Positions 1 to 43,069 of a DNA stretch of 43,069 bases are shown here, piece after piece. The notes under the pieces were generated by a model. It saw only the letters and a program-made list of their open reading frames with translations. It did no database searches and had not been told where the DNA came from. This DNA comes from Desulfobacteraceae bacterium (lineage in GTDB: Bacteria > Desulfobacterota > Desulfobacteria > Desulfobacterales > JAABTS01), in NCBI GenBank assembly GCA_011389735.1, contig JAABTS010000030.1:1-43069 (forward strand), written 5' to 3'. The translations under genes and the position numbers were made by a program. Each line of letters starts with the position of its first letter. Positions within the stretch are counted from its first letter, which is position 1.

Positions 1-30
1 GGGACACAGTGAAATCAATGATCTGAAAAG
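1..30 (+). repeat. Family B palindromic repeat, right-arm fragment cut by window edge
   Basis: The first 30 bases resemble the right arm of the family B repeat described at 42378-42483 (a shared ACACAGTGAAAT core, then a TGAAAAGC-like end). The rest of the copy would lie left of the window. It abuts the family A copy that starts near base 35. Confidence 0.5.
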
Positions 31-34
31 CAAA

Positions 35-148
35 AGTTTCAAAATACGGCTCTGAGCGGGTTTGTAACCCGCGTGTTCCCTCTCGTGGCCAACGGGGATT
101 GCAAATCCCTTTGGAGCGTAAGGCGGTTTTCGTTCAGCCACTATATAG
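35..148 (+). repeat. Family A dispersed repeat, copy 1
   Basis: About 114 bp matching copies at 17971-18083 (+) and 26898-27011 (-). Shared blocks are the hairpin GCGGGTTTGTAACCCGC with its flanks, a CTCGTGGC-like block, a CTTTGGAGCG/CCTGGGAGCG block, and the end block GGTTTTCGTTCAGCC. It is non-coding by appearance: the open frame across it is not conserved between copies. Confidence 0.75.
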
Positions 149-232
149 CCTGCCTGAAATTTATTGTCTGACAACCTATATCATAAAAAATCAAATACGA
201 TACAGAAAAATTTCTACAGCTTTCGAGATATT

Positions 233-336
233 ACCGGTTTTCAGGAAATTAAATTTCACAAGGCGGCAGGCCCGGGATCATACTATTCCTATAGCCCTGG
301 CCGGGGACACAGGGAAATTTGATTTCCGGAAGGTTA
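233..336 (+). repeat. Family B palindromic repeat, copy B1
   Basis: An imperfect inverted repeat of about 104 bp. The left arm contains TTCAGGAAATTAAATTTCAC and AAGGCGGCAGGCCCGGGAT; the right arm contains ACAGGGAAATTTGATTTCCG. It lies just upstream of the dcw promoter. Its orientation is set by the AAGGCGGCAGG arm being on the left. Confidence 0.8.
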
Positions 337-368
337 ACATTTTTTTTAGTATCCAACATCCAGTCGTC

Positions 369-397
369 TTGACAAAGTGCGACATAATCAGTATAGG
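369..397 (+). promoter_or_regulatory. Sigma-70-type promoter of the dcw cluster
   Basis: TTGACA at 369-374, a 17-base spacer, then TATAGG at 392-397. This is a near-consensus housekeeping promoter about 30 bases upstream of the mraZ start. It is the only strong promoter-like match I see before mraZ, so it probably drives the whole co-directional cluster. Confidence 0.75.
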
Positions 398-421
398 TGG
401 TGTAAAGTGGATTTAAATGGA
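397..421 (+). promoter_or_regulatory. Putative MraZ operator: three boxes phased at 10 bp
   Basis: TGG triplets occur at 398-400, 408-410 and 418-420, the last two preceded by AA-rich bases (AAAGTGG, AAATGG). The exact 10-bp period matches the known MraZ mode of binding: short TGG-containing direct repeats, one per helical turn, upstream of its own gene. The boxes sit between the -10 element and the start codon, and the third overlaps the GGAG ribosome binding site. That suggests autorepression of transcription and possibly translation. Confidence 0.65.
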
Positions 422-426
422 GTAAA

Positions 427-873
427 ATGTTTAGAGGCAGCTCATTTCATACAATCGATCCTAAAGGGAGAATAATTATTCCGTCGCGGTTTCGGGACGT
501 CATCAAGGCTGAGGGCGGTCAAACCGTCATGATCACGCGGATGGACGGGGGGTTGTTCGCTTATACGCTAAACGAGTGGGGCAAAGTCGAATCCAGGATT
601 TTGGAGATGGCGGAAAAGAACGTATATATGCGTCGTTTTCGTCGTGTTTTTATCGGGGGAGCGTTTGACTGTGATCTGGACAAACAGAGCCGGGTTTTGA
701 TACCGCCTGCGCTCAGACAGTACGCGGGGGTCGAGAAGGATATCGTGATGGTCGGGGTTTTGGACCATTTTGAAATCTGGTCGCGAGAGAATTGGGAGCT
801 GGAAAATTTGAATCTGGAAGAAGATATGAAGAAGGAGGAAGTGAGAAACGAAATAGCGAAGCTGGGATTATAG
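427..873 (+). CDS. mraZ: Transcriptional regulator MraZ
   Basis: This 148-residue protein has the typical MraZ length and two SpoVT-AbrB-like halves. The first half opens with FRGSSFHTIDPKGRIIIPSRFR. The second carries a parallel block around residues 80-95 (DKQSRVLIPPALRQ). MraZ is a ring-forming DNA-binding protein that regulates its own dcw operon. The ATG is preceded by GGAG four bases upstream and by the three phased boxes described separately. It is the first gene of the cluster and is followed four bases later by rsmH, the standard arrangement. Confidence 0.97.
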   Translation: MFRGSSFHTIDPKGRIIIPSRFRDVIKAEGGQTVMITRMDGGLFAYTLNEWGKVESRILEMAEKNVYMRRFRRVFIGGAFDCDLDKQSRVLIPPALRQYAGVEKDIVMVGVLDHFEIWSRENWELENLNLEEDMKKEEVRNEIAKLGL

Positions 874-877
874 GGGT

Positions 878-1816
878 ATGGTTTATCATCATGTTCCGGT
901 TTTATTGTCTGAAGCGGTTGAAGGGCTCCGTTGTGTTCCGGGAAATAAATATGCGGATTGTACGCTAGGGGGGGCCGGACACGCAAAGGCCATTCTGGAA
1001 AAGATCATCCCCGGCGGATTATTGATCGGAATCGACAAGGATCAAGCCGCCGTTTCGAATGCTGAAGCCTTACTGGCGCCGTATCTGGATCATGTCAGGT
1101 TGTTCCGAGGGAATTTTACCGGATTGAAAGCATTTTCAAACCTGGCCGGAATTGATTGCGTGGACGGAATTTTGGCGGATTTGGGTCTGTCGTTTTATCA
1201 GATTGATCAAAGCGGCCGGGGATTTGGTTTCGGGAGAAACGAACCGTTGGATATGCGCATGGATTCGAGTCGAGGAGATCCGGCGGAAGTGATTGTCAAT
1301 ACATCGAGCGAAGGCGAGCTGGAGCGGATATTCAAGGAATACGGCGAGGAGAGGTGGGCTGGACGTATCGCCCGGAATTTGGTTTCGGAGCGCGCCCGAA
1401 GACCTGTTCAAACAAGTGAGCAACTGACCAATATCGTATTAAAATCGATCCCCGGCCATAAACGGCGCAAGGATCGGATTCATCCGGCGACCAGGGTGTT
1501 CATGGCGCTTCGAATCGCCGTGAACACGGAACTCGAGAATCTTGAACGGTTGATAGATGAATCGGCGGAGCTTTTAAATCCCGGAGGCCGGCTTTGTATC
1601 ATCGCTTTTCATTCTCTTGAGGACAGAATCGTAAAAACCAGGATGAGGGCGATGGAAGGGCGTTGTACGTGTTCGAAAGAGGCTCCGATATGTATATGCG
1701 ATAAGACGCCTGTTTTTCGTGTCATAACGAAAAAACCGATACGTCCCGGCCAGGCGGAAATTGCGGAGAACCCCATGTCCGGGAGCGCCCGGTTGAGAAT
1801 CGCGGAGAAAATTTAA
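878..1816 (+). CDS. rsmH: 16S rRNA (cytosine(1402)-N4)-methyltransferase RsmH
   Basis: This 312-residue protein methylates N4 of C1402 in 16S rRNA in the small-subunit decoding centre. Visible features are the N-terminal HVPVLLSEAVEGL block, the SAM-binding DCTLGGAGHA motif near residue 30, DLGLSFYQID and the GFGF..EPLDMRMD block near residue 115, and ALRIAVNTELENL followed by IAFHSLEDRIVK toward the C-terminus. Length is normal for the family. It starts four bases after mraZ and is certainly co-transcribed with it. Confidence 0.97.
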   Translation: MVYHHVPVLLSEAVEGLRCVPGNKYADCTLGGAGHAKAILEKIIPGGLLIGIDKDQAAVSNAEALLAPYLDHVRLFRGNFTGLKAFSNLAGIDCVDGILADLGLSFYQIDQSGRGFGFGRNEPLDMRMDSSRGDPAEVIVNTSSEGELERIFKEYGEERWAGRIARNLVSERARRPVQTSEQLTNIVLKSIPGHKRRKDRIHPATRVFMALRIAVNTELENLERLIDESAELLNPGGRLCIIAFHSLEDRIVKTRMRAMEGRCTCSKEAPICICDKTPVFRVITKKPIRPGQAEIAENPMSGSARLRIAEKI

Positions 1817-1820
1817 TCCT

Positions 1821-1949
1821 ATGAAATCCGACAGGAAACATTGCACAAGGGTTTTGAACGTCGATTTAAGGCGGGTTTCACGCCTTGCGGTAGGGAAAAT
1901 CTACCGGGGAATACGTTCAGCGCCCTATTGCGTTGTTGAAAACAGGTAA
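1821..1949 (+). CDS. Small basic ORF (42 aa) between rsmH and ftsL
   Basis: An ATG four bases after the rsmH stop opens a 42-codon frame ending in TAA at 1947-1949, three bases before the ftsL ATG. The frame fills the gap almost exactly. The predicted peptide starts MKSDRKHCTRVLNVDLRRVS, is rich in Arg/Lys and has no membrane segment. A purine-rich GGAG lies about 13 bases upstream, inside rsmH. I do not recognise a family. The tight tiling argues for a translated small gene, but it could be chance, or a leader coupling translation of ftsL. Confidence 0.5.
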   Translation: MKSDRKHCTRVLNVDLRRVSRLAVGKIYRGIRSAPYCVVENR

Positions 1950-1952
1950 GAT

Positions 1953-2258
1953 ATGAAACTCCTCAGTATAGAAAAAACTCGAACGATCAGGATCATTGGT
2001 GTCTGGATTTTTTTTCTCTCCCTATTTATCGCCCAGCTTCTTTTTTATACCTGGTGCAGGGTGCAATGCGTTCAGGTGGGATATGAAATAACGAGGGAAA
2101 CGGAGAGATATAGACAACTTTTGAGGATCCAGAATAATTTAACCATTGAAATATCAAGGCTCAAATCGCCTGAACGGATAGCCGGAATAGCGAGGAATCG
2201 TTTCGGGTTGAAAACTCCGGGCATTGACCAGATGATCATGATCCATGAAATCCATTGA
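1953..2258 (+). CDS. ftsL: Cell division protein FtsL-like
   Basis: This 101-residue protein has the bitopic FtsL layout. A short basic cytoplasmic segment (residues 1-13) is followed by one membrane helix at about 14-34, then a periplasmic coiled-coil region (ITRETERYRQLLRIQNNLTIEISRL) ending in a block like SPERIAGIARNRFGLKTP. FtsL works with FtsB and FtsQ to activate the FtsWI septal synthase. The sequence is poorly conserved across bacteria, so the call rests on size, topology, coiled coil and position between rsmH and ftsI. It overlaps ftsI by 14 bases. Confidence 0.85.
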   Translation: MKLLSIEKTRTIRIIGVWIFFLSLFIAQLLFYTWCRVQCVQVGYEITRETERYRQLLRIQNNLTIEISRLKSPERIAGIARNRFGLKTPGIDQMIMIHEIH

Positions 2259-4044
2259 ACAACATAGAAAGCAGCGCATAAAGATCGTCGGCTGTTTTTT
2301 TATCTGTTTTTTTGCGGTGATTTGTGTTCGAGTGGTCTATCTGCAAGTGTTTTGCAGACAAATTTTGTCCCGTCAGGCCGCTGACCAGTATGAACGGTCG
2401 TTCGTGTCCCAGGGTAAACGGGGCACGATTTATGACCGTAATCACAAGGAGATGGCCGTCACGATCGATGTTACGTCCGTCGCCGCTTATCCGCCTAAAA
2501 TAAAGGATGTAAACTCCACCGCCATTATCCTCGGCAAAGAACTAAGACAGGATACGGACGCAATTGCCAAACGGCTGAAATCGAATCGTCAGTTTGCCTG
2601 GGTCAAACGTCAAATCACACCGGGGGAAGCGGCGGCCGTAAGAAGGCGCAATCTTTCGGGAATCGATTTTATTCCGGAGTATTGCCGTTTTTATCCCAAC
2701 CGGACTCTGGCGGCCCAGCTTCTCGGATTCACCGGAATCGACGGGCATGGGCTGGAAGGGATCGAATTCTATTATGACGCTTATTTAAAAGGTGATTCGG
2801 GAGAATTCACTATTTTGAAGGACGCTCTGGGACGGGCTTTTGTCAAAGAGCTGGCGTCGGTGGAACAGGGAATGGAGCCTTCTCACAGGGGAAACAATTT
2901 GATTCTGACAATCGATCGCACGATTCAGTTCATCACGGAAAAAGCTCTCCGGGAAACCACCGCCCGATTTTCCGCAAAAAGGAGCATGGCCGTTGTGATG
3001 GATCCCCGGACGGGCGCTATTTTGGCGCTTGCCAATTATCCGTTGTTCAACCCGAACGATTTTCAGAAATACGACAGCAGTGAATGGAGAAACCGTATCA
3101 TCACGGATTCGTTTGAACCCGGATCGACCATGAAAATATTTTGCGCCGCAGCGGCTCTGGAATCGGGAGCCTGTACGCCGAACACGATCTTTTACTGTGA
3201 GAACGGCGCATACAAACTCGGCGACACAATCGTACACGATATAAAAAAACACGGATGGCTTTCTCTCAAAAAAATCGTCAAGTTTTCGAGCAATATCGGC
3301 GCCGTCAAAATCAGTGAAATGATCGGGCCGGATTTGCTTTACCGGACGCTTCGGGATTTTGGATTCGGAGACCGGACCGGCATAGACTGTCCCGGTGAAA
3401 CGCCGGGCAGCGTTATTCCGCTCGACCGTTGGTCTTCCGTTGACGCGGGCGTAATTTCCTACGGCCATGGCATCGCCGTATCCGCCGTGCAACTGATTTC
3501 AGCGGTGTCCGCGATCGCCAACGGCGGCACGTTGATGAAACCCTATGTGGTTCAAGCGGTCACCGACTCCAACGGAGGGCATGTTCAGAGCTTCGGGCCA
3601 TGCGCCGTCAGACGGGTCATATCCGAAAATACGGCGGTAACCGTTCGAATGATGATGTATGCGGTGGTGGAGGAAGGCGGAACGGGGCAAAACGCAGCCC
3701 TGGAGGGATACACCGCCTGCGGAAAAACGGGAACCGCTCAAAAACCCAGCGGGGATGGCGCTTATTCAAAAGGAAAATATTTATCCTCTTTTGTCGGATT
3801 CGCTCCAGCGGAAAAACCTGAAATCGCGGTTCTGGTGATTGTGGACGAACCGGAAGGCCAATATTACGGAGGTATTGTCGCGGCCCCCGCATTTAAACAG
3901 ATTGTTCAGGAAACACTGCATTATCTGAATGTAAGGCCGAACACCGGCGCCGATAGACTGACGGTTTCCCTGGAAGAACAGTTGAGGGCCGAGGGCCTGC
4001 AAGATACGGTCCGCACCCGGCCCGTCAATTCGGGGGCCTTATGA
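2245..4044 (+). CDS. ftsI: Peptidoglycan D,D-transpeptidase FtsI (PBP3)
   Basis: This 599-residue class B penicillin-binding protein makes septal peptidoglycan crosslinks. One N-terminal membrane helix lies at about 13-35. The pedestal domain includes RGTIYDRNHKEMAVT near residue 60. The transpeptidase domain shows all three active-site motifs: STMK with Ser294 and Lys297, SSN at 348-350, and KTG at 494-496. No PASTA domain follows. The start overlaps ftsL, and the end overlaps the next gene by the four bases ATGA, so translation is probably coupled. That next gene is murF rather than the expected murE. Confidence 0.96.
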   Translation: MKSIEQHRKQRIKIVGCFFICFFAVICVRVVYLQVFCRQILSRQAADQYERSFVSQGKRGTIYDRNHKEMAVTIDVTSVAAYPPKIKDVNSTAIILGKELRQDTDAIAKRLKSNRQFAWVKRQITPGEAAAVRRRNLSGIDFIPEYCRFYPNRTLAAQLLGFTGIDGHGLEGIEFYYDAYLKGDSGEFTILKDALGRAFVKELASVEQGMEPSHRGNNLILTIDRTIQFITEKALRETTARFSAKRSMAVVMDPRTGAILALANYPLFNPNDFQKYDSSEWRNRIITDSFEPGSTMKIFCAAAALESGACTPNTIFYCENGAYKLGDTIVHDIKKHGWLSLKKIVKFSSNIGAVKISEMIGPDLLYRTLRDFGFGDRTGIDCPGETPGSVIPLDRWSSVDAGVISYGHGIAVSAVQLISAVSAIANGGTLMKPYVVQAVTDSNGGHVQSFGPCAVRRVISENTAVTVRMMMYAVVEEGGTGQNAALEGYTACGKTGTAQKPSGDGAYSKGKYLSSFVGFAPAEKPEIAVLVIVDEPEGQYYGGIVAAPAFKQIVQETLHYLNVRPNTGADRLTVSLEEQLRAEGLQDTVRTRPVNSGAL

Positions 4045-5495
4045 GCAGGCGGCCCTGGTCAAGCGAAGATCTGGTTGCGGCGACGGGAGGAAAATCGTCG
4101 TCTCGGGGTCAAGGGAATTCGTTTTCCGGAATTTCCATCGATTCCCGGCGGGTTTCGCCGGATGAACTCTTTCTGGCGTTTGAGGGAGAAGTTCATGACG
4201 GCCATTCGTTTATCGGCGATGTCCTCCAAAAAGGCGTCAAGGGATTGATCGTGTCATGGAAGACAGCGGATGATCCGGAATTCAGGCGGCGGATCAGCAA
4301 AGACATTTCCGTGGTCGCGGTCGAAGATACGAACAGAGCGCTAATGCATTTGGGATCATATCATCGACGGCGCGCCGATATTCCAGTGATTGCAATCACC
4401 GGATCCAACGGCAAGACCACTACCCGTTCCATGACCGTTTCCATTGTATCCAGGAGATTCAACACCCTGAGTTCGAAAAAAAATTTCAATAACGCCGTGG
4501 GCGTTCCCCTGACGCTTCTCGATATTGACACGGCCCATCAAGCGGCGGTTTTGGAACTGGGAATGAACCATCCGGGGGAAATTGCGGTGTTGACCGAAAT
4601 CGCCGCCCCGGATATCGGAGCGATTACCAATGTGGGGCCTGCGCATCTTGAAGGCGTCGGTTCGATCGAAGGCGTGATGCGGGCAAAAGGGGAACTTCTT
4701 GAAAAACTGGGGGATTCCGGAAAAGCGGTTTTGAACGCCGATGACGCCATGATTCGCCGGCTGGCGCTTGAAACCGGATACTCGCCGGATTCCGGAAAAA
4801 GTTTGTTTTTCGGCCTGGCCGAAGACGCTCACGTTCGAGCTGAAAACATCGAGACAACCCTGAACGGATTGAGGTTCAGGATGATTCTTCCTGAAAGCCG
4901 GTTCCATGTAAATATGAAGGTCAACGGCGAGTTCATGATTCATAATGCGTTGGCGGCCGCCGCGTCGGCCTGCCTGTTGAATATTGATTCCGAAGATATC
5001 AAATCGGGGCTGGAATCCTGGACGCCGGTTAAAGGCCGGATGAATATTCTCAAACCGCCGTGCGGCGTGAATATGATCGATGACACTTATAACGCCAATC
5101 CGGGTTCCATGAAAGCGGCTCTGGCAACCCTCAAACAACTCGCCGGGGACGCCCGAACCATATTCGCCGCCGGAGAAATGTTCGAGCTGGGAAACCATTC
5201 CGCCGCTTTACATCGGGAAGTGGGGCGTTTCGCGGCATTGTCGGGCGTATCCAGATTTTATGCGACCGGCCGCTATATGAACGAATTCGCCCGTGGGGCC
5301 GTGGAGGGCCATATGGCGGCGTCCGATATCATGACCGGCGAAAAAGAGAATATTATCAAGGATCTGGCCGCTTTTGCCCGGCCAGGCGACTGGGTGCTGG
5401 TCAAAGGATCGCGGGCCATGAAAATGGAAATTATCATTCAAGGCGTTCTGGATGTCTGGAACGCTGAATCAACAGATATGGAAAGACCGGAATAA
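4041..5495 (+). CDS. murF: UDP-N-acetylmuramoyl-tripeptide--D-alanyl-D-alanine ligase MurF
   Basis: This 484-residue ATP-dependent ligase adds D-Ala-D-Ala to the UDP-MurNAc-tripeptide in the cytoplasm. The N-terminal domain has SGISIDSRRVSPDELFLAF (residues 29-47). The ATP P-loop GSNGKTTT lies at 121-128. Family features are SSKKNFNNAVGVPLTLL, ELGMNHPGEI and the DDTYNANPGSMKAAL block near residue 350, typical of MurF rather than MurE. The start overlaps ftsI by four bases, leaving no room for murE, so the meso-diaminopimelate-adding enzyme must be encoded elsewhere. Confidence 0.95.
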   Translation: MSRRPWSSEDLVAATGGKSSSRGQGNSFSGISIDSRRVSPDELFLAFEGEVHDGHSFIGDVLQKGVKGLIVSWKTADDPEFRRRISKDISVVAVEDTNRALMHLGSYHRRRADIPVIAITGSNGKTTTRSMTVSIVSRRFNTLSSKKNFNNAVGVPLTLLDIDTAHQAAVLELGMNHPGEIAVLTEIAAPDIGAITNVGPAHLEGVGSIEGVMRAKGELLEKLGDSGKAVLNADDAMIRRLALETGYSPDSGKSLFFGLAEDAHVRAENIETTLNGLRFRMILPESRFHVNMKVNGEFMIHNALAAAASACLLNIDSEDIKSGLESWTPVKGRMNILKPPCGVNMIDDTYNANPGSMKAALATLKQLAGDARTIFAAGEMFELGNHSAALHREVGRFAALSGVSRFYATGRYMNEFARGAVEGHMAASDIMTGEKENIIKDLAAFARPGDWVLVKGSRAMKMEIIIQGVLDVWNAESTDMERPE

Positions 5496-5498
5496 ACG

Positions 5499-6578
5499 AT
5501 GCTGTATCATTTACTGTTTCCATTATATAAAACCATATCGGCGTTCAACGTATTCCGGTACATTACGTTCCGGACTATTTACGCGGGTATCACGGCGTTT
5601 TTAATCCTGTTTATTTTCGGGCCGCGTATGATCCGGCTGCTTCGGCGAATGCAAATCGGACAGCATATTCGTGAAGACGGTCCGGAAGCGCATTTGAAGA
5701 AAGCAGGCACGCCGACGATGGGCGGAACCTTGATTATTTTGTCCCTCACGGTTTCAGTATTGTTGTGGCTTGATTTAACCCAACCTTATGTGTGGATTCT
5801 TCTGCTTGTGACTGTCGGATACGGCGTTATCGGGTTTATAGACGATTATCTAAAGGTGGTCAAAAAGCGGAATCTGGGGCTCAGAGTCAAGGAAAAGCTG
5901 TTTTTCCAGGCGATCATCGCGCTCGCCGCAGGCGCGTTGATTTATATAACCCCCGGATTCAACACGCATTTGACCATACCGTTTTTCAAACAACTATCCC
6001 CGGATCTAGGCTGGGGATATATTTTTTTCGCGGCGCTGGTAATTATGGGAACATCGAACGCGGTCAATCTGACCGACGGACTTGACGGTCTGGCCACGGG
6101 GCCTGTGGTGGTGGTGGCTGTCACGTACATGGTGTTCGCCTATGCCGCAGGACACGTCAAAATCGCCGAATACCTTCAAATCCCCTTTGTGGCGGGATGC
6201 GGGGAGTTGACCATTTTCTGCGGTATTCTTGCCGGGGCGGGATTGGGATTTTTATGGTTCAACACATACCCGGCTCAGGTGTTCATGGGCGATGTGGGAT
6301 CTCTGTCTCTGGGCGGGGCGATCGGATGCGTAGCGGTGATCACCAAGCAGGAAGTTTTGCTGGTGGTGGCCGGAGGGCTTTTTGTGATGGAAACCCTGTC
6401 GGTCATCGCCCAGGTGGTTTTTTTTAAAATGACCAACGGAAAACGGATCTTCAGGATGGCGCCGATTCATCATCATTTTGAATTAAAAGGCTGGCCGGAA
6501 CCGAAAGTGATCGTCAGGTTTTGGATTATCGCCATTATGCTGGGCCTGGTGGCCATCAGCACGTTGAAAATCAGGTGA
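5499..6578 (+). CDS. mraY: Phospho-N-acetylmuramoyl-pentapeptide-transferase MraY
   Basis: This polytopic membrane enzyme of 359 residues transfers phospho-MurNAc-pentapeptide to undecaprenyl phosphate to make lipid I. Visible family motifs are [10 protein letters not shown] near residue 67, the FIDDYLKV catalytic aspartate pair near 110, [13 protein letters not shown] near 188, and the C-terminal [17 protein letters not shown] block with the conserved histidine run. About ten hydrophobic helices can be traced. It starts three bases after murF. Confidence 0.97.
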
Positions 6579-6584
6579 TCGGAC

Positions 6585-7907
6585 ATGGAGATGCTTGAAG
6601 GGAAATCGGTTCTGATTGTCGGGCTGGGGAAATCCGGGGCCGCGGCGGCTCGTTTTTGCCGTCGTAGAGGCGCGACCGTCCGGGTGTCCGACGCCGACGC
6701 CGGACCGGAAATGGAGCAAAAGGCCGTTGAACTCGAGCAAGAAGGCGTTTGCGTGGAATTAGGGCCGCACCATGAAAGCACGTTTGTGAACAACGATTTG
6801 ATCGTTGTCAGCCCCGGAGTTCCAATCACCCTTCCTGCGCTGATACAGGCTCAACAGCAAGGCGTGCGGATGATCGGCGAAATCGAACTGGCCGCTGGTT
6901 TTATCGATTCGCCCATCGTGGCGATTACCGGAACGAATGGAAAATCCACGACGACCGAGCTGGCCGGGAAAATGATCGAAGCCTCCGGTATTACAGTTTT
7001 CGTGGGCGGAAATATCGGAAACCCTCTGATTGAATATGCGGACAGCGGGGACCGGGCCGATGTGGCGGTGGTAGAAATCAGCAGTTTTCAGCTCGACACC
7101 ATCGATTGCTTCCGGCCCAGGGTGTCGGCGCTGTTGAATATCACCGAAGATCATCTCGACAGATACGCTGATTTCAACGCATATGCGGAAAGCAAGCTTA
7201 GAATTTTCGAAAATCAGACGTCCGATGATTACGCAGTATTGAACCTGTCAGATCCTTTTGTCGCCGATTTGACAAAAGATATTCTCCCCCGGCGACTGAA
7301 TATCCGGCAATTTGAACAGGAAATAGAACAATGGTTTTCAAAGCCGGGGTTCGGCGCGGCGTTTGCCAATCCGCCGTTGCCGGGCGCGCATAACTATGAC
7401 AACATTGCAGCGGCGGCTCTGGCGAGCGCCGTGGCAGGGGCGACTCCGGAAGGGATATCGAGGGGCCTGGAAAATTTCAAGGGCCTTCGCCATCGTATGG
7501 AATACGTCGGCGAAAAGCGAGGGGTCGAATTTTATGATGATTCCAAGGCCACCAACCTCGACGCCGCCCGGAAAGCCGTTGAATCGTTCGATTCCCCGGT
7601 GGTTTTGATCATGGGCGGCCGCGGAAAGGGCTACCGTTTTGACGGTTTGCAGGACACGGTGAAAAACCGGGTGAAACGGCTGGTTTTGATGGGAGAGACC
7701 CGGCGTGAAATAGCCGAAGCCCTGAGCGGGGTTTGCAAGGGAGGCCATATCATGGCCGACACAATGGAACGGGCGGTTTCATATGCGTTTGAATCGGCCG
7801 AACCCGGCGATGTCGTTCTGCTGGCTCCAGCTTGCGCAGGTTTTGACATGTTTTCGGGATACGCCGAACGAGGAGATCGATTCAATGAAGCCTTTCGGAA
7901 ACTTTAG
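6585..7907 (+). CDS. murD: UDP-N-acetylmuramoylalanine--D-glutamate ligase MurD
   Basis: This 440-residue cytoplasmic ligase adds D-Glu to UDP-MurNAc-L-Ala. The N-terminal Rossmann-like domain starts with GKSVLIVGLGKSGAA. The ATP loop GTNGKST lies at 116-122. The central domain shows VVEISSFQLD and LLNITEDHLDRY, and the C-terminal domain shows KATNLDAA and the final SPG-type glycine-rich stretch GFDMFSGYAERG. It begins seven bases after mraY. Two ATGs lie close together (6585 and 6591); the first is used here. Confidence 0.96.
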   Translation: MEMLEGKSVLIVGLGKSGAAAARFCRRRGATVRVSDADAGPEMEQKAVELEQEGVCVELGPHHESTFVNNDLIVVSPGVPITLPALIQAQQQGVRMIGEIELAAGFIDSPIVAITGTNGKSTTTELAGKMIEASGITVFVGGNIGNPLIEYADSGDRADVAVVEISSFQLDTIDCFRPRVSALLNITEDHLDRYADFNAYAESKLRIFENQTSDDYAVLNLSDPFVADLTKDILPRRLNIRQFEQEIEQWFSKPGFGAAFANPPLPGAHNYDNIAAAALASAVAGATPEGISRGLENFKGLRHRMEYVGEKRGVEFYDDSKATNLDAARKAVESFDSPVVLIMGGRGKGYRFDGLQDTVKNRVKRLVLMGETRREIAEALSGVCKGGHIMADTMERAVSYAFESAEPGDVVLLAPACAGFDMFSGYAERGDRFNEAFRKL

Positions 7908-7919
7908 GATAGTACGGAA

Positions 7920-9056
7920 ATGAGGATACGGAATCAAATCGTGTCGGTCGTAAAAGAATCGAATTCACATTATGATGTGACGATGCTGTTTTCCGTTCTG
8001 TTTCTGGTGGGGATCGGCATCGTCATGGTTTATAGCGCCAGTTCGGCTCTGGCTCTGAAAAAATTCGGGACAAGCTATTTCTTTCTCCGGAAACAACTGC
8101 TCTTTTCCCTGATCGGAATCGGCGCGCTTGTGGCGTGCCGGCATTTTCCCTTGCAATGGCTGAGGGTTTTCGTATATCCGTTTTTGGGCGTCGCTCTGCT
8201 GTTGTTGCTGACGATCCAGATCAGCAATTTCAAAATGACCGCCGGCGGGGCGTCTAGATGGGTGAACATCGGCGGATTCACGTTTCAGCCGTCGGAGCTG
8301 ACCAGGCTTGCGGTCATTATCTACCTGGCGTATTCACTTGACAAAAAATCCGATCGAATTCAAGAGTTTGCAATTGGGTTTATGCCTCATTTCCTGGTTT
8401 TGTGCCTGTTTTCCGCCTTGATTCTCAGCCAGCCGGATTTCGGGTCGGCCGTTATTTTAGCCGCGATTACCTGGGGGATGATGTTCGCCGCGGGCGTTCC
8501 CTTGAAATATCTTTTGACCACAGCAGCCGCGGCGGTTCCTGCGATCTATTACCTGTTGTCCACCTCGTCTTATCGTATGGAAAGGATTCTTAGCTTTTTA
8601 GATCCCTGGAAATACGCAACAAATGAAGGATATCAGATTATTCATTCCCTGATGGCTTTCGGTTCGGGGGGCGTTTGGGGAACAGGCATCGGCAAAGGAT
8701 ACCAGAAATTGTTTTATCTTCCGGAACCGCACACGGATTTCATTTTTTCGGTTATCGGGGAGGAGCTTGGGCTTTTGGGCGTTCTGGTGATTCTGACGCT
8801 TTATTGCATCATCGTTTGGAAAGGTGTGGCCATCGCTCTTGAAGCCGAAAGCGGGTTTTTGACGCTCCTGGGATTCGGCCTGACCATTTCCATCGGTCTT
8901 CAAGTGCTGATCAATATCGGCGTTTGTCTTGCGATCCTGCCGACAAAAGGGTTGACGCTTCCCTTGATCAGCTACGGGGGGACTTCCCTGGTTTTAAACA
9001 TGGCGGCCATCGGGTTGTTGATGAATATACGGACACGGAACAAGTATGAACCTTGA
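7920..9056 (+). CDS. ftsW: Lipid II polymerase FtsW
   Basis: This 378-residue SEDS-family glycosyltransferase polymerises septal peptidoglycan with FtsI. About ten membrane helices are visible. Family motifs are VMVYSASSALA near residue 38, GGASRWVNIGGFTFQPSEL near residue 110 (with the QPSE block), SQPDFGSAVI near 168, GYQIIHSLMAFGSGG.WG.G.G..YQK near 240, HTDFIFSVIGEELG, and the C-terminal GLTLPLISYGGTSL. The murG reading frame starts 11 bases before the ftsW stop. Confidence 0.96.
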   Translation: MRIRNQIVSVVKESNSHYDVTMLFSVLFLVGIGIVMVYSASSALALKKFGTSYFFLRKQLLFSLIGIGALVACRHFPLQWLRVFVYPFLGVALLLLLTIQISNFKMTAGGASRWVNIGGFTFQPSELTRLAVIIYLAYSLDKKSDRIQEFAIGFMPHFLVLCLFSALILSQPDFGSAVILAAITWGMMFAAGVPLKYLLTTAAAAVPAIYYLLSTSSYRMERILSFLDPWKYATNEGYQIIHSLMAFGSGGVWGTGIGKGYQKLFYLPEPHTDFIFSVIGEELGLLGVLVILTLYCIIVWKGVAIALEAESGFLTLLGFGLTISIGLQVLINIGVCLAILPTKGLTLPLISYGGTSLVLNMAAIGLLMNIRTRNKYEP

Positions 9057-10188
9057 GAGATTGCATATCGTGATCACCGGAGGGGGCACCGGGGGCCATT
9101 TATTCCCGGGCGTGGCCGTTGCGGACGCCTTTGTCGAATCTAATCCGGACAACCGGATCATTTTTATAGGAACTGGAAACGCATTTGAAACCAGGGTTCT
9201 GTCCGGGAAAGGGTATGAGTACGATACGATTCCGTCCGAAGGATTGATAAGCCGGGGCGTGGGCAGGCAGATCGTTTCACTGGCTAAAATTCCGTTGGGT
9301 GTCGTCCGCGCTGTTTCTATTTTAAGACGGTTCAAGCCGGACATGGTTATCGGAATGGGAGGTTATTCGGCGGGACCGGTCATTTCGGCGGCCCGGATGA
9401 TGGGAACCGGCACGGCGATCCACGAACAAAACGTTATTCCAGGCGTCACAAATCGTTTGGCGGCGTATTTTGTGGATTTGATTTTTCTTTCCCTGTCCGA
9501 AACCAGGTCTTATTGGAGAACCCCGGGGGTCAACATCAAAAAAATGCGGATTACCGGAAACCCCATACGAAAAGATATTATTGAACATGCGCATGCGCCT
9601 CGAAGCTCTAAAGACCGGTTCAACGTATTGATTGTGGGGGGGAGCCAGGGCGCTCACGGAATCAATACGGCGATAGCAAATTGTCTTCCTTTGCTGGAGA
9701 AAAAAGAGGCGTATCGGTTTGTGCATTTGACGGGCGAGGCGGATTTCGAACAAATCAAAGCCGCGTATGAACGATCCGGAACGGAATCAAAAGTAAGCCC
9801 GTTTTCAAATGATATGGCCAAAGAATACAAGGACGCGGATTTGATCATTTGCAGGGCGGGAGCCACGACGCTGGCGGAAGTTTCCGTCATGGGCAAAGGC
9901 GTGATTTTCATTCCGTTTCCATATGCGACCCATCAACATCAGGTATTGAACGCGCAGACTCTGGTCAACGCCGGCGCGGCTGAAATGATTCTTCAGAAGG
10001 AACTTTCAGGACGCAGGCTTGCCGAACGGATTCATTTTTATCTAACCCATCCGCAACGTTTGCAAAAAATGGGAGAGCTTGCGAAATCACGGGCGAATCC
10101 GGATGCAGCGAAAACGATCGTCAGGTTGACTCAGGAGTTGATCGGTCAAAAAAGGCGTATAAACCGCCGGAACCCGGCATTGAGGTAA
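9046..10188 (+). CDS. murG: UDP-N-acetylglucosamine--N-acetylmuramyl-(pentapeptide) pyrophosphoryl-undecaprenol GlcNAc transferase MurG
   Basis: This 380-residue GT28 glycosyltransferase makes lipid II on the inner face of the membrane. The N-terminal glycine-rich loop GGGTGGHLFPGVAVA (near residues 12-26) contacts lipid I. GMGGYSAGPV and HEQNVIPGVTNR follow. The C-terminal domain shows VGGSQGAHGIN and the UDP-sugar-binding ICRAGATTLAEVSVMGKGVIFIPFPYATHQHQ region. It overlaps ftsW by 11 bases and runs into murC with one base between. Confidence 0.96.
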   Translation: MNLERLHIVITGGGTGGHLFPGVAVADAFVESNPDNRIIFIGTGNAFETRVLSGKGYEYDTIPSEGLISRGVGRQIVSLAKIPLGVVRAVSILRRFKPDMVIGMGGYSAGPVISAARMMGTGTAIHEQNVIPGVTNRLAAYFVDLIFLSLSETRSYWRTPGVNIKKMRITGNPIRKDIIEHAHAPRSSKDRFNVLIVGGSQGAHGINTAIANCLPLLEKKEAYRFVHLTGEADFEQIKAAYERSGTESKVSPFSNDMAKEYKDADLIICRAGATTLAEVSVMGKGVIFIPFPYATHQHQVLNAQTLVNAGAAEMILQKELSGRRLAERIHFYLTHPQRLQKMGELAKSRANPDAAKTIVRLTQELIGQKRRINRRNPALR

Positions 10189-10189
10189 G

Positions 10190-11566
10190 ATGTATAGAAA
10201 AAAATATCATATTCATTTTGTGGGCGTGGGCGGGATCGGCATGAGCGGTATCGCCGAGCTGTTATTGAACCTTGGATACAAGGTGTCCGGATCGGATTTG
10301 AAAACTTCGGATATCACCGAACGGCTCGTATCTCTCGGGGGAACCATTCATGAAGGCCATGATGAAACCAGCGCCTACGGAGCCGATGTAGTGGTTACGT
10401 CTTCGGCTGTGGGGCCGGACAATCCTGAAGTGGCCTATGCGCGTCAAGCCTCTGTTCCGGTTATTCCCAGAGCTGAAATGCTGGCTGAATTGATGCGGTT
10501 GAAATACAGCGTGGCGATCGCCGGGGCCCACGGCAAGACCACCACAACTTCTCTGGTTGCCTCCGTTCTTGCGGCCGGCGGACTGGACCCCACCCTGGTC
10601 ATCGGCGGCAAAATCAAGAGCATCGGATCGAATGCGATTCTCGGCAAAGGCGATTTTATCGTGGCGGAAGCGGACGAAAGCGACGGATCGTTTCTGAAAA
10701 TGTCGCCGACGATTGCGGTCGTCACCAATATCGACCGGGAACACATGGATTATTATCAGGATATGGAAGATATTCGGAATTCGTTTCTCCGTTTTCTGGA
10801 TCGAATTCCGTTTTACGGTCTGGCGGTGCTGTGTTTGGATAATGAGGCCTTGCAGGATTTGATCCCCAGGATCGGAAAACGGTTTATCACCTATGGCGTC
10901 AGTTCCCAGGCGGATCTTCAGGCGAAAAACGTCGAATTCGACAAATTGCAAAGCCGTTACACCGTACACCGGGAGGGCGAAGCGCTCGGCGGAATCAGTC
11001 TCAACCTGCCGGGAATGCACAATGTTTTTAATTCGCTCGCCGCAGTGGCGGTGGGACTTGAACTGGATATTCCGTTCGAAAAAATTCAAAACGCGCTTGA
11101 AACGGTTGAAGGCGTGCAGCGGCGGATGGAAGTGAAAGGCGAAATCAACGGAATAACCGTGATCGACGACTACGGTCATCATCCCACGGAAATCAAAGCG
11201 ACCCTGGAAGCGATCCGGGAAAGCCGGCCCAATCGTCGTTTGGTGGTTTTGTTCCAACCGCATCGATATTCCCGAACGAAAGCTCTTTTTGACGACTTTA
11301 CAAGGTCGTTTTATCAAACCGATACGCTGGTGGTGCTTCCCATATACGCGGCCGGCGAATCCCATATCGAGGGGCCCGACAGCCGGGATCTGGTCAAAGG
11401 CGTCAAGGAACACGGCCACAAACATACGGTTTATATCGAAGATTTCGACAAAACGATTACATACTTAAAAGGCGAGCTGAAACCCGGCGACATCGTATTG
11501 ACGTTAGGCGCCGGAAATGTGGTCCGGTTGGGAGAATTGTTTTTAAAATCAATGGAATCATGTTGA
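10190..11566 (+). CDS. murC: UDP-N-acetylmuramate--L-alanine ligase MurC
   Basis: This 458-residue Mur ligase adds the first L-Ala to UDP-MurNAc. It starts with HIHFVGVGGIGMSGIAELL, the MurC signature that distinguishes it from MurD/E/F. The ATP loop GAHGKTT lies at 112-118. EADESDGSFL (near 163), NIDREHMDYY and DDYGHHPTEIKATL (near 325) are all typical. The gene begins two bases after the murG stop. Confidence 0.97.
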   Translation: MYRKKYHIHFVGVGGIGMSGIAELLLNLGYKVSGSDLKTSDITERLVSLGGTIHEGHDETSAYGADVVVTSSAVGPDNPEVAYARQASVPVIPRAEMLAELMRLKYSVAIAGAHGKTTTTSLVASVLAAGGLDPTLVIGGKIKSIGSNAILGKGDFIVAEADESDGSFLKMSPTIAVVTNIDREHMDYYQDMEDIRNSFLRFLDRIPFYGLAVLCLDNEALQDLIPRIGKRFITYGVSSQADLQAKNVEFDKLQSRYTVHREGEALGGISLNLPGMHNVFNSLAAVAVGLELDIPFEKIQNALETVEGVQRRMEVKGEINGITVIDDYGHHPTEIKATLEAIRESRPNRRLVVLFQPHRYSRTKALFDDFTRSFYQTDTLVVLPIYAAGESHIEGPDSRDLVKGVKEHGHKHTVYIEDFDKTITYLKGELKPGDIVLTLGAGNVVRLGELFLKSMESC

Positions 11567-11567
11567 C

Positions 11568-12557
11568 ATGAAGCCTAAAAAAGGCCGCTCCGACAAGAAG
11601 TTCCAATTAAGCCCGGATATCCGGAAACGGTTGACGAAACGGTTTCCGGATACGATGGTTTTTGATGAACCGATGAGCCGTCATACGTCGTTCCGAATCG
11701 GCGGTCCGGCCGATATTTGGGCGGCTCCAAAAACGGTCGATGACCTTAAAAGGCTTTTGGCGAATTTCACCGGGATGGAAATTCCATTCATGGTCATTGG
11801 CAAAGGCACGAATCTGCTGGTTTCGGAAAGCGGGATCAGAGGTGCGGCGGTTTCACTTAGCCGCCTGTCCGGAGTCATTGAAAAGAGAGACATCGGGCCG
11901 GGCCTCGCGATAGTGGCCGCTCCCTCCGGAATGCGGCTCGCATCCTTATGCTCGTTTGCCCTTTCCGAAGGTCTCGCCGGAATGAATCAGGTTCTCGGTG
12001 TTCCCGGGTCGGTCGGAGGGGCTGTACGGATGAACGCCGGAACTAATCTGGGGGATATCGGTATGGCGACCGATTCCGTGGACGTTCTTTTGCCCGGCGG
12101 GGATTTAAAAACCTTTGACCGGCGGTCGATCCGCCCCGGTTACAGGCGGCTTGACATCATTGATGGAGACAGGCCGATCCGCCTTGACCGCTCGCCGGTC
12201 ATCCGAGCCCGGTTCAGGCTTGCAAGCGGGGATCGCGATGCGCTGAGGGCTCTGGCTAGAGGAATTGTTTTGAAACGTAAGGCGTCGCAGCCTCTTGGAG
12301 TTCGAAGCGCCGGATGTATTTTTCGGAATCCGTCTTCGGATCAACCGGCCGGGAGACTGATAGACCAATTGGGGCTTAAAGGGAAAAGCTTCGGAGATGC
12401 TCAAATTTCAACGGTTCACGCTAATTTTATCGTCAACAGGGGCGACGCTTCGGCGTCCGATATTTTAAAACTTATCGGTATGGTAAAGGAAGCCGTTTAC
12501 AATGCCTTTGGGATTACATTGGAAACAGAGGTCCAAATTGTTGGCGAAACATCCTAA
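11568..12557 (+). CDS. murB: UDP-N-acetylenolpyruvoylglucosamine reductase MurB
   Basis: This 329-residue FAD enzyme reduces UDP-GlcNAc-enolpyruvate to UDP-MurNAc with NADPH. HTSFRIGGPADIW (near residue 40), VIGKGTNLLVSESGIRG and LGVPGSVGGAVRMNAG are FAD-domain motifs. The active-site block reads SAGCIFRNP, with Cys where E. coli MurB has the proton-donor Ser, a substitution also seen in other type II MurB proteins. It follows murC by one base. ddl, often encoded near here, is missing. Confidence 0.95.
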   Translation: MKPKKGRSDKKFQLSPDIRKRLTKRFPDTMVFDEPMSRHTSFRIGGPADIWAAPKTVDDLKRLLANFTGMEIPFMVIGKGTNLLVSESGIRGAAVSLSRLSGVIEKRDIGPGLAIVAAPSGMRLASLCSFALSEGLAGMNQVLGVPGSVGGAVRMNAGTNLGDIGMATDSVDVLLPGGDLKTFDRRSIRPGYRRLDIIDGDRPIRLDRSPVIRARFRLASGDRDALRALARGIVLKRKASQPLGVRSAGCIFRNPSSDQPAGRLIDQLGLKGKSFGDAQISTVHANFIVNRGDASASDILKLIGMVKEAVYNAFGITLETEVQIVGETS

Positions 12558-13416
12558 AAGACGGCGCCGTACTCAACGGAATCCGTTCCCCAAACGGAAA
12601 GAATTGTCTCCGGTCGGTAAAGCGTGTGTGTCCGCCCTCTACGGAGCCGTTTTTGTATCGCTGGTCAGCTATGGTTATCTATTTTCATACAGCTTTTTGA
12701 CCACTTGCGACCACTTTGACGTGACTGAGATCGATATAACAGGAAACCACCGTATTTCCGACCGGGAAATCAAAGATATGGCTCAAATTCATATAGGGAA
12801 AAATGTTCTTTCGCTGAATATGGCGAAAGTTCGAAAGCGGCTAATGGCGGACCCCTGGATTGTGGAAGCGGAGGTGAGCCGGGAGCTTCCCGATAAAATG
12901 CATATACGCATCCGCGAAAACGAGCCTTTGGCGGTGCTTGATCTGGGAAGAAAATTCCTGATCAACCTGGACGGTGAAATATTTAAGGAATGGCGACCGA
13001 AAGATCCGGCGGATCTTCCTCTGGTCACCGGCCTTCTGTTTTCGGATATTAACGTATCCGGCAAGCCCAGATCAAAAATTTTCAACGCCGTAATGGAGTT
13101 GCTGCATGTGGGAAGAGACCCGTCATGCGTACTGGGAAACGACATGATCAAGGTTATCGAGGTGGATCGTGAAATGGGGCTGACCGTCCACGCCCCCGGA
13201 TATGAAGCCGGCAGAATCGGCGCAATCAAGCTAGGATATAATAATTATCAAGGCAAATACGAACGGTTGAAAAATGTTGTTTACTATTTGAAAAAAAACC
13301 GTTTTAATGAGTTTTTTGAAACGATTGATTTGAATAATATCGACCGGATTGTTTTAAACCCCATTGAAACCGATTTCGGCGCCGCCCATGTTGCGGGAAA
13401 ACGTTCGGATTTATAA
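12541..13416 (+). CDS. ftsQ: Cell division protein FtsQ
   Basis: FtsQ is a bitopic membrane protein linking early and late divisome proteins. A basic cytoplasmic tail (AKHPKRRRRTQRNPFPKRK) precedes a membrane helix over roughly residues 30-52 and a periplasmic POTRA domain (VTEIDITGNHRISDREI to IRIRENEPLAVL). The FtsQ beta domain then ends in NNIDRIVLNPIETDFG. I chose TTG 12541, which has GAGGT at 12528-12532 eight bases upstream. An in-frame ATG at 12502 would add 13 residues and overlap murB by 56 bases, with a less well placed AAGGA. The start is therefore uncertain, the gene is not. Confidence 0.9.
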   Translation: MAKHPKRRRRTQRNPFPKRKELSPVGKACVSALYGAVFVSLVSYGYLFSYSFLTTCDHFDVTEIDITGNHRISDREIKDMAQIHIGKNVLSLNMAKVRKRLMADPWIVEAEVSRELPDKMHIRIRENEPLAVLDLGRKFLINLDGEIFKEWRPKDPADLPLVTGLLFSDINVSGKPRSKIFNAVMELLHVGRDPSCVLGNDMIKVIEVDREMGLTVHAPGYEAGRIGAIKLGYNNYQGKYERLKNVVYYLKKNRFNEFFETIDLNNIDRIVLNPIETDFGAAHVAGKRSDL

Positions 13417-13552
13417 AACGCCGTAAGAATTTTCATACACGATTTTTCAAAAGCCAGGGCGGTAAAAAATCCGTTCAATGTCGGAGCATGATGATCGTAA
13501 TCATTGAAAAGCCGTCAAAAAGTTAGGGAATAGCAATTAGGAGTCTTGAAAA
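13417..13552 (+). other. 136-bp gap between ftsQ and ftsA
   Basis: This is the first substantial gap inside the cluster after the small-ORF region at 1821-1949. It has no gene-sized frame. Near 13489-13507 there is a short ATGAT/ATCAT inverted repeat. The stretch ends with the AGGAG ribosome binding site of ftsA (13539-13543). An internal promoter for ftsAZ would fit here, but I see no clear -35/-10 pair. Confidence 0.4.
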
Positions 13553-14773
13553 GTGCAGGAAGAAATAATCGTAGGGCTGGATATCGGGACAACGAAAATA
13601 TGTTGTGTTGTCGGTGAGGTCTCCGGCAACGAAATCAACATTATCGGCGTCGGAAAGCATCCGTCCGTGGGATTGAGAAAAGGGGTCGTCGTAAACATTG
13701 AATCGACGGTCCAATCGATCAAGAAAGCGGTTGAAGATGCGGAATTGATGGCGGGTTGCGAAATTACGTCCGCCTATGTCGGAATCGCCGGAGGGCATGT
13801 GTCGGGATTCAACAGCCGGGGCATCGTTGCCATCAAGGGAAATGAAATCCGGCGGCATGACGTGGAAAGGGTTCAGGACGCCGCCCGAGCCGTAGCGATT
13901 CCAATGGACCGGGAGGTCATCCATGTGTTGCCCCAGGAATATATTGTGGACGACCAGTTCGGAATCATGGATCCTATCGGCATGTCCGGAGTGAGGCTGG
14001 AAGCCAAAGTGCATATCGTCACCGGCGCCGTCACATCGGCCAACAATCTCATTAAATGCACCAACCAGGCGGGATTGGACGTGTGTGATATCGTTCTGGA
14101 GTCACTGGCTTCCGGAGAAACGGTTCTGGCGGACGAAGAAAAGGAACTTGGCGCCGCACTGATCGATTTGGGCGGAGGAACTACGGATCTGGCGATATTT
14201 GCCGGTAAAAACATTAAACATACATTTGTTCTCGCCCTGGGCGGCCATAATTTGACCAACGATATCGCTATCGGTTTGAGAGCGCCTATCGGCGATGCGG
14301 AAGCGATCAAAAAGCAATTCGGGACTTGTTTGTTCGAAAATGTGGGGCCCGAGGAAATTATCGAAGTTCCGGGCATGGGCGGCCGGAAATCTCGGAAATT
14401 GAGCCGTCAGATTCTGGCTGAAATTTTGGAGCCGCGTATGGAGGAAATATTCACGCTGGTCCGGCGGGAAATTTATCGCGCCGGCATGGAAAACGTTATG
14501 GCCTCCGGGCTTGTGCTGACCGGCGGTTCCTCATTGCTTGACGGGGTTACGGAGATCGCCGAATCAGTTTTCAATCTGCCGACTCGACTGGGCAAGCCGA
14601 CAGGTATCGGAGGGCTCGTGGACGTGGTGAACAATCCGATCTATTCAACCGGAGTCGGACTCGTTTTATGGGGCGCAAAGAATCAGGCTCAAAAAAAATT
14701 TAGGATCAGAGATTCCAATATTTTCAATCGGATATTGGATCGAATGAAAAAATGGTTCAAAGATATTATTTGA
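13553..14773 (+). CDS. ftsA: Cell division protein FtsA
   Basis: This 406-residue actin-like ATPase tethers FtsZ to the membrane. The GTG start lies nine bases after AGGAG. Phosphate-1 motif [16 protein letters not shown] is at residues 7-22. The 1C subdomain follows ([13 protein letters not shown] onward). The phosphate-2 block [15 protein letters not shown] lies near 203 and the adenosine block [14 protein letters not shown] near 322. The last 20 residues ([19 protein letters not shown]) form the amphipathic membrane-binding helix. It is followed by ftsZ as usual. Confidence 0.97.
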
Positions 14774-14798
14774 AATTCAAAATAAAATAAGGTATAAA
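14770..14798 (+). promoter_or_regulatory. Sigma-70-type promoter upstream of ftsZ
   Basis: TTGAAA at 14770-14775, a 17-base spacer, then TATAAA at 14793-14798. It overlaps the ftsA stop codon and lies 30 bases before the ftsZ ATG. It would give ftsZ an extra, dedicated transcription start, as known for ftsZ in other bacteria. Confidence 0.65.
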
Positions 14799-14828
14799 CC
14801 CGAAGTCGTAACGCAAGGAGGTGGGTTA

Positions 14829-15989
14829 ATGTTCAGCTATGTGGAAAACGGTGAAAAGTCAGCAAAAATTAAAGTGATCGGCGTTGGCGGCGCCGGTGGA
14901 AACGCCATCAACAACATGATCGATTCAAACCTGTCGGGAGTGAACTTCATTGCCGCCAATACGGATGTTCAAGCCCTTGATATTTCCAAGGCGCCGGTCA
15001 AAATTCAAATCGGCGACAAATTGACCGAAGGATTGGGAGCGGGGGCCAACCCCCAAATCGGAAGGGAAGCCGCGATTGAAAGCGCAGAACAGATCCGGAA
15101 TGCATTGAAAGACAGCCATATGGTCTTTATAACGGCCGGATTCGGCGGCGGCACCGGCACCGGGTCGGCGTCCGTAATCGCGGATATCTGTAAGGAACTG
15201 GGCGCTCTGACTGTCGGCGTCGTAACACGGCCCTTTTCTTTTGAAGGCCGAAAAAGGGCGCGACAGGCCGAAGAAGGGATCGAGCAGTTAAAAGAGGTGG
15301 CGGACACGGTGATTACAATCCCCAATGACAGGCTTCGAGGCCTGGCGTCGAAAAACGCCACCATGCTCGAAATGTTCAGAAAAGCCGACGAAGTGCTCTT
15401 ACATTCGGTCAAGGGGATCACGGATCTTATTTTAATGCCCGGTCTGGTCAACCTCGATTTCGCCGACGTTAAAACAACTATGCTTAAAGCAGGCATGGCC
15501 ATCATGGGAATCGGTGTCGCCAGCGGGGAAAATCGCGCTGTCGAAGCCGCTGAGCGGGCTATTTCCCATCCGCTGCTTGAAGACGTGTCCATCTCCGGAG
15601 CAAAGGGCGTTCTAATGAACATTACCAGCACGAGCGACCTTACAATGGAAGAAATGACCGAAGCTTCCGAGCGGATTTACAGCGAAGTCGGCGAAGACGC
15701 GGATATTATCTGGGGGGCCGTCATCGATGAAAGCCTGGGCGATGAAATGAGGGTGACCGTTATCGCCACCGGAATCGGGTCCATGGCCGAAACCGAAGCG
15801 CCTCAACGCCGGGGAGGAAATGTCCGCCGAATGAAACGATTCGAACGGCCGGATTATGATGCGCCTGAAGCTCCCAAAAAAGACAGGGGCCATACGGAAG
15901 AATACCGGGAAGCCGCCTATGAGCGGGAAATGGAAGTTGACGGTGGAGATCTCGATATTCCCACCTTTTTGAGGCGGAAAGCGGATTAG
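14829..15989 (+). CDS. ftsZ: Cell division protein FtsZ
   Basis: This 386-residue tubulin-like GTPase forms the Z ring. [11 protein letters not shown] near residue 20, the tubulin signature GGGTGTG at 106-112, the NxDxA-like DFADVKTTM block near 210, and GATGVLMNI-like [11 protein letters not shown] near 258 are all present. A variable charged linker (about 325-370) leads to the C-terminal peptide [13 protein letters not shown], which binds FtsA and other partners. Translation signals are very strong: AAGGAGGTGG at 14816-14825 ends three bases before the ATG. Confidence 0.98.
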
Positions 15990-16010
15990 ACCTTTCCTGC
16001 GGTCTCAGGT

Positions 16011-17711
16011 TTGAAAGTTTCCAAAAAGCGCCGGTCTCCCAATATACGGGAGATCGGCGTGATTCGAAAGAACAAGGGAGTCCATACACGGGTCGCTCTT
16101 GTTTATCCCAATACCTATCCCGTCGGTATGGCCAACCTTGGATTTCAGACGGCCTACCGAATTTTCAACGAAGCAGAAGGAACCGCATGTGAAAGGGCCT
16201 TCCAAAACAGCGGGGACGCCGGTCCCCCAAAATCCGTTGAATCGGGCCGAAGCATCGCCGAATTCGATATCATAGCGTTTTCCATTTCATTTGAAACCGA
16301 TTATCTCAATTGTTTCGAAATACTCAAACAGGCGGGGCTATGTATTCATTCCCGGGAGCGAGGCCCAGGCCATCCCTTGATTATCGCGGGCGGAGCGGCC
16401 TGCATGATCAATCCGGAACCTGTTTCCCGATTCATGGATTGCATTTTTATCGGCGAAGGAGAAATCCTGATCCCCAGGTTTCTCGAATGTTTTTCGGACA
16501 CATCGGCCATGAGCGGCCGAATCGGGCGGCTAATCAAAATTGCGCAGCGTGTTCGAGGAGCATATGTTCCCGAACTTTACCGAACCATTGAAGGCGCATC
16601 CGAAAAGCGCCCCATCCACAACGATATTCCGGACAAAATCCAACGAGCGATTGAATTTGACATTGAATCCGCGCCGGCCGTAAGTACGATTATAGCGCCC
16701 GACACCGCTTTCGGAAATACATGCCTGGTCGAGGTCTCCCGTGGATGCCCGCATGGATGCAGATTTTGCGCCGCCGGATTTGTTTACCGGCCGCCCAGAT
16801 TTCATTCCGTGGACGGCCTGATGAAATCGATCCGGACCAAAGCCGATTACACTGATCGAATCGGACTGGTAGGAACCGCGTATTCCGACCTGAACGATAT
16901 AGTTGAGCTTTGTTCGCGGATCAACCGGAAAGGATTAAGCCTGACATTCAGTTCTTTGCGAGCCGACGCCGTTAAACCCGAGCTTGTGGAGAGCATGGCT
17001 CGAAGCGGTGTCAAAACAGCCACTTACGCTCCGGAAGCCGGCTCCGAAAGAATGCGGAATGTCATCAACAAGGGCCTTCAGAGAACGGATATCCTGAACG
17101 CCTGTGAAACCCTGGTTTCAGGAGGCGTTCCCAATTTAAAACTCTATTTCATGATCGGGCTTCCAACTGAATCCCAAGAAGATGTTCACGCCGTCGTGGA
17201 GCTTTGCAAGGATATCAAGACGGTTTTTTTGGCGGCGAGCCGTCCCATGAAACGCATGGGGACGATCACCGTTGGCGTCAACCCGTTTGTTCCCAAACCG
17301 TTCACCCCCTTTCAACGATGCGCCATGGATTCGGTTTCGTCACTGAAGCAAAAGATCGGAATCATTCAGTCGGGATTGAAAAACACGCCCAATATAAAGG
17401 TTCACGCCGGGACTCCCAGACACTCTTATGTTCAGGCCGTTTTGTCCAATGGAAATGCATCCGCCGGCGATTTGATTGAAAGCGTATCCGCCGTCAAAGG
17501 AAATTGGGCCGCGGCCCTCAAGACCTTTTTCAATAAGACCGATGAATTCGTTTACATGCAAAAACGGGCGGGCGAACCCCTTCCCTGGGATTTTATCGAC
17601 CAGGGCCTCGATGACGCCTTTTTGCAAAAGGAATATGAAAAAGCTTTATCCGCCAAAACTTCAAGGCCTTGTTCGATGGCTGACGACTGTCGGCGATGCG
17701 GCGTTTGCTGA
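16011..17711 (+). CDS. B12-binding-type radical SAM protein (TIGR03960-like)
   Basis: This 566-residue protein starts at TTG 16011, 21 bases after ftsZ. Residues 25-160 look like the cobalamin-binding-type N-terminal domain common in this superfamily (ALVYPNTYPVGMANLG, DIIAFSISFETDYLN, IIAGGAACMINPEPVSRFMD, FIGEGE). The radical SAM iron-sulfur motif is Cys246-x3-Cys250-x2-Cys253 (SRGCPHGCRFCAAGF). The protein ends in CRRCGVC, a Cys pattern usual in the uncharacterised group that is often fused or adjacent to DUF2344 and RNase G. No DUF2344 follows here. The substrate is unknown, and the link to division is only positional. Confidence 0.85.
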   Translation: MKVSKKRRSPNIREIGVIRKNKGVHTRVALVYPNTYPVGMANLGFQTAYRIFNEAEGTACERAFQNSGDAGPPKSVESGRSIAEFDIIAFSISFETDYLNCFEILKQAGLCIHSRERGPGHPLIIAGGAACMINPEPVSRFMDCIFIGEGEILIPRFLECFSDTSAMSGRIGRLIKIAQRVRGAYVPELYRTIEGASEKRPIHNDIPDKIQRAIEFDIESAPAVSTIIAPDTAFGNTCLVEVSRGCPHGCRFCAAGFVYRPPRFHSVDGLMKSIRTKADYTDRIGLVGTAYSDLNDIVELCSRINRKGLSLTFSSLRADAVKPELVESMARSGVKTATYAPEAGSERMRNVINKGLQRTDILNACETLVSGGVPNLKLYFMIGLPTESQEDVHAVVELCKDIKTVFLAASRPMKRMGTITVGVNPFVPKPFTPFQRCAMDSVSSLKQKIGIIQSGLKNTPNIKVHAGTPRHSYVQAVLSNGNASAGDLIESVSAVKGNWAAALKTFFNKTDEFVYMQKRAGEPLPWDFIDQGLDDAFLQKEYEKALSAKTSRPCSMADDCRRCGVC

Positions 17712-17735
17712 ATGAAACAGGTTTTACGAAACTAT

Positions 17736-17947
17736 TATAGCTTTTCAGATAATTAATTTCACTGTGTTGTCGGCCCGGGGATATACGAATTTTATTATGT
17801 TGAATGTTGAATGTTGAAAGATGGATCCCCTCATTTAGCATTTAACATTTAACATTTAGCATTTGGCATTCAACGTTTGGCATTCAACATAAAATGCAAC
17901 AATCCCCGGCCTGCCGCCTTGTGAAATTTAATTCCTGAAAAACTATA
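17736..17947 (-). repeat. Family B palindromic repeat, copy B2, with inserted inner palindrome
   Basis: Outer arms run from TATAGCTTTTCAG at 17736 to CTGAAAAACTATA ending at 17947 and match the family B arms in reverse orientation. The loop is enlarged by about 90 bases (17799-17890). The insert holds repeats of GTTGAATGTTGAATGTTGAA on one side and CATTTAACATTTAACATT/CATTCAACAT on the other, itself an inverted repeat. The copy lies 24 bases after the radical SAM stop and could act as its terminator. Confidence 0.8.
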
Positions 17948-17970
17948 AATATTGCTTGACCAAAAGCCGC

Positions 17971-18083
17971 GTAATAAGGTTCTGAGCGGGTTTGTAACCC
18001 GGCGTGTGCGTGTACTTCTCGTGGCAGACGGATATTGCAACTCCCCTGGGAGCGTGAAAAGGTTTTCGTTCAGCCGCTAAATA
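17971..18083 (+). repeat. Family A dispersed repeat, copy 2
   Basis: It matches copies at 35-148 and 26898-27011: the CTGAGCGGGTTTGTAACCCG hairpin, a CTCGTGGCAGACGG block, CCCCTGGGAGCG, then GGTTTTCGTTCAGCCGCTAA. Its right end overlaps the 3' end of the YkgJ-type gene and provides that gene's stop codon at 18077-18079. Confidence 0.75.
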
Positions 18084-18877
18084 TCTCCAGGCGATTTCGG
18101 AGATTTGGCCAACGGCCCTTCGTTGGTAAGAAAAAACGTCACCCAATCAAATCCGAACACCATCAATTCGGTGTCATCTTCCTTGATTCGCTGGATCCGC
18201 TCCGGCGGAATGTCAAATCGGGCAAGAAACGAGCTTTCAAAAACGAACCGGCGAAATTGATCCACATTATAACAGGCCATGAAGGCCATTTTCAGGGCTT
18301 TATTTTCCAACACCGGGCCCCCGGCGTCGCCCCAGGGATTATTTCTGAAAATGCTGTCGATATCGACCCACAAGTCGTTCATGGCGTTGAACGAATCCAT
18401 CTCCTGGTCCGCGATCCAGGTTTCGGGAGTCCATTGGGTGTTTTCGAAATGCCCCTTGCAATAAGGATGATGGTTGACAAAATAAAGGATATCCCGATTT
18501 TGCCCTTTTCCGTATCTCGAAACCGCGCGTTCCATCGGATACGCCCGGCATGAAAAAGGCCTGTCCGCGTAAACGGCGCATCCGTGTTCTTTTAAAAACC
18601 GGCAGCGTTTATCCGGTTTATCGGACATTTTCAGCATCACATGAGGAAAATAGGGGTTGTCTCTGACGGCGACCGTCGTATATTGATCGAGCACCTGGTC
18701 AGATGATATTTTCAGGCTTGATTTAAGGCGAACAATATCATAGGGATATAGATACATGTCTGCGTTTCTACAACAGTTCGTAAAACAGGGAACATCTTTA
18801 TGGCAGGCGAAAGAAAACTGTTCCCCTTCCTTTAAGGGCTTTATTTGGCCGGATGGCGATGAAAATTGTTGATACAT
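18077..18877 (-). CDS. YkgJ-family cysteine cluster protein
   Basis: This 266-residue protein has the YkgJ/UPF0153 pattern of metal-binding cysteines. Cys25, Cys31, Cys35 and Cys36 form CHKDVPCFTNCC near the N-terminus, and CRFLKEHGCAVYADRPFSCRAYPME follows near residue 92. The family is proposed to bind zinc or an iron-sulfur cluster; its reaction is unknown. The C-terminal half is extra to the minimal domain. The last codons (GDI-stop) read into the family A repeat, so the natural C-terminus may have been changed by repeat insertion. The ribosome binding site is weak. Confidence 0.8.
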   Translation of the reverse strand: MYQQFSSPSGQIKPLKEGEQFSFACHKDVPCFTNCCRNADMYLYPYDIVRLKSSLKISSDQVLDQYTTVAVRDNPYFPHVMLKMSDKPDKRCRFLKEHGCAVYADRPFSCRAYPMERAVSRYGKGQNRDILYFVNHHPYCKGHFENTQWTPETWIADQEMDSFNAMNDLWVDIDSIFRNNPWGDAGGPVLENKALKMAFMACYNVDQFRRFVFESSFLARFDIPPERIQRIKEDDTELMVFGFDWVTFFLTNEGPLAKSPKSPGDI

Positions 18878-18960
18878 GCAGGTTCCAATCAGTGGTGATT
18901 CAATGTTATTGATTTCAGCCGGCTCTAGTCAATATCGGAAAGTTCATATAGATGGTTGAG

Positions 18961-19066
18961 ATAGCCTTCAGGAAATCAAGTTTCCATGTTTTGTCGGCCC
19001 GGATATACGAATCGTATGATCCCGGGCTCGCCGCCTTGTGGAATGTAATTTCTGAAAAAACCTATA
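18961..19066 (-). repeat. Family B palindromic repeat, copy B3
   Basis: A 106-bp imperfect palindrome from ATAGCCTTCAGGAAATC to TTTCTGAAAAAACCTATA, with the CGGCCCGGATATACGA / GATCCCGGGCTCGCCGCC core. Reverse orientation relative to copy B12. It lies between two divergently transcribed genes. Confidence 0.8.
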
Positions 19067-19197
19067 TTTCAGAAGGATAGAGCGAGGAAAAAAAATCGTA
19101 TATCCCGGACGGCAACGTCGTGAAATGTTATCTACTGAAAAGGATATAACAAACTTTTATGACACTGTAAATGAATATGCGGTCCCTTACGAAATTC

Positions 19198-19365
19198 GGG
19201 CTTGGTTCTATCTTCGGCCAGTCTGGTTTTGCCGTAGGTCGGGTTAGCGAATACACGCCGTTCAAACAGCTACTGAAATTTCAACACTTTATTCACGGGT
19301 TAACATCTGACGCCGTCCACGCGTAACCCGACATCATTTAGTGGGGGAAATTAGAATCAAGCCCC
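19198..19365 (+). repeat. Family C nested inverted repeat, copy C1
   Basis: Outer arms are GGGCTTGGTTCTATCTTCGG at 19198 and the reverse-complementary TTAGAATCAAGCCCC ending at 19365. Inside is a second inverted repeat: GTCGGGTTAGCG near 19239 against CGCGTAACCCGAC near 19320. The inner sequence differs from that of the other three C copies. Confidence 0.75.
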
Positions 19366-19421
19366 GAAATTCAACATTTGCGCATGATCAATCAAATTTC
19401 AAAAAACAAGCGTGAAAAAAA

Positions 19422-20384
19422 ATGATACCGATCAGAGATACTACGCCGGTTCAGAACCGGTCAATCGTCAATCCCGTCATTATCGCCTTGAATATCCTTG
19501 TATTTTTGGCGCAGTCTTCGGACGCCGTCAATCCGGAGCAATTCATTTATATTTACGGTCTTGTTCCGGCCAGATATTCCGTGTCTGAATTCTCATCTTA
19601 TTTCAGCTTCGGGTATCAGCTTTTTTCATTTTTTTCATTCATGTTTCTTCACGGCGGTTTTCTCCATTTGCTGGGGAATATGTGGAGCCTTTATATTTTC
19701 GGGAATAATGTGGAAGATCATCTGGGCCCGCTTCGATATCTTGCGTTTTATTTATTATGCGGCGTTGCATCGGGCGTCTCTCATTTATTTCTCAATTTTT
19801 ATTCCAATATTCCGGTCATCGGGGCCAGCGGGGCTATCGCCGGCGTTATGGGCGCATACCTGATTTTGTATCCCCACGCCAAAATTCTGGCTCTATTTCC
19901 GATCATCATCATTCCGTATTTTGTCGAGATCCCCGCGTTTGTTTTTCTGGGGCTCTGGTTTATCCTTCAGCTTTTCAACGCTACAAGCGCTACAACGCCG
20001 GGAATAGCATGGTGGGCGCATGTCGGCGGATTCATTTTTGGAATCCTTTTTTTGAAAATGTTCGCCTATCTGCCGGGGATGGGCGTGACAAAAAAGTTGA
20101 GACCGGTTACGGCCAGAAAAACGTCCCACCGGCTTCAGGTAATCCATCCCACATCTTCATATAACGATTCCAATCTCTACGGGAACATCTATATAACACA
20201 TCCCGAATCCGTCACAGGCGCAAACAAACTGGTCAATATTCCCTGGAGCTACCAGCAGCGTCTTTTCAGAGTTCAGGTTCCTCCCGGCGTGTCCGACAAT
20301 CAAACGTTGAGGCTTAAAGGAATGGGAAAGGCCGCCGGCAATCATTCACGGGGCGATCTGTTATTGAAGGTGAACATTCAATAA
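19422..20384 (+). CDS. Rhomboid-family intramembrane serine protease with DnaJ-C-like tail
   Basis: This 320-residue protein has six or more hydrophobic segments over residues 15-215. Rhomboid marks are FLHGGFLHLLGNM near 75, the catalytic Ser136 in GASGAIAGVMGAY, and His200 in WWAHVGGFIFG; these form the Ser-His dyad that cleaves membrane helices. Residues 251-319 are cytosolic and hydrophilic. They read like the beta-sandwich substrate-binding subdomain of DnaJ/Hsp40 (LYGNIYITHPESVTGANKLV ... VPPGVSDNQTLRLKGMG ... GDLLLKVNI), without a J domain. The upstream ribosome binding site is weak. The function of the tail is unknown. Confidence 0.88.
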   Translation: MIPIRDTTPVQNRSIVNPVIIALNILVFLAQSSDAVNPEQFIYIYGLVPARYSVSEFSSYFSFGYQLFSFFSFMFLHGGFLHLLGNMWSLYIFGNNVEDHLGPLRYLAFYLLCGVASGVSHLFLNFYSNIPVIGASGAIAGVMGAYLILYPHAKILALFPIIIIPYFVEIPAFVFLGLWFILQLFNATSATTPGIAWWAHVGGFIFGILFLKMFAYLPGMGVTKKLRPVTARKTSHRLQVIHPTSSYNDSNLYGNIYITHPESVTGANKLVNIPWSYQQRLFRVQVPPGVSDNQTLRLKGMGKAAGNHSRGDLLLKVNIQ

Positions 20385-20749
20385 TTACCGAGATTCATTC
20401 AAATTCCAGTTTCACTTGCGGGCGGATTCGATGCTTTTTTCATCTTCCTATTTTTGTGTGGGGATTCAGTACTGTGAAACTCATTTCATGATACGGGGTG
20501 ATCGTTTCCGATCATGTTCGTTATTTCGTTTCAGAAGGCGGCATCTTTCAAAAAGGCGCCAAAGTAGTTTACACTTTTCCAATACAGAAATCAGGATTAA
20601 TCTCACACAAAGACACGAAGGCGCAAAGAAATGAAGACTTTGTGTTCTTTGCGCCTTTGTGTGAAAACCATAAAAGTGTAAACTGATCAATGAAGGATGC
20701 CCAGAAGGTTATACAACTTTTTGGAATTGCTTGCTAAATTTGCGGGCTT
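20385..20749 (+). other. Gene-free spacer containing the family D repeat
   Basis: About 365 bp between the rhomboid gene and the convergent DUF2802-like gene. It holds the nested palindrome at 20566-20684 and no credible gene. Open frames here run through the palindrome on both strands. Confidence 0.6.
20566..20684 (+). repeat. Family D nested inverted repeat
   Basis: Perfect 13-base outer arms: AGTTTACACTTTT at 20566-20578 and AAAAGTGTAAACT at 20672-20684. An inner inverted repeat spans 20604-20663, with CACACAAAGACACGAAGGCG on one side and TTCTTTGCGCCTTTGTGTG on the other. The inner part resembles a widespread bacterial intergenic repeat of the cacaaagacacgaaggc type. Confidence 0.85.
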
Positions 20750-21244
20750 TCAACCGGAAATTGATTTCAACGACGATTCGCCCGGTTCGTCGTCCTCGCT
20801 GTTCAGCTTTACTATCAGCTCGATTTCGCTTTTCGAGATATCGACCCGGCGGGCGATTTGATCCGCATTCAGGCCTGATCGGTGCAACGCCGATACTTTT
20901 TCGTATTTTTCATCCGGAAAGTGGCCATGGTTTGGCTGTGCCGGGGCCTGATCAAGTGGATCGCCGCCGGATTGAGCTTGTTTGAGTTGCTGCAAAATCC
21001 GCCGTTCTTTTTTCAGGGCGTCCGACACTGTTTCAAAAGCGATTTCGGACTGTTCGAGGGATTTAAGCAATAAATCGTGAAATTCCGAAATATCTTTCGG
21101 CAATTCCGGTTTCTTTTCGTTTTCAAGGAGTGATTGGTTATATGCGGCTTTATTTCGGATGAGATAAATGATCACCATTCCGACGAGGCACAACCCGATC
21201 ACGTCGAGTACGATTTCCCAAAATTCAAATGAATACCATTCCAT
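20750..21244 (-). CDS. Membrane-anchored DUF2802-like protein of the flagellar cluster
   Basis: This 164-residue protein has one membrane helix at about 8-27, then a charged, partly coiled-coil stretch (residues 45-90). A C-terminal helix-turn-helix-like block follows (EKYEKVSALHRSGLNADQIARRVDISKSEIELIVKL, about 112-147). This layout matches DUF2802 proteins that often sit beside flagellar and chemotaxis genes. The C-terminal block resembles a small DNA-binding or protein-binding HTH. It is the last gene of the minus-strand flagellar run. A structural or regulatory role at the flagellum is inferred from position only. Confidence 0.65.
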   Translation of the reverse strand: MEWYSFEFWEIVLDVIGLCLVGMVIIYLIRNKAAYNQSLLENEKKPELPKDISEFHDLLLKSLEQSEIAFETVSDALKKERRILQQLKQAQSGGDPLDQAPAQPNHGHFPDEKYEKVSALHRSGLNADQIARRVDISKSEIELIVKLNSEDDEPGESSLKSISG

Positions 21245-21271
21245 CGATCCGCTCCTGTTTCCTGCACGGGG

Positions 21272-21574
21272 TCACACCCGTATATCGATTATTTTCCGGG
21301 GGCGACGTTCTTCTTCATCGTCCTGGCCCGGTTTTTCTTTACCTTGCTTTTCGTCCTTTTCCTCTTGTTCCTCTTGTTCCTCGTTTTCCTCTTTTTCATG
21401 TTCATTTTTAGTTTTGTTCGAAGTCTTTCCTTTTAGCGTGATCTTATCTTTTTCCTCCGGAACCGGTTTTTCATTTGATTTTCGCCTGAGTTCGCCTTTT
21501 CTCTGGTCTTCTTCATTGATTTCGGATTTAGGAAAAACCGGCGGATAGAGGTCAAAATTGATTCGATCCGGCAT
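21272..21574 (-). CDS. Small highly charged protein of the flagellar cluster
   Basis: This 100-residue protein has a low-complexity middle made mostly of Glu, Lys, Gln and Asp (for example ENEEQEEQEEKDEKQGKEK) between a short N-terminal segment (MPDRINFDLYPPVF) and a basic end (RRPRKIIDIRV). No family is recognised. An AGGAG-type site precedes the ATG. It lies 22 bases after fliA and 27 before the DUF2802-like gene, so it is probably in the same transcript. It looks intrinsically disordered. Confidence 0.65.
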   Translation of the reverse strand: MPDRINFDLYPPVFPKSEINEEDQRKGELRRKSNEKPVPEEKDKITLKGKTSNKTKNEHEKEENEEQEEQEEKDEKQGKEKPGQDDEEERRPRKIIDIRV

Positions 21575-21596
21575 ATCTCCTCCTTTTGACGGATGG

Positions 21597-22361
21597 TCAG
21601 TTTATGGAATCGGCCAGGATTCCTTTTTTGCGAAGGCGTGTTTTAAGTCTCACCAGGGCTCCTGAATGTAATTGCGATACACGCGATTCCGACAGTTCCA
21701 GCACCTCGCCGATTTCTTTCATGGTCAATTCGTTCCAGTAGTAAAGCGAAATCACCAGCTTTTCTTTTTCCGGAAGGTTTCGAATCGTGTCGGCGACTGC
21801 TGTTTCGACTTCCTTGATTCGCGTCATCTCATAAGCGTCTTCGGCCGTTCCATGAACCAAACAGCCGAAGGCGATGTTTTTTTGTTCCCTCGATGAAATC
21901 CCGATTTCCTCGAAGCTCAAGAACGAAATCCCGGCCATGCGCTTGATTTCATAGTAGGAGTTTAAATCGATTTCCATCATCTGAGCAACTTCTTCGTCTT
22001 CCGGCTGTCTCCCCAGTTCGTTTTCCAGTTTAAGGTAGGCGTTTTCCAGATCCCGGCTTTTTTTTCGATCAGATCGGGAAAGATAATCTCTTGACCTTAG
22101 TTCCCCTAAAATAGCGCCTCTAATCTTAAAAGTGGCGTATGTGAGGAATGTATTCGGCTTTGTGGGGTCATATCGGTCGATTGCGGCGATCAGTCCGATA
22201 ACGCCTGCATTGATGAGGTCGTTGCGGTCGACGGAACCGGGAAGGTTCGCCGCAATTCGATTGACCATGCGTTTGACATAGGGGAGATATTCGAGAACCC
22301 TTCCCCGTTTGACATTCTGATCCGAAGTATAACTTTCAATCGCTTTTCTCGCCCTGGTCAT
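21597..22361 (-). CDS. fliA: RNA polymerase sigma factor FliA (sigma-28)
   Basis: This 254-residue sigma-70-family protein directs late flagellar transcription. Region 2 reads YLPYVKRMVNRIAANLPGSVDRNDLINAGVIGLIAAIDRYDP and TFLTYATFKIRGAILGELR. Region 3 follows (about 95-150). Region 4 reads LPEKEKLVISLYYWNELTMKEIGEVLELSESRVSQLHSGA. This compact three-region layout without region 1.1 is typical of FliA. The gene lies in a flhA-flhF-flhG-fliA order common in bacteria with polar flagella. Confidence 0.94.
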   Translation of the reverse strand: MTRARKAIESYTSDQNVKRGRVLEYLPYVKRMVNRIAANLPGSVDRNDLINAGVIGLIAAIDRYDPTKPNTFLTYATFKIRGAILGELRSRDYLSRSDRKKSRDLENAYLKLENELGRQPEDEEVAQMMEIDLNSYYEIKRMAGISFLSFEEIGISSREQKNIAFGCLVHGTAEDAYEMTRIKEVETAVADTIRNLPEKEKLVISLYYWNELTMKEIGEVLELSESRVSQLHSGALVRLKTRLRKKGILADSIN

Positions 22362-22413
22362 GATTTTGCAAGATTGTCTTGTTCGATTTGGGAATACGGC
22401 TTGAAACCGAATT

Positions 22414-23316
22414 TTAATCCTGAGACAAGGTGGCCCATAATGATCCGAAATCCCTTTGTTTTAGTTCAAAACCGCTTGAATACATCAGTCGCTTGGCGAG
22501 CGCCGAATAACACCGGCTGGCTCTCGAATCCGGAAACAGCTCGCTGACGACTTTTTGTAACCGTACGCATTTATTTATGTTTTCATCATATAAAACGCAT
22601 CCCAGATGTTCCAGGGTAACGGACAGGAAACGGGCGGCGACCAGCTTCAATTGCCGGAACACTTCATAGGCTTCGCGCATACTCTCCGCCGGATTGACCA
22701 GTATGTAAAAGTCTTTTACGGAATACTTGAGGGACAGAACTTTCATCAAAGCGTAGGCGTCCGTTATGGCGGTAGGTTCCGGAGACACCACGATAATGAC
22801 TTCCTTTGCGATCACACTGAAATAAATTACGTTGGAAGAAATACCGGCGGCGGTGTCGATCAACAGAACATCCACGGGATTGCTGACCACGTCCAGTTCC
22901 ATGAGAATACGCAATTGCTGGTCTCTGGACAGGTTGGTCAGTTCCTGAACTCCGGATGACGCCGGGAGGATTTTCATGTTGGCGGGGCCGTCGATCATCA
23001 CTTCCTCGATGGTTTTTCGGCCGGTGATTACATGAGACAGATTATATGCGGGCGTTAGTCCCAGAAGAACGTCAAGGTTTCCCAGACCCAGATCGGCGTC
23101 CAGAATGATGGTCTTTTTTCCCATCCGGCTCAACGCATACCCGAGGTTGGCGACAATGTTGGTTTTGCCGACGCCGCCTTTACCGCTTGCAATGGCGATA
23201 ATCCTCGGAGGCGGCTTGAACCGGTTTTTGTGTTCTTTTCCACCGTATTTTCCGGCTCCGGCGTGATCTAAATGAACAACCTTGGAAGCATAATTTTTAT
23301 CATTGAATTTTTCCAT
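22414..23316 (-). CDS. flhG: Flagellar number regulator FlhG/FleN (MinD-like ATPase)
   Basis: This 300-residue ParA/MinD-type ATPase has the deviant Walker A KGGVGKTN near residues 46-53 and LDADLGLGNLDVLLGL with the switch aspartate. LIDTAAGISSNVIYF and VVSPEPTAITDAYALMKVL follow. FlhG limits flagellar number and works with FlhF. The N-terminal tail before the ATPase domain is about 35 residues, long enough for the short FlhF-activating segment known in this family. It lies between flhF (16-base gap) and fliA. Confidence 0.93.
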   Translation of the reverse strand: MEKFNDKNYASKVVHLDHAGAGKYGGKEHKNRFKPPPRIIAIASGKGGVGKTNIVANLGYALSRMGKKTIILDADLGLGNLDVLLGLTPAYNLSHVITGRKTIEEVMIDGPANMKILPASSGVQELTNLSRDQQLRILMELDVVSNPVDVLLIDTAAGISSNVIYFSVIAKEVIIVVSPEPTAITDAYALMKVLSLKYSVKDFYILVNPAESMREAYEVFRQLKLVAARFLSVTLEHLGCVLYDENINKCVRLQKVVSELFPDSRASRCYSALAKRLMYSSGFELKQRDFGSLWATLSQD

Positions 23317-23332
23317 AAATTTCCCTGACGTC

Positions 23333-24760
23333 TTAAACGGCTATCTGTTTTTGATGTGGCGTTGTCTGGATTTCCGGGACCGGATCGACGTTTGCTCCTC
23401 TGGCGCAGCAATGTTTACATGGTTTGAAATGCTGTGCGACCGCTTCGTGGCGACTTTTAAATTCTATCCGGTTGTCGGCGCTTATCTTCGCGGCGCAACG
23501 GCATTCGGCGGTATGGTATATATCCGAATTGCTGTTGGCGACATAGGTTTTCCGCTTAACGGAAACGGGAATTGGCGCCGGTTCAGGTTCCGGAGACGTT
23601 GGGGCTTCGATCAGCAATGTATCGCCGGCCGGAAGGATCAATTCGGCGAGCAGTTCCGTTTCCGCCGGTTTCAAATCTTCAGGAATCCTCTGCCCGGTCG
23701 TCAAATAGGACACCGGCAGACCGGAACGGCATAATTGACTGATTAGAGCCCCGTAGGCGTCCGTTTCATCGATTTTGGTGTAAAGCAGTGAATTGACGGC
23801 AAGCGGTTCAAACCCCCGGCGAATGATTTCAAAATCGGCGTCGCGTGTGGATGCGCCGACAACAAGCTGGGTGGATCGATGTTTGATCACCGAAAGGATG
23901 TTTCCCAGCCGTTCGATTTTTTCCTTGTTTTTGGGGGACACGCCGGGGGTGTCCACAAGCACCAGATCATCCGGCCGCGTCGAGGCCACGGCTTTTCGAA
24001 GTTCTTCCCGGGACGACGCTGAATAGAAGGACACGCCGATGACTCCCGCGTAGCGCCGCATCTGATCGACGGCCCCGATACGATCATGATCCAGGGTGAT
24101 CACTGAAACCGGTTCCCCTTTCCGGCGGTTGTGAATTGCAGCCAGCTTTGCGATGGTTATGGTCTTGCCGACGCCCGTGGGGCCGGTCATAACAATGATC
24201 CTGCGTTTGTCACGGTTCGATTCGATGGGCGCAGCCTGAACGCCGGCCGCCTCGAACGCGCTTACGAGATGTTTTCGTAAATCATGATCGCTCGTTTTGG
24301 AGTTGTATGCATCCTTTCCGGAAACCCGTTCGATCAGCTCGGCGGCGACCGCCGCCTCCATACCGTGGGCGATCAACCGCTTTTTTAAGAGGTGGGCGCA
24401 TCGAGACCCGTTCGGAGGTTTGACGGCGGGCTTTACGCTGTTCTCATAGCCGTTGGACTTGACGGTTTTATGAAACGAGGGTGTGAAATAAACATCCGAT
24501 GTTTTCTGAGCGCTTTCCTTTTTATTGTCCTGATTGCGGTTTCCGTTTGTCTCCGGCGGAGGCGTGATCCGTTTTTGACCGTAACCCTGCCGGTATATAT
24601 CCGTGGCCGCAGTGACGACGACCCCCGCCCTGCGAAAAAAACGCCTCCATCCGTCGTTTTTTTTCGATGCGGACAGAATGACCGCATTGGGCCCGAATTC
24701 CTCTTTGATCATTTGCAACGCTTCATTCAGATCGTTTGCTTCAAATCGTTTAATTTGCAT
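23333..24760 (-). CDS. flhF: Flagellar GTPase FlhF with extra C-terminal Ada-like metal-binding module
   Basis: This 475-residue SRP-type GTPase places flagella and interacts with FlhG. The N-terminal domain starts with QIKRFEANDLNEALQMIKEE, followed by a low-complexity linker (60-115). The NG domain has the P-loop GPTGVGKT at 193-200 and VDTPGVSPKN in G3. After about residue 400 there is a further Cys/His block (405-452). It contains YVANSNSDIYH, Cys420, Cys422, FKSRHEAVA and PCKHC with Cys448 and Cys451, like the metal-binding domain of Ada. The start overlaps flhA by 11 bases. Confidence 0.92.
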   Translation of the reverse strand: MQIKRFEANDLNEALQMIKEEFGPNAVILSASKKNDGWRRFFRRAGVVVTAATDIYRQGYGQKRITPPPETNGNRNQDNKKESAQKTSDVYFTPSFHKTVKSNGYENSVKPAVKPPNGSRCAHLLKKRLIAHGMEAAVAAELIERVSGKDAYNSKTSDHDLRKHLVSAFEAAGVQAAPIESNRDKRRIIVMTGPTGVGKTITIAKLAAIHNRRKGEPVSVITLDHDRIGAVDQMRRYAGVIGVSFYSASSREELRKAVASTRPDDLVLVDTPGVSPKNKEKIERLGNILSVIKHRSTQLVVGASTRDADFEIIRRGFEPLAVNSLLYTKIDETDAYGALISQLCRSGLPVSYLTTGQRIPEDLKPAETELLAELILPAGDTLLIEAPTSPEPEPAPIPVSVKRKTYVANSNSDIYHTAECRCAAKISADNRIEFKSRHEAVAQHFKPCKHCCARGANVDPVPEIQTTPHQKQIAV

Positions 24761-26852
24761 TGGACGTCCCCACGCTGCCTAAAGGCTGAATTTTGATGTT
24801 GCTTACAATTTCGTTATACGACAATACCGTCAAGTCCGGGATAAACCGTTCCACAAGTCTTTTCAGATGAGGCCGGATCGTTGCGGAACACACCACGAGA
24901 GGCTGTTGTTTCAAAGGCCCGAATCGTTCAATATTCCCGGCGATGTTTCGAATGATCGCTTGCGCTATGTTGGGCTCGATCGGCATTACATCGCCCTTGT
25001 CCGAATGCCTGAGCGCTTCGGATATCACCTGTTCCACGCTTTGATCGACCGTCAGCGCCGGAATGCTTCCTTCCGGAGTTTTATAAAGGTTGGTGATGGT
25101 TCTGGCCAGGGATTGGCGAACATATTCGGTGAGTATGTCCACATCCTTGACGGCCGGAGCCCAGTCGGCCAGAGTTTCCAGTATGGTCACCAGATCCCTC
25201 ACCGGCACCTGCTCTTTGAGCAGATTTCGAAGCACCTTGCCTACGCCTCCGATGGTCATCAGGTTCGGCACGAGTTCATCGACCACGGCGGAATGCGTTT
25301 CTTTCAAATTGTCCAAAAGCCTTCTCACTTCCTGCCGCCCCAACAGCTCATCAGCGTTTCTGCGGATAATGTCCGATAGATGCGTGATCAGAACCGTCGG
25401 CGTGTCCACGACAGTGAACCCCTGAGAAAGCGCTTTTTCCTTTTCTTTTTCCTTGATCCAATAAGCCGGAAGGTTGTATGTGGGCTCCCGAGTCGCCACC
25501 CCGTCTATTTTTTCAGCCGCGGATTCAAGATTCATGGCCAGAAAATGATTGGGCATGAGTTCGCTTCCGGCGATCCGGTTTCCTTTAAGATAAATCACGT
25601 ATTCGCCGGATTTCAACCGAATATTGTCCTGAATATGAATCGGCGGAACGACGATCCCGATTTCCTCGCCGATCTGCTTTCTGATATGCCGGATACGTTC
25701 CAGCAGTTCTCCGTTTTGTTCAGCATCGACAAATGGAATCAAACCGTATCCGACTTCAAGGGACAGAGCGTCCAACGGCGGTATCGGCTGTTCGGAACGG
25801 ATCGATGCGGGGCGCGCTTTTTCTTTGGCCGCCTGCTCTTCTTTTTCAAGCCGGAGATCTTCCCTCTGGGCCTTGAATAAATAGTAAGCCGCGACACCGG
25901 TGATAAACGACAGGGCCAGAAAAGGAATAGTGGGAAGTCCCGGCACCAGACCCATGAATAGAAGAACAGCCGCGGCAATGGCTATGGCTCTGGGTTGATA
26001 TAAAAGCTGGGATGTGATTTCCCCGCCCAGCCCGGATTCGGAACCGGCCCGGGTCACCACGATACCGGCCGAGGCAGCCACGATAAGCGCCGGTATTTGA
26101 GTCACGAGACCGTCCCCGATCGTCAGCAGCGTATAGGTTTTGGCCGCGTTCGAAAAAGTCATGCCGTTTTGGAATACCCCGATAAACAATCCGCCGATAA
26201 TATTGATCAGCGTAATGATAATTCCGGCGATCGCATCGCCCTTGACAAATTTGTTGGCGCCGTCCATGGCTCCGTAATATTCGGCTTCCCGGGCGATAAT
26301 CCGGCGCCTTGACATGGCCTCCCGGTCATCGATAAATCCGGCGTTCAGATCCGCATCGATACTCATTTGCTTGCCCGGCATGGCGTCCAGGGTAAATCTG
26401 GCGGCCACCTCCGCAATTCGTCCCGCGCCTTTTGTAATAACCACAAAATTGACGATAATTAGAATTAAAAAAACTATGGCCCCGACCACATAATTGCCGC
26501 CCACAACGAAATTGCCGAAGGCGTTGATCACTTTGCCGGCGGCGAGTGTGCCCTGGCCGCCGTTCAACAGGATAATCCGGGTCGATGAAATATTAAGGGA
26601 CAGTCTGAACAGTGTCACGATCAGCAAAATGGACGGAAAAGCGGACAAATCCAGCGGCCTGTTTAAATACATGGCGACCAGGAGAATCACCAGGGAAAAT
26701 GTAATATTGAAAGACAACAGCAAATCCAGCAAGACCGTAGGCAACGGCAAAACCATCAGCACCAGAATGCATACGACGCTCACGGCCATGATGATGTCGC
26801 TGTTGGCGAACAATGTCGGAAATTGCTTTGAAAATCTTGTCGGATGTTCCAT
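24750..26852 (-). CDS. flhA: Flagellar export gate protein FlhA
   Basis: This 700-residue protein forms the nonameric export gate of the flagellar type III secretion system. The N-terminal half (about 20-330) has eight hydrophobic helices with family blocks NRPLDLSAFPSILLIVTLFRL, the FHIPEP-like region around RFTLDAMPGKQMSIDADLNAG, and GDGLVTQIPALIVAASAGIVVTRA. The C-terminal half is the soluble chaperone-binding domain, including VPPIHIQDN and LIREQVPVRDL-like LLKEQVPVRDLVTILETLADW. No good Shine-Dalgarno site precedes ATG 26852. A family A repeat starts 46 bases upstream. flhB and fliPQR are not adjacent. Confidence 0.96.
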   Translation of the reverse strand: MEHPTRFSKQFPTLFANSDIIMAVSVVCILVLMVLPLPTVLLDLLLSFNITFSLVILLVAMYLNRPLDLSAFPSILLIVTLFRLSLNISSTRIILLNGGQGTLAAGKVINAFGNFVVGGNYVVGAIVFLILIIVNFVVITKGAGRIAEVAARFTLDAMPGKQMSIDADLNAGFIDDREAMSRRRIIAREAEYYGAMDGANKFVKGDAIAGIIITLINIIGGLFIGVFQNGMTFSNAAKTYTLLTIGDGLVTQIPALIVAASAGIVVTRAGSESGLGGEITSQLLYQPRAIAIAAAVLLFMGLVPGLPTIPFLALSFITGVAAYYLFKAQREDLRLEKEEQAAKEKARPASIRSEQPIPPLDALSLEVGYGLIPFVDAEQNGELLERIRHIRKQIGEEIGIVVPPIHIQDNIRLKSGEYVIYLKGNRIAGSELMPNHFLAMNLESAAEKIDGVATREPTYNLPAYWIKEKEKEKALSQGFTVVDTPTVLITHLSDIIRRNADELLGRQEVRRLLDNLKETHSAVVDELVPNLMTIGGVGKVLRNLLKEQVPVRDLVTILETLADWAPAVKDVDILTEYVRQSLARTITNLYKTPEGSIPALTVDQSVEQVISEALRHSDKGDVMPIEPNIAQAIIRNIAGNIERFGPLKQQPLVVCSATIRPHLKRLVERFIPDLTVLSYNEIVSNIKIQPLGSVGTSNAN

Positions 26853-26897
26853 AAATCAGGCTACGCACACCAATAAAATTACAGGTTTTCAGATTTT

Positions 26898-27011
26898 GTA
26901 TTTAGCGGCTGAACGAAAACCTCCTATCGCTCCCAGGGGATTTACAATCACAGCCTGCCACGATAGGCGACACGCGGGTTACAAACCCGCTCAGAGCCGT
27001 ATTTTGAGACT
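26898..27011 (-). repeat. Family A dispersed repeat, copy 3
   Basis: Reverse orientation relative to copies 1 and 2. It has the same blocks: GGCTGAACGAAAACC, CGCTCCCAGGGG, GCCTGCCACGA and the hairpin GCGGGTTACAAACCCGC. It lies just upstream of flhA, so it may sit in or next to its leader or promoter region. Confidence 0.75.
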
Positions 27012-27052
27012 TTTTGTTCACGCGCTATTTAAAAAAAAGACCAATACTTGGT

Positions 27053-27219
27053 GGGCTTGGTTCTATCTTCGCCCATTTTCATTTATCGGGATCGGTATCG
27101 GGATCGGTATCGGTATCGGGATCGAAACTGAATCCTTCGATAACGATCCCGATCCCGATTTGGATTCAAAAACTTCAAGCCCAATCACTAAACTGATGGC
27201 CGAAGTTAGAACCAATCCC
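27053..27219 (+). repeat. Family C nested inverted repeat, copy C2
   Basis: Outer arms are GGGCTTGGTTCTATCTTCG at 27053 and GGCCGAAGTTAGAACCAA near 27198-27215. The interior holds a short-period tract of GGGATCGGTATC-type units (27086-27124) answered by CGATCCCGATCCCGAT near 27143-27158, forming an inner hairpin. The copy separates the beta-subunit gene at 27259 from flhA. Confidence 0.75.
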
Positions 27220-27258
27220 GAAATATACCTGAAAAGCCATTGTTTATCGTCAGTAGCC

Positions 27259-28389
27259 TCAGCGGGTCATAAACGTCCACAATATGCCCGCCCCGATGGC
27301 CGATCCGATAACTCCCGAAACATTCGGCGCCATCGCATGCATCAAGAGAAAATTCGTGGGATCTTCTTTTTGGCCGACCATTTGCACCACTCTTGCGGAA
27401 TCCGGAACCGCTGAAACTCCAGCCGCGCCAAGCAACGGATTGATCTTCTGTTTTAAAAACAGGTTCATGATTTTCGCAAAAATCAAACCCGATGCGGTCG
27501 CTATGGCAAAGGACAAGGCGCCGAGGATAAAAATTTTGATCGATTCCCAGGTCAGAAATCGATTCGCCTGGGTGCTGGCCCCGACGGTTAATCCCAGAAG
27601 AATCGTGACCGTATCGATAATCGACGTCCTGGCCGCCAGCGCAAGACGATCCGTAACAGTACATTCCTTTAAAAGATTTCCGAAAAAAAGCATCCCCAGT
27701 AATGGCAGGGCCGCAGGAGCCAGCAAACAGCAAAGAAGAAATCCAATGATGGGAAAGATGATTTTTTCGCGTTTCGACACCACCCTGGGTTCTTCCATTT
27801 TGATCAACCGTTCTTCGCGGGTGGTCAATAATTTCATGATCGGCGGCTGGATCACCGGAACCAGCGCCATATATGAATAAGCGGCTACGGCGATGGGGCC
27901 GATCAGATCCTTTGCGAGTTGCGCTGTCAGAAAGATTGCCGTAGGGCCGTCGGCGCCGCCGATGATTCCTATGGACGCCGCTTCATTGGGAGCGAATCCC
28001 AGGGCCAGCGCTCCCAGGAAGGTTATGAATATGCCCATTTGAGCCGCTGCTCCGAGCCACATGAGCAACGGACGCGCCAGCATGGTTGAAAAGTCCGTCA
28101 TGGCGCCGATGCCCAGGAAGATCAGGGGAGGGTAAACGCCTTGAGTGACCCCGAAATACAGATAATGAAGAACACTGTTGTCCTCATAGATTCCCAACCC
28201 CAACCCCTGAAAAACAGGTATGTTGCCGACCAGGATACCGAAACCGATGGGTACGAGCAACAAAGGTTCATAGTGTTTTACGATTCCTAGATAAATGAAC
28301 ACTAAACCGATGACCATCATGACCAGATTCCGGTAATCCATGAGGGCGAACCCGGTGTTATTGATAAAGTCCATTATGAGGTTGATCAT
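27259..28389 (-). CDS. Sodium-pump decarboxylase beta subunit (OadB/GcdB/MmdB family)
   Basis: This 376-residue polytopic membrane protein of the Na+-translocating decarboxylase beta-subunit family couples decarboxylation of a carboxybiotin to Na+ export. Conserved blocks are QGVYPPLIFLGIGAMTDFSTMLA (near 84), the Asp-containing GIIGGADGPTAIF near 144, and the C-terminal GAAGVSAVPDSARVVQ and HAMAPNVSGVIGSAIGAGI. AAGGAG lies about ten bases upstream of the ATG. The substrate (oxaloacetate, methylmalonyl-CoA or glutaconyl-CoA) cannot be told from this subunit. The carboxyltransferase and biotin carrier genes are not in the window. Confidence 0.93.
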   Translation of the reverse strand: MINLIMDFINNTGFALMDYRNLVMMVIGLVFIYLGIVKHYEPLLLVPIGFGILVGNIPVFQGLGLGIYEDNSVLHYLYFGVTQGVYPPLIFLGIGAMTDFSTMLARPLLMWLGAAAQMGIFITFLGALALGFAPNEAASIGIIGGADGPTAIFLTAQLAKDLIGPIAVAAYSYMALVPVIQPPIMKLLTTREERLIKMEEPRVVSKREKIIFPIIGFLLCCLLAPAALPLLGMLFFGNLLKECTVTDRLALAARTSIIDTVTILLGLTVGASTQANRFLTWESIKIFILGALSFAIATASGLIFAKIMNLFLKQKINPLLGAAGVSAVPDSARVVQMVGQKEDPTNFLLMHAMAPNVSGVIGSAIGAGILWTFMTR

Positions 28390-28435
28390 ATGCCTTTGTC
28401 TCCTTTCAGATATTAATTACAACCCGAATCCATTA

Positions 28436-28542
28436 TATAGTTTTCAGAAATTAAATTTTATAAGACGGCGGGCCCCGGAAAAAACACGATTCGCATATCG
28501 CGGTCCGAAAACGAAGCCGCGTTTGATTTCCGGAAGGCTATA
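28436..28542 (+). repeat. Family B palindromic repeat, copy B4
   Basis: A 107-bp copy from TATAGTTTTCAGAAATTAAA to GATTTCCGGAAGGCTATA. The core has diverged (GGCCCCGGAAAAAACACG). It lies between the OadG-like and OadB-like genes, inside the probable operon, six bases past the OadG-like stop. Confidence 0.8.
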
Positions 28543-28548
28543 CCAATG

Positions 28549-28974
28549 CTAAATCTTTTTATCCGAATTCCATCGATAATAACCTCTTCCATCTGGTATC
28601 AAATATTTATTCAACACCAGAGCGTTAATCGTGGAATAAGGCTTGAAAATTCCACAACTTCCGGATAGTTCCAAAAGTTTGGGCAATGGAAACGGTTCGC
28701 CTATGAATTGCACGAGAATCTTCGCCTGTTTCGCAGTTTCTTTGATGTCATGAGCGTTCGGCGCAGATTCGATCTTTTGTTCCGTTTGCAGCCGAGGCTT
28801 CCATTTATTGGAAACCTGTTCCATCAGACGCCGCCTGTCTTCCCACATCTGTAAGATTTTGTGGAGCTGTGAAATCGCCAGAGAAAGCAGCACCAAACCA
28901 GTGAATACGATCGTTACCCCGACAACCGCAATCGCCCATCCGTTGGCCGCTGAAATTGCATCTAATCCCGTCAA
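28549..28974 (-). CDS. OadG-like gamma subunit of a sodium-pump decarboxylase, with extended C-terminus
   Basis: The N-terminal 45 residues form one membrane helix of OadG type (ANGWAIAVVGVTIVFTGLVLLSLAISQLHKIL), followed by a charged hinge. The C-terminal 60 residues (LVQFIGEPFPLPKLLELSGSCGIFKPYSTINALVLNKYL) are not recognised. I chose TTG 28974, because AAGGAGGT lies five bases upstream. A longer frame to 29004 would translate through that ribosome binding site. This gamma subunit anchors the complex in related pumps. It precedes the beta-subunit gene in the same direction. Confidence 0.8.
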   Translation of the reverse strand: MTGLDAISAANGWAIAVVGVTIVFTGLVLLSLAISQLHKILQMWEDRRRLMEQVSNKWKPRLQTEQKIESAPNAHDIKETAKQAKILVQFIGEPFPLPKLLELSGSCGIFKPYSTINALVLNKYLIPDGRGYYRWNSDKKI

Positions 28975-29019
28975 TGATACCTCCTTTCGCTCTTCCGCCA
29001 ACAATAGCGGGCCGGCGGG

Positions 29020-29472
29020 TTATTCCGTTAATTTTTGTTCAGACCCTGTTAATTCGCCTTTCATAAACGGCATCCGCTCTTCGATGATCCGATTGATTCT
29101 TTTCATGACTTTATCGCACAGGCCGGAATCGCTCTGGATAAGTTCATAGAAACGATTTCCCGGCATTTCAACGACTTCGCCATCGGTAAGCGCAACAGCC
29201 GTGCCTTTATAGGTAAACGGCGTCACCAGCGTGGACCATCCCATGACAGTCCCGGGTTCATGGATCGTAAACGCACGCTCGCCCTCGAATTCAATCATGA
29301 AATTACCCTTGATAACAACATAAAAGGTTCTGGCCGGTTTGTCTTTTTGAGTCAAAATTTCGCCTTCGGTTACGCTCATCGGCGACATCAGTTCAGCCAC
29401 TTTTTTCAATTCGTCGGCGTCAAGTTCTCGAAAAACATTAAAGCCTTCGATCAGTTTAGCGTCAATGGTCAT
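29020..29472 (-). CDS. Cyclic nucleotide-binding domain protein, no DNA-binding domain
   Basis: This 150-residue protein is essentially a single cNMP-binding/CAP-effector beta-barrel. FRELDADELKKVAELM forms the start, EGEILTQKDKPARTFYVVIKGNFMIEF the barrel, and HEPGTVMGWSTLV the region of the phosphate-binding cassette. The usual cassette arginine/serine pair is not clear, so ligand binding is uncertain. No helix-turn-helix follows. It starts the minus-strand group with the decarboxylase gamma and beta subunits, which suggests a sensor or regulatory partner for that pump. GAGGGG precedes the ATG. Confidence 0.8.
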   Translation of the reverse strand: MTIDAKLIEGFNVFRELDADELKKVAELMSPMSVTEGEILTQKDKPARTFYVVIKGNFMIEFEGERAFTIHEPGTVMGWSTLVTPFTYKGTAVALTDGEVVEMPGNRFYELIQSDSGLCDKVMKRINRIIEERMPFMKGELTGSEQKLTE

Positions 29473-29595
29473 TTTAAGCCCCTCTCAATATGGAATTTCG
29501 ATCTTTTTTCAATATGTTATAGAAACCGATGCAGAGCCGGCGGGCAATTGAAAAGTAATCGTCCGCTACGGAAATGGATAGCGCTTTGACGACGC

Positions 29596-29625
29596 TATAT
29601 ATATTCGAGATCAAAGGGATGTCAA
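29596..29625 (-). promoter_or_regulatory. Sigma-70-type promoter of the cNMP/decarboxylase group
   Basis: On the minus strand TTGACA (29620-29625) is followed by an alternating TATATATA run. TATATA falls at 29598-29603 (16-base spacer) or 29596-29601 (18-base spacer). It lies about 125 bases upstream of the cNMP gene start and points toward it. Confidence 0.6.
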
Positions 29626-30078
29626 ATAAAAATTAAAATTTTTCATAGCCGGCGGTAATTAATCGATTTGAAAACGGCGCTTGCGGCTCTTTCAAAAAAA
29701 TGGCGCAATAATGTCAAAATTTGTTCCCTGCTTCAAGAGCTGATGATCTTTTTGATGTTATTTGTTTTGATACTGAAAAGCGATTTACAATAAATACAGA
29801 TTGATAAATAAATCGTCAGGTTGGCGGGACCGCTCAGGATTTCAGCTTGAAACAACATCCTTTCAAAAATTACGCCCCCCGAAAACCTCCATCTATATTT
29901 TAAATACAGGAAAAATACGCCATATATTAAATTTTGATTAAACAAGGCACATTTATTGCAGCGCTAAACTATTCAGCCTTTTTTGCGGTTTTTTCGAAAT
30001 CAATTTATGAAAACCTGTAGAACCGACCTTGAAAGTGCAACACCGGGTTCAACAGGGATTCGGATCGAAAAGGTTTTG
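29626..30078 (+). other. AT-rich gene-free stretch
   Basis: No credible gene. A 70-codon minus-strand frame at 29733-29945 lacks a ribosome binding site and familiar features. A perfect 13-base inverted repeat, TGAAAACCTGTAG at 30008-30020 and CTACAGGTTTTCA at 30079-30091, brackets the right end and runs into family B copy B5. Confidence 0.5.
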
Positions 30079-30231
30079 CTACAGGTTTTCAGAAATTAAA
30101 CTTCACAAGGCGGCAGGCCTGGTATTGTTGCATGTTGAGTTAAATGTTGAATGTTGTCAGCATTTTAGCATAATACAATCCATATGTCCCAGGCCGACAA
30201 CGCAGTGAGTATTAATTTTTGGAAGATTATA
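30079..30231 (+). repeat. Family B palindromic repeat, copy B5, with loop insert
   Basis: The left arm is GGTTTTCAGAAATTAAACTT and AAGGCGGCAGGCC; the right arm is CCCAGGCCGACAACGCAGTG ending GGAAGATTATA. The loop has about 45 extra bases with TTGAATGTTG-type units and a CAGCATTTTAGCAT stretch, like copies B2, B9 and B11 but shorter. Confidence 0.75.
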
Positions 30232-30265
30232 TTTATGGGAACAGGCCGGTGGGGGGTTACAGGTC

Positions 30266-31036
30266 ATGACAATGGTGTTTCAGAGCGGGCCGGCGACAAA
30301 AGTGGAACGTAAATATTACGGGCACATTTTGCACGGCAATTACAGTGAAAGGTTAAAAACTCATATTGCGGAATGTTTCAATCGTTTTTTCGCGTTTGAA
30401 CTTGCCGGTAATCCTGCGATTCCCTACATTTCCGCGTGGCATGCGGAAGAAAGGCGTATCTGGTATGAATTTATCAGTAAGAATTTGCTGGAACTCTTTA
30501 ATTGCGAACATTCGGACGTATCGGAAATATTCAGAAACAGTATTATCGACCATCGGATTTATAAGTCCGGAGGTTTGAACGCCGGAGTGATCAAGGAGGT
30601 CATCACGGGGCGCCGCCTGAACCATGTAAGAGACGAATTGCGTCAGGAGACTGAAAAATCGGGGGTTATCGAAGCGGTTTATAAAATCCGGGCGCCCAAA
30701 AAGAAAATCATCTGGGTCAAGGATCAAGCCACTGTTTCGATCTTTCATGAAGATCGGATTTATTTGTGTTCCGGTTGTTTGACCGTGGTGACCAATGAGA
30801 TCGAAGCCGAAGAAGAAAGGGAGCGGCTGATCGCCAACCTGAAAGAAGCGCTGACAAAAGTGAAGACCTTGAGCGGATTGATCCCCATATGCGCATCATG
30901 TAAAAAAATCAGGGACGATAAGGGGTTTTGGAAACAGGTGGAGATTTACATCAGTGAACATTCGGACGCTGATTTCAGCCACGGTATTTGTCCTGATTGT
31001 TATGAAAAGGCGACCCGATCCATTCGCAGGCCATAA
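30266..31036 (+). CDS. PAS-like signalling protein ending in a Cys4 motif
   Basis: This 256-residue protein has a PAS-like central region (about 50-180; IWYEFISKNLLELFNCEHSDVSEIF, IIWVKDQATVSIFHEDRIYLCSGCLTVVT), then a short coiled coil (180-200). The C-terminal block has Cys209-x2-Cys212 and Cys242-x2-Cys245 (LIPICASCKKIRDDKG, FSHGICPDC). This block is common at the ends of deltaproteobacterial PAS proteins, kinases and response regulators. No kinase, cyclase or HTH output domain is present, so it may be a sensor that acts by partner binding. The start has only a G-rich stretch upstream (GGTGGGGGG at 30249-30257). Confidence 0.7.
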   Translation: MTMVFQSGPATKVERKYYGHILHGNYSERLKTHIAECFNRFFAFELAGNPAIPYISAWHAEERRIWYEFISKNLLELFNCEHSDVSEIFRNSIIDHRIYKSGGLNAGVIKEVITGRRLNHVRDELRQETEKSGVIEAVYKIRAPKKKIIWVKDQATVSIFHEDRIYLCSGCLTVVTNEIEAEEERERLIANLKEALTKVKTLSGLIPICASCKKIRDDKGFWKQVEIYISEHSDADFSHGICPDCYEKATRSIRRP

Positions 31037-31059
31037 AAAACGAATCGCCCTCGGTTGTG

Positions 31060-32121
31060 TCAGGATTGAGCGTCGGCTATCGCCACTTCTTCAAATGTTT
31101 TGATATCGCTTAAAATTCGAGTCGCCATATCGATCAGCTCCATCGCCATGGCTGCGCCAGTGCCTTCTCCGAGACGGAATTGCAGATCAAGCAACGGTTC
31201 CTGGCCAAGGTGCTTTAACATATAAGCGTGTCCGGCTTCTACGGATCGATGGCCCGAGAAGAGATAGCGGTTGGCGTCCGGACAAAGTTCACAGGCGATA
31301 AGCGCTCCCGCTGTTGCAATCAACCCGTCGCAAACCACCGGAATTTTCCTGTGCGCCGCGCCGATAATCAATCCTGCGATTCCGCCGATTTCAAACCCTC
31401 CGACCTTGGCTAGGACGTCAAGGGGGTTTTTGGGATCGGGCCGGTGCAGCGCCAGCGCTTTTTCAATCACTTTCGCTTTTTTTTTCACCCCTTCATCGTC
31501 AAGCCCTGTCCCTTTGCCGGTCAGCACGGACGGCGGCAATCCGGAAAACGCCGCAATGATCGCCGATGACGGGGATGTGTTGCCGATCCCCATGTCTCCG
31601 GTTCCTAGAAGGTGAACTGGCGATTTTTGATTCAGTTCGTCGACGATTTCAATTCCCGCCTCGATGCTCCGAACAGCCTCATCATAGGTCATGGCGGGTT
31701 CTTCGGCGAAATTCGACGTACCCTTTCGAACCTTTTTATGAAAGATCGGTAAATCCGGTTCAAAGTCCCAATCCACGCCCATATCCGCTACCAGCACCTC
31801 GGCGCCGGCGTGACGGGCCATCACGTTGATGGACGCTCCGCCGGCGACGAAGTTGTAAACCATTTGGCGGGTAACGTCCGAAGGGAACAGGCTGACGCCT
31901 TCCCGGCAAACGCCGTGGTCGCCTGCGCAGGTGACAATGACTTTACGTTTCAGCCGCACGTCAATCGTTCCACATATAGACGCCAATCTTGCCGCCACAT
32001 TTTCCAGAAGCCCGAGGCTGCCGGCGGGCCGGGCTTGATTTCTAAGACGTTCCCGGGACGCCCGGAGCGTTTCCCGGTCTGTCGGGGGGATTTCTTTCAC
32101 TATTCGTTCTAATAAATTCAT
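31060..32121 (-). CDS. cobT: Nicotinate-nucleotide--dimethylbenzimidazole phosphoribosyltransferase CobT
   Basis: This 353-residue enzyme makes alpha-ribazole phosphate for the lower ligand of cobalamin. Visible features are ARPAGSLGLLENVAARLASI near residue 30, VTCAGDHGVCREGVS near 65, GDMGIGNTSPSSAI near 175, and the C-terminal LQFRLGEGTGAAMAMEL with the catalytic glutamate near residue 320. AAAGG lies seven bases upstream of the ATG. Other cobalamin genes are not in the window. The radical SAM protein after ftsZ has a B12-binding-type domain, but no functional link is shown. Confidence 0.96.
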   Translation of the reverse strand: MNLLERIVKEIPPTDRETLRASRERLRNQARPAGSLGLLENVAARLASICGTIDVRLKRKVIVTCAGDHGVCREGVSLFPSDVTRQMVYNFVAGGASINVMARHAGAEVLVADMGVDWDFEPDLPIFHKKVRKGTSNFAEEPAMTYDEAVRSIEAGIEIVDELNQKSPVHLLGTGDMGIGNTSPSSAIIAAFSGLPPSVLTGKGTGLDDEGVKKKAKVIEKALALHRPDPKNPLDVLAKVGGFEIGGIAGLIIGAAHRKIPVVCDGLIATAGALIACELCPDANRYLFSGHRSVEAGHAYMLKHLGQEPLLDLQFRLGEGTGAAMAMELIDMATRILSDIKTFEEVAIADAQS

Positions 32122-32147
32122 CCGGTCGCCTTTCAGGATTGTTTAGA

Positions 32148-32252
32148 TATAGCTTTTCAGGAATTAAATTTCACAAGGCGGCAGGCCCGGGATAATACTA
32201 TTCGTATATCCCAGGCAGACGGCACATTAAAATTAATATGTGAAAAGCTATA
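32148..32252 (+). repeat. Family B palindromic repeat, copy B6
   Basis: A 105-bp copy from TATAGCTTTTCAGGAATTAA to GTGAAAAGCTATA. It has well-preserved left and core blocks (AAGGCGGCAGGCCCGGGATA, ATTCGTATATCCCAGGC) and a diverged right arm. It lies 26 bases upstream of cobT. Confidence 0.8.
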
Positions 32253-32287
32253 GATTTCAGTAGTATAAAGGAGGGCGATATCAACGA

Positions 32288-32965
32288 CTATTCGCCGGCG
32301 ACATCTTTTCCGCAATGTTTACATACTTTGGCCCGGCTTTTAATGATTTCAGCGCAAAAAGGACATTCGCGGGTAAAAAAACGTTCATGGATTTTTTTTA
32401 TCGCTGTTTCTACGGCTTCCGTCAGTTTCGGCTGGCCGAAATTATAGTTCCTCAAAGCGTCGATTGCTTCCAACTGTCCAATATCTCCTATCATTTCAGC
32501 CGCTTTTAAACGAACCCGCACCGGTTCGGTGGGATCGATGAGCATGCGGGCGACGGTCACGCCGTCTTTGTTGACGTAACAGTCCGCCAGAACGGAAAAT
32601 CCCTTTTTGATATTTTCCTTGAGCGCTTCCTGCTGCAAGGCCACCTCATTGTCGATGATCTGGCCCTGGCCGCCCACTGGACTGAAAACCGGCAAAAATT
32701 CAAAATTCCTTTTGTCCGGATAACACATGCAGCGATACGATGCATTATGCCCATAGTTTTCCTGAATATTTTTCCATCCCTGTTTATAAGGAGGGCATTC
32801 ATCGTTGAAGCAGACGAACAGATAGGGAGAACCCCAGCCCAGTCCGTCGCTGAAAGTCATCGGCGGAACTTCCCAAATACTCATTTCGTTTCCGCAATGA
32901 GGACACCGGGGCTTTTCAGCCGTCATCATTTTTTCAAAAACTTGCTCTCTGGTTTCAAAGACCAT
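32288..32965 (-). CDS. Zinc-ribbon and HEAT-like repeat protein
   Basis: This 225-residue protein starts at the ATG with GGAGGT just upstream (MVFETREQVFEKMM). A longer frame to 33037 would run through that site toward a family C repeat. The N-terminal zinc ribbon reads RCPHCGNEMSIWE with a second Cys pair in FVCFNDECPPYKQGW. A middle block looks like one or two HEAT-type helix pairs (MLIDPTEPVRVRLKAAEMIGDIGQLEAIDALRNY). The C-terminal zinc ribbon reads ECPFCAEIIKSRAKVCKHCGKDV. Function unknown; scaffold or adaptor is a reasonable guess. Confidence 0.75.
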   Translation of the reverse strand: MVFETREQVFEKMMTAEKPRCPHCGNEMSIWEVPPMTFSDGLGWGSPYLFVCFNDECPPYKQGWKNIQENYGHNASYRCMCYPDKRNFEFLPVFSPVGGQGQIIDNEVALQQEALKENIKKGFSVLADCYVNKDGVTVARMLIDPTEPVRVRLKAAEMIGDIGQLEAIDALRNYNFGQPKLTEAVETAIKKIHERFFTRECPFCAEIIKSRAKVCKHCGKDVAGE

Positions 32966-33013
32966 GATTACCTCCGATATTTCTCCGGCTAAGCCGGTTT
33001 GATTGTCAAAATA

Positions 33014-33167
33014 GGGGTTGGTTCGAAAACCGGCCAATTATGTTTTTGGATACTACCACGAAATACACGAAAATACACGAAAATACACGAAAATATTGAC
33101 AATTTTTTTTGGTGTGTTTCGTTTATTTCGTGGTTTTATTAAAATGGCCGAAATTAGAACCAAGCCC
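33014..33167 (+). repeat. Family C nested inverted repeat, copy C3
   Basis: Outer arms are GGGGTTGGTTCGAAAACCGG at 33014 and ATGGCCGAAATTAGAACCAA near 33144-33163. The interior is a different palindrome: CCACGAAATACACG followed by three AAAATACACG-type 10-base units on the left, and GTTTATTTCGTGG on the right. Confidence 0.75.
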
Positions 33168-33358
33168 GTCAAAATACATGCTTTCTGATGGGATTTTTTG
33201 TAATTCCAACCCAATCGAAAGGTTACAGTCGTAAAGAGCAAGCTAAATACCGGATAATGGTTTGTCAACATAAACCGGTGTTCGGTCTATGCGTTGATTC
33301 TGAGCCGCGGTCCCGGCGGGTTCAAAAAGTTCGCCTGGCCGGTTTTTGCGGAATCGAT
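33168..33358 (+). other. Short gene-free stretch downstream of the CsgG-like gene
   Basis: About 190 bp between repeat C3 and the end of the minus-strand CsgG-like gene. I see no gene, repeat or clear terminator in it. Confidence 0.4.
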
Positions 33359-35359
33359 TCACCGGGTGATCACGTTCATCATGGGTTGTACTTCGGACCG
33401 GACGGTTTCTTTCATCAGTTCGGCGGTGGACATGTCTTCCATGACGGAATCGATCCTGGCCCGGCCCAATTCATCCAAACCCGTGCCGATGATTTTGCCG
33501 GTTACCGGATGTTTCACCTGTTCCCCTATTTTGAACACAATTACCTTCATCCCTGTTTTGACCCGCAATTTCTTGCCGATATCCATGACAATCTTATCGC
33601 CTTTGACCTGAACAACGATTCCTTCGACTACAGGAAGTTTGTCGGATAATTTGAGATCGATCCCCCGGCCCAGAGTTCTGAGTAGATCGATATCCACGTT
33701 TTCTCCATAAAGATCCGCGGCCGCAAGGACTTCAGTCGTTTCCACGTCCACCAGACGCGCATAAATTTCAAGTGAATTGATTCGCTCCAGGATAGACCCG
33801 AACAGCATGCAATCGGCCGATAGAATTTTTCCGGCGTCAAGGGCTTTGCTTTCTTCCACAAGCCCGCTCTGGCTTAATTGCAATTCTTCCAAAATTTTTT
33901 TCAATTCCCGGCGGTTCACCACGGAAAAGCGGGAATGATCGATCATGGCGGATGTGACAATTTCTTCGATACCAAAACTCAGCTTTTTATCTTCTCCGAT
34001 AGTCTCCCGCTTAAAATTATCCACGGCGATCCGCAGCCGGGATTCGGTTTCATGAACCTTGAGGACGTCCCGCTTGATTCGCACCGGAAATTCAGAAACA
34101 TTACCGGCCATATCTTCGGCCCGGATCGTAATGATGTTTTCGCCTTTTTCAAGCCATGCAAGCCTGCTGAAATAGACGTTTTTTCCCTGTACCGGGCCGA
34201 TCGAAAGATCATTGATGGTCACCCGTTTAAGGCCGGCGTTGTCCCTGACGTTTGCTTCGATAATAGCCTGGTCAAGATAAGTGGTTCTTTCCGTTTCCAT
34301 GCCGCGAATTCGGACAACGGGAGCAATGGCGTCCGAAACTTCCGGATCGGTCTCGATTTGAACCGGCTTTTCCCCGGCTCCGGCCAGAGGAATGACGGCG
34401 GAAGTGGTATTTCCGACGGCGTCCTTTACCTTGATTTCCAGTTCCTTTCCGCCTGAAGGAATCGGAACGGTTTTGTCGATGACGAGTTCCTTTTTCGGTT
34501 CTACTGGAATTTTGTGACCGTTAATAAAGAGTTCCGTGATCTTTGAATCGTCAAACGCGCCGCCTTTTATTGCAACGCCTCCGGCGGTAATCGAGCCGCC
34601 TTCGACGGGCGAATCGATCCGAAGCCCGGGGCCCATCCGGTCGACATTGACACGCAATGTGTGTTCGGCGCTTTTCCCTGATAAATCGACCGCTTTAATA
34701 ATAATTTGATTTTCCCCGGGATCGACAGGAACATCGATGGAAAAAGGAATCTCCTCGTTGGAAACATCGATTCGAACCTCCAGCCCTCCGACGGTGATAC
34801 GACGTACAAACGTGTCGTCTTTGGCCAAACCGCTTATGTTGACCGTGAAATCTTTTGTGAGATGTCCTTCGACGGGGGCTCGGATAACGATTTGAGGCGC
34901 CCGTCGATCCAGGCCGTCGCGCTCGATAAGCGACTTTCTGGCTTTATCCAGATAAAACCGGGCTTTGGAAGATTGTTCCATGTTCAAAGAATCGTTCAAC
35001 TCCCTGACGGCCTCGTCGATCCGCCCCTGGCCGAAATAAACGACTCCAAGCTCCCGATGAGGGAAATAATCCGTGAAATGCAATCCGTAGGTTCGCGCCC
35101 GCCGCTGATCTTCAGGCCTCTGACGAATCGCCTCCAGAAGATCGAGTTCGGCTTCTTTTAAAAAGCCGCCGTCCGCAAACGAAAGGGCGCGTTCATAATA
35201 ATTCCACCATCGATGGCGAAACGCGCCCTTGACAACACCGTAAATCTCACCGTCTTTTTTTACCGGACCCCGTTTGGGAACCGTCCCGCAATCGGAAAGC
35301 CCGATTGAAACCGCCAACACAATTAAGCCGGCGCCCAAGGCGCGAAAAGACGACTCCAT
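33359..35359 (-). CDS. Exported TPR / Ig-like / CsgG-like protein with FlgT-C-like end
   Basis: This 666-residue protein has a signal-peptide-like start ending in a Cys (LSDC, Cys24), a possible though non-canonical lipoprotein site because Asp precedes the Cys. Helical TPR-like repeats follow (about 50-145). Several Ig-like or cadherin-like beta domains occupy 155-430. A CsgG/TolB-N-like domain lies at 440-560 (RIAVDNFKRETIGEDKKLS, SRFSVVNRRELKKILEELQLSQSGL). A small beta domain at 575-650 resembles the FlgT C-terminal domain (VVEGIVVQVKGDKIVMDIGKKLRVKTGMKVIVF). Probably periplasmic or outer-membrane. AAAGGAG lies five bases before the ATG. Confidence 0.75.
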   Translation of the reverse strand: MESSFRALGAGLIVLAVSIGLSDCGTVPKRGPVKKDGEIYGVVKGAFRHRWWNYYERALSFADGGFLKEAELDLLEAIRQRPEDQRRARTYGLHFTDYFPHRELGVVYFGQGRIDEAVRELNDSLNMEQSSKARFYLDKARKSLIERDGLDRRAPQIVIRAPVEGHLTKDFTVNISGLAKDDTFVRRITVGGLEVRIDVSNEEIPFSIDVPVDPGENQIIIKAVDLSGKSAEHTLRVNVDRMGPGLRIDSPVEGGSITAGGVAIKGGAFDDSKITELFINGHKIPVEPKKELVIDKTVPIPSGGKELEIKVKDAVGNTTSAVIPLAGAGEKPVQIETDPEVSDAIAPVVRIRGMETERTTYLDQAIIEANVRDNAGLKRVTINDLSIGPVQGKNVYFSRLAWLEKGENIITIRAEDMAGNVSEFPVRIKRDVLKVHETESRLRIAVDNFKRETIGEDKKLSFGIEEIVTSAMIDHSRFSVVNRRELKKILEELQLSQSGLVEESKALDAGKILSADCMLFGSILERINSLEIYARLVDVETTEVLAAADLYGENVDIDLLRTLGRGIDLKLSDKLPVVEGIVVQVKGDKIVMDIGKKLRVKTGMKVIVFKIGEQVKHPVTGKIIGTGLDELGRARIDSVMEDMSTAELMKETVRSEVQPMMNVITR

Positions 35360-35384
35360 AAACGCTCCTTTCCTTATTATTATA

Positions 35385-35490
35385 TATGGTTTTTCAGAAA
35401 TTACATTTCACAAGTCGGCAGATCCGGGATAATACGGTTGCTTATATCCCATCCGGCGGCGCAGTGAGTTTCGATTTCCGGAAGATGATA
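35385..35490 (+). repeat. Family B palindromic repeat, copy B7
   Basis: A 106-bp copy from TATGGTTTTTCAGAAATTAC to CGATTTCCGGAAGATGATA, with more base changes than most copies. It lies between the two exported proteins, so it would be transcribed if they form one operon. Confidence 0.75.
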
Positions 35491-35524
35491 GAAGCCCGTA
35501 TCGATAATCCCCCGACCGCCGGGA

Positions 35525-36655
35525 CTATTTCAAAGACAGATCCAGTTTTTCCGGAGCAAAGTCTTCTACAGAAAGCTTTGCGCCGCCAACGTCTTTTTGA
35601 TCCGTTGCTTCGGCCAGTTCCTCGCTAGTCCCCTTGTATCTCAAATTGAGAACCAGCAGACCGCCGGCTTTGTTCCAGCCTTCTTTTTTACATGACGCGA
35701 CTTTGCTCATTTCTTCGAGAAACCGGATGACCTGTTTGTATTCAGAGAACGATGTGACGCCGACCACGTTGACTTTCAGGGGCAGTCCATTGTTTAGAAA
35801 GTCCTGGAAAGACGCCAGAATGGCGTCTGCAATATAACCGTCCACCGCTTTTTCAGCCGCTTTTTGAAGCGCTTTCGCGGCGCCTTCGAGTTCGCTTATA
35901 TGAGCCGTTTTGCCTTTTTCCACCACCGCCCCCAGGATCGATCCGGACTGGCTGTGCATGATTTTGGCCTGCAAACTCGCACTCATGGTTTTAAATCCCG
36001 TATCCGCGATTACGACATCGCTCTTGTGAACAGTCGCTTTCCCGAGGACGACATATTGAGCGCCGAACATCATGCCGAGCGCTTTTGCGGCGTTTTCATT
36101 TCCCGCAAGCGCCTGTTTGGATTGCCCCATCTGATTGGCCGCCTCCACCTGGGCCTTATCGACGATCTCGAAGCCTTTTTTCTGGAGCAGGGAAATCATT
36201 TCAGTTTCCGCAAGCCGCATGCCTTCGATTTCAAGACCGCTGTAGTCTTCGTCGATCAGAACCATCAGCTTCGGCTTTTCAAGGCTTTCCAGAAGGATTT
36301 TCATGGCGATCAATCGGTCTTTGACTTTGTCCAACGAAATTTCGGATTTTATTTTGACGGTGTAAAAATCATCTTTTTTACTTTTTTCCAGGATTTCGAA
36401 ACCGGCGATAAATCCTTCCGTATGCGTAAAAATTTCGTCCTTCTGAACTTCGAAGTTTTTAATTTCGGTTTCCGACTGAACAAAGGTTCCGGCGCCTTGC
36501 TCAACGGCCGACCGCTGAGCGTCTCGAACGGCCGCATCGTAGGATACCGTGGACATGCCTTCCGTTACAATGGTTTTGTTTTCCGCCCATGCAAACGACG
36601 CCGATAAAAAACACACGAAAACCATTGCCGGCCATTTGACGAATAATGCTTTCAT
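35525..36655 (-). CDS. Exported FlgT-N/LPP20-like protein
   Basis: This 376-residue protein has a clear signal peptide (MKALFVKWPAMVFVCFLSASFAWA, cleavage after about residue 24). The next 85 residues match the FlgT N-terminal/LPP20-type fold (TEGMSTVSYDAAVRDAQRSAVEQGAGTFVQSETEI to FYTVKIKSEISLDKVKDRL). The middle (120-270) reads like a CsgG/FlgT-middle domain (LMVLIDEDYSGLEIEGM, FGAQYVVLGKATV). I chose ATG 36655 because AAAGGATT precedes it and the signal peptide begins there. A frame to 36850 would run into repeat B8. It is next to the CsgG-like gene on the same strand. Confidence 0.75.
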   Translation of the reverse strand: MKALFVKWPAMVFVCFLSASFAWAENKTIVTEGMSTVSYDAAVRDAQRSAVEQGAGTFVQSETEIKNFEVQKDEIFTHTEGFIAGFEILEKSKKDDFYTVKIKSEISLDKVKDRLIAMKILLESLEKPKLMVLIDEDYSGLEIEGMRLAETEMISLLQKKGFEIVDKAQVEAANQMGQSKQALAGNENAAKALGMMFGAQYVVLGKATVHKSDVVIADTGFKTMSASLQAKIMHSQSGSILGAVVEKGKTAHISELEGAAKALQKAAEKAVDGYIADAILASFQDFLNNGLPLKVNVVGVTSFSEYKQVIRFLEEMSKVASCKKEGWNKAGGLLVLNLRYKGTSEELAEATDQKDVGGAKLSVEDFAPEKLDLSLK

Positions 36656-36777
36656 TTTTTCAATCCTTTCCCTGGGGCGTTTATGGTACTGAATGCGGGC
36701 TCTTAAAAAAAATATGATATCCCACCGAAAGCCGGAAGGATTATGAACCCAAATGTTTCCGGCCTGCGATAGGGTTT

Positions 36778-36898
36778 TATAACCTTCCGGAAATTTAATT
36801 TCACTACTTTGCCGGCCCGGGATATGCGTCCCCGGATATCCGAACAGCATGATCCCGGGACTTCAGCTTCATGAAATTTTATTTCTGAAAACCGTATA
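36778..36898 (-). repeat. Family B palindromic repeat, copy B8
   Basis: A 121-bp copy in reverse orientation, from TATAACCTTCCGGAAATTTA to ATTTTATTTCTGAAAACCGTATA. The loop is slightly enlarged (GGGATATGCGTCCCCGGATA). It lies upstream of the FlgT-like gene and pairs with copy B9 about 100 bases further right. Confidence 0.75.
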
Positions 36899-36999
36899 TC
36901 AGGGTTGTTCTAAAATATCAATATTAACGACGGTCAAAATTTGAGTTACGGTAAAAATTATCTCTTTCATTAAGCCGCCGATTTTGATAAACATACTGA

Positions 37000-37187
37000 T
37001 ATATGGCTTTTCAGATAATTAATCTCACTGTGTTGTCGGCCCTGGGATATACGAATTTTATTATTTTGAATGTTGAATGTTGAATGTTGAATGGTGGATG
37101 TGAGCCCCTTTAGCATTTAACATTTAGCATTCAACACAAAATGAAACAATCCCGGGCTCGCCGCCTTGTGAAATCTTACTTGGTTTT
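37000..37187 (-). repeat. Family B palindromic repeat, copy B9, with inserted inner palindrome
   Basis: Reverse orientation. The loop is enlarged by about 80 bases holding TTGAATGTTGAATGTTGAA-type repeats and an answering TAGCATTTAACATTTAGCAT block, as in copy B2. It sits upstream of the DUF2284 gene. The outermost right arm has lost similarity after GTGAAATCTTAC. Confidence 0.8.
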
Positions 37188-37249
37188 AACTTCGGCGTTT
37201 TTTCTCGCATGAAAACCTGTCGTTAATCGATATAAAAACTTTTAACCTT

Positions 37250-37873
37250 ATGTTTACGCCGATGTCAAATATGAAATCATTTTCAAAGGATCAAAAACTG
37301 AAGGAACTGGTAAGGATCGCCCGGGAACTCGGAGCGGCCGAAGCCGGAATCGTGTCTCCGAACGATATTTTTGTCGAAGACGCCCTGGCGGATCTTTGCC
37401 GCAAACCACGATGCCCTGCTTTCGGGCTATCCGCCGGTTGCCCGCCCCATGTGTCCGGGCCCGCCGGTTTCCGGGAAATGAAAAAACGTATGCGTCATGC
37501 GATCGTGATAAAAATCGATGTTCCTGCGTCCGTGCTGTTTTCCGATCAACGTATCGATATCATGCGCTTTCTTCATGAAACTGCGTCTGAAATTGAACGA
37601 TCCGCCGTTGGAATGGGATATTCCGAATCCAGAGCCTTTGCCGGCGGTTCATGTAAAACGCTTTTTTGCCGGGATTATGCGGAGTGTCGAGTCATTTCGG
37701 AACGCGGAGCGTGTCGCCGTCCGGAATCCGCCAGACCCTCCATGTCCGGATTCGGAATCAATGTGTCGAAATTATTGCAGGCGGCCGGGTTTAACGGCGA
37801 ATTCCAAACCGAAGCGGCCTACGACGACGAAGAATCGATGTCATGGGTGGCGGGGCTGATCGCACTTGCTTGA
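37250..37873 (+). CDS. DUF2284 metal-binding protein
   Basis: This 207-residue protein has the DUF2284 cysteine pattern: CRKPRCPAFGLSAGCPPHVSGPAGFREM near residues 50-75, then GGSCKTLFCRDYAECRVISERGACRRPESARPSMSGFGINV near 132-172, with the SMS-type end. The family is a predicted metal-binding (probably iron-sulfur) protein of unknown reaction, common in anaerobes. ATGs at 37250, 37262 and 37271 are all possible starts; none has a clear ribosome binding site, so the first ten residues are uncertain. Confidence 0.8.
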   Translation: MFTPMSNMKSFSKDQKLKELVRIARELGAAEAGIVSPNDIFVEDALADLCRKPRCPAFGLSAGCPPHVSGPAGFREMKKRMRHAIVIKIDVPASVLFSDQRIDIMRFLHETASEIERSAVGMGYSESRAFAGGSCKTLFCRDYAECRVISERGACRRPESARPSMSGFGINVSKLLQAAGFNGEFQTEAAYDDEESMSWVAGLIALA

Positions 37874-37882
37874 AAAGCCCCT

Positions 37883-37943
37883 GCACATTCCCCAAGCACA
37901 TTCCCCCAGCATATTCCCCCAGCATATTCCCCCAGCATATTCC
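37883..37943 (+). repeat. Tandem repeat, 13-bp unit, about five copies
   Basis: Units beginning GCACATTCCCC or GCATATTCCCC start at 37883, 37896, 37909, 37922 and 37935. They lie ten bases after the DUF2284 stop. The last three units are identical and the first two differ by one base (CAC for TAT), so the tract probably grew by slippage. Confidence 0.85.
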
Positions 37944-38059
37944 ATAGATTTCAGGTAATTGATTCCAAAGGGCGCATCCATCTTAGGCCATCCGAAGCAG
38001 TTCGCCGACGGAGCCTGACAAAAGGTGTTTAACCCTAACAGCGTTTTCCTTGCCCTTGC

Positions 38060-38410
38060 TTAAAAGGTGATCACCTCGTATCCCTGTTCCATGTATTTCG
38101 CCAAACTTGGATGCCCTTTCATTTCTTTGCACAAGGTAAGGCCCTGAGCCTCCACTCCTTCCAACGCTCCCATTTTTGAGGAACAGGCGTGGCATACGCA
38201 TTCAATCAGGCCCTTTTCCCGTACCGCCAGATACAATTTGCCGAAAGGCGCGTTTTCGTCATTCAATTCATTGGCAAGCCTGGTGGCGCTCCCCTCGATC
38301 ACCAGCTTAACTTCATAGCCCTTCTCGTTCATATCAAGGGCGTTTAGCAACACATGCACAAAACACATAGGTTCGCCGTTAAACGCAACTAAAACTATTT
38401 TCCCGCTCAT
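38060..38410 (-). CDS. DsrE-family protein
   Basis: This 116-residue protein has the DsrE/DsrF-like alpha/beta layout. It starts with a beta strand (KIVLVAFNGEPMCFVHVLLNALDM) and has VKLVIEGSATRLANEL, then ECVCHACSSKMGALEGVEAQGLTL and a final strand (GYEVITF). The Cys-rich loop (ECVCHACSSK) lies where sulfur-relay relatives carry their active cysteine. GGAGGT lies six bases before the ATG. It is a single gene here and not part of a dsr cluster, so a sulfur-transfer role is likely but not shown. Confidence 0.75.
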   Translation of the reverse strand: MSGKIVLVAFNGEPMCFVHVLLNALDMNEKGYEVKLVIEGSATRLANELNDENAPFGKLYLAVREKGLIECVCHACSSKMGALEGVEAQGLTLCKEMKGHPSLAKYMEQGYEVITF

Positions 38411-38546
38411 TCTTTTACCTCCATCAAGTTTTTATAGTCCGATTTCAAAATCCGTGGAGACAATACTCAATTATCGTTTCCACGCAGCCTCTTGAGACCC
38501 GGTTTTTTTTTCGAAGAAACCGCCCGGCTTCAGATTAGATCTATGG

Positions 38547-38657
38547 CTACAGGCTTTCATAAATCGGATTTTACTGTGTTGTCGGCCCGGAATATACGAA
38601 TAGTAAGTAACATCCCCAGCCTGCCTCTTTGTGAAATTTAATTTTTGAAAAATTGTA
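38547..38657 (-). repeat. Family B palindromic repeat, copy B10
   Basis: A 111-bp copy in reverse orientation, with left end CTACAGGCTTTCATAAATCG, core TGTGTTGTCGGCCCGGAATA and right end TTGTGAAATTTAATTTTTGA. It has no loop insert. Confidence 0.75.
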
Positions 38658-38856
38658 CAAGGATTTACGATTTTCGCCGGTCACCCTGGATTTCAACGAA
38701 TATCGAAAAATTTGAACATCGAGTTTTACTGTTTTTCAAATCACATCCCCCAACCAACAAAATAAGAGTACATCAGAATCAGGGATCATGCAATATTTCC
38801 ATTAAATTAAATCAAGTATAATTATGACCGGGAAAATGGGAGTGCGCCCAACACAT

Positions 38857-39003
38857 GGGCCTGGTTCCATTTCCTGCCAATATGTTTTCACCGCAGAGGC
38901 GCAGAGGACGCAAATCATTTAATTTATTTCACCTTTGCGAACTCTGTCTCTCAGCGGTGAGTCTATTGAACCGGCCGTCATGGCCGAAGTTGGAACCAAG
39001 CCC
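38857..39003 (+). repeat. Family C nested inverted repeat, copy C4
   Basis: Outer arms are GGGCCTGGTTCCATTTCCTG at 38857 and ATGGCCGAAGTTGGAACCAA near 38980-38999. The interior is a fourth, different palindrome: TCACCGCAGAGGCGCAGAGG on the left and CTCTCAGCGGTGA on the right. This type is found in many unrelated bacterial genomes. Confidence 0.75.
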
Positions 39004-39316
39004 TTTTTGTTCTATCATGGTGAATCGATTGATCGTCTGAATCCACGCCAAAGATACCTGTCTGAAATAGGACCGTTACTGCCTAAACACGGTAATACCT
39101 GAAAACAACAAAAAGTTTATCGGAAAGGTAATGGTTGATTTTTCAATCGAAATTCATATTATCATCCAATTTAGGTTTTTCTGGGCATGTTTCTTGCTGA
39201 AGTTCGTTTAAATCAAAAATATGGTCATTTTGAACCGTAAAATGGCCGAAATAAACTGAAAAATGCAATTTTTTAGAAAAGGGCAATTTTCATACCAGGA
39301 AAAACCAAAGTTGGAC

Positions 39317-39452
39317 TATAATAATTAATTTCACTGCTTTGTCGGCCCGGTGATATACGAATTTTATTATGTTGAATGTTGGATGTTAGTTTCCCTCATT
39401 TAGCATTGAACACAAAATGCAACAATCCCGGTCCTGCCGCCTTATGAAATGC
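39317..39452 (-). repeat. Family B palindromic repeat, copy B11, damaged at both ends
   Basis: Reverse orientation with a short loop insert (TGTTGAATGTTGGATGTT, TTTAGCATTGAACA). The left end lacks the CTTTTCAG block. The right arm stops inside CCGCCTTATGAAATG, and pseudogene sequence starts at that point. Confidence 0.75.
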
Positions 39453-40146
39453 TGCACAACACCCCGGGAGATATCGATTCGGAAATAAGACGCCATTGCG
39501 AGCCCTATCCGGTGGAATTCTTGACCGGCGAGACCTTGAAGGAAGTCACGACGGACAGCGTGATTTTTTTCGAGCGGAAAAACCTTGAAATCGGATCCGG
39601 CCATCTGGAACGGCGGTTTACGCCCGCTTCCCCTTTACCGGGCCTCCGGCTTTACGCAATCGCCCAATGAATGGCCCAAGACGGATGAATTTCTGCGGCA
39701 TTACGAATTTCAGAATGTGTTTTTTACCGGAGACGCCGCAGGCACGCCGGACGCCTTGCCCAAACAGGCGTATCACGCCCTCGACATGGGCAAGCGGGCG
39801 GCTCTGAATCTCGTTCGATCCGCCCCGCCGGAAAGCCGCTCAAACCTTTCAAGCCGTCGCTCAAACCGCTCCTGATCGCTTTCGGGGACTGGATAGGTTC
39901 ATGATCGCGGGAAACACAGTGGTCGCCGGAACCGCTCTAAGCGCACTCAAGGAATCGGTCTTTCATCTGGTGATGACCCGGCTCGATCCATCCGGTGTTT
40001 TGAGAAAACCCCTTCGTCTTTCCGCTCGGGCCGGTGAATCGGCCTTGCGGTTTTTGATGGCCAATTCTTTGTCTCCAGGCATGTTATTGAAGCTTGGAAA
40101 TGTGCGCCTGTTACAGGTTATCCCAATGAAATCAAATATGATCTGA
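39449..40146 (+). pseudogene. Decayed FAD-dependent NADH dehydrogenase-like gene (C-terminal part only)
   Basis: Reading all three + frames gives pieces of one protein. LLHNTPGDIDSEIRRHCEPYPVEFLTGETLK is in frame 2 from 39449. PNEWPKTDEFLRHYEFQNVFFTGDAAGTPDALPKQAYHALDMGKRAALNLVR is in frame 0 (39660-39825). KPFKPSLKPLLIAFGDWIGS is in frame 2 (39842-39901). MIAGNTVVAGTALSALKESVFHLVMTRLDP is in frame 1 from 39901. The GDAA block with AYHALDMGKRAA is the second FAD-binding motif of NDH-2-like oxidoreductases. The N-terminal GxGxxG half is gone and repeat B11 lies at the breakpoint. The end overlaps the next minus-strand gene. Confidence 0.75.
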
Positions 40147-41014
40147 GATTCGTTTTTTTGCCGCTCAACCCCAGTTTTCTACGGATATTTTTTCGGTGAA
40201 AATCAACTGCGTGGGCGGAAATGCCTAAAACGGAAGCGATTTCCTTGGTGGAGAGGCCTTCCTTGACCAAATCCGCTGTCTGCAGCTCGAGAGGCGTTAG
40301 TTGCATGGGAAGAGCGGACGCTTTTTTCAGAAAAGGGGATATCACGTCGTTCAAATGGGATTCCACGATGCCCAGGATGGTTTTCTGATGATCGTTCAGG
40401 TGTGTTTCCTTTAGTTTGTCAACGTACCGGATCACCAGTTGACGGATATTCGACACGACGCGTTCTTCCAACTCCCGTTTGTCGGTTTCCCGCTGCTCGA
40501 CCAGAACCCGGAGCGCTGTATTGACTTCCTCCAGGTTCCGGCTTTTTTGCGCCAGCTCTATTTCACGTTTCCGGATCAATTCCTCGGACAGCTTCAGGGG
40601 CGTGATGTTTTCATGGGCGATTAAAACGGAATGCGCACCGGCGCCCTCGATCCGAGTCACGCGCATGTAAAACCAGTAGTCGCCGTCCACGGTAATGCAT
40701 GGATATTCCTGGGTGAACTCGTTTAATTCGCCGAGGATTACTGACTGAACACCCTGCTTTGCTTTGACGGCGGTTTCTTCTTCCCTGGCGCGTCCGCAGA
40801 CTTCAAGATAATTCAACCCTAAAGAATCAGGCGGGCCCGATAGTTCATTATGAACCGCGAATTCTCGCCAGGCGCGGTTGGTTTCCAGAATTACACCGTT
40901 TTTATCAATAATGGCGATATTTGCCGACATGGAATCGATAATTGTCCGGTCGAATATTTCCAGCCCGGAATTTTGGGCTGTTGAATGGTTTTCATTGTAA
41001 CTGTTAGAAATCAT
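40118..41014 (-). CDS. PAS domain - LuxR-type HTH transcriptional regulator
   Basis: This 298-residue protein has a PAS domain at about 20-140 (DSMSANIAIIDKNGVILETNRAWREFAV, YPCITVDGDYWFYMRVTRIEGAGAHSVLIAHENITPLK). A coiled coil follows (about 145-190). The C-terminal LuxR/GerE helix-turn-helix (about 238-290) reads LTPLELQTADLVKEGLSTKEIASVLGISAHAVDFHRKNIRRKLGLSG. This is a one-component regulator of a kind frequent in sulfate reducers. Only a weak GGAT site precedes the ATG. The methyltransferase gene at 41170 is divergent from it and is a possible target. Confidence 0.85.
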   Translation of the reverse strand: MISNSYNENHSTAQNSGLEIFDRTIIDSMSANIAIIDKNGVILETNRAWREFAVHNELSGPPDSLGLNYLEVCGRAREEETAVKAKQGVQSVILGELNEFTQEYPCITVDGDYWFYMRVTRIEGAGAHSVLIAHENITPLKLSEELIRKREIELAQKSRNLEEVNTALRVLVEQRETDKRELEERVVSNIRQLVIRYVDKLKETHLNDHQKTILGIVESHLNDVISPFLKKASALPMQLTPLELQTADLVKEGLSTKEIASVLGISAHAVDFHRKNIRRKLGLSGKKTNLRSYLISLG

Positions 41015-41169
41015 AATTTTAAATCCAATTTCATGGTAGTTTATACCTCCTGATATACGATGATATTTCTCTCATTGCATATTTCTATTATGTTTTTACA
41101 TTATTTGTCAAAGATCAATTTTTATAACCACAAATTTTTATCACGAAAGATAAAAAGAAAGGAGCGGAA

Positions 41170-42375
41170 ATGATGAATCATATCTATAAAAATTCAATGG
41201 CGGCTATGGAATTTCGTTTCAACTGGAAAAGCGGAGTTGGTTCGCACACTGACACTTATTATGTTCAGAACGTTAATCTCTGGCGGGATATATTTCCGAA
41301 CGATTTTTATGAAAAATTGATGAACAAGACATCCGGAGATGTTATTCGCCAGGATTTTAATCCCGGAGAATTGATTTCAGTATACAATTCGTCCGGAGCG
41401 CTAAATCTGAAACATAACCGGATAGATCGAGATATAATCCCGCAAGCACGATATGGGAGGTTTTATCCCAAGGGCGCGCTAAAGGACATTCCGGGCGTTT
41501 TCAAGGCTAACATCGAGCCATTCCGGTGTACGGACGTGAACGGAACCGGGGTACACGTCGACCTGAATCATCCGTTAGCAGGCCGGGATATATCGCTCGA
41601 AACCGTTGTTGAGGAAGTTCATCCGAAATTTTCGGAAAGGGGCGGTTCCTGCATGGCTCTGGAAGGACTGTTGGATAACGGCCCTGGGATGCAGGCCAGG
41701 ATGAACGAAGGCTTGACGGATTTCTTTTCGGACAATCCGTTCGAGCGGTCGGATGAAACGGACGACGCCGGGTTTTATGATCAGCCGCGGCTTGTCAATC
41801 ATCTGGATGACGCTGCGATCAGCGTTTTGACCGCGGAATACGGCCGATTGATCCCGCCGGGTTCCAAAGTTCTGGATCTGATGAGCAGTTGGACATCCCA
41901 TCTGCCTGACGACCTGGATCTGGATTCAGTGGCGGGTCTGGGAATGAACCAGGTGGAGCTGGACGCCAATCCGCGATTAACCAGCCGTCATGTCCACGAT
42001 TTGAATAAAAAGCCGGTTTTGCCTTTCGGCGACGGTGAATTCGATGCGGCCACATGCGCCCTGTCTGTTGAATATCTGACACGTCCTTTCGATGTGTTCG
42101 CTGAAGCCGCCAGGGTGTTGAAACCGGGCGGAAAGTTGATCTTATCCTTTTCCAATCGTTGGTTTCCACCCAAGGCGGTCCGAATCTGGACGGAATTGCA
42201 CGATTTTGAGCGCATGGGCCTGGTGACGGAATATTTTCTGAGAAACGATCTGTTTGCTGATATTCACACAATGTCGATGCGAGGCAAACCGCGCCCGGTG
42301 CATGATAAACACTTCGGACTGAACATGATGCTGTCCGACCCGGTGTATATGGTGTGGGGCGTGAAAAACGGATAA
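41170..42375 (+). CDS. Class I methyltransferase with FKBP/SlyD-like N-terminal segment
   Basis: This 401-residue protein has two parts. Residues about 60-155 carry GRFYPKGALKDIPGVF and VHVDLNHPLAGRDISLETVVEEV. The NHPLAG motif at 133-138 and what follows are typical of SlyD-type FKBP prolyl isomerases, but the FKBP core looks incomplete. Residues about 205-400 are a class I SAM methyltransferase with motif I changed to VLDLMSSWTSHLP (234-246), then LPFGDGEFDAATCALSVEYL and EAARVLKPGGKLILSFSNR. AAAGGAG lies upstream; ATG 41170 or 41173 may be used. Substrate unknown. Confidence 0.8.
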   Translation: MMNHIYKNSMAAMEFRFNWKSGVGSHTDTYYVQNVNLWRDIFPNDFYEKLMNKTSGDVIRQDFNPGELISVYNSSGALNLKHNRIDRDIIPQARYGRFYPKGALKDIPGVFKANIEPFRCTDVNGTGVHVDLNHPLAGRDISLETVVEEVHPKFSERGGSCMALEGLLDNGPGMQARMNEGLTDFFSDNPFERSDETDDAGFYDQPRLVNHLDDAAISVLTAEYGRLIPPGSKVLDLMSSWTSHLPDDLDLDSVAGLGMNQVELDANPRLTSRHVHDLNKKPVLPFGDGEFDAATCALSVEYLTRPFDVFAEAARVLKPGGKLILSFSNRWFPPKAVRIWTELHDFERMGLVTEYFLRNDLFADIHTMSMRGKPRPVHDKHFGLNMMLSDPVYMVWGVKNG

Positions 42376-42377
42376 AC

Positions 42378-42483
42378 TATAGGTTTTCAGGAATTAAATT
42401 TCACAAGGCGGCAGGCCTGGGATCATACTATTCGTATATCCCGGGCCGACAACACAGTGAAATTTGATTTCTGGAAGGCTATA
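42378..42483 (+). repeat. Family B palindromic repeat, copy B12 (well-preserved reference copy)
   Basis: A 106-bp copy starting TATAGGTTTTCAGGAATTAA and ending TTTGATTTCTGGAAGGCTATA, with core GGCCTGGGATCATACTATTC and GTATATCCCGGGCCGAC. The ends are TATAG and CTATA. It begins two bases after the methyltransferase stop codon, so it is well placed to act as that gene's terminator hairpin, though no T-run follows. Confidence 0.85.
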
Positions 42484-42549
42484 AAACTCCTGGACGGGCG
42501 TTAACTGATATACTACCGCATTGCAAAGGACGGGAAAAGGAGGTTAAAC

Positions 42550-42885
42550 ATGAAAAATCAATTGGCTACAGTTCTTGACAGTATCGCCGAACAGTATAAG
42601 GATGATATCCTGAAAACCGGCAGACATTACGCCGAGGTGAATATCGGGGAGTATGCCGAAAAGAGGGGGTGTCCTGAACTTAAGGAAAAGTACGGTAAGG
42701 TTGGGGCGGTTGTGCCGCTGAAACATCCGGCGCGGGGCATGAAAGTTAGAATCGACGGGAGAACTTTCGTGAATTACGCTCAATACGATTCAGGAATCGC
42801 AGTGCCGGGCAATATCGCGGATGACGCCCTTGAACCTTACGAGCCTTATGTTCCGAACGACAGCATGATTCTTAACTTTGTATAA
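42550..42885 (+). CDS. Small conserved-looking protein of unknown function
   Basis: This 111-residue soluble protein starts MKNQLATVLDSIAEQYKDD. A helical N-terminal half has one Cys in EKRGCPELKEKYGK. A beta-like middle follows (VGAVVPLKHPARGMKVRIDGRTFVNYAQYDSGIAVPG) and an acidic proline-rich end (DALEPYEPYVPNDSMILNFV). I do not recognise the family. AAAGGAGG lies about six bases before the ATG, so it is very likely translated. The window ends before its neighbour. Confidence 0.7.
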   Translation: MKNQLATVLDSIAEQYKDDILKTGRHYAEVNIGEYAEKRGCPELKEKYGKVGAVVPLKHPARGMKVRIDGRTFVNYAQYDSGIAVPGNIADDALEPYEPYVPNDSMILNFV

Positions 42886-42923
42886 TATCAAAAACAATGA
42901 GCAGGCAATGGCGGATAGAGTAT

Positions 42924-42949
42924 GAGAGGGCCCTATACAATGCCCTCTC
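42924..42949 (+). terminator. Possible hairpin after the small unknown gene
   Basis: GAGAGGGC (42924-42931) and GCCCTCTC (42942-42949) form a perfect 8-bp stem with a 10-base loop, 39 bases after the stop at 42885. No clear T-run follows, so termination is uncertain. Confidence 0.45.
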
Positions 42950-43031
42950 GATTCCTAGCAAATGGCCGGTACCAAATATTAGCCCATATATCTTGTCATT
43001 CGCTTTTAGATGTTGTGTATTTGTTAATTCC

Positions 43032-43053
43032 AAAGCACAATATATTGTGCTTT
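43032..43053 (+). promoter_or_regulatory. Perfect 22-bp palindrome near the right edge
   Basis: AAAGCACAATA is followed directly by its exact reverse complement TATTGTGCTTT. It could be an operator of a gene beyond the window or, with the T-rich flank, a terminator stem. Confidence 0.5.
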
Positions 43054-43069
43054 ATGTGTTTTGCATATT

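Follow-up and report, generated by a model that had tools for sequence, protein, structure and literature searches.

The flhF locus and the layout of its product

The window (the whole stretch of DNA that was analysed, 43,069 nucleotides) carries genes in the order flhA-flhF-flhG-fliA, which is that of the usual flagellar operon, with flhG directly downstream of flhF:

24750-26852, minus strand: flhA, upstream of flhF in the operon (TIGR01398, 906.6 bits)
23333-24760, minus strand: flhF, 475 aa, an SRP-type GTPase with an added C-terminal domain
22414-23316, minus strand: flhG, a MinD-like ATPase of 300 aa, assigned by a MinD-family match and by its place directly after flhF, without DQAxxLR
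21597-22361, minus strand: fliA, flagellar sigma factor (TIGR02479, 234.5 bits)

FlhF was recognised by the NCBIfam FlhF model TIGR03499 (182.7 bits, cut-off 174.15), whose match covers residues 1-273, and its SRP54 GTPase domain extends over residues 188-376 (E 1.3e-34). It is the single FlhF above the cut-off in its own genome, where no second one was found. A dcw-type cluster of division and cell-wall genes (window 878-15989, up to ftsZ) lies near the flagellar cluster (21597-26852). A plus-strand ORF at 26494-27414, which overlaps the 5' end of flhA with its start, contains a run of GIGIGIGIGIGIG; at the DNA level, this run is a short tandem repeat lying upstream of flhA.

The protein can be divided as follows:

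24593-24760, minus strand: first part of the FlhF B-domain (residues 1-56), modelled as ordered by AF2 and the best conserved portion of the protein in the tailed clade (mean identity 0.62)
23633-24412, minus strand: NG domain, residues 117-376, with G3 = DTPG at residues 270-273
23552-23632, minus strand: linker, residues 377-403, unconserved and mostly predicted disordered
23402-23551, minus strand: predicted Ada-type metal-binding tail domain, residues 404-453, assigned by PF02805, PDB profile and fold match, conserved in 51 FlhF

Residues 1-56 correspond to the FliG interaction domain described in PMC11236974. The linker is conserved neither in length nor in sequence among tailed FlhF (mean identity 0.09), and its residues 383-402 have a pLDDT below 50 in the AF2 monomer model. 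Only about 22 residues follow the tail domain in that model; they are predicted to be disordered and include no helix-turn-helix.

An Ada-type domain at the C-terminus of FlhF

The initial annotation had proposed that FlhF ends in an Ada-like metal-binding domain, and this proposal is strongly supported by a family profile, by a profile search of the PDB and by a fold match. The tails do match an Ada-type zinc domain, PF02805 (Ada_Zn_binding): all 11 tails first aligned were matched at E up to 1, with a best value of 1.9e-11, while the window tail alone reached 15.5-20.2 bits against a gathering cut-off of 23 (E 0.0021 and 18.5 bits in one run). A profile built from the 11 tails gave four matches only in the PDB (E up to 10), all of them the N-domain of E. 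coli Ada, with a best E of 2.2e-6. The AlphaFold model of the tail (31 sequences), predicted without metal, had a pLDDT near 90 across its ordered part, and Foldseek found four credible PDB matches for it, all Ada, the top two with a probability of 1.00. Moreover, the window tail scored 78.3 bits against a profile of 30 relatives from which the window was excluded, the best of 5000 shuffles scoring 13.4. As judged from these profiles and from the predicted structure, the FlhF tail is a real, separately folded domain of the Ada N-domain type. Searches of open-access papers yielded no account of an FlhF with a zinc or Ada domain.

Seven of the 11 tails also matched NCBIfam NF051437, the 'sunset' domain (best E 4.2e-7), the window tail alone falling below the cut-off. 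This domain is listed by NCBIfam on variants of ribosomal proteins L4, L17, L20 and S2, and no description of it was found in open-access papers.

Predicted metal ligands and chemistry of the tail

Nine residues are invariant in the alignment of 31 tailed FlhF (A408, S412, H416, C420, I426, F434, A440, C448 and C451), and they include the predicted ligands:

23513-23515, minus strand: His416, predicted metal ligand at the Ada Cys38 position, invariant in 31 tails
23501-23503, minus strand: Cys420, predicted metal ligand at the Ada Cys42 position, invariant in 31 tails
23417-23419, minus strand: Cys448, predicted metal ligand at the Ada Cys69 position, invariant in 31 tails
23408-23410, minus strand: Cys451, predicted metal ligand at the Ada Cys72 position, invariant in 31 tails

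The cysteines C420, C422, C448 and C451 had been correctly numbered in the initial annotation, and three of them hold as candidate ligands, C420, C448 and C451 being conserved; C422 is not conserved among tailed FlhF and was rejected, whereas H416 had been missed. The Cys/His set itself is conserved in the FlhF of related species. Because of the invariance pattern across the 31 tailed FlhF, which excludes C422, the metal set is likely His-Cys-Cys-Cys (H416, C420, C448, C451), and the metal that such a set would hold is probably zinc.

Cys38 is the methyl acceptor of Ada. Its position is occupied by His in every FlhF tail, and the tail therefore cannot perform methyl-acceptor chemistry; a structural zinc site is the reading that suits it best. 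Repair of DNA alkyl or methyl-phosphotriester damage by the tail was rejected, since the acceptor is replaced and no helix-turn-helix follows the domain. Two Asn of the tail, N409 and N411, are nearly invariant, and the net charge of the tails has a median of +3 and a range of -2 to +8.

Distribution and history of the tail

Tailed FlhF were found in ten genomes besides the window when 58 genomes were searched (its own and 57 others of the same order). In a scan of named genomes, 30 tailed FlhF were present among the best 80 loci, and the organism titles of their hosts were Desulfobacterales, Desulfobacteraceae, Desulfosarcina, Desulfatibacillum, an Olavius-associated delta symbiont and unresolved Deltaproteobacteria; among the same 80 loci, no tail was found on FlhF of Bacillota, Nitrospirota or Planctomycetota. 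The cultured Desulfosarcina widdelii also has a tailed FlhF. In a phylum-wide survey, the best tail matches lay on FlhF-length frames, four of those from two families outside the order; the FlhF profile used there includes the tail and so flags short tail-only proteins, and only the rows of 477-496 aa are FlhF. The 51 tailed FlhF sampled, from a set in which many genomes are metagenome assemblies, are spread over many families of the order and over the two families outside it, and form essentially one clade.

Indeed, in a tree of the FlhF core without the tail (105 proteins), the 51 tailed proteins and eight untailed rows form one group (SH-aLRT 94), and tail presence requires eight changes on that tree versus about 35 for shuffled labels, many inner branches being weak and only three changes being forced by strongly supported branches. 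One of the untailed rows, L184, ends at a contig edge and was not counted as a loss. The tail was sought in all frames after the seven other tail-less members and was found in none, so that a frameshift was rejected as the cause of its absence. One gain followed by several losses is the simplest reading of this distribution. One tailed FlhF (L010, contig C255 of genome G008) has a single in-frame TAG stop within the matched stretch.

Elsewhere in the phylum, most copies of the domain either terminate thermonuclease-like proteins or belong to small proteins whose N-termini are signal-like, with a few further copies on TPR, permease (LptF-like) or other proteins in the phylum-wide survey; it thus seems that FlhF acquired a mobile domain which is frequent in its phylum. 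One thermonuclease-like protein with this Ada-type domain at its end (L001, 790-1626) is encoded on contig C52 of the window's own genome, and the pairing is common in the phylum. An LptF/LptG-like permease (L151) bears the domain at its C-terminus.

Such company could suggest an Ada-like binding of nucleic acid by the tail, through which FlhF would be connected with DNA or RNA. Kinship with the DNA-binding N-domain of Ada, the fact that in this phylum the domain occurs most often on a staphylococcal-type nuclease, and the positive median charge of the tails all point in this direction. Nevertheless, the Cys38 acceptor position is His, no helix-turn-helix comes after the tail and its charge varies down to negative values, and we consider this role unlikely, if the least unlikely of the alternatives to the reading that we prefer.

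Changes in the GTPase and in FlhG

The conservation of FlhF is uneven along its length. In the N-terminal domain, mean identity reaches 0.62 for the tailed clade versus 0.45 for untailed FlhF; in the G domain, it is 0.36 for the tailed clade versus 0.54 for untailed FlhF of the same order and 0.47 for other phyla. Within the same ten proteins, the tail (identity 0.447) exceeds the G domain (0.383), which suggests that the tail is under purifying selection. The N-terminal domain and the tail are thus more conserved than the G domain, and selection would hold both ends of FlhF more than the GTPase between them, although an older origin or a higher rate of evolution could account for part of the low G-domain identity in the tailed clade.

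The GTPase motifs are altered as well. G3 is mostly DTPG in tailed FlhF (Pro in 44 of 51) versus DTAG in untailed FlhF (Ala in 15 of 17 from the same order and in 40 of 45 others), and Arg227 of G2 is missing in 9 of 51 tailed versus none of 62 untailed proteins. The P-loop lysine and the Asp of G4 are kept in all FlhF compared. In Desulfosarcina-type FlhF (e.g., L091, L085 and L078), G2 and G4 drift further, with for example FTHLDE in place of FTKLDE, a hint that the GTPase of some tailed-clade members is weakened.

FlhF is normally activated by a DQAxxLR helix of FlhG, the Gln of which is co-catalytic (PMC12826062; PMC11236974), and published work presents the pair as a conserved switch with this motif on the FlhG side (PMC12826062). 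DQAxxLR is absent from the whole FlhG of the window. In the gene directly downstream of flhF, it was found in none of the 51 tailed and none of the seven tail-less clade members (0/58). Beyond this clade, 56 of 62 such genes have it, among them the ones that follow the flhF genes of all 17 untailed proteins from the same order. Within the tailed clade, it was not found inside FlhF either. The following segment occupies its place in the window:

23188-23316, minus strand: FlhG residues 1-43, preceding the P-loop; a KVVHL-type motif stands here in the place of the DQAxxLR of other FlhG

Most FlhG of the clade likewise have a short KVISL-type motif about 33 residues before the P-loop (median 33.5), a value for which only the typical distance, and not the count, was used, the search pattern being loose and able to catch the strand before the P-loop. 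A backup FlhG with the enhancer motif was sought in the own genome and rejected: the nearest relative of the window FlhG there also lacks DQAxxLR. This relative (L192, 1252-2337, contig C132), which shares 38% identity with the window FlhG, is a MinD/FlhG-like ATPase with a J-domain-like segment (MDLKACYDILEIEKGASLQEIKQAYRDLIRVWHPDRF) fused at its N-terminus, and it adjoins a pentapeptide-repeat-like protein.

Taken at the level of sequence, the FlhF/FlhG switch seems to have been rewired in the tailed lineage, a change of the whole pair that the initial annotation had not noticed. The tail could then be regarded as an intramolecular substitute for the FlhG enhancer helix, folding back on the FlhF dimer and giving the catalytic help of the Gln of DQAxxLR. 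The loss of the enhancer motif from FlhG in the very clade that has the tail, the nearly invariant N409 and N411 and the alteration of G3 would agree with this. However, the seven tail-less members also have an FlhG without the motif, so that the tail is not strictly needed there, and the linker, unconserved in sequence and length, is disordered in the AF2 monomer model; a simple replacement of the helix by the tail is argued against by these members, and we judge it quite improbable. Since the tail, FlhG and G3 traits change on about one branch, which amounts to about one event, their functional link is proposed as a hypothesis.

Possible functions of the tail

The initial annotation had envisaged that the tail responds to metal or redox conditions and thereby influences where flagella are placed, or else that it contacts another polar protein. 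Sensing could be favoured by a thiolate-rich site with three Cys and by hosts whose names suggest relatives of anaerobic sulfate reducers. However, an invariant His-Cys-Cys-Cys set within an invariant hydrophobic frame is the pattern of a structural zinc site, and the presence of the domain on secreted nucleases, TPR proteins and others is better explained by a general binding module; sensing appears unsupported and more doubtful still than substitution for the helix, and partner docking is the more plausible role. Least probable of all, and very much so, is a gene-fusion leftover of little function, which the seven clade members without a tail might evoke but which fits poorly with nine residues invariant across 31 divergent proteins and with a tail identity above that of the GTPase domain.

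The best explanation, which we hold with about as much belief as doubt, is that FlhF of this lineage bears a structural metal tail (probably zinc) on a flexible linker, that the switch has been rewired, and that FlhF acts mainly as a tether whose tail docks a lineage-specific partner. In Shewanella, FlhF connects FliG, held by its N-terminal domain, with HubP, a pole protein held by its NG domain (PMC11236974), and the GTPase of FlhF is stimulated there by DQAxxLR of FlhG (PMC11236974; PMC12826062). By this explanation, the tail would fold separately, held on a disordered linker of about 20 residues; the N-terminal domain would still hold FliG, and FlhF, with its core GTP-binding residues retained, would keep GTP binding. 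The zinc tail might then dock onto a partner peculiar to the lineage (the altered FlhG, or else a factor of the pole or the membrane) and so take over part of the work done in other bacteria by the NG domain and the FlhG enhancer helix, while FlhG-stimulated GTP hydrolysis would have been lost. A stronger form, which we put forward only tentatively and think rather less probable, is a lineage-wide replacement in which the zinc docking tail and a new N-terminal motif of FlhG would stand in for enhancer-helix control, leaving the GTPase to GTP binding or unstimulated turnover.

A lineage-wide exception in FlhF/FlhG, together with a predicted metal-binding domain, offers a natural experiment to tell which components of the switch flagellar placement requires, and the tail is a concrete module to mutate. 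It also places an Ada-type metal domain on a cytoplasmic protein outside DNA repair. If the rewired reading is true, a widespread flagellar placement switch has been rebuilt in one sulfate-reducer-type lineage.

Comparison with known systems

The tail shares with the Ada N-domain (PF02805; E. coli Ada, PDB 1adn, 1u8b, 1zgw and 1wpk) its predicted fold and four ligand positions in the same order (H416/C38, C420/C42, C448/C69 and C451/C72). It differs by His in place of Cys38, by the missing start of the domain (the match covers profile positions 16-63 of 65), by the lack of a following helix-turn-helix and by its host, which is a GTPase. The thermonuclease-like and small secreted proteins of the phylum (e.g., L001) have a C-terminal domain with the same H-x3-C and P-C-x2-C pattern; by contrast, they mostly have signal-like N-termini, hence are probably exported, and they have no GTPase. 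The 'sunset' domain, matched by seven of the 11 tails, differs in being a short model of 42 positions, for which the window tail alone stays below the cut-off. Finally, like the FlhF of Shewanella, Pseudomonas and Bacillus (B-N-G), the window FlhF has B, N and G domains, a P-loop and an operon position beside flhG, but it adds a predicted zinc-type domain at the C-terminus, has DTPG for DTAG, and is paired with an FlhG that lacks DQAxxLR.

Follow-up and report, generated by a model that had tools for sequence, protein, structure and literature searches.

FlgT of Vibrio (PDB 3w1e), a protein of the H-ring of the Na+-driven polar flagellum, is also represented in the LPHT ring (PDB 8z5n), and in those parts of the literature that were covered FlgT-type rings are reported as structures surrounding flagella. 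A 2018 study that sought accessory ring proteins, FlgT included, reports in its covered sections none in delta-proteobacteria by sequence homology (PMC5758724). The FlgP/LPP20 family, which is represented in the Campylobacter basal disk, has a ring-forming hairpin in its SHS2 domain. In the covered sections of Campylobacter FlgP work from 2025, the position of this hairpin, after the SHS2 helix and before the second strand, is tied to ring formation in both FlgP and FlgT (PMC12222027). FlgO, CsgG, LpoB, PelC and TolB-N make up a further group that shares one fold, and TsaP is a secretin-associated LysM protein of type IV pili. Our search of the literature, from which subscription journals were mostly absent, found no account of a non-flagellar FlgT or of the gene pair described here.

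The window, the whole stretch of 43,069 nucleotides that was analysed, corresponds to contig C206 in the draft genome (6.5 Mb) of a sulfate-reducer-like Desulfobacteraceae bacterium. On its minus strand lie two genes, P2 (36655-35525, 376 aa) and, after a gap of 165 bp, P1 (35359-33359, 666 aa), as given in the list of open reading frames. An earlier note, made from the sequence alone, had located both correctly and had read them as FlgT domains divided over two exported proteins, possibly an outer-membrane ring or secretion scaffold lying outside the flagellar cluster. At the level of domains the FlgT-like reading holds, as judged from profiles and predicted folds, with the correction that the pair appears to contain a second M-type domain and a further, extra domain.

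Domains and predicted folds of P2 and P1

P2 (35525..36655, minus strand) is a predicted exported protein of FlgT N-M type followed by a further domain, X, an assignment drawn from the reading frame, Pfam, the family alignment, the model, Foldseek and VIA-align. The signal peptide proposed in the earlier note is apparent by eye as a Sec-type N-terminus. It is followed by an SHS2/FlgT_N-like domain, also foreseen there, at residues 27-107 (36335..36577, minus strand). The Pfam family FlgT_N (PF16548) gave E=0.013 with P2 alone, or 16.4 bits, which is below the cut-off of 28.8, and was matched at E<=1 by 42 of the 61 P2-family proteins of alignment A2 (best 1.2e-6). In the model this domain superimposes on the dodecin core over 59 residues with an rmsd of 1.9. 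At residues 57-79 it bears a beta-hairpin insert, predicted at a low pLDDT of about 44, which follows the SHS2 helix and precedes the second strand, the same position as in FlgP and FlgT. Residues 126-289 (35789..36280, minus strand) form a predicted domain of the FlgT-middle/CsgG/TolB-N type, to which Pfam LpoB matched over its cut-off (4.6e-5); among the 61 family proteins LpoB was matched by 45 and CsgG by 12. Pfam FlgT_M was not matched by P2, by P1 or by either family alignment, and the FlgT-middle domain named in the earlier note is thus borne out by predicted structure only. The extra C-terminal alpha/beta domain, X, at residues 290-376 (35528..35788, minus strand), is conserved in alignments A1 and A2 and was modelled with a pLDDT of 87-93.

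The P2 model, built from 61 sequences (mean pLDDT 78.5, pTM 0.56), has the order signal helix, SHS2 domain (27-107), M-type domain (about 126-289) and extra domain (290-376). Its first two PDB matches in Foldseek were both FlgT (8z5n_0, 5.0e-9; 3w1e, 1.1e-8). VIA-align placed residues 27-282 on residues 1-265 of FlgT 3w1e (Z 12.5, 204 residues, rmsd 9.2); TolB, PelC and others equalled FlgT in this comparison, but over the M domain alone.

P1 (33359..35359, minus strand), as judged from its reading frame and Pfam, is exported and probably an outer-membrane lipoprotein with a degenerate lipobox, LSDC; a lipobox-like match was found in 12 of 19 relatives and not in P1 of the window. Three kinds of sequence precede its C-terminal end, in the order given in the earlier note. 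A TPR-like region (residues 47-145; 34925..35221, minus strand) matched TPR_2 below its cut-off at residues 101-126 (E=2.8e-4). Ig-like repeats occupy residues 155-430 (34070..34897, minus strand), where Glucodextran_B matched in three stretches (1.6e-18 in the single protein) and Big_13 and Big_7 matched more weakly. A second M-type domain, of the CsgG/FlgO/LpoB/TolB-N fold (residues 439-575; 33635..34045, minus strand), is indicated by CsgG (1.6e-12), LpoB (1.6e-6) and FlgO (0.025) and by structure matches. The remaining stretch, residues 576-655 (33395..33634, minus strand), is FlgT_C-like. P1 itself gave no Pfam match to FlgT_C (PF16538) at E<=1, and its residues 588-650 matched the pilus protein TsaP (E=0.0018). 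Alignment A3 joins the C-terminal half of P1 with 11 proteins encoded downstream of P2 relatives and four CsgG lipoproteins trimmed to the CsgG domain. In its 16 rows Pfam found CsgG in 16, FlgO in 15 and FlgT_C in 11 (best 6.7e-8); these last are all 11 of the partners, every one of which carries that region, and the other rows are the four trimmed proteins and P1.

The model of the C-terminal half of P1, from 16 sequences (pLDDT 69.6), likewise had FlgT as its first two PDB matches in Foldseek (8z5n_0 and 3w1e, 1.7e-10 and 1.8e-10). VIA-align placed model residues 13-228 on residues 117-362 of 8z5n_0, over both the M and C domains (Z 10.3, 187 residues, rmsd 9.5); model residue 228, where the alignment ends, is residue 652 of P1. 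By Z score TolB and LpoB exceeded FlgT on the M domain of this model, with TolB-N first at 13.4. With rmsd values this high across both domains, in P2 and P1 alike, the domains may be placed relative to each other otherwise than in FlgT.

Domains of the N, M and C types are therefore present in the pair, as had been suggested, in the layout N-M-X plus TPR-Ig-M'-C, which is not a single FlgT split in two. Profile searches recovered FlgT_N, FlgT_C and CsgG at the level of the families, and neither P2 nor P1 reached a Pfam cut-off for FlgT. P2 and P1 are not FlgT in the strict sense: N, M and C domains are spread over two reading frames instead of one polypeptide, and a link to flagella was not found.

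Distribution and neighbours of the two families

P2-type genes are present in 107 of the 146 genomes of the order (E<=1e-5), mostly as distant relatives; beyond the order, a sample of 247 genomes of the phylum contained 38 that matched the P2 profile at E<=1e-40. Among named genomes the nearest relatives are nearly all from Desulfobacterota, the closest being from a Desulfococcaceae bacterium (59% identity). These named genomes supplied 57 loci. In 56 of them a P2 homologue is present over the greater part of its length; the other, L124, was excluded as a partial match that lies at the end of a contig. A CsgG-domain gene is adjacent or fused to the P2-family gene in 28 of the 56: directly upstream in 15 (<=64 bp or overlapping), fused into one chain in two (L090 and L093) and directly downstream in 11 (<=101 bp), the last sharing the gene order of the window. 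As a control, 11 of 374 other reading frames in the same loci, chosen by length with no gene finder, had such a neighbour. The remaining 28 loci, the nearest relative L068 among them, have no adjacent CsgG-domain gene, and some of these are cut by contig ends. All of the downstream partners have the M-C layout.

A tree of the 61 P2 proteins of A2 was compared with the identity bands, closest and middle, obtained from the genome search. The 27 middle-band loci form a clade (0.999) that holds the downstream-partner kind, an M-C partner lying directly downstream in 11 of them. L068 is the sister of P2 of the window (0.993). The closest band forms a group of 27 (0.953), its 28th member not being placed there; the upstream and fused kind group with P2 of the window. 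From the tree and the neighbour positions, therefore, the P2 of the window is of one group, whereas its gene order is that of the other.

Other genes seen near P2 relatives include CHASE2-cyclases, FecR together with OmpA-family proteins, a trypsin-like protease with LPP20 proteins, and a Slam-like barrel; they are mostly envelope-related. No neighbour of the P2 relatives was common widely enough to name a client.

P1, unlike the M-C downstream partners, is one of a family that carries TPR and Ig repeats and is present in many copies. At 54% identity, its best relatives are found in genomes G057 and G014, where the P2 relatives lie on different contigs. The earlier note had looked to conservation of the two genes as neighbours. 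This was not seen: six other genomes (G014, G022, G057, G073, G080 and G083) combine a strong match to P1 with a P2 of the closest or middle band, and in none of them were the two families on one contig. Among the 24 genomes in which P1 was matched strongly, five lack any P2-like match. A FadL-like gene lies within 5 kb of P1 relatives in 12 of 16 loci, including both of the 54% relatives, with one barrel confirmed by Pfam; these loci were taken from the upper part of the match list, two of them from one genome. Three P1 paralogues in the genome of the window lie beside genes that by eye are sigma-factor-like, anti-sigma-like and CHAT-type. A search of the same genome with FlgT_C gave a single partial match, in a CHAT-type protein (E 0.0024). 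Given the lack of shared contigs, the FadL-like neighbours and the paralogue clusters, the exact pairing of P1 with P2 may be no more than local.

Most of the 165-bp gap between the genes is taken up by copies of dispersed intergenic repeats of families D2, D4, D5 and D6 (35373..35490, strand not given), and with a repeat element there P2 and P1 may or may not be co-transcribed. A scan for promoters and terminators gave four promoter-like and five terminator-like sites, against shuffle means of 5.1 and 6.3; since the counts are no higher than in shuffled sequence, the scan is uninformative on the question of an operon.

A possible scaffold under the outer membrane

The predicted folds, the export signal and the genes nearby all suggest scaffolds beneath the outer membrane, and on these grounds we propose that P2 and P1 could be parts of one such scaffold, non-flagellar and FlgT-like, with a probability of about 0.45. 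By fold both proteins resemble FlgT, FlgO and FlgP, and they may work like them. P1 would be lipid-anchored in the outer membrane. P2 would polymerise side by side through the hairpin of its N-domain, like FlgP and FlgT, to give a ring or arc below that membrane, and its M-type domain would pack against that of a lipid-anchored partner of the CsgG/FlgO type. The Ig stalk and TPR region of P1 could hold or recruit a client at the surface or in the envelope. In this genome P1 is a possible partner for P2; another CsgG-type protein could equally serve.

The absence of a conserved pair in the other six genomes also favours a different explanation, that the two are chance neighbours: P2 would be a FlgT-like family of its own, and P1 a many-copy lipoprotein, active together with a FadL-like outer-membrane barrel and with large secreted proteins, that happened to land beside P2. 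The FadL-like genes near P1 relatives, the clustering of the P1 paralogues with sigma-factor-like, anti-sigma-like and CHAT-type genes, and the dispersed repeat between the two genes all fit this account, which may quite possibly be correct. Against it stand the separate P2 clade, in which the gene order of the window recurs with M-C partners, and the finding that genomes of the closest P2 band contain a strong match to P1 more often than expected (6 of 14 genomes vs 24 of 146, Fisher p 0.013, not corrected for relatedness). An accessory flagellar ring equivalent to the H-ring would agree with FlgT as the first Foldseek match of both models, and the genome does carry a flagellar cluster with FlgI, on contig C35; P2 and P1 thus lie outside that cluster, as the earlier note had said. 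No FlgT-like gene was noticed in the 19 kb read there, and in the stretches read the genome's three FlgT_N-like genes all lie away from flagellar genes. The P2 family does not track flagella. FlgI is present in 72 of the 146 genomes of the order, in 51 of the 107 with any P2-like gene, in 11 of the 22 with the two closest bands and in 7 of the 14 with the closest band, which is no association, and G022 and G023 (97% and 100% complete) have P2 and lack FlgI. A flagellar ring is very improbable here, and as a general role of the family a flagellar one is rejected, since P2-type genes also occur in genomes lacking FlgI.

Both proteins could instead be Lpo-type activators of a peptidoglycan synthase or TolB-like partners in the cell wall, given that Pfam LpoB was over its cut-off in each and that TolB-N heads the Z list for P1. 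These matches span the M-type domain only and not the N and C domains, and the NCBIfam equivalog for LpoB, TIGR02722, is far off at 27.6 and 27.4 bits against a cut-off of 110.55, which rejects membership in LpoB and leaves such a role improbable. For P1 the CsgG match might suggest a secretion pore; the part of the profile that is matched is limited to positions 7-99 and one further short piece. The CsgG secretion channel has two transmembrane beta-hairpins. In the P1 model the loops between the three strands are 2 and 5 residues long, which leaves no room for membrane hairpins and counts against a CsgG pore, a role that is scarcely credible for P1. Long hairpins of this kind are predicted in neither model, and because of this the secretion part of the earlier proposal is unlikely; its outer-membrane ring remains plausible from the fold.

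If the proposed scaffold is correct, it suggests a possible role for the unannotated envelope proteins that occur in 107 of the 146 genomes of the order. A FlgT-like family in Desulfobacterota, encoded by separate genes and independent of flagella, would part ring building from motility and would offer a testable origin for the H-ring. A broader version, which we consider rather unlikely as it stands, is that Desulfobacterota have a widespread non-flagellar envelope machine made of loose FlgT pieces, in which an N-M-X ring protein would act with separate or sometimes fused CsgG/FlgO-type M or M-C proteins carrying exchangeable TPR or Ig modules. On this view flagellar FlgT would have arisen late, by fusion, as one member of an older family of outer-membrane rings with other clients.

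Comparison with known systems

The likeness to TsaP is limited to its C-terminal stretch, which corresponds to P1 588-650; P1 has no Pfam match to LysM, and no secretin was noticed beside it. With the FlgO/CsgG/LpoB/PelC/TolB-N fold group the M-type domains of both proteins are shared, whereas the membrane hairpins of CsgG are not predicted, and no curli, Pel or Tol genes were seen among the neighbours read. P2 resembles the FlgP/LPP20 family in its SHS2 core with a predicted hairpin, of low pLDDT; it differs in running on into the M and X domains, in having no lipobox and in not being at a flagellar locus. From Vibrio FlgT the pair is set apart by its two genes, its two M-type domains, domain X, the TPR and Ig additions and its independence of flagella. 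What it has in common with FlgT, by predicted fold and by Pfam at the level of the families, is N-M in P2 and M-C in P1.

Surroundings of P1 paralogues and relatives

Paralogues of P1, the 666-aa protein that carries TPR and Ig-like repeats ahead of a FlgT_C-like end, are encoded at three loci of the same genome (L015, L016 and L017, on contigs C426, C74 and C153). At each, the paralogue is followed by genes that, judged by eye, are sigma-factor-like, anti-sigma-like and CHAT-type. The product of the CHAT-type gene on C426 ends in a CsgG/FlgT_C-like region, and FlgT_C gives a partial match to that on C153. CHAT, TPR and CsgG are combined in relatives found elsewhere, one of which additionally contains a cyclase domain.

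A FadL-like barrel lies close to P1 relatives at loci L154 and L155. The P1 relatives at L154 and L015 have large exported proteins nearby in which Peptidase_C13 and Ig-type domains occur; one of these proteins has a dockerin.

A dispersed intergenic repeat

Multiple copies of a repeat 45–90 nt long are dispersed between genes of the window, among them those at 239–283, 17737–17783, 32149–32195, 35391–35435 and 42379–42425. With up to 3 mismatches allowed, its 28-base core occurs 242 times in the genome, compared to 0 in the reversed sequence used as control.

Related gene sets

On contig C138 of the same genome (L013, 3423–8635), a set of three genes encodes a FlgT_N-type protein, a TPR-CsgG protein and a CsgG-like/fibronectin III protein. 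Another TPR-CsgG protein is encoded at L050 (2151–3779); by eye, its C-terminal end looks like a putative Hint/intein-type domain.

At L095 (6977–12192), a relative of P2, the exported FlgT N-M-like protein, is followed by a CsgG-domain partner of M-C layout, a trypsin-like protease and two proteins that carry an LPP20 domain. This gene set is reminiscent of FlgP and the HtrA-like PflC, which are parts of the Campylobacter disks.
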